This document shows, piece after piece, positions 1 through 22,164 of a stretch of 22,164 nucleotides of DNA. This DNA comes from a virus. The DNA is taken from positions 1-22,164 of IMG/VR virus record IMGVR_UViG_3300032093_000935. One strand, given 5' to 3'. The notes beneath the pieces were generated by a model that ran no database searches, was not told the origin of the DNA, and saw nothing but the letters and a program-made list of their open reading frames with translations. Position numbers and translations under genes: made by a program. Numbering within the stretch: position 1 is the first letter of the stretch; the number at the start of each line of letters is the position of its first letter.

Positions 1-23
1 AAACTTCCTCAGATGATAAAGGA

Positions 24-41
24 ACGAATGTAGACATTCGT
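24..41 (+). other. Perfect 7-bp hairpin upstream of the tRNA array
   Basis: ACGAATG and CATTCGT form a perfect 7-bp stem with a TAGA tetraloop, 12 bases before tRNA-Asp. There is no T run after it, so it is not a standard intrinsic terminator, and it does not fit a tRNA anticodon or T arm. It may be a processing or stabilising hairpin of the upstream transcript. The rest of 1-52 shows nothing else recognisable. Confidence 0.5.
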
Positions 42-52
42 GCATAAGATTA

Positions 53-127
53 GGTCTCAAAGTGTTCATGGACGCACGTATGCCTGTCACGCATAAAGAA
101 GGGGATCGTTACCCCTTGGGACCGCCA
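53..127 (+). tRNA. tRNA-Asp (GTC)
   Basis: A full cloverleaf can be drawn: acceptor GGTCTCA/TGGGACC with one G-T pair, D stem GTGT/GCAC, anticodon stem TATGC/GCATA around loop CTGTCAC (anticodon GTC at 86-88), T stem AGGGG/CCCCT, discriminator G and encoded CCA. The discriminator G fits Asp identity. The T loop reads ATCGTTA instead of the usual TTCRANY, so score-based tRNA finders may rank it low. The D loop is also short. Confidence 0.82.
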
Positions 128-147
128 TATATAATATAGAATTCAAT

Positions 148-223
148 TCCCTGATAGCTCAGTTGGTAGAGCACCGGACTGTTAATCCGTTTGTCCCTGG
201 TTCGAGCCCAGGTCGGGGAGCCA
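148..223 (+). tRNA. tRNA-Asn (GTT)
   Basis: Acceptor TCCCTGA pairs with TCGGGGA, followed by discriminator G and encoded CCA. The anticodon loop is CTGTTAA with GTT at 181-183, and the T loop is the canonical TTCGAGC. The outermost anticodon-stem pair is mismatched (C174/T190). Confidence 0.93.
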
Positions 224-231
224 ATTTAAAC

Positions 232-308
232 CCGTGTGTAGCTCAGCCTGGTAGAGCTCCTGGTTTGGGACCAGGTGGTCGCATGTTCGAATCGTGTCAC
301 ACGGACCA
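232..308 (+). tRNA. tRNA-Pro (TGG)
   Basis: Acceptor CCGTGTG/CACACGG, anticodon stem CCTGG/CCAGG around loop TTTGGGA (anticodon TGG at 266-268), T loop TTCGAAT, discriminator A and encoded CCA. A clean cloverleaf of 77 nt, eight bases after tRNA-Asn. Confidence 0.95.
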
Positions 309-318
309 AAACTCGCCT

Positions 319-361
319 TGACTTATGGCGTATAATAAGAAAAATAATAAGTCATCTTTTT
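319..361 (+). terminator. AT-rich inverted repeat followed by a T run (weak terminator candidate)
   Basis: TGACTTAT (319-326) and ATAAGTCA (347-354) are perfect inverted repeats enclosing 20 bases. They are followed by TCTTTTT, which ends exactly where tRNA-Ala begins. The stem is AT-rich and the loop long, so termination would be inefficient. The loop contains TATAAT (331-336) as part of a 13-nt repeat shared with 522-534. Confidence 0.3.
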
Positions 362-436
362 GGGCTGCTAGTGATAATGGGAGCACGCCGCCTTTGCACG
401 GCGGAGGTAAGAGTTCGATTCTCTTGCGGTCCACCA
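362..436 (+). tRNA. tRNA-Ala (TGC)
   Basis: Acceptor GGGCTGC pairs with GCGGTCC. It contains a G3-T70 wobble, the classical Ala identity element. Anticodon stem CCGCC/GGCGG surrounds loop TTTGCAC (TGC at 395-397). Discriminator A and CCA are encoded. Confidence 0.95.
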
Positions 437-444
437 ATAATAAT

Positions 445-518
445 ATCTCACTGGTGTAACGGCAGCATAACGGTCTCCAAAACCGTTGGTCGGGGTTCAA
501 ATCCCTGGTGGGATGCCA
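445..518 (+). tRNA. tRNA-Trp (CCA)
   Basis: Acceptor ATCTCAC/GTGGGAT with one T-G pair, anticodon stem ACGGT/ACCGT around loop CTCCAAA (CCA at 477-479), T loop TTCAAAT, discriminator G and encoded CCA. The G discriminator fits Trp identity. Confidence 0.94.
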
Positions 519-544
519 TAAGTATAATAAGAAAGGTGATAACC

Positions 545-1036
545 ATGAAAAAGTTAGATTTGGATGAAGTTAAATCTTTCATCTTGGCACAAAGTGAAGA
601 AACTAAAATCTATCTTGGTGCCGATTCAGAAAGATTTGCAATTGGTGATGTTTGGTATGCAGATTATATCACCGTTGTTGTCATACATATCGATGGTTGT
701 CATGGTTGTAAAATTTTCGGTGAAGTTGTACGCGAAAGAGATTATGATCAAAAGAAGAGCAAACCAGCTATTCGTTTGATGAATGAAGTTTATAAAGTTT
801 CAGAATTATTCCAGAACCTTGCTGATGTTCTGGAAGATAGACATGTTGAAGTGCATCTAGATATTAATCCTAACGAAATGTATGGATCATCTTGTGTTGT
901 TCAACAAGCAATTGGTTATATCAGAGGTACGTGTAATGTAGTTCCAATGGTGAAACCAAAAGCGTTCGCAGCTTCTTATGCTGCTGATCGTTATAAACAT
1001 GTCAGAGAGATGGCTATTAATGCCCCGTTCGTCTAA
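545..1036 (+). CDS. YkuK/DUF458-type RNase H-like protein
   Basis: A 163-aa protein that resembles the YkuK (DUF458) branch of the RNase H fold. Visible signatures are GADSERF near the N-terminus (D27, first acidic position), HLDINPN in the middle (D106), and a C-terminal VKPKAFAASYAADRY segment like the conserved KP..AAS..AD end of that family. Biochemical function is not established for these small proteins; nucleic-acid binding or hydrolysis is inferred from the fold. ATG 545 is chosen because an AAAGGTGAT ribosome-binding region lies just upstream and the family-like sequence starts there. The open frame continues upstream, but only through tRNA genes. Unusually, the last codons and the TAA stop lie inside tRNA-Val: the acceptor and part of the D arm encode the C-terminal NAPFV. 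It is the only CDS between tRNA-Trp and tRNA-Val. Confidence 0.8.
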   Translation: MKKLDLDEVKSFILAQSEETKIYLGADSERFAIGDVWYADYITVVVIHIDGCHGCKIFGEVVRERDYDQKKSKPAIRLMNEVYKVSELFQNLADVLEDRHVEVHLDINPNEMYGSSCVVQQAIGYIRGTCNVVPMVKPKAFAASYAADRYKHVREMAINAPFV

Positions 1037-1095
1037 TGGTAGGGCCGCGCCTTTACACGGCGCAGACGGCAGTTCGATTCTGTCACGGGGTACCA
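1022..1095 (+). tRNA. tRNA-Val (TAC), overlapping the preceding CDS
   Basis: Acceptor GCCCCGT/ACGGGGT, anticodon stem GCGCC/GGCGC around loop TTTACAC (TAC at 1054-1056), T loop TTCGATT, discriminator A and CCA. The first 15 bases are also the 3' end of the YkuK-like gene, whose stop codon falls in the D arm. Confidence 0.94.
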
Positions 1096-1212
1096 ATCTC
1101 AGGAATAACTAAAGGTTTAAATTCCACTTTTGTTGGTTGACTTATCAATGGATGTGGTGTAAAATATCTACTTGTTGTAAAGTAAATGCAATGGTGAACA
1201 TTGGCTGAGATT
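1095..1212 (+). repeat. 8-bp inverted repeat bracketing the tRNA-Val/tRNA-Leu spacer
   Basis: AATCTCAG at 1095-1102 (starting at the last base of tRNA-Val) is perfectly complementary to CTGAGATT at 1205-1212. The repeats enclose about 100 bases that include the promoter at 1137-1165. It could close a structured leader in read-through RNA. The rest of the 146-base spacer holds no ORF. Confidence 0.35.
1137..1165 (+). promoter_or_regulatory. Sigma-70-like promoter before tRNA-Leu
   Basis: TTGACT (1137-1142) and TAAAAT (1160-1165) are separated by exactly 17 bases. It lies in the only sizeable gap in the first half of the array and would start RNA near 1172, reading into tRNA-Leu, tRNA-Arg and the phosphoesterase gene. 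Spacing is identical to the promoters at 1981 and 7550. Confidence 0.7.
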
Positions 1213-1241
1213 TTAATAGGTTGATTCATAAAGATATATAT

Positions 1242-1318
1242 GCCCCGGTGACGGAATTGGTATACGTGTTGGTCTTAGAAGCCAAATTTTAGGAGTTCGA
1301 CTCTCCTCTGGGGCACCA
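1242..1318 (+). tRNA. tRNA-Leu (TAG) with a short variable loop
   Basis: Acceptor GCCCCGG/CTGGGGC, anticodon stem TTGGT/GCCAA around loop CTTAGAA (TAG at 1276-1278), T stem AGGAG/CTCCT with loop TTCGACT, discriminator A and CCA. The D arm (ACG, then a long loop with GAATTGG, then CGT) is Leu-like. However, the variable region is only ATTTT (5 nt), whereas bacterial tRNA-Leu normally has a long class II arm. Leu identity rests on the anticodon, A73 and the D-arm style. Confidence 0.88.
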
Positions 1319-1323
1319 AATTT

Positions 1324-1398
1324 CTGGCCATAGTATAATGGATAATACAGTTGCCTTCTAAGCAATCAATCCAGGTTCGATTCCTGGTGGCCGGACCA
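1324..1398 (+). tRNA. tRNA-Arg (TCT)
   Basis: Acceptor CTGGCCA/TGGCCGG, anticodon stem GTTGC/GCAAT around loop CTTCTAA (TCT at 1357-1359), T stem CCAGG/CCTGG with loop TTCGATT, discriminator A and CCA. It reads AGA, a codon that A+T-rich phages use heavily. Confidence 0.94.
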
Positions 1399-1414
1399 AA
1401 TTTAGGAGTTACAA

Positions 1415-1978
1415 ATGCCAGCAGTATTTTTAGTTAGTGACACGCACTTTGGTCACGCTGGTGTGTGTAGGTTTACACGTAATGATGGTGTGACTAAGCT
1501 TCGGCCGTGGGATAATCCAGAAGAGATGGATGAAGAAATGGTGAAGCGTTGGAACGAAACTGTTCGACCAAACGATAAGGTCTATCATCTAGGTGATGTT
1601 GTGATCAATAGGAAATCTTTGAACATCATGCATCGTTTAAATGGTGATAAAGTTTTGATCAGAGGCAATCACGACATTTTTAAATTAGAAGATTACACTC
1701 AACACTTCAGAGATGTTCGTGGTTATCATGTGATGAACGGAATGATTCTGTCTCACATTCCAGTACATGAGGAAAGTCTTGGTCGTTTTGGTGTCAACAT
1801 TCACGGGCATTTACATGCAAATCGTGTGATGAAAAATTCTGTTGTTGACAATCGTTACCATTGCGTGTGCGTTGAACAAACCGATTTCAGACCGATTCTT
1901 TTTGAAGATGTTATTAAGAAAATTAAAGAAGAGGGTGGTGAGGTTGGTTTCCGTAATGGAAATGGTCCGATAATGTAG
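1415..1978 (+). CDS. Calcineurin-like metallophosphoesterase
   Basis: A 187-aa protein with the full set of metallophosphoesterase motifs: D9-x-H11 (SDTHFGH), GD61 (HLGDVV), GN85-H86-D (RGNHD), H114 (LSHIP) and H130-G-H132 (IHGHLH). These residues build the two-metal centre that hydrolyses phosphomonoesters or diesters. The substrate cannot be read from sequence; small single-domain versions are common in large phages and may act on nucleotides, RNA ends or cyclic phosphates. ATG 1415 follows a good AGGAG box at 1404-1408, and the first motif starts seven residues later. The gene sits directly after tRNA-Arg and is probably co-transcribed from the 1137 promoter. Its stop codon lies two bases before the next consensus promoter. 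Its placement within the tRNA array raises the possibility of a role in RNA end metabolism, which is inference only. Confidence 0.9.
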   Translation: MPAVFLVSDTHFGHAGVCRFTRNDGVTKLRPWDNPEEMDEEMVKRWNETVRPNDKVYHLGDVVINRKSLNIMHRLNGDKVLIRGNHDIFKLEDYTQHFRDVRGYHVMNGMILSHIPVHEESLGRFGVNIHGHLHANRVMKNSVVDNRYHCVCVEQTDFRPILFEDVIKKIKEEGGEVGFRNGNGPIM

Positions 1979-2003
1979 GCTTGACAAATGAAAATACAGC
2001 CTA
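1976..2003 (+). repeat. Inverted repeat overlapping the 1981 promoter
   Basis: TAGGCT (1976-1981) and AGCCTA (1998-2003) are a perfect 6-bp dyad with a 16-base gap. It overlaps the -35 box and reaches the base before the -10 box, so it could be an operator or an RNA hairpin at the end of the phosphoesterase mRNA. It may also be chance. Confidence 0.35.
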
Positions 2004-2009
2004 TATAAT
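1981..2009 (+). promoter_or_regulatory. Perfect-consensus sigma-70 promoter before tRNA-Gly
   Basis: TTGACA (1981-1986) and TATAAT (2004-2009) both match consensus 6/6, with the optimal 17-base spacer. Initiation near 2016 would give a leader of only about eight bases before tRNA-Gly. It should drive the second half of the array and the GroES-like gene, and to be active with host RNA polymerase immediately after infection. Confidence 0.88.
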
Positions 2010-2023
2010 AACTCTATAAAGAA

Positions 2024-2098
2024 GCGGGTATGGTGCTAGTGGTAACACAAGACCTTGCCAAGGTTTAGTTGTGAGTTCGATTCTCACTACCCGCTCCA
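2024..2098 (+). tRNA. tRNA-Gly (GCC)
   Basis: Acceptor GCGGGTA/TACCCGC, anticodon loop TTGCCAA (GCC at 2057-2059), T loop TTCGATT, discriminator T and encoded CCA. The U73 discriminator and G1-C72/C2-G71 pairs match bacterial Gly identity. Confidence 0.94.
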
Positions 2099-2105
2099 AG
2101 ATTTT

Positions 2106-2179
2106 GCCCCATTAGTATAATGGCATTACACCGGTTTTGTAATCCGGGTACGGGAGTTCGATTCTCTCATGGGGCACCA
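2106..2179 (+). tRNA. tRNA-Thr (TGT)
   Basis: Acceptor GCCCCAT/ATGGGGC, anticodon loop TTTGTAA with TGT at 2138-2140, T loop TTCGATT, discriminator A and CCA. The loop-closing pair of the anticodon stem is a T-T mismatch (2135/2143); the other four pairs are G-C. Confidence 0.92.
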
Positions 2180-2187
2180 AGTTAGTT

Positions 2188-2261
2188 GCGGGATTAGTTT
2201 AATGGTAAAACAGCAGATTTCCAATCTTCGGTTAAGAGTTCGATTCTCTTATCCCGCTCCA
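2188..2261 (+). tRNA. tRNA-Gly (TCC)
   Basis: Acceptor GCGGGAT/ATCCCGC, anticodon loop TTTCCAA with TCC at 2220-2222, T loop TTCGATT, discriminator T and CCA. The anticodon stem has one C-T mismatch. It resembles the tRNA-Gly (GCC) two genes upstream in acceptor and discriminator. Confidence 0.92.
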
Positions 2262-2267
2262 TTATAT

Positions 2268-2334
2268 GCGGTGTGTAATAATACGATATGAGGTACCCCC
2301 TCATGTTAGCTGTGTGAATCAGTACACCGCTCCA
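2268..2334 (+). ncRNA. D-arm-less tRNA-Gly-like element (ACC)
   Basis: The acceptor is intact: GCGGTGT (2268-2274) pairs 7/7 with ACACCGC (2324-2330), followed by T73 and CCA like the neighbouring Gly tRNAs. An anticodon-type hairpin ATGAG/CTCAT surrounds loop GTACCCC, putting ACC at 2295-2297 with T33 in place. The T arm is reduced (GCTG/CAGT, loop TGTGAAT). The 13 bases between acceptor and anticodon stem (2275-2287) cannot form a D arm. The 67-nt element is either a decaying tRNA-Gly pseudogene or a non-canonical tRNA-like RNA. A TTTTT run follows the CCA. Confidence 0.6.
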
Positions 2335-2348
2335 TTTTTGAGGATGTT

Positions 2349-2594
2349 ATGAATATTATTCCATTGAAAAATAAAGTTGTAATTGAACGTGTTGAACAAA
2401 CAAAAACAACAGCATCAGGAATTATTCTTCAACGTACAGATGAACCCGATCGAGCTAAAATTTTGGCAATCGGTCCAGAAGTTGAAGATGTTTCAGTTGG
2501 TGATGTTGTTCTGTTAGATTGGAACGCAGCAATGAAGATTGAAGATAAATATGTTGCACCAGTAACAAGTATCGTTTTTATCTACGGAGAGTAA
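2349..2594 (+). CDS. GroES-like co-chaperonin (Cpn10/gp31 analogue)
   Basis: An 81-aa protein with the Cpn10 layout. The N-terminal strand is NIIPLKNKVVIERV. The mobile-loop equivalent is TTASGIILQ, whose I25-I26-L27 matches the hydrophobic tripeptide with which GroES contacts GroEL. The core is AKILAIGPEV...VSVGDVVLLDW, and the C-terminal strand is TSIVFIYGE. It is shorter than GroES (97 aa) and T4 gp31 (111 aa) and seems to lack a roof hairpin. The likely role is to replace or supplement host GroES as the lid of GroEL for folding large phage proteins, as gp31 does for the T4 major capsid protein; this is inference from the family. ATG 2349 has a GAGG box eight bases upstream. It is co-directional with the tRNAs and one base from the next gene. 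Confidence 0.87.
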   Translation: MNIIPLKNKVVIERVEQTKTTASGIILQRTDEPDRAKILAIGPEVEDVSVGDVVLLDWNAAMKIEDKYVAPVTSIVFIYGE

Positions 2595-2595
2595 T

Positions 2596-2781
2596 ATGTC
2601 TGATGGAGGTAAAGGTTCTAATCCAAGACCATTCAGTGTATCACAAAAAGAATACGCTGATAACTATGATAGAATTTTTAGAAAAACTCCAAAAGAAATT
2701 GAAGATGCTTTGGCTGAAGATGAAGCATTCAAAATGATAGAAAAACAATCAAAGATCATCCAACAAAACGATTATAAATAA
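2596..2781 (+). CDS. Small conserved phage protein, function unknown
   Basis: A 61-aa, hydrophilic, charged protein. The N-terminus reads MSDGGKGSNPRPFSVSQ and is followed by EYADNYDRIFRK. Short proteins with a similar KGS.PRPFSV..EY..N.DRIF pattern recur in T4-like and other tailed phages, but I know of no function. No membrane segment, cysteine or signal peptide is present; the C-terminal half is probably helical. The start is set by GGAGAG at 2586-2591, inside the end of the GroES-like gene, and the two genes are separated by one base, so they are probably translationally coupled. The final codons contain the string TATAAATA (2773-2780) just before tRNA-Met. Confidence 0.75.
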   Translation: MSDGGKGSNPRPFSVSQKEYADNYDRIFRKTPKEIEDALAEDEAFKMIEKQSKIIQQNDYK

Positions 2782-2784
2782 TTT

Positions 2785-2857
2785 GGCGGGTTGGTGAAAC
2801 AGAATCACAGTGGGCTCATAATCCTCAGTTCCGGTGCAACTCCGTGACCCGCAACCA
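2785..2857 (+). tRNA. tRNA-Met (CAT), initiator-like
   Basis: Acceptor GGCGGGT/ACCCGCA leaves position 1 (G) unpaired with A72, and a 1-72 mismatch is the hallmark of bacterial initiator tRNA. Discriminator A and CCA follow. The anticodon loop is CTCATAA (CAT at 2817-2819), with a G-rich upper stem (GTGGG/TCCTC) recalling, imperfectly, the three G-C pairs of tRNA-fMet. The D stem GTGA/TCAC closes a 7-nt loop lacking the usual GG, and the T loop is TGCAACT. The alternative is tRNA-Ile2 (CAT modified to read AUA). Confidence 0.8.
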
Positions 2858-3565
2858 TTACATCTGAGAAATAAATTCTGCTTCAGGAATTCTAGTCTTA
2901 GTGTTCTTACTTCCAAGAACAACAACAATTCTTCTCCCAACATCGGTGTCCAACATCATTACGATGCAACCACCAGATGCTCTTATATAACCGGTTTTAC
3001 TAATAATAAAATCGTGTCTCTTACCAATAATTGGATTTGTATTGTTAAACACCATCCAATTTTTGCGTATCTTAATTTTCACTTCCGACATTTTACTATA
3101 CTGAACCAATTCAGGATAATCTTTTGCCATCAATATAACATCAACCAACTCTTCAGCGTTACTGACATTTCCAGAATCTAATCCTGTTGGTTCTGTAAAT
3201 TTTGTATATGACAGCCCCTGTAAATAAACTTTCTTGTTCATTGCACCAACACATGCGGGCAAACCACCAGGATATTTTTCACATAGTAGTTTGGCTGCGT
3301 TATTGTCGGACTTAACGATTGAAAGTTGCAACAATTCTTTTCTGGTAAATTGGTTGATCTTTTCATCCAAATTTTGTTTGGCATCCAGAACAACCATGGC
3401 AGAAACAAGTTTTGTTATACTTGCGATAGAACGAATCTCTTTGGTATTTTCACCTTGAATAATTTTACCTTTTTCATCAGTTACCAACCAACTTTGTGCG
3501 GTCAGTTTTACTGCGTTTGCATTGCCAACAAAGAAAAATAAAGACAATAAAATAATTTTAAACAT
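2858..3565 (-). CDS. PBP7-like D-alanyl-D-alanine endopeptidase (peptidase S11)
   Basis: A 235-aa serine peptidase of the penicillin-binding S11 family. An N-terminal signal peptide (MFKIILLSLFFFVGNANA, cleaved after A18) sends it to the periplasm. The three active-site motifs are intact: S49-I-T-K52, S86-D-N88 and K190-T-G192. The spacing and phrases such as SIASITKL, AMVVLDAK, YPGG and EPTGL closely resemble E. coli PBP7 (PbpG), a DD-endopeptidase that cuts cross-links between peptidoglycan strands. Start: ATG 3565 is preferred over the upstream TTG in frame because the signal peptide begins there and TTTGAGA lies at ribosome-binding distance. It is the last gene of the minus-strand late operon, and its TAA directly abuts the CCA end of tRNA-Met on the other strand. 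It could help lysis, DNA entry/egress or wall remodelling; the exact role is inference. Confidence 0.88.
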   Translation of the reverse strand: MFKIILLSLFFFVGNANAVKLTAQSWLVTDEKGKIIQGENTKEIRSIASITKLVSAMVVLDAKQNLDEKINQFTRKELLQLSIVKSDNNAAKLLCEKYPGGLPACVGAMNKKVYLQGLSYTKFTEPTGLDSGNVSNAEELVDVILMAKDYPELVQYSKMSEVKIKIRKNWMVFNNTNPIIGKRHDFIISKTGYIRASGGCIVMMLDTDVGRRIVVVLGSKNTKTRIPEAEFISQM

Positions 3566-3598
3566 ATCAATTCTCAAACTAATAATTGTATATAGTTG

Positions 3599-4066
3599 TT
3601 AACTTAATCGTTTAATTATCTCATAAAATAAAAACGAACCAAGACCCAAAATAAAAACAATCACTAGAACCGCAAATAATATTATTTGTGAATTTTCTTG
3701 TTGTCTTCTTGCTTTTAATTTTTGTTTCATTTCATCCTGTGCGGATTCTTTATCCATTGCAGCTGCTCGAGCTTTAATTTTATTCCAAACATCAATCTTG
3801 CCTGTCTGCATGAATAGTAACTGCAATTCTTTTTCGAATTGTTTAGTTTGTTCCAATGCCATTTCTATTTCAATTGCTGCTGCCATAGAAGATTTTTTTC
3901 CACTATTTTTTGCTTGTGCAACAGCTTTTGTTGCTGTACTTTTAGCATCAAAATATTTTCCAAGAACCGGTCCCAATGATGATACATCATCCACAGTTTT
4001 TGAAACTTTTTTAATAAGTGTAACGGCAGACTGTATGCCGGCCAACGCGGTTATTGGATCAATCAT
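3599..4066 (-). CDS. Tail-anchored helical membrane protein, unknown function
   Basis: A 155-aa protein starting MIDPITALAGIQSAV, an amphipathic N-terminal segment. A long charged, probably helical middle (about 45-122) follows, then one strong C-terminal membrane helix (about 127-150) and a short basic tail. No signal peptide or cysteines. Proteins beginning MIDPI(T/S)A are familiar from T4-like phages without known function. Its ATG follows the stop codon of the upstream gene directly (TAA then ATG), so it is almost certainly translationally coupled. Lying between a secreted Cys-containing protein and a DD-endopeptidase in a late operon, it could be part of a lysis or envelope-modifying machine, for example holin- or spanin-like, but no diagnostic motif shows this. 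Confidence 0.75.
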   Translation of the reverse strand: MIDPITALAGIQSAVTLIKKVSKTVDDVSSLGPVLGKYFDAKSTATKAVAQAKNSGKKSSMAAAIEIEMALEQTKQFEKELQLLFMQTGKIDVWNKIKARAAAMDKESAQDEMKQKLKARRQQENSQIILFAVLVIVFILGLGSFLFYEIIKRLS

Positions 4067-4282
4067 TTATATTCCTAACTTACATAAATTTTTGTATAAT
4101 CTATCCGAACAATCTTTCTTTTTCCATTCCAAACAATAGACTTTTCTCACATTACCATAATCAGTCCAAGTCCATTTAACACATTCATACGCAGAATCTC
4201 CTTTTTCTTTAGAAACTGCTTCTTGCAAAAATAATATACTAATTAGAAAGTGGATTATCCAGAGCCTTTTTAATTTTATCAT
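4067..4282 (-). CDS. Small secreted Cys-containing protein
   Basis: A 71-aa precursor with an N-terminal export signal: basic MIKLKRLW, then the hydrophobic stretch IIHFLISILFL, with likely cleavage before KEKGDS. The mature part of about 45 residues has four cysteines (in YECVKW, VYCLEW, KDCSD and NLCKLG), which suits two periplasmic disulfides, and is basic and aromatic. No lipobox is evident, so it is not a clear outer-membrane spanin. The start lies inside the preceding gene (44-base overlap), with AAAAGAAG at ribosome-binding distance. It abuts the next gene without spacing. Function unknown; the operon context is envelope-directed. Confidence 0.72.
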   Translation of the reverse strand: MIKLKRLWIIHFLISILFLQEAVSKEKGDSAYECVKWTWTDYGNVRKVYCLEWKKKDCSDRLYKNLCKLGI

Positions 4283-4835
4283 CGACTTCTTTTCGTAACA
4301 CTCTTATTTCTGCCTGTGTTTCTTTTTGATTGCGTGTCATTTCTTGATTCACTTCTTTAATAGTTTGATCACTGTATCTACGAACTTCTTTCAATGTACT
4401 ATCGGATTCTTTTTTAATTTCTTTGATTGCTTGATCAGTATCTCTCTGACTAGCCTTTGTGGATCTTTCCATATTCTCAACAACACCTTCAACTCTACGA
4501 ACATCATTCTTTAAATCGTTTTTGATACTGTTTGTATACTCGGTCATCTTGCTGGTGTTAGCATCCAAAACTTCCATCTTTTTGTAGAGTTCAGTTAAGT
4601 CTGGTGTAACATACTCAGCAATTTTCTTTTTCATTCCGATGTAGTCTTTGTAGACTTCAAAAGCACCATAAAGTCCGCCAAGTAGTGAAGATACCAAAGT
4701 AAATGCAACCATAAGTTTGGCGGGTGTGAATTCATATCCACCAATTGAAATTACCGTATCTTTACTTGCATATTTTTTTACTGTTGCTTCCGCTTCATCT
4801 ATTTTCTTGTTTACGTCTTTAATTTCTTCTGGCAT
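4239..4835 (-). CDS. Single-TM coiled-coil membrane protein, unknown function
   Basis: A 198-aa protein. The short N-terminal region (MPEEIKDVNKKIDEAEATV) is followed by GGYEFTPAKLM and one membrane helix (about 40-60, AFTLVSSLLGGLYGAF). From about 65 to 192 it is highly charged with heptad-like spacing, predicting a long coiled coil. The topology of one TM plus a long coiled coil resembles inner-membrane spanins or tethering proteins in outline, but coding length and lack of a recognised motif leave this open. An AAGGAA box precedes ATG 4835. It is two bases from the upstream gene and overlaps the next by 44 bases, so it belongs firmly to the late operon. Confidence 0.78.
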   Translation of the reverse strand: MPEEIKDVNKKIDEAEATVKKYASKDTVISIGGYEFTPAKLMVAFTLVSSLLGGLYGAFEVYKDYIGMKKKIAEYVTPDLTELYKKMEVLDANTSKMTEYTNSIKNDLKNDVRRVEGVVENMERSTKASQRDTDQAIKEIKKESDSTLKEVRRYSDQTIKEVNQEMTRNQKETQAEIRVLRKEVDDKIKKALDNPLSN

Positions 4836-4837
4836 TT

Positions 4838-7051
4838 TTAATTTCCTTTTTTGTATTGTGATTCGACCATTTCATTGTGGAGTCTATCGGTACCACCGAA
4901 CATTCTTAAATTGGCACGACTATCAATATTTTTTTGGTTATTATAAATTGAATATGGTTTGTATCCAACCGCATCATTCATAATTGTTTTACCATAAGTG
5001 TCGAAGCCTGGAGTGAAACCCATTGCTTGAATTACTACATTCTGAACCGCCTTTTGCGCTTCTAAGTCAGACGCTTTGCCCATTTCATTTGCAAGGTTTT
5101 TACCTTTTTCTACCGCTTCTGCTTTTGCAGCTGCTTCACGTTTGGCCTGAAGTTCTTGTCTTGCAGTTGGTGCTGCAGGTTTAGAATCACCACCTTTTGG
5201 TTCATTCTTTGCTTGTTGTGAACCACCACCTTCTGTTTTACCTTCAGGTTTGTTTTCATCTTGTTTTTGCTCTTGTCTTGCCATTGGTGCTGCAGGTGGA
5301 GACAATTGAACAGGTGCTGCAGGTGCAGAACCACTTGTTGATGTGGTTTTTGGTGCAATCGCTTTATCTACGTTTGTATCACCAGTTGTGGATACACCAG
5401 TTGAAACTGTACCATCGGTGTTAACAGTTGTTGAAGCTGTGTTTGTTGCCACTATTGTGTTTGCTGGGTCACTTGCTTTGGTTGCCGCTGTATCTGATAA
5501 TGATTGATTTACGGAACTAGAAATAGATGAATCTGTAAATTTAATCAAATTCTTAATTGCGTAAGCAGTTGCATATCCTTCACACTTATTACTGTATAGA
5601 GAATCTTTGATACATTGTGCATTAAAATATGCCTGTTCGTAGCCTGGACAATCAGTTGCATAAAGAGGATTCGCCGTACATTGTTGTGTCTTATATGCAG
5701 CTGCGTAGCCAGTACAATCTGTTGCAAATAATGGACTAATCGAACATTGTTGGTCGTGATATGCTTGTTGGTAACCAGAACATGTTGTACTATACAATGG
5801 ATTGATAGAACATTGATATGTCAAATATGCTGATGCATAACCAGGACATGCTGGGTCTGATAATTGACTTGCATTACATTGTTGTGTGAACATGGCGGCT
5901 GCATAACCGGGACAAGCAGAATTATACAATGGATTTACAGTACATTCTTGTGTGAAATATGCTGTTTGATATCCTTCACATGTTGTTGCGTACAATGGAT
6001 TTACTACACATGGGTCTGGTGTATACTGCCATCTACTCCAACTACTATACAATGCGGTAGTTCCAATTTCTCTTGTGCTTAAAGAAAAGTTACCCATTGT
6101 TGATAATAGTCTTTGTTGTGGAAACACAAAACTGTAACTTGGTTCACCACTTGTATTTGAACCATGATTATGAGTCATTGAATAAAGAGATGAACCAGTA
6201 TTCGATGTTACACTAACATCAACTGCCATTGAAGATGCTGATGTTTGAGTGCAAAATATTCCTAAGAAAGTTTCTGAACACCAATCACCACCAACATAGT
6301 AATGATACCCATACTCAAAACCATTAATTTGAACACCAGAACCTGAAAGGCTTAGTGCTTGATTAATTGCGTAACTTTGAGCATAGATTGTTTGGCTAGT
6401 TAAAACTTGATTGTAATTTGGACAACTAGGAGAATACAATGGATTAGCCATACATGGGTCTGTTGTATAATTCAAAGTTAAAGACGGTTCTCTAACTTGT
6501 GGACCATAATAACCTGCCCAAAATCTATTGTCCTTACCTGTGAATGATAATCTCATTGCATCACCGGCAAGTAAACTATATTCACTGGTAAATGCTTGCG
6601 TACCAGTTTTTAATTCAAACCCATTGGTTGTTGAATTGTAATTATAATTGTAAGTTTCAAGAGCTGTATTACCACGCATCAATTCAACTTTACCAGCCAA
6701 TGTACCTGATTGGTCACCAGAGTTATTGATGTACCAAGAGTAATTGTATCCATTAATCTTAATGCCAGAATTGGATAAATCTAGCGCATGTTGAATAGCA
6801 AATGCTTCAGCAGTAATTCTCTGAGTTGCTGTTGCAGTTGAATAACCAAAGATTAAAGTATTTGTCGTGGAATTAAATGCTGGTCCATTACCACCACCTG
6901 AATATCCAGCATTTTGACCCGCAACAGAACCCGACCAAGCATTGACTGTTGGTGTTAAAATGTTTTGCGATGTTATTGGAGTTTGTGCTTTGGCGGAACC
7001 CGAAGCAATCCCTGCAATTAAAAAAGCACCAATAATGGCAACCAACTTCAT
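4838..7051 (-). CDS. Large exported protein with tandem 22-residue Cys repeats
   Basis: A 737-aa precursor with signal peptide (cleavage after SAKA, about residue 22). Order: a Gly/Ser/Asn-rich N-terminus; two related domains (about 80-205 and 223-358) that align over AFAIQHALDLSNSGIKING and YAINQALSLSGSGVQING and both end in a DPC..NPLY...C unit; then seven tandem 22-residue repeats with first cysteines at 348, 370, 392, 414, 436, 458 and 480. The repeat consensus is QCxxNPLYxxxCPGYxxAYxxQ, with paired Cys ten residues apart. A Thr/Ser then Pro/Gln/Lys low-complexity linker (about 505-640) and a conserved-looking tail with GTDRLHNEMVESQY follow. The Cys pairs suggest disulfide-linked mini-folds in the periplasm or on the particle. 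Similar repeats occur in other large phages; function unknown. Start ATG 7051 has an AAGGA box seven bases upstream. Confidence 0.85.
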   Translation of the reverse strand: MKLVAIIGAFLIAGIASGSAKAQTPITSQNILTPTVNAWSGSVAGQNAGYSGGGNGPAFNSTTNTLIFGYSTATATQRITAEAFAIQHALDLSNSGIKINGYNYSWYINNSGDQSGTLAGKVELMRGNTALETYNYNYNSTTNGFELKTGTQAFTSEYSLLAGDAMRLSFTGKDNRFWAGYYGPQVREPSLTLNYTTDPCMANPLYSPSCPNYNQVLTSQTIYAQSYAINQALSLSGSGVQINGFEYGYHYYVGGDWCSETFLGIFCTQTSASSMAVDVSVTSNTGSSLYSMTHNHGSNTSGEPSYSFVFPQQRLLSTMGNFSLSTREIGTTALYSSWSRWQYTPDPCVVNPLYATTCEGYQTAYFTQECTVNPLYNSACPGYAAAMFTQQCNASQLSDPACPGYASAYLTYQCSINPLYSTTCSGYQQAYHDQQCSISPLFATDCTGYAAAYKTQQCTANPLYATDCPGYEQAYFNAQCIKDSLYSNKCEGYATAYAIKNLIKFTDSSISSSVNQSLSDTAATKASDPANTIVATNTASTTVNTDGTVSTGVSTTGDTNVDKAIAPKTTSTSGSAPAAPVQLSPPAAPMARQEQKQDENKPEGKTEGGGSQQAKNEPKGGDSKPAAPTARQELQAKREAAAKAEAVEKGKNLANEMGKASDLEAQKAVQNVVIQAMGFTPGFDTYGKTIMNDAVGYKPYSIYNNQKNIDSRANLRMFGGTDRLHNEMVESQYKKGN
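5552..6013 (-). repeat. Seven tandem 66-bp (22-aa) coding repeats
   Basis: The DNA encodes seven in-frame units of exactly 22 residues within the 737-aa exported protein. Each has two cysteines ten residues apart and the core NPLY...CPGY..AY. Units 3 (QLSDPAC) and 7 (DSLYSNKC) have drifted most. A single isolated unit occurs about 148 residues earlier. DNA identity between units is moderate, so the expansion is not recent. Confidence 0.88.
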
Positions 7052-7053
7052 AG

Positions 7054-7527
7054 TTAGTCCTTGCTCTTAACTTTCTGTGGTGCTCTTTCTGGATTTTCTT
7101 CCCAAATTTTCTTGGCTTGTTCGCCAATTTTACCATCTATTGGGCAAGGAGTTCCAGCATTCATCATTGCTGTAAACACTCTTTCATCTTGACACATAAT
7201 AGCAACTGCTGCAACTTTCATACCCATATCATATGTTGAACGGGCTAATTTTAGTCTTTCGCAATTTTTATCTGTCATTGTGGCACCAAAAGAGATGCCG
7301 AGAATTTGGGTTTGAGTTGCACCAGAAACGGCGACAGCACAAACATCACTATTAATAACGGTGACTGCGGGAGCCACTGCTGTTGGTGGCGGAGAATTTA
7401 CGGTTGTTGTGCTTTCAGAAGTAGATTGTGTGGTGCTTCTGCTAGTCGAATCAGTAACAATGGGCTGAGCCATTGCTGGGAATATTGCCATGACAAAAAG
7501 CACCGGTACGGCAAGCTTTTTGAACAT
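7054..7527 (-). CDS. Exported phage protein, unknown function (first gene of late operon)
   Basis: A 157-aa precursor with a classic signal peptide (MFKKLAVPVLFVMAIFPAMA, cleavage after residue 20). A Ser/Thr-rich linker (about 24-45) and a PPP segment precede a globular domain (about 58-145) containing DVCAVAVSGATQTQ, NCERLKLARSTYDMGMKVAA, MCQDERVF and NAGTPCPIDG. The four cysteines suggest periplasmic disulfides. I recall this arrangement of SGA.QTQI, NCERLKL and YDMGMKVAAV in proteins of other T4-like phages annotated only as hypothetical. ATG 7527 has AGAGGT at ideal distance. It is the first gene after the late promoter at 7591-7598, with a leader of roughly 50 bases, and is two bases from the next gene. 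Confidence 0.82.
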   Translation of the reverse strand: MFKKLAVPVLFVMAIFPAMAQPIVTDSTSRSTTQSTSESTTTVNSPPPTAVAPAVTVINSDVCAVAVSGATQTQILGISFGATMTDKNCERLKLARSTYDMGMKVAAVAIMCQDERVFTAMMNAGTPCPIDGKIGEQAKKIWEENPERAPQKVKSKD

Positions 7528-7549
7528 TTTTACCTCTATTTTAGGTGTG

Positions 7550-7578
7550 TTGACATGAAATGAAATTTATGTTAAAAT
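7550..7578 (+). promoter_or_regulatory. Sigma-70 early promoter for the replication operon
   Basis: TTGACA (7550-7555, 6/6) and TAAAAT (7573-7578, 5/6) are spaced by exactly 17 bases. TG one base before the -10 box gives an extended -10 element. Initiation near 7585 would give a short leader to ATG 7619 and drive the small beta-rich gene and the polymerase genes. The -35 box lies 23 bases upstream of the divergent gene's start codon. Confidence 0.88.
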
Positions 7579-7590
7579 AAACTTTATAAG

Positions 7591-7598
7591 TATTTATA
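7591..7598 (-). promoter_or_regulatory. T4-type late promoter (TATAAATA) for the minus-strand operon
   Basis: The minus strand reads exactly TATAAATA, the T4 late -10 box recognised by the phage sigma factor (gp55 in T4). It is correctly placed about 64 bases upstream of the first exported-protein gene. It lies in the leader region of the divergent early transcript, so early and late transcription overlap here. Confidence 0.72.
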
Positions 7599-7618
7599 CA
7601 ACTATGAAAGGTATGTCT

Positions 7619-7930
7619 ATGAAAATCATGTTATTCAAACTTGTAACACACGAAGAAGTTTTGGCTGAAGTGAGTGAAGAAACGGATACAACTGTGGTAT
7701 TAACCAATCCTGTTGGTGTTGCCGTTGTTAGAGGCAAAGATGGTGCACCAAATGTTGGATTCGCACCCTTTCCTCTCCATGCAGAACAAAAAACTGGAAC
7801 ACAGGTTGCCATTCAGAAGCAACATGTAGTATACTCCTATGTTCCTGCCGATGATTTTGTTAATAATTACAATCAAATTTTTGGCACTGGTATCATTCTA
7901 CCCAAACAACAAAGCATCATTACCGGTTAA
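7619..7930 (+). CDS. Small beta-rich phage protein, possibly Sm-like
   Basis: A 103-aa protein. The N-terminal part (MKIMLFKLVTHEEVLAEV, then TTVVLTNPVGVAVVRGKDG and NVGFAPF) follows the strand pattern of an Sm-like barrel, with a T.EEVLAEV strand and VLTNPV strand as in LSm-type domains; this is a pattern impression only. The C-terminal part has ADDFVNNYNQIFGTGI. Small proteins of this kind with NPVG..VVR and F..NYNQIFG occur near replication genes of other T4-like phages. Start: ATG 7604, 7613 and 7619 are all in frame; 7619 is chosen because AAAGG (7607-7611) is placed seven bases before it, and 7604 has no such box. Its TAA shares a base with the polymerase ATG (TAATG), which suggests translational coupling. 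Role unknown. Confidence 0.72.
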   Translation: MKIMLFKLVTHEEVLAEVSEETDTTVVLTNPVGVAVVRGKDGAPNVGFAPFPLHAEQKTGTQVAIQKQHVVYSYVPADDFVNNYNQIFGTGIILPKQQSIITG

Positions 7931-9225
7931 TGTCTAACTTCTATACAAATGTTCAAGCCATAGGCGGCAAGATCCTGTATCGCGGGATCATGGACGGAAA
8001 ACGTATCAAACAAAAAGTTGATTATGAACCGTCACTGTATCTGCCTGCCAAAAAAGATAAAGGCACCCACAAATCTCTTGACGGATTGGATTTGACAGAG
8101 AAACGTTTCGATAGCATTTACGAAGCGCGAGAATTCTTTAAGAAATATGATGGCATTCCTGGTGCACCAAAAATCTATGGCAACACCAGATATGAATATG
8201 CATTCATTGCAGATCAACATCCCACGATGGTTGACTGGGATCAAGATAAAGTTTCGGTGGCAATTGTCGATATTGAGGTCGGTTCAGAAAACGGATTCCC
8301 AGATCCTTATCTAGCCAACGAACCTATCACGGCGATTGCAATCACCTATATGAACGGCAAAACTTATGTGTTTGGTTGTGGTGATTATGAAGTTCAAGGT
8401 GATGAATTTTATATCAAGTGTAAAGATGAATGGACTCTTTGCAAGAAGTTCTTGATGTTGTGGTCGGATAATTGCCCGGATGTTATCACTGGTTGGAATA
8501 CAAAGTTTTTCGATATTCCATATCTCGTCAATCGTTTTCGTAAGATTCTTGGTGAAGATGAAACCAAGAAACTGTCACCTTGGAATTATATCTCTGAACG
8601 AAAGACAATCATTAATGGTCGTCAGTTGATTGCCTACAGTTTTGTCGGTGTTGAATCACTAGATTATATCGAACTTTACAAATGGTATGCACCAGGCGGC
8701 AAGTCACAAGAATCCTATCGTCTTGATAATATCGCAAACGTAGAACTTGGTGAAGGTAAAATCTCTTATGATGAGTATGAGAACCTGCATCAGTTGTATC
8801 GTTTGAACTTTCAAAAGTTTATTGAGTATAACATCAAAGACGTTAAACTGATTCTGAAACTTGAAGATAAGTTGAAGCTGATCGAACTGGCACTCACTCT
8901 TGCATATGATACCAAGTGTAATTATGAAGATGTGTTTGCACAGACACGCATGTGGGACTCTCTGACATATTCCTATCTACTGCAACAGAAGATCATTGTA
9001 CCGCCACGTGAAATACAGGATAAAGATTCCGCATTCGAAGGTGCATATGTGAAAGAACCACAAGTTGGTTTGCACAACTGGGTTGCAAGTTTCGACTTGA
9101 ACAGTCTGTATCCACACTTGATGATGCAATATTCCATAAGTCCTGAAAATCTCGTGGAAAGAAACGATATAGATGAAAGAAAACGCAAATTACTTGACGA
9201 ATTGAAACTTAGAAATACTAAATAA
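7930..9225 (+). CDS. 43A: DNA polymerase, N-terminal part (exonuclease domain and motif A)
   Basis: The N-terminal half of a T4-type family-B DNA polymerase, 431 aa. It contains the whole 3'-5' proofreading exonuclease: Exo I D114-I-E116, Exo II N190-x3-F194-D195 and Exo III Y300-x3-D304. It runs into the palm, with polymerase motif A S-F-D389-L-N-S-L-Y-P395 carrying one of the two catalytic aspartates. It ends soon after ISPENLVE with a charged tail (IDERKRKLLDELKL) and a true TAA. The rest of the polymerase is encoded from 9982. Together the parts make 884 aa, close to the 898 aa of T4 gp43, so little has been lost. The two polypeptides must associate to form the active site. The start overlaps the stop of the upstream gene. 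Confidence 0.95.
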   Translation: MSNFYTNVQAIGGKILYRGIMDGKRIKQKVDYEPSLYLPAKKDKGTHKSLDGLDLTEKRFDSIYEAREFFKKYDGIPGAPKIYGNTRYEYAFIADQHPTMVDWDQDKVSVAIVDIEVGSENGFPDPYLANEPITAIAITYMNGKTYVFGCGDYEVQGDEFYIKCKDEWTLCKKFLMLWSDNCPDVITGWNTKFFDIPYLVNRFRKILGEDETKKLSPWNYISERKTIINGRQLIAYSFVGVESLDYIELYKWYAPGGKSQESYRLDNIANVELGEGKISYDEYENLHQLYRLNFQKFIEYNIKDVKLILKLEDKLKLIELALTLAYDTKCNYEDVFAQTRMWDSLTYSYLLQQKIIVPPREIQDKDSAFEGAYVKEPQVGLHNWVASFDLNSLYPHLMMQYSISPENLVERNDIDERKRKLLDELKLRNTK

Positions 9226-9245
9226 GTAGATGTGGTTACTTATTT
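9220..9245 (+). promoter_or_regulatory. Hairpin directly upstream of the HNH gene RBS
   Basis: AAATAAGTA (9220-9228) and TACTTATTT (9237-9245) are a perfect 9-bp inverted repeat with an 8-base loop. It begins on the stop codon of the polymerase N-part (9223-9225) and ends one base before the GGAGA ribosome-binding site of the homing endonuclease (9247-9251). It could attenuate translation or transcription of the endonuclease; hairpins in this position control some T4 homing endonucleases. Confidence 0.6.
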
Positions 9246-9254
9246 GGAGAATCT

Positions 9255-9788
9255 ATGAAATACATTATCACGAAAGATAAACTATACGAGTTGTTTATTA
9301 CCAAAAATATGAGGCGAAGTGAAGTTGCTGATTATTTTGGTTGTTCGGATGCCAACATTAAAAAACATCTACAAAAATTTGACATAAAGAAGCCTTTTAT
9401 GTTAGAATGTCAAAACAAAGAACGCAAAGCCACGGTCAAATGTTTGCATTGTGATAAAGAATATGAAACTCAAAAGTTTAGAACTGAGAGTGAGAAATAT
9501 GATTCCAAGTATTGTAGTTATTCATGTGCCCAAAAAAGTCGTTATCTTGGTGAAGAACATAAACGAAGAATCAGAAATGAAATTGCGGCTAGACGCAGAG
9601 CAAGAATAAGAAATCAAACTCCAGAATTAACAAAGGAAGAAAAGATTAAATTGCAGGAGTATTATTTGATTTGTCCTAAAGGACATGAAGTGGACCATAT
9701 ACAAGCGATAGCGAAAGGTGGTTTGCATCATCCTAATAATTTACAAATATTGACAAAACATCAAAACAGAAAGAAGTGGTGCAAATGA
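9255..9788 (+). CDS. HNH homing endonuclease inserted in the DNA polymerase gene
   Basis: A 177-aa free-standing HNH endonuclease. N-terminal about 1-45: helix-turn-helix-like (RRSEVADYFGCSDANIKKHL). A zinc-finger-like CLHC (C63, C66) and CSYSC (C87, C91) follow, then a very basic stretch (104-120, many Arg). The C-terminal HNH domain carries G-H144-E-V-D147-H148, GGLHHPNN162 and H169-Q-N171. The usual activity is a site-specific cut that spreads its own gene. GGAGA just before ATG 9255 sets the start, immediately after a 9-bp hairpin. It overlaps the next ORF by four bases (ATGA). It separates the two polymerase parts, which is the expected footprint of a homing-endonuclease invasion. Confidence 0.9.
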   Translation: MKYIITKDKLYELFITKNMRRSEVADYFGCSDANIKKHLQKFDIKKPFMLECQNKERKATVKCLHCDKEYETQKFRTESEKYDSKYCSYSCAQKSRYLGEEHKRRIRNEIAARRRARIRNQTPELTKEEKIKLQEYYLICPKGHEVDHIQAIAKGGLHHPNNLQILTKHQNRKKWCK

Positions 9789-9982
9789 TGAGAACTCCAA
9801 ATGTATATTCGGCCGATGAGATTAAAAATTGGGATGTACAGTCATGTGGAAAAAATGGTCTTTGGACTCTAGCTAGACCTATGTCTTGGCCTGGAATAAA
9901 TTTACAAAAGAGGATATCGTCTGCATGGATGGTATTCACCGGTAAAGCAGATGTTTTGGTTTGGTTATCGGAGAATGATTAA
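9785..9982 (+). CDS. Small ORF inside the polymerase split
   Basis: A 65-aa ORF beginning MMRTPNVYSADEI and containing GLWTLARPMSW and the aromatic-rich SSAWMVFTGKADVLVW near its end. Small proteins with a G.W..ARP and W.VFTGKAD..(I/V)W pattern are scattered in tailed phages; I know of no function. The start is ATG 9785, whose ATGA overlaps the stop of the endonuclease gene; ATG 9788 is equally possible. Its stop shares a base with the start of the second polymerase gene (TAATG) and a GGAGA box for that gene lies within it, so it may serve chiefly to carry ribosomes from the endonuclease to the polymerase C-part. Confidence 0.65.
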   Translation: MMRTPNVYSADEIKNWDVQSCGKNGLWTLARPMSWPGINLQKRISSAWMVFTGKADVLVWLSEND

Positions 9983-11343
9983 TGTTTCGTGATGTAAAAG
10001 AAATGACAACTGAAGAAATTGAAAAAGAACTTCAGGCAATTGAATTATTCCAAAGTGAAATTGGAAAGGTGAATGTTAATACCTTGCTCAATAAGAGTGT
10101 TGATACTTCATTCTTAACACCAATGCAATGCACAATAACTCCAAATGGCCAACTATTTCGAACCGACAAACAAGGTTTCTTGCCAAAGATGATGGAAGAA
10201 ATGTACGTTGATCGTAGCAAATTCAAGAAGATGATGTTGGCAGCAAAACAGGAATATGAAAACGAAACGGACGATTCGAAGAAGTATGATATCGAAAAAC
10301 GTATCGCACGATACAACAACCTACAACTTGCAAAGAAAGTTTCGTTGAACTCCGCTTATGGTGCTTTGGGTTCACAATACTTCCGCTTCTATGACTTGCG
10401 TATGGCACTTGGTGTTACCACAGCAGGTCAATTATCCATTCGTTGGATCGAAAACAAGATCAACGAATACATGAACAAGATTCTTAAAACAGAAAGTGTT
10501 GATTATGTCATTGCATCAGATACTGACTCGATTTATCTCAATCTTGGACCTCTGGTGCAACATGCGATGGGGGACAGAAGTAAAGATATTAACAGGACGA
10601 TATCCTTCATGGATAAAGTTTGTGAGGATAAGATTCAACCGTTTATTGACAAGTCTTATGGAGAACTTGCTGACTATGTTAAGGCATATTCACAAAAGAT
10701 GCAAATGAAACGCGAAGGTTTGTCCAACAAAGGTGTCTGGACTGCCAAGAAGCGTTACATTCTAAACGTCTACAATAACGAAGGCGTTCAATATAAAGAA
10801 CCACAGATGAAAGTCATGGGTCTTGAAATGATCAAGTCATCAACACCATCGGCAATCCGTGAGAAGATGAAAGAGGCAATCAAGTTGATGATGACTGGCA
10901 CTGAGAACGATGTTCAAAGCTTTATTGCCAATTTCAGAGAAGAGTTCAAAAGATTACCGCCAGAAGAGATATCTTTTCCGCGAGGGCTTAATGGTTTGAA
11001 CACCTATTCTGATTCAGTTACACTATATAAGAAAGGTACACCAATTCATGTTAAAGGTGCCATTCTTTATAATCATAACCTCAAGTTGATGGGTCTGGAA
11101 AAGAAGTATCAGAAGATCCAAGAAGGTGAGAAAATCAAATTCACCTATCTCAAGATGCCGAATCATTTTAAAGATACCGTCATTTCTTTTCCTTCCAGAA
11201 TACCAAAAGAGTTTGAACTTGACAGGTTTATTGATTATGATGTACAATTCGATAAAGCATTTTTGGAACCAATTCGTGTGATTTTGGATTGTATGAAATG
11301 GAAAGTTGAGAAGAATAATTCTTTGGAAGACTTCTTCAGTTGA
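9982..11343 (+). CDS. 43B: DNA polymerase, C-terminal part (motifs B and C)
   Basis: The C-terminal half of the family-B polymerase, 453 aa. After about 45 residues linking to the palm, T51-I-T-P-N-G-Q-L-F matches the T4-family TPNG segment. Then come fingers motif B (K119-V-S-L-N123-S-A-Y-G-A-L-G), motif C D180-T-D182-S with the second catalytic aspartate, the KKRYILNVYN segment corresponding to the KxY motif, and the thumb. The final residues NNSLEDFFS look like the short hydrophobic tail with which T4-type polymerases bind the sliding clamp. The first ~35 residues (MTTEEIEKELQAIELFQSE) are helical and charged and could dock with the charged tail of the N-part. Start ATG 9982 overlaps the upstream TAA and has GGAGA in front. 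Confidence 0.95.
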   Translation: MFRDVKEMTTEEIEKELQAIELFQSEIGKVNVNTLLNKSVDTSFLTPMQCTITPNGQLFRTDKQGFLPKMMEEMYVDRSKFKKMMLAAKQEYENETDDSKKYDIEKRIARYNNLQLAKKVSLNSAYGALGSQYFRFYDLRMALGVTTAGQLSIRWIENKINEYMNKILKTESVDYVIASDTDSIYLNLGPLVQHAMGDRSKDINRTISFMDKVCEDKIQPFIDKSYGELADYVKAYSQKMQMKREGLSNKGVWTAKKRYILNVYNNEGVQYKEPQMKVMGLEMIKSSTPSAIREKMKEAIKLMMTGTENDVQSFIANFREEFKRLPPEEISFPRGLNGLNTYSDSVTLYKKGTPIHVKGAILYNHNLKLMGLEKKYQKIQEGEKIKFTYLKMPNHFKDTVISFPSRIPKEFELDRFIDYDVQFDKAFLEPIRVILDCMKWKVEKNNSLEDFFS

Positions 11344-11361
11344 AATGTAAAAGGAAATTAA

Positions 11362-12414
11362 ATGAGTATTCTTGACAAAATTAAAAAGAACAGCAGTATT
11401 AAAGACTCTGCTATTCTGGCGAAATCAAAATTCTTTACTGATAAAGATATGATTCCAACGGCAGTTCCGGCAATCAACATTGCATTGTCTGGTAAACTAG
11501 ATGGTGGTTTAACACCAGGTCTTACAATGTGGGCAGGTCCATCTAAACATTTTAAGACAGCCTTCTCTCTGTTGATGGCCAAATCTTATCTGGACAAATA
11601 TCCAGATTCGGCTTTGTTGTTTTATGATAGTGAGTTTGGTACACCTCAAAGTTATTTTGATAGTTTTGGTATCGATACTAACCGCGTTCTCCATACTCCG
11701 CTTACTGACATTGAACAATTGAAGTTTGATGTTATGCAGCAGTTAACTAATCTTGAACGTGGTGAACGATTGATTATTGTTATTGATTCTATCGGCAACT
11801 TGGCTTCGAAGAAAGAAGTTGAAGATGCACTTGAAGGCAAATCTGTTGCTGATATGAGTCGTGCAAAACAAGTGAAGAGTTTGTTCAGAATGGTTACACC
11901 CCATCTGTCACTCAAAGATATTCCCATGATCGTTGTTAACCATACATACAAAGAAATCGGTATGTTCCCGAAAGATATTGTTGGTGGTGGTACAGGATCT
12001 TATTATTCTGCCGATAACATCTTCATTATTGGTCGTCAACAAGAAAAAGAAGGAACCGAAATTGTTGGATACAATTTCATTATCAACGTAGAAAAGAGTA
12101 GATATGTTAAAGAAAAATCTAAAATACCTGTCACTGTATCTTTTGGTGGTGGCATTAGCAAGTGGTCAGGCTTACTTGATATTGCGCTGGAATCAGGACA
12201 TGTCATCAAACCCTCAAACGGGTGGTATAGCAAAGTGGATGTATCCTCTGGTGAAGTAGAAGATAAAAAATACCGAGAAAAAGATACTGATTCAAAAGAA
12301 TTCTGGTTGCCTATTCTAAAACAGAAATCGTTCCAAGAATTTGTGGAAAACAAGTATCGTGTTGCTGCCGGTGAAATCATGCAAGAGGAAACTTTTGAAA
12401 CAGAGGATTCTTAA
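11362..12414 (+). CDS. uvsX: UvsX RecA-like recombinase
   Basis: A 350-aa T4 UvsX-type recombinase, which forms filaments on single-stranded DNA and catalyses strand exchange for recombination-dependent replication and repair. Walker A is GPSKHFKT (59-66), Walker B is LIIVIDS (137-143, D142), and a stretch with GGGTGSYYSADNIFII matches the RecA core region that contacts DNA. Family length is about 390 aa, so this is compact. It has an acidic C-terminus (EEETFETEDS-type). An AAGGAA box precedes ATG 11362, 18 bases after the polymerase C-part. The polymerase, UvsX and helicase sit in one plus-strand operon. Confidence 0.95.
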   Translation: MSILDKIKKNSSIKDSAILAKSKFFTDKDMIPTAVPAINIALSGKLDGGLTPGLTMWAGPSKHFKTAFSLLMAKSYLDKYPDSALLFYDSEFGTPQSYFDSFGIDTNRVLHTPLTDIEQLKFDVMQQLTNLERGERLIIVIDSIGNLASKKEVEDALEGKSVADMSRAKQVKSLFRMVTPHLSLKDIPMIVVNHTYKEIGMFPKDIVGGGTGSYYSADNIFIIGRQQEKEGTEIVGYNFIINVEKSRYVKEKSKIPVTVSFGGGISKWSGLLDIALESGHVIKPSNGWYSKVDVSSGEVEDKKYREKDTDSKEFWLPILKQKSFQEFVENKYRVAAGEIMQEETFETEDS

Positions 12415-12738
12415 ATGATTGAAGGTATAGATTTTTGTTACATTTATCCTAAGAATGATGCAACAACCGTACACATCAAATTCTTAGAGGGACCTTATAA
12501 AGATACCGTATTCAAATATGGTAAGGTTAAAATAAAAGAAGAAAATGACCAGGTGCATTTACTTTTTGCATATGATGTGTTAGAATCTAAAGTCAAGAAA
12601 CCAGCAAAGCTGGAAAAAGATGAAGATTTCAAAAATTATATTGGTGACTTATTGGTAGAAATAATGTCATCCAATATCGATGAGGGTATTATTGATGAAA
12701 CTGGAACAGACAATACTGAAAAACTTAATTTACAATGA
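12415..12738 (+). CDS. Conserved small protein between uvsX and helicase
   Basis: A 107-aa protein. The N-terminal half is predicted beta-rich (FCYIYPKN, TTVHIKFLEGPYKDTVFKYGKVKI, VHLLFAYDVLES); the C-terminal half is helical and acidic (KLEKDEDFKNYIGDLLVEIM). It starts immediately after the uvsX stop codon with no spacing, and overlaps the helicase start by 44 bases, so translation of all three is likely coupled. Proteins with FxxGxYxxTVxKYGKV and KDxDFKNxIGDxLVxIM patterns sit at this place in other T4-like phages; function unknown to me. A role as accessory factor of UvsX or the helicase is positional inference. Confidence 0.75.
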   Translation: MIEGIDFCYIYPKNDATTVHIKFLEGPYKDTVFKYGKVKIKEENDQVHLLFAYDVLESKVKKPAKLEKDEDFKNYIGDLLVEIMSSNIDEGIIDETGTDNTEKLNLQ

Positions 12739-14089
12739 TGAGTATCTACGTAAAGTTTTACCTTTCATAAAATCTGAGTATTTCACCGACAGAACCGACA
12801 AAACAATCTTCAAAGAAATCACTTCCTTTGTTGACACATATAATTCCACACCATCAATTGAATCTCTAGTTCTATCTATTAAAGAAAATAGAAACCTAAC
12901 CGATACTGAACTAGAGAGTTGCGAATCTTATCTCAAAGAAATTGAGAACGGCAAAAAAGAAGAAACCAAGATTGAATGGCTTGTAGACAAGACAGAACAG
13001 TTTTGCCAAGAGAAAGCAATTTACAATGCAGTTCTTGGTTCTATTTCTATTCTTGATGGTAAAGACAAGACACACGATAAGGGTCAGATTCCCAAAATTC
13101 TCTCTGATGCACTAGCAATCAGTTTCGATAATTCTGTTGGTCACGATTATCTGGAAAATTCTGATGCTCGTTATGAGTTCTATCACCGCAAAGAAGAGAA
13201 GATTCCTTTTGACTTGGAATATTTCAACAAAATCACAAAAGGTGGTTTGCCTGCAAAGACATTGAATATTGCACTTGCTGGCACTGGTGTTGGTAAATCA
13301 CTGTTCATGTGTCACGTTGCGGCAGGTTGTCTTGTGCAAGGCAAGAATGTACTATATATCACCATGGAGATGGCTGAAGAAAAGATTGCAGAACGTATTG
13401 ATGCAAACTTACTGAATGTCACCGTTGATGATTTGGTGAATCTGCCAAAAGAGATGTATGACAAACGAATCACAAAGCTTAGAGAAAAGACTGTTGGCAA
13501 ATTGATCATTAAAGAATATCCAACTGCATCAGCATCGGTAACGCATTTCAGGACATTACTAAATGAACTCAATCTTAAGAAGAGCTTTTTACCTGATATT
13601 ATCTTTGTTGATTATCTCAACATTTGCTGTAGTGCTCGCGTTAAGGCAGGAGCAAATGTCAACAGTTACACCTATGTTAAAGCTATTGCCGAGGAACTGC
13701 GAGGTCTTGCAGTTGAATTCGGAGTCCCAATTGTATCTGCTACCCAAACAACAAGATCCGGTTTTACTTCATCCGACCCCGGACTTGAGGATACAAGTGA
13801 GTCTTTTGGTCTGCCAGCAACCGCGGACTTAATGTTTGCATTGATTTCTTCCGAAGAACTGGAAGAACTTGGTCAGATCATGGTGAAACAATTGAAGAAT
13901 CGTTATTCTGATCCAACAATGTATAAGAGATTCACTGTTGGTATTGACAGAGCAAAGATGCGACTGTATGATATCGAACAATCTGCACAAGATGGGTTGG
14001 CTGATGCTGGTATCACCGACAAACCATTAAACACTTTTGGTAATAGAGAAATGAAAGCCAAAAAATCTTTTGAGGGTTTTAAGGTATGA
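12695..14089 (+). CDS. 41: gp41-type replicative DNA helicase (DnaB-like)
   Basis: A 464-aa hexameric 5'-3' helicase of the DnaB/gp41 family that unwinds the fork ahead of the polymerase and partners with primase. An N-terminal helical domain (about 1-150) precedes the RecA-fold motor: Walker A A-G-T-G-V-G-K201-S (195-202), H1a acidic residue in ITMEM (about 222-226), Walker B DIIFVDYLN (301-309, D306), and SATQTTRSG (sensor Gln region). Start: ATG 12695 is chosen because MKLEQTILKNLIYNDEY is the normal family N-terminus and GAGGG (12682-12686) is eight bases upstream; an in-frame ATG at 12680 lacks this. It ends in an ATGA overlap with the next gene. Confidence 0.94.
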   Translation: MKLEQTILKNLIYNDEYLRKVLPFIKSEYFTDRTDKTIFKEITSFVDTYNSTPSIESLVLSIKENRNLTDTELESCESYLKEIENGKKEETKIEWLVDKTEQFCQEKAIYNAVLGSISILDGKDKTHDKGQIPKILSDALAISFDNSVGHDYLENSDARYEFYHRKEEKIPFDLEYFNKITKGGLPAKTLNIALAGTGVGKSLFMCHVAAGCLVQGKNVLYITMEMAEEKIAERIDANLLNVTVDDLVNLPKEMYDKRITKLREKTVGKLIIKEYPTASASVTHFRTLLNELNLKKSFLPDIIFVDYLNICCSARVKAGANVNSYTYVKAIAEELRGLAVEFGVPIVSATQTTRSGFTSSDPGLEDTSESFGLPATADLMFALISSEELEELGQIMVKQLKNRYSDPTMYKRFTVGIDRAKMRLYDIEQSAQDGLADAGITDKPLNTFGNREMKAKKSFEGFKV

Positions 14090-15192
14090 AATTGACATTT
14101 GAAGAAGCAGTGCATTGTGCAAAAGCATTCGAAGATTACTTTGGCAATTTTCATCGTATTGATGAATACATGCGTGATCAGAAGTTGAACTCTCTTTCTG
14201 AATTGCCAACCAATCCTTTGTTTCCACTTGAAGATGATCTTTTTCAAGATTTCTCTATTCATCCAAAAGACATGAACTTTGAGGTGTGTGAGATTGATGG
14301 TGAAAAGTGGATGAATCTTTTAAACATCACCTCCTCGCACGTGAACATTGCTCCAGTTGGCCGTAATGTCAAACTTGCTGTGCGTGAGACAAACACAGAT
14401 AAGATCGTAGGATTCATTCGCCTTGGTTCTCCAGTCATCAATTGTAGTCCACGAAATCAACTTCTCGGTCAGGTGTTTACACAACAACCTGAATGGGGTA
14501 AAAGATTCAATGATTCTGCAATGATGGGTTTTGTTATTGTGCCGACACAACCTTTCGGTTACAATTATCTTGGTGGCAAACTTCTGGCTGCAATCTGTAC
14601 ATCACATGAAGTGAGAGAGATTGTGAATAAGAAGTATGGAATGAATCTTTGTCTATTTGAAACAACTAGTCTCTATGGTAGTTCAAAAACTGTATCACAA
14701 TATGACGGAATGAAACCTTATATTAGATACAAAGGATTGACAGACAGTGATTTCTTGCCTATGATGCACGGCAAGCCATATTCGGACTTGCGTGACTTTG
14801 TTGAAGAACGTGTTGGTTCTTTAGTTGAGGATGATGCTTCTAGTAAGAAACTTAAAATCTCTATGAAGATTATCTCACTCACTAAAGCAGCACTTAAAGG
14901 CACTCCTGATGGGGATACATTCCAAGCAACGATTGAGAAGGCTAAAGGGTTGACAGAACAGAAGAGATATTATATTAGTGACTATGGTTTCAAAAACATG
15001 GTAGACTATGTGAACTGTAAGACGGACGTGCTTATTCCTGGTGAAAACTATGAAAAACATAAAGTGGTAAACTTGATTGAATGGTGGAGAAAGAAAGCTT
15101 GCCAACGATATGAAACTTTATATAATGAGTCTCGGTTAAAAACCGAATTGGAAATTTGGACTTCCGGGAAGGAGATTCAAATTATAAGATAA
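14086..15192 (+). CDS. Large phage protein with weak DruA/DUF4338 resemblance
   Basis: A 368-aa protein in ATGA overlap with the helicase gene. The N-terminal third holds a helical segment and FPLEDDLFQDF. The core has VGFIRLGSPVINCSPRN, MGFVIVPTQPFGYNYLGGKLLAAIC and LCLFETTSLYGSSKTVSQYDG. The succession of (a) a hydrophobic strand followed by a PRN-type element, (b) a 'fixed-up protein' strand with a GGKLLA helix, and (c) a TTSLYG element loosely resembles DUF4338 proteins such as DruA, whose function is poorly understood. I could not confirm this by eye. The C-terminal third is basic and helical. The position behind the helicase suggests a DNA-metabolism role. No membrane segment or signal peptide. 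Confidence 0.78.
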   Translation: MKLTFEEAVHCAKAFEDYFGNFHRIDEYMRDQKLNSLSELPTNPLFPLEDDLFQDFSIHPKDMNFEVCEIDGEKWMNLLNITSSHVNIAPVGRNVKLAVRETNTDKIVGFIRLGSPVINCSPRNQLLGQVFTQQPEWGKRFNDSAMMGFVIVPTQPFGYNYLGGKLLAAICTSHEVREIVNKKYGMNLCLFETTSLYGSSKTVSQYDGMKPYIRYKGLTDSDFLPMMHGKPYSDLRDFVEERVGSLVEDDASSKKLKISMKIISLTKAALKGTPDGDTFQATIEKAKGLTEQKRYYISDYGFKNMVDYVNCKTDVLIPGENYEKHKVVNLIEWWRKKACQRYETLYNESRLKTELEIWTSGKEIQIIR

Positions 15193-15233
15193 ATACTTTT
15201 AAAAGTAAATCATGTCATAAGATAAATACTTTT
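15184..15233 (+). repeat. Tandem 17-nt direct repeat (period 33), late-promoter-like
   Basis: ATAAGATAAATACTTTT occurs at 15184-15200 and again at 15217-15233. Each copy contains GATAAATA, one mismatch from the T4 late box TATAAATA. Each is followed by sequence that pairs with the ACTTT part (ACTTTTAAAAGT palindrome at 15195-15206; ACTTT/AAAGT after the second). The first copy overlaps the stop of the upstream gene, the second ends 15 bases before ATG 15248. Two tandem late promoters or a double hairpin are the obvious readings. Confidence 0.6.
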
Positions 15234-15247
15234 TTTGAAAGTAACTA

Positions 15248-16324
15248 ATGGCTTATACATTTTTTCCAAAGACTGCGACAGAGATTAAGCAAACCTTGAA
15301 AGGTGATAAAGCAAAGATTAACGAAATTATCGATGTTTTTGTATATCTCAAAAACAAGTTTGCGAAAATCGGATCACCAATCAATATTGATCCTGGTTCG
15401 ATCAGTAAAATTAATGTGACCAGAAATTTACAAGGTGACATTGAACTTAGTGATATCAAACGAGCAACCAAAGTTAGTAAAATTACTATGAAATTTGGTT
15501 CCGGTTCTTCCGGTGGTAGAGGTGTGCAAAACAAAGGTAATGCATACGAAGGACAATTAGCAGAAGCAATTAATGACTGGTGGTCAGGTAAAAGTAGTAC
15601 TGATCCCAAACTATCAGAAGCAGTTGATGATCTTGTCAAATTGCATAAACTAAACAAGGTCAAAAAACTAGAAGTAAAAATGGTTGGTGAGTTGAATAAC
15701 AAACGACCATTCATTTTCACTCCGCAAGTTCTTATTTCATCTGAGATTACTGTAACCGATAATAATCTGGGGCCCGTTGTTAGCGATATTACATTAATCA
15801 CAGATGAAAAGAAAATCTATCTAAGTTTGAAGACTGGTGGCACAGTTACATTCTTCAATTCCGGTATTCGTACAGTGCTTTCTCCAGCTGAAATTAAATC
15901 TGGACGAATTACCAATAAAGATGGTTTGAAAATTTTAGATATGTTCAATATCAATGATGCGGTATTCTGTGATATCTTTAATGGTAAGCTTAAAAAAGGT
16001 TACGTTGACGATGTGTGGAAAACAATGTCACAAAAACAAAAAAATCAACTTAAAAATTTTCTAATTTCGGGTGTGGGCCATGGTTATACTATTGTTCATA
16101 AATTGACTGGTAAGACCAAGGTCTATGAGATTGATAAGACATACATGACATCAGCCGCTACACCAACTTCTTGTAATGTATACTATGGTGGTAAGTCCGG
16201 TACAGGTAAACGTATTGATATGGAAATAGAAACGGGTCACTACATTCTTAAACTTAACATACGTGATACGCAAGGTGGTGATGGTTATCCCACTCGTATG
16301 ATGTGTGACTACACATACAAATAA
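15248..16324 (+). CDS. Candidate PD-(D/E)XK-fold nuclease
   Basis: A 358-aa protein. In the middle, GNAYEGQLAEAIND (E101) is followed by PVVSDITLI (D180) and KKIYLSLKTGGTV (S193-L-K195). This helix-Glu, then strand-Asp, then strand-xK order is the active-site pattern of PD-(D/E)XK restriction-endonuclease-like proteins, with Ser replacing the second acid. The N-terminal ~85 residues and C-terminal ~150 residues (with HGYTIVHKLTGKTKVYEID, and CNVYYGGKSGTGKRI) are of unknown type, possibly DNA-recognition parts. It stands behind the tandem promoter-like repeats, after the replication block, so roles in recombination, host DNA degradation or packaging are possible. ATG 15248 follows GAAAGTAACTA, a weak ribosome-binding site. 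It shares one base with the next gene (TAATG). Confidence 0.72.
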   Translation: MAYTFFPKTATEIKQTLKGDKAKINEIIDVFVYLKNKFAKIGSPINIDPGSISKINVTRNLQGDIELSDIKRATKVSKITMKFGSGSSGGRGVQNKGNAYEGQLAEAINDWWSGKSSTDPKLSEAVDDLVKLHKLNKVKKLEVKMVGELNNKRPFIFTPQVLISSEITVTDNNLGPVVSDITLITDEKKIYLSLKTGGTVTFFNSGIRTVLSPAEIKSGRITNKDGLKILDMFNINDAVFCDIFNGKLKKGYVDDVWKTMSQKQKNQLKNFLISGVGHGYTIVHKLTGKTKVYEIDKTYMTSAATPTSCNVYYGGKSGTGKRIDMEIETGHYILKLNIRDTQGGDGYPTRMMCDYTYK

Positions 16325-16605
16325 TGCCATTAAACGAATTTGATAAAATTTTAAAAGATTATAAAGAATCCGATTTCGATTACGGTTTTTCTGCCGTATC
16401 TGAAGAAGATTATAAATCTGCAATAAACAAAACAGAACAGACAGCCGAAGATTACAAAAAAAGACTGGAAGATGTAGAGAAACTAATTGTGCCTCTCCTG
16501 AAGAAACTACATAGTACAGGCGACAAAGAATATATCTACTGGCCAAACCGCAAACCGATTATTGAAAAACAAATAGAAATTATATTGAAACTAACAAGAG
16601 GTTAA
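16324..16605 (+). CDS. Conserved small phage protein, unknown function
   Basis: A 93-aa highly charged, mostly helical protein. The N-terminus has FDKILKDYKESDFDYGFSAV; the middle is coiled-coil-like (EQTAEDYKKRLEDVEKLIVPLLKKL); the C-terminus YWPNRKPIIEKQIEIILKLTRG is the most conserved-looking part, and this WPNRK..IE.QI..IL.LTR signature recurs in small proteins of T4-like phages. The start overlaps the previous stop (TAATG), so it is translationally coupled to the putative nuclease. No function known to me; partner of the nuclease is possible. Confidence 0.78.
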   Translation: MPLNEFDKILKDYKESDFDYGFSAVSEEDYKSAINKTEQTAEDYKKRLEDVEKLIVPLLKKLHSTGDKEYIYWPNRKPIIEKQIEIILKLTRG

Positions 16606-16608
16606 ATT

Positions 16609-17319
16609 ATGAGTGTGACTGTGATTATGCCAACTACTGGTGCACCAGAGTTGAAAGATGCCATTCGTGGCGTACTGAACCAATCTTATGAAACAAAATG
16701 TTACATTGTTGCGGATGGACCAAAAGCACATGCTAGCACAAGAATCATTACAGACGATTTCTTGGATAGAAAAAACTTAACGCGATGTTTTCTGCCACTT
16801 AATGTGGGTGCTAACGGATTCTATGGGCATAGAGTCTATGCGGCTTTCACTCACCTAATCGATACTGATTATGTGGTTTACCTGGATCAAGACTGTTGGT
16901 TTGAACCAGATCATATAGAGAACTGCATCAAAACAATCGAACAACAGAACCTGGATTGGTCCTATTCACTCCGCAAGGTGTGTACCAAAGATGGGCAATA
17001 CATATGTAATGATGACTGTGAATCTTTAGGTAAATGGCATTCATATCATGGTATTAATCATATTGATACAAATTGCTATTGCATAAAAACTGAAGTTGCG
17101 ATAAAATTAGCACAGGTTTGGCATGGAGGGTGGGGTCAAGATCGTGTTTGGTTAAAAGTGTTATCACAACATTTTCCCAAATTCAATTGTACAGGAAAAT
17201 ATACTGTCAACTATCGTGTTGATGGCAATGCTGGTTCTGTCAATGCAGACTTCTTCTTAAATGGTAATAAAGTGATGAATGAAAAATATAATGGAGAATT
17301 TCCGTGGCGAAAAATTTAA
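16609..17319 (+). CDS. Family 2 (GT-A) glycosyltransferase
   Basis: A 236-aa GT-A glycosyltransferase. The N-terminus VTVIMPTTGAPELKDAIRGVLNQSY is the GT2 nucleotide-sugar binding start. YLD93-Q-D95-CWFEP holds the DxD metal/nucleotide motif. A later GGWGQDRVW is in the region where GT2 enzymes have the ED/QxxRW catalytic-base motif. It transfers a sugar from a nucleotide donor; acceptor unknown, possibly phage particle, DNA base or host surface glycan. Five cysteines lie in the middle (about 107-145). AGAGG at 16597-16601 is suitably placed for ATG 16609. It is the first gene of a tightly packed module and overlaps the next by 16 bases. Confidence 0.9.
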   Translation: MSVTVIMPTTGAPELKDAIRGVLNQSYETKCYIVADGPKAHASTRIITDDFLDRKNLTRCFLPLNVGANGFYGHRVYAAFTHLIDTDYVVYLDQDCWFEPDHIENCIKTIEQQNLDWSYSLRKVCTKDGQYICNDDCESLGKWHSYHGINHIDTNCYCIKTEVAIKLAQVWHGGWGQDRVWLKVLSQHFPKFNCTGKYTVNYRVDGNAGSVNADFFLNGNKVMNEKYNGEFPWRKI

Positions 17320-18164
17320 TTATTGGTGGTTTTACTAATTACGAAATCAATCAGTTAAAACCTTGGGTACTATCGGCAAAAGAAGTTTCTGGTGATAATG
17401 ATGTTGTTCTGGTGACTGGAAAAACATCTGTACAGACAATCGATTGGTTGAAGAATCAAGGTGTGATTATCTTTCCAATGAAACAAGTCGATGGTGTGCC
17501 AATTCATGTACTACGTTTCCTCTCAATCTACGAATATCTAAGACACAATTGGTCAAAGTATAATTTCGTTGTCACGACAGATGTGAAAGACGTTTACTTT
17601 CAGTACACACCTTTTGCTTACATGGATTCAATCATTGGACACGATAGTTTCACACCAAAGTTAATCATTGCATCTGAAGGTCTGCGTTACAAAGACGAAC
17701 CTTGGGGTGATGACAATCTCAAACAGTCTTATGGTCCGTATGTTTACGAACAATTCAAAAACAATACGATCTATAACGTAGGAACTTTTGGTGGCACATC
17801 AGAGTATGTCAAAGATATGGTCTTCAATATCTTTACGAACGCAATCAACAGGCCAATTCCTATTTGTGACCAAGCGGTGTTCAATGTCTTAATTGGAACA
17901 CAACCTTTTAAAGATGTTGTATATCACACCGATAATTGGGCGTGTGAAGCTGGCACTGTTGCTGATCCCACAAAGATTGATCATTTCAGGCCGAACCTTC
18001 TTTGTTATGAACCTGTATTCCGAGACGGAGTGGTTTATACGAACGACCAATATGTTTTCCCAATCGTGCATCAATATGATCGTGTTCCAGAATGGAAAAA
18101 GTTCGTGATGGAAAAATACAATCAAGAAGATGAATCTCAATTTTTTAAATACAGGACTATATAA
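17304..18164 (+). CDS. Glycosyltransferase-like protein (GT-A type)
   Basis: A 286-aa protein. LIIGGFTNYEINQLKPWVLSA begins a Rossmann-like fold; YNFVVTTD93-VK-D96-VYFQ resembles the metal-binding acid motif of GT-A enzymes that handle nucleotide sugars (GT8-like arrangement). IICDQAVFNVL near residue 190 and IVHQYDR near the C-terminus are in the places of the acceptor-site and terminal H motifs of such enzymes. No membrane segment. The start is GTG 17304, supported by GGAGA at 17293-17297 with six bases of spacing; no in-frame ATG is near. It overlaps the genes on both sides, so it belongs to the same operon. Substrate unknown. Confidence 0.8.
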   Translation: MAKNLIIGGFTNYEINQLKPWVLSAKEVSGDNDVVLVTGKTSVQTIDWLKNQGVIIFPMKQVDGVPIHVLRFLSIYEYLRHNWSKYNFVVTTDVKDVYFQYTPFAYMDSIIGHDSFTPKLIIASEGLRYKDEPWGDDNLKQSYGPYVYEQFKNNTIYNVGTFGGTSEYVKDMVFNIFTNAINRPIPICDQAVFNVLIGTQPFKDVVYHTDNWACEAGTVADPTKIDHFRPNLLCYEPVFRDGVVYTNDQYVFPIVHQYDRVPEWKKFVMEKYNQEDESQFFKYRTI

Positions 18165-18733
18165 TGAGCGATATTATTACATTCAACACCGAAACACAGG
18201 CTTTCACACCACCATCTTCTGCATTTAAATGTTCTGGTTATGGGCTTGGTGCAATGATTAGAGAAATGTCTCATCCCAAAGTATTGGAAATTGGATGTGA
18301 CATTGGTGACACCACACAATTTTTACTTGACAGTAATCCAGATTGTGTATTGACTGGCGTAGATCCATATACGAACTATGTTGACTGGAACGGAAACAAT
18401 CTAAATGAACGCGAAGCAATCTATCAGAGGTTTATGAACCGTTTGATAGGTTACAGCAATCGTTTTGGTCTATTGAGAGATTATTCTGACAATGTTGTAG
18501 ATCAAGTGTTAGATGATTCTTTCGATGTTATCTTTATTGATGGTCTACACACCTACGAACAACTGACAAAAGATTGTGCAAACTTCTATTCTAAATTGAA
18601 GACTGGTGGTATCTTTGCTGGCCACGATTACAATGCCATTTCTGGTGTGCGCCAGGCAGCCAATGAATTTGCCGAAAAGGTTGGTAAAGAGATTCTTTTC
18701 ACAGAGTGTGATGTTTGGTACTGGGTCAAATGA
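18164..18733 (+). CDS. SAM-dependent methyltransferase (class I)
   Basis: A 189-aa Rossmann methyltransferase. Motif I is VLEIGCDIGDTT (40-51), where SAM binds; LTGVDPY (63-69) is the acidic post-II strand end; DVIFIDGLHTYEQ (121-133) and GIFAGHDY (149-156) match the Methyltransf_24-type proteins often found in polysaccharide loci, where D126, H129 and D155 may bind a metal. It probably O- or N-methylates a sugar or small molecule made by the surrounding genes. TAATG overlap with the upstream gene and ATGA overlap with the next show operon organisation. Confidence 0.9.
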   Translation: MSDIITFNTETQAFTPPSSAFKCSGYGLGAMIREMSHPKVLEIGCDIGDTTQFLLDSNPDCVLTGVDPYTNYVDWNGNNLNEREAIYQRFMNRLIGYSNRFGLLRDYSDNVVDQVLDDSFDVIFIDGLHTYEQLTKDCANFYSKLKTGGIFAGHDYNAISGVRQAANEFAEKVGKEILFTECDVWYWVK

Positions 18734-19419
18734 AAAATTGTATAGTTTTATCTGGTCAATATAGAACATTTGACCAAACATGGGAAAACATCAAAAGATT
18801 TATTGATTTGAATCAACTAGATGTTTATTGTCACCTTTGGTCGGACAGTAAAGAAGAATTTGACAATATAGTTGACAGATTGAAACCCGTCAGAATCAAA
18901 GCTGAAAATTATGAACTGCATAAAGAAGAATTCGAAGAAATGGAAAAAAGGATTCGCCTAGCACATCCTAAAAATCCAAATCAAGATCGAATTGCTGGTA
19001 ATGCATCAATGAATTATAGTCGTAAGAAGGCTTTTGATTTAATTGAAGAAGAATACAACACACTTGTTTATTGTCGTTATGATATTCAGTTCGGTCAGTT
19101 ATTTGATTTCAAAGATGTTGATATGTTAATCACACCTTTTGAAGAGTCTTATAATCTAATATCCGATATCTTTGCAATCATGCCATTCTCATACGCAAAG
19201 CATTATTTTCTATATGATCAATATGAAAGACTACATTCTACACCTTTTGAAAAAGAATTCGAAGATCATCTAAGACATGATCGCAAATATGGCGAAGAGA
19301 ATATCAGAATACATAAAGAAGACAGATATTGCCCACACATGATGTTGTTGCGTAATATATACATGAACAAACTCCGTGGTGTTACAACAAATCAACTGAC
19401 TGTATCAATACAAAGATGA
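18730..19419 (+). CDS. Putative glycan-locus protein, paralogue A
   Basis: A 229-aa protein beginning MKNCIVLSGQYRTFDQTWENI. It shares with the next gene the pattern of an N-terminal (L/F)SGQ.R(T/S)F strand-loop, D-V-Y-.-H-x-W (DVYCHLW), a RP/KPV-.-.-K-.-E element, and (C/S)R.D.(Q/A) (VYCRYDIQF) after an acidic turn. Such SGQ-RTF...RYD proteins occur in capsule, LPS and large-phage sugar clusters and are usually called glycosyltransferase-like; no activity is established that I know of. ATG 18730 is chosen because its ATGA overlaps the methyltransferase stop and the family motif starts there; an upstream TTG in frame has no support. Confidence 0.72.
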   Translation: MKNCIVLSGQYRTFDQTWENIKRFIDLNQLDVYCHLWSDSKEEFDNIVDRLKPVRIKAENYELHKEEFEEMEKRIRLAHPKNPNQDRIAGNASMNYSRKKAFDLIEEEYNTLVYCRYDIQFGQLFDFKDVDMLITPFEESYNLISDIFAIMPFSYAKHYFLYDQYERLHSTPFEKEFEDHLRHDRKYGEENIRIHKEDRYCPHMMLLRNIYMNKLRGVTTNQLTVSIQR

Positions 19420-20093
19420 AAATTGCATTATGTTTTTCTGGGCAAGCCAGATCATTTGACAAAGGTTATGATTTTTATAAACAGAACCTACTAGATCATT
19501 ATGATGTGGATGTGTATATTCACAGTTGGAAATTCGATGGTGAAAGAAAACTTTTGGAACTTTATAGACCAGCAAGTTATAAATTGGAAACACCACCACT
19601 AGCTGATTACGACAGTAAATACACGAATACACCAAACGCAGAGAAGTATCCTCCACGATTTACGTATCGAATGTTCTATTCGATGAATGAATGTAGGAAA
19701 TTAATCTTTGGTGACTACGATTGGATCATCCGTTCACGTACAGATTATGCATTGAATGTCAAAATTCCTTTTGAAGAATTGGATAACAGTAAACTGTATA
19801 TACCTAATTGCAGAATGGTACCAACAAGAGACTTTGGTAATGATCAGTTTGCATTCTCATCAAAAGATAACATGATGAAATACATGTCGACCTATGAAAA
19901 CATTGATGAGTACTATAATGGTGGTAATCAATTCATTGGTGAAGACTTGATGCGAGCCAATTTACATAGACACAACCTTCATGGTGAAAATCTTGTGTAT
20001 GTTAATATGCAAAATCCTTTTCCGCCTGGCGCACACAACGGAACATGGCATTCATTGATTCGGGATGATTACGAACAATGGATAAAACAGTAA
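19416..20093 (+). CDS. Putative glycan-locus protein, paralogue B
   Basis: A 225-aa protein, related to the preceding gene: MKIALCFSGQARSFDKGY, DVDVYIHSW, YRPASYKLETP, then DYDWIIRSRTDYALN and NDQFAFSSKDNM, a C-terminal NGGNQFIGEDLM. The SGQARSF...HSW...RSRTDY set is typical of proteins of unknown or glycosyltransferase-like function in surface polysaccharide loci; the acidic RxRTD segment could bind a nucleotide-sugar metal. It overlaps the upstream gene by ATGA and the downstream kinase gene by 16 bases. Tandem duplication of the two genes is ancient, since only the core motifs are shared. Confidence 0.75.
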   Translation: MKIALCFSGQARSFDKGYDFYKQNLLDHYDVDVYIHSWKFDGERKLLELYRPASYKLETPPLADYDSKYTNTPNAEKYPPRFTYRMFYSMNECRKLIFGDYDWIIRSRTDYALNVKIPFEELDNSKLYIPNCRMVPTRDFGNDQFAFSSKDNMMKYMSTYENIDEYYNGGNQFIGEDLMRANLHRHNLHGENLVYVNMQNPFPPGAHNGTWHSLIRDDYEQWIKQ

Positions 20094-20821
20094 AGGAATT
20101 TTCCGGGCATTCTGGCAGCAAAATATACTTGATGGAAAATGCTCAAGGATTGTTTGTAAGAAAAGTCAACAATATTGAAAGAAACCTGGAAAGGTTAACA
20201 TCACTCCATGGTGCAGGTTATAATGTGCCGAGAATACATCATTCCGAAGACAACCTGATTGACATGGAGTATATTCATGGTTTAGATATGAAAAACTATC
20301 TAATTCATAATACAACCACAAAATTAGAAGACTTCATAATAGAGACATTCAGTTCTTTCGCAAAAATTTCCGTCAACAAAGATTATTCTGGTGTTTATGA
20401 TAAGAAACTTGATTGGTTGAAAGACAACGAAGAATTACCATTCACCAAAGATCAGTTGATCGAGAAACTACCAAAAGAATTACCAAGTTCAACTTATCAT
20501 GGTGATCTGACATTAGAAAACATCATCTATGCCAAGTCAAAGTTCTGTATGATCGATGCTGTGTCTGTAGAATACGATTCTTACATTTTCGACATTGCAA
20601 AGATGCGTCAGGATTTAGAATGTAAATGGTTCTTACGGAAGACTGACGTTCGACTAGATATCAAATTACAAAACATACAAGATAAACTAAGAAAACTTTT
20701 CCCTTTGGCTTTCAACGATAACTTGTTGATACTAATGTTGTTGAGAGTGTATCTACATACTAAGAGTGGTGACTTTGAACGTGAATTTATTTTGAGAGAG
20801 ATTAGAAGACTATGGAAATAA
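20078..20821 (+). CDS. APH/choline-kinase-fold small-molecule kinase
   Basis: A 247-aa kinase of the aminoglycoside-phosphotransferase/choline-kinase fold. LFVRKV gives the ATP-binding Lys (K29). DMEYIHG is the hinge strand. The catalytic loop is H141-G-D143-L-T-L-E-N148, and the metal-binding D160 (MIDAV, in place of DFG-type) follows. It transfers phosphate from ATP to a small alcohol or amine. Its neighbour is a nucleotidyltransferase, so together they resemble kinase-plus-nucleotidylyltransferase pairs such as LicA/LicC that make CDP-activated groups; the substrate is not shown. It starts inside the upstream gene and overlaps the next by ten bases. Confidence 0.87.
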   Translation: MDKTVKEFSGHSGSKIYLMENAQGLFVRKVNNIERNLERLTSLHGAGYNVPRIHHSEDNLIDMEYIHGLDMKNYLIHNTTTKLEDFIIETFSSFAKISVNKDYSGVYDKKLDWLKDNEELPFTKDQLIEKLPKELPSSTYHGDLTLENIIYAKSKFCMIDAVSVEYDSYIFDIAKMRQDLECKWFLRKTDVRLDIKLQNIQDKLRKLFPLAFNDNLLILMLLRVYLHTKSGDFEREFILREIRRLWK

Positions 20822-21837
20822 TTGTACCAGCAGCTGGTCTGTCAACCAGATTCCCAAATATGAAACCGAAGTATCTGTTGTATGATTACAAACACGATAT
20901 GATGTTGATAAATGCACTAAGACCTTTCATACAAAAAGGATACAAGATTCATATAGGCATTCTCAAAGAACATGAGGAGAAATACAATGTTCGCGAACAA
21001 ATCAGACATGAATGCCCGGTCAATATTAATTGTGTCATCATTGACAAACCAACCAGAGGTCCTGCCGATACTGTCTATCAAATCATCAAGGCTTCGAATC
21101 TTGACAGTCAAGAAATATTCATCAAAGACTGTGACAGTTACTTTGACCATGATTTTTCTGATGGTAACTATGTTTGTGTTTCAAAAATCTCCGAACATGA
21201 AGTCTTGAAGAAACTTGCATCAAAGAGTTTCACCGTCTCAAATGAAAATGGTATAATCACTGACATTATTGAAAAACAAGTTGTCTCCGATACATTCTGT
21301 GTTGGTGGTTATAAGTTCTTCTCTGCAAAAGTGTATAAGAATGCATTTGAACAGATAGAAACCAGTCGAGAAGTTTTTGTTTCTGATGTTATCTCGCGCT
21401 GCATCAATAATAAGATGGTCTTCACCGAAAAGATGGTGACAAACTATGTTGATGTTGGCACCGCACAAGACTGGTTCGAACACAATAACAAACCAGTTAT
21501 CTTCTGTGATATTGATGGTACTATCATTAAGGCGCAGTCCAGACTGGATCTGGAATCTGGTGTACCAGAAGTGCCATTGAAAAACAATCTGGAACGTCTA
21601 CTTAAAATGCAAGAATCTGGTTCTCAATTCATTTTCACTTCTGCAAGAGAGAACAAGTATACACCACAAACCAGAGAAATGTTGTACAGACTTGGTTTCA
21701 AGAGTTTCAATTTGATTTGTGGATTACAGAATTCATCTAGAATATTGATCAACGATTTCAACGAATCTAATCCTTATCCTAGAGCAGAAGCAATTAACCT
21801 TTACAGAGACTCTGATAATTTAAGCCACTATCTATGA
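20812..21837 (+). CDS. Nucleotidyltransferase-HAD phosphatase fusion
   Basis: A 341-aa two-domain protein. Residues 1-225 are a nucleotidyltransferase of the sugar-phosphate/phosphocholine type: PAAGLSTRFPNMKPKYLL is the signature loop with Arg and Lys contacts to NTP; FIKD106-CD108-SYF holds the metal-binding acids; VGGYKFF is a family strand. Residues 226-341 are a HAD phosphatase: FCD233-I-D235-GT (nucleophile and acid), FTSAR (motif II), and ILINDF (motif IV region) with the NPYPRAEAINLYRD ending known from capsule-locus HADs. It probably activates a phosphorylated small molecule with NTP and removes a phosphate from a related intermediate. The close link to the kinase gene supports a joint pathway. 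Confidence 0.88.
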   Translation: MEIIVPAAGLSTRFPNMKPKYLLYDYKHDMMLINALRPFIQKGYKIHIGILKEHEEKYNVREQIRHECPVNINCVIIDKPTRGPADTVYQIIKASNLDSQEIFIKDCDSYFDHDFSDGNYVCVSKISEHEVLKKLASKSFTVSNENGIITDIIEKQVVSDTFCVGGYKFFSAKVYKNAFEQIETSREVFVSDVISRCINNKMVFTEKMVTNYVDVGTAQDWFEHNNKPVIFCDIDGTIIKAQSRLDLESGVPEVPLKNNLERLLKMQESGSQFIFTSARENKYTPQTREMLYRLGFKSFNLICGLQNSSRILINDFNESNPYPRAEAINLYRDSDNLSHYL

Positions 21838-22164
21838 TACCTAATACACCTTTATTCATCATAACTTCATCATTAAAGCCTGCAATGGGTGTTTTTAATG
21901 ATGATGATAGATTTGCACAAACCGTTTCAACACTCAAGTCTGTGCGAGAAAAAGTGCCTGAAGCCATCATTTTATTTGCGGATGTTTCGGTTAGACCAGT
22001 CTCTAAATTGGAAAAAGAAACTTTAGCTGGCCTCTCTAACTACTATCTGGATTTAAGTGAAGAATCAAACACCAGATATTGTGCAGTTAATGGTTTAAAA
22101 AGTCATGGAGAAAACTGTTTGTTGTTTGCGACACTTTCGACAATCAAAACAAATCCAGATTTAA
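21834..22164 (+). CDS. Unknown protein, cut by the window end
   Basis: Starts at ATG 21834 in ATGA overlap with the upstream fusion gene and is open to the last base (110 complete codons shown). The visible N-terminus reads MIPNTPLFIITSSLKPAMGVF, then RFAQTVSTLKSVREKVPEAIILFADVS, and later SHGENCLLFATL. The alternation of strand (FIITSS) and helix (TLKSVREKVP) followed by strand AIILFAD looks like the first units of a nucleotide-binding GT-A-like fold, matching the module, but this is weak. No stop codon is seen, so the full length and function are undetermined. Confidence 0.72.
   Translation, partial: MIPNTPLFIITSSLKPAMGVFNDDDRFAQTVSTLKSVREKVPEAIILFADVSVRPVSKLEKETLAGLSNYYLDLSEESNTRYCAVNGLKSHGENCLLFATLSTIKTNPDL

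Follow-up and report, generated by a model that had tools for sequence, protein, structure and literature searches.

What role does a probable late operon of six envelope-directed genes, ending in a PBP7-like wall endopeptidase, play in a T4-like phage? The window (the whole stretch of DNA analysed, an IMG/VR record of 22,164 bases) comes from a T4-like freshwater phage, with an HNH-split DNA polymerase, uvsX-like and DnaB-like genes and 11 tRNAs. The window is a genome fragment, so the genome context was taken from relatives. The main ones are G001, a complete relative (172 kb, with terminal repeats of 131 bases), and L282, a contig that matches the right-hand 11.4 kb of the window colinearly at 92.8% DNA identity and extends beyond its right end. 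The reading that we favour, at about even confidence, is that the operon encodes an exported accessory late module that would act on the wall and outer envelope alongside a normal lysis system, and not a lysis cassette. The features are as follows.

7591..7598, minus strand: T4-type late box TATAAATA, 64 bp upstream of the A start
7054-7527, minus strand: gene A, 157 aa, signal-peptide-like N-terminus and a conserved domain
4838-7051, minus strand: gene B, 737 aa, signal-peptide-like N-terminus, multi-domain, fast evolving
4239-4835, minus strand: gene C, 198 aa, one membrane helix and a coiled coil
4067-4282, minus strand: gene D, 71 aa, a small four-Cys protein with a signal-peptide-like N-terminus, whose ORF shares 44 bp with the 3' end of C
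3599-4066, minus strand: gene E, 155 aa, a coiled-coil protein tail-anchored by a C-terminal membrane helix, matching PHROG 32327
2858-3565, minus strand: gene F, 235 aa, predicted exported PBP7-type S11 DD-peptidase, start ATG 3565
2990..3421, minus strand: catalytic motifs of F, S49-x-x-K52 (3421-3410), S86-x-N88 (3310-3302) and K190-T-G192 (2998-2990)

All six ORFs of the tightly coupled minus-strand set described in the original prediction are confirmed, lying close-packed or overlapping within 2858-7527 (A/B 2 bp, B/C 2 bp, C/D the 44-bp overlap, D/E 0 bp and E/F 33 bp). The T4-type late box that it placed ahead of the operon is also present. The box alone is weak evidence, since the window contains two copies of TATAAATA with 1.5 expected. 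In many relatives, diverged ones among them, either TATAAATA or CATAAATA is found about 60-80 bp upstream of where A starts. Six of the eight exact boxes in G001 lie within 150 bp upstream of a same-strand ORF start (1.6 expected), and one of these six precedes the Gp23 capsid-region genes. The A gene of G001 has only the CATAAATA variant, 125 bp upstream. Because the box is kept before A in relatives and the G001 boxes are concentrated before ORF starts, late expression of the six genes from TATAAATA is likely. The dN/dS values against relatives (F 0.05-0.20, C 0.08-0.17, A 0.12-0.30, E 0.12-0.34 and B 0.34-0.54) indicate that these five genes are not chance ORFs, with purifying selection on A, C, E and F and a much faster evolution of B. 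In the relative L002, F is 99% and A 96% identical to the window genes, B is only 56% identical, and neither D nor E is recognisable. Hydropathy peaks are N-terminal and signal-like in A, B, D and F, and mark a single helix in C (from about residue 41) and E (from about residue 128), which fits the four signal peptides and two membrane helices initially proposed.

The DD-endopeptidase assignment of F, with all three S11 motifs, holds at the level of predicted activity. F matches Pfam Peptidase_S11 (PF00768) with E=1.1e-34 and 120.4 bits against a gathering cut-off of 27.6; an alternative start at TTG 3577 would give a protein of 239 aa. Of 114 F relatives retrieved by scanning viral contigs, 80 were kept. 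SxxK, SxN and K[ST]G are intact, in order and with S11 family spacing, in all 80, and they are invariant in an alignment of 23 sequences. A profile of 23 phage F proteins retrieved two PBP7 endopeptidases from the PDB (5e-47 and 3e-46), the next family following at 3e-18. PBP7/PbpG (PDB 6azi, 6muq; NF008668) is by far the best sequence match of F and shares with it the three catalytic motifs and the exported form. NF008668 is also the best NCBIfam match, yet the window F (146 bits) and the window F together with three relatives (146-171 bits) fall below the 294-bit cut-off, so we class F as PBP7-like and not as an equivalog. In contrast to PBP7, F is phage-borne, has only about 235 aa and stops soon after the catalytic domain, lacking the C-terminal extension as well as an insert that precedes the SxN segment in PBP7. 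The C-terminal helix of E. coli PBP7 is required for midcell location and dispensable for activity, and PBP7 overproduction in E. coli leads to lysis (PMC11586513). F is probably a cut-down and active form of a bacterial wall-trimming enzyme, and homology and motif conservation make a DD-endopeptidase reaction well supported. An F-profile scan of genome contigs, which used two peptide patterns only and could miss distant homologues, found no close cellular relative; its sole match was weak (Blautia, 25%). F appears to be a lineage established in phages.

The original prediction treated the six genes as one unit, which stands for part of the operon. The genes are separable modules with an A-B-C core. 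Relatives of A occur on at least 599 IMG/VR stretches, and the A-B-C order recurs in Pelagibacter phages and many aquatic viral contigs. G001 keeps the window order as A-B-C-D'-E-X-F, where X is a DUF4337 protein. Many contigs have a short B (about 290 aa) and three extra small secreted proteins between A and C; none of these extra proteins of the marine form has a Pfam match above cut-off, and PDB comparison of two of them gave nothing convincing. What stands less well is the tie between the core and F, as the two are often apart: A-B-C occurs mostly without F, and many phages carry F without A-B-C, frequently next to a curli module or encoded on the opposite strand. Clustering of F at 90% identity gave 40 clusters, one too truncated to place. 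Among the 39 informative ones, 16 have A/B/C/E/X, 12 adjoin a curli T8SS, four lie about 6 kb from curli and seven have neither, the neighbours being assigned by simple ORF calling and BLAST labels. Pfam searches of curli representatives detected CsgG (4.6e-45), FecR (5.6e-10), CHASE2 (3.8e-39) and cyclase (8e-16), with the curlin repeat just below cut-off (5e-4).

The proposed link to the lysis stage is supported by other phages, in which A-B-C-E and X lie inside lysis operons. In L251, A, B and C come after i-spanin, o-spanin and GH19, in this order, and are followed by a small Cys protein and a two-helix protein. In L259, i-spanin, o-spanin, a lipoprotein, GH19, A, B, C, E, X and a 3TM holin follow each other on a single strand. 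Eight loci have X flanked by o-spanin and GH19, about 13 bp ahead of the endolysin; in G001, X lies 4 bp upstream of F. HTVC023P has A-B-x-C-M15 peptidase, Mosig a 3TM holin directly upstream of A, and MW202879 the order E-holin-M15. GH19 is not enriched near A (6 of 68 loci, about chance level), and a holin or endolysin gene was recognised within 10 kb of F in only one of 79 loci.

The main rival, by our ranking of the support, is surface display or secretion: A and B (curli elsewhere) would be assembled at the infected cell's surface, where they might, for instance, make cells clump together, with F opening the wall locally for their passage or assembly. We regard this as possible, though clearly less probable than the accessory module. 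Two unrelated secreted modules occur beside F, A-B-C-E-X in 16 of the 39 clusters and a curli T8SS, adjoining or near, in another 16. For a related phage, joint action of an autolysin-like enzyme and CsgGF has been proposed (PMC9004378). B, unlike its neighbours, diversifies fast, and it has carbohydrate-binding-like folds, as would be expected of a surface-exposed protein. However, the operon has no outer-membrane pore or known export system, and A-B-C-E-X is embedded in the lysis operon of some phages.

The properties of B also bear on a second rival. In the AlphaFold model of B, two jelly-roll domains, most of their length modelled with confidence (about 33-197 and 240-344), are followed by Cys-rich helical repeats of 22 residues each (about 348-500), a disordered linker and a C-terminus that is conserved and modelled with low confidence. 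By structure comparison of this model, the first jelly roll resembles sugar-binding Fbs1 and CBM domains (against 2rj2: Z 11.9, rmsd 3.8, 154 aligned). We hypothesise from this likeness that B may bind sugars; a sequence search of phage records with B gave no matches. Late secreted proteins, including a fast-evolving and carbohydrate-binding-like B, could cover or alter the cell surface and block the adsorption of competitors, and superinfection defence is among the possible roles of phage curli named in PMC9599517. Such superinfection exclusion or receptor masking seems improbable to us, since late timing is unfavourable for exclusion and a wall endopeptidase is unnecessary for masking.

The reading of the operon as a self-contained non-standard lysis cassette, with F in place of the endolysin and C as the spanin, is largely refuted, and we give it very little weight. 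In its favour, F by homology breaks wall cross-links, C is a membrane-anchored coiled coil, and first family sweeps of the big relatives found no standard endolysin. These Pfam sweeps (lysozyme, M15, amidase_2, GH108 and SLT) detected no dedicated endolysin in the PBP-carrying genomes, with the GH108 control also silent. Against this, L282 has, beyond the right end of the window, an i-spanin-like gene (assigned by anatomy and position), an o-spanin-type lipoprotein and a GH19 endolysin that starts about 8.8 kb past the window end and matches a PHROG endolysin family at 3.5e-74. The o-spanin homologue of L277 matches Rz-like spanin, with LysC just below cut-off. A Pfam scan of 145 ORFs of 75-460 aa in G001 found a 3TM holin and a GH19 endolysin, adjacent to each other and about 23 kb from the A-F module; an o-spanin-type lipoprotein lies directly upstream of this endolysin and an i-spanin-like gene farther upstream. 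This arrangement is common: among 81 GH19 loci, an o-spanin lies within 1.5 kb in 64 and an i-spanin in 56. Given the sets in L282 and G001, the window phage very probably has conventional lysis genes of its own. In view of the GH19 endolysin and 3TM holin of G001, and of the spanins, we rejected F as the sole endolysin. C was rejected as the i-spanin, because separate i-spanin and o-spanin genes coexist with it in L251, L259 and L277. The original prediction had named canonical endolysin, holin and spanin genes elsewhere in the genome as half of what would speak against a cassette, and essentially this half was found, in relatives: an endolysin and a spanin pair in L282, and a holin as well in G001. 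Structural or virion-associated proteins are the least credible alternative: A-B-C lies beside terminase or capsid genes in some small phages, but the signal-like N-termini of A, B, D and F and the helices of C and E are unfit for cytoplasmic virion assembly.

As near relatives also carry ordinary lysis genes, the exported accessory module looks like an add-on and not like lysis machinery. A mechanism can be proposed on this basis. Transcription would start late from TATAAATA, the host Sec system would export A, B, D and F, and C and E are predicted to reside in the inner membrane. F, judging from its homology and intact motifs, would cut D-Ala-mDAP cross-links from the periplasmic side, with no need of a holin, and would do so without the extension that carries the midcell-targeting helix in PBP7. 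A, B with its carbohydrate-binding-like domains and the tethered coiled coil of C may form a complex in the periplasm or outer envelope. Acting together, the proteins would weaken the wall and remodel the outer envelope as infection nears its end, and so help the rupture brought about by the conventional GH19 endolysin, spanins and holin that other parts of the genome encode; we infer a benefit to the phage. A broader version, in which Sec-exported A-B-C with E, X and the phage PBP7-type enzyme constitutes a widespread extra rupture step that acts before the holin, in addition to endolysin and spanins, and is exchanged among unrelated aquatic phages, is rather unlikely in our estimation. In weighing the accessory reading, we counted the PBP7 match, the 80 intact motif sets, the purifying selection on F and the export or membrane features of all six proteins in its favour, together with the conventional endolysin and spanins of L282 and G001, the placements of A-B-C, E and X in or near lysis genes of other phages, and the lysis that PBP7 overproduction causes in E. 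coli. The chance-level occurrence of GH19 near A and the rarity of lysis genes near F were counted against it, as was the frequent position of F beside curli, which is just as compatible with a role in secretion or display.

Two elements of this picture are already known, namely phage curli modules (PMC9599517, PMC9004378) and a D-alanyl-D-alanine carboxypeptidase homologue that Limnohabitans phage DC31 carries and that was described as an auxiliary metabolic gene (PMC12195039). The phage curli/T8SS is likewise a late secreted envelope module that moves between phages of aquatic bacteria; a search of the two curli papers found no mention of a PBP. This module lies directly beside F in related phages, whereas the six window genes include no CsgG, CsgF, curlin, FecR or cyclase by Pfam and PHROG. 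DC31, a cultivated freshwater phage, resembles our case by annotation, with a phage-borne S11-type gene and a separate endolysin (PMC12195039). The conventional holin-GH19-spanin operon of the same phage group is also late and envelope-directed, and A-B-C-E-X can sit inside it; in L282 and G001, however, it is a separate locus and shares none of the A-F families, X in the F operon of G001 being the exception. The Pelagibacter phages HTVC033P, HTVC115P, HTVC202P, Baldr, HTVC023P and Mosig have the A-B-C order and the conserved A domain of the window; these genes are mostly annotated as hypothetical proteins, and F was not found in these six phages. Our literature search, which had incomplete coverage, found no paper that treats the A-B-C module, or F as its neighbour. 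A secreted module without an assigned function is present on hundreds of aquatic phage contigs, and some phages have it inside the lysis operon. Should the wall and outer envelope be its targets, it would add a step to phage exit from dominant freshwater and marine bacteria. F offers a handle on this question, being a phage-specific family within an enzyme class with known assays.

The remaining proteins have few recognisable features. A has four invariant Cys (63, 89, 112 and 128) in its domain, no Pfam match above cut-off and an AlphaFold model with a mean pLDDT of 50. D is weakly conserved and, by reading, has no lipobox Cys near its signal. In C, the membrane helix region is invariant, as is a DNPL close to the C-terminus, and C relatives from other phages likewise end in NPL. 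Two 'lysozyme' genes considered as lysis neighbours of A (CRP-810 gp51 and CRP-207 gp73) were rejected, since by reading they look like members of the C family ending in NPL.

The viral contig loci L211, L218, L219, L220, L224, L225, L234 and L244 share the gene order o-spanin, X (a DUF4337 membrane protein) and GH19 endolysin. The placement of X between the o-spanin and the endolysin suggests a lysis-related function for phage DUF4337 proteins. Locus L277 encodes, at 10915-11361 and no more than 1.5 kb from the GH19 gene, a small protein of PHROG 25359 (annotated without function) with two apparent membrane helices. Such proteins occupy similar positions, within 1.5 kb of GH19, in 63 of the 81 GH19 loci, and are candidate holins. 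A SleB-like Hydrolase_2 protein (PF07486) with a signal-peptide-like N-terminus is encoded in the complete relative G001 (15586-16077) and in another record, G004 (67672-68202); this family is present in 13 of the 22 records searched. The protein is a predicted second exported wall enzyme in both.

A variant of the cassette is found between A and C in L147, L163, L174, L190 and other loci, where a short B (~290 aa) is followed by members of three families of small proteins that have signal-peptide-like N-termini and no known relatives. CRP-810 gp51 and CRP-207 gp73 of Roseobacter phages (L085 and L086) are annotated as lysozymes. By our reading they are C-family coiled-coil membrane proteins with an NPL end, and the annotation is probably erroneous.

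The gene for F, the PBP7-type peptidase, directly adjoins a phage curli T8SS module of CsgG, curlin-like, FecR and CHASE2-cyclase genes in L014, L015, L017, L018, L020, L021, L023-L032 and L039. This adjacency is not mentioned in the consulted passages of published work on phage curli.

The window carries further features:
53-2261, 11 packed tRNA genes, ahead of a GroES-like gene
2349-2594, the GroES-like gene, after the tRNA genes
7930-11343, two DNA polymerase ORFs with an HNH endonuclease gene between them (9255-9788)
16609-22163, a series of genes resembling those for glycosyltransferases, methyltransferases and nucleotidyltransferases

Whereas the HNH gene splits the polymerase here, G001 has one intact ORF. 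The 16609-22163 run, kept in G001 and in the closely related contig L282, perhaps serves surface sugar or DNA modification.
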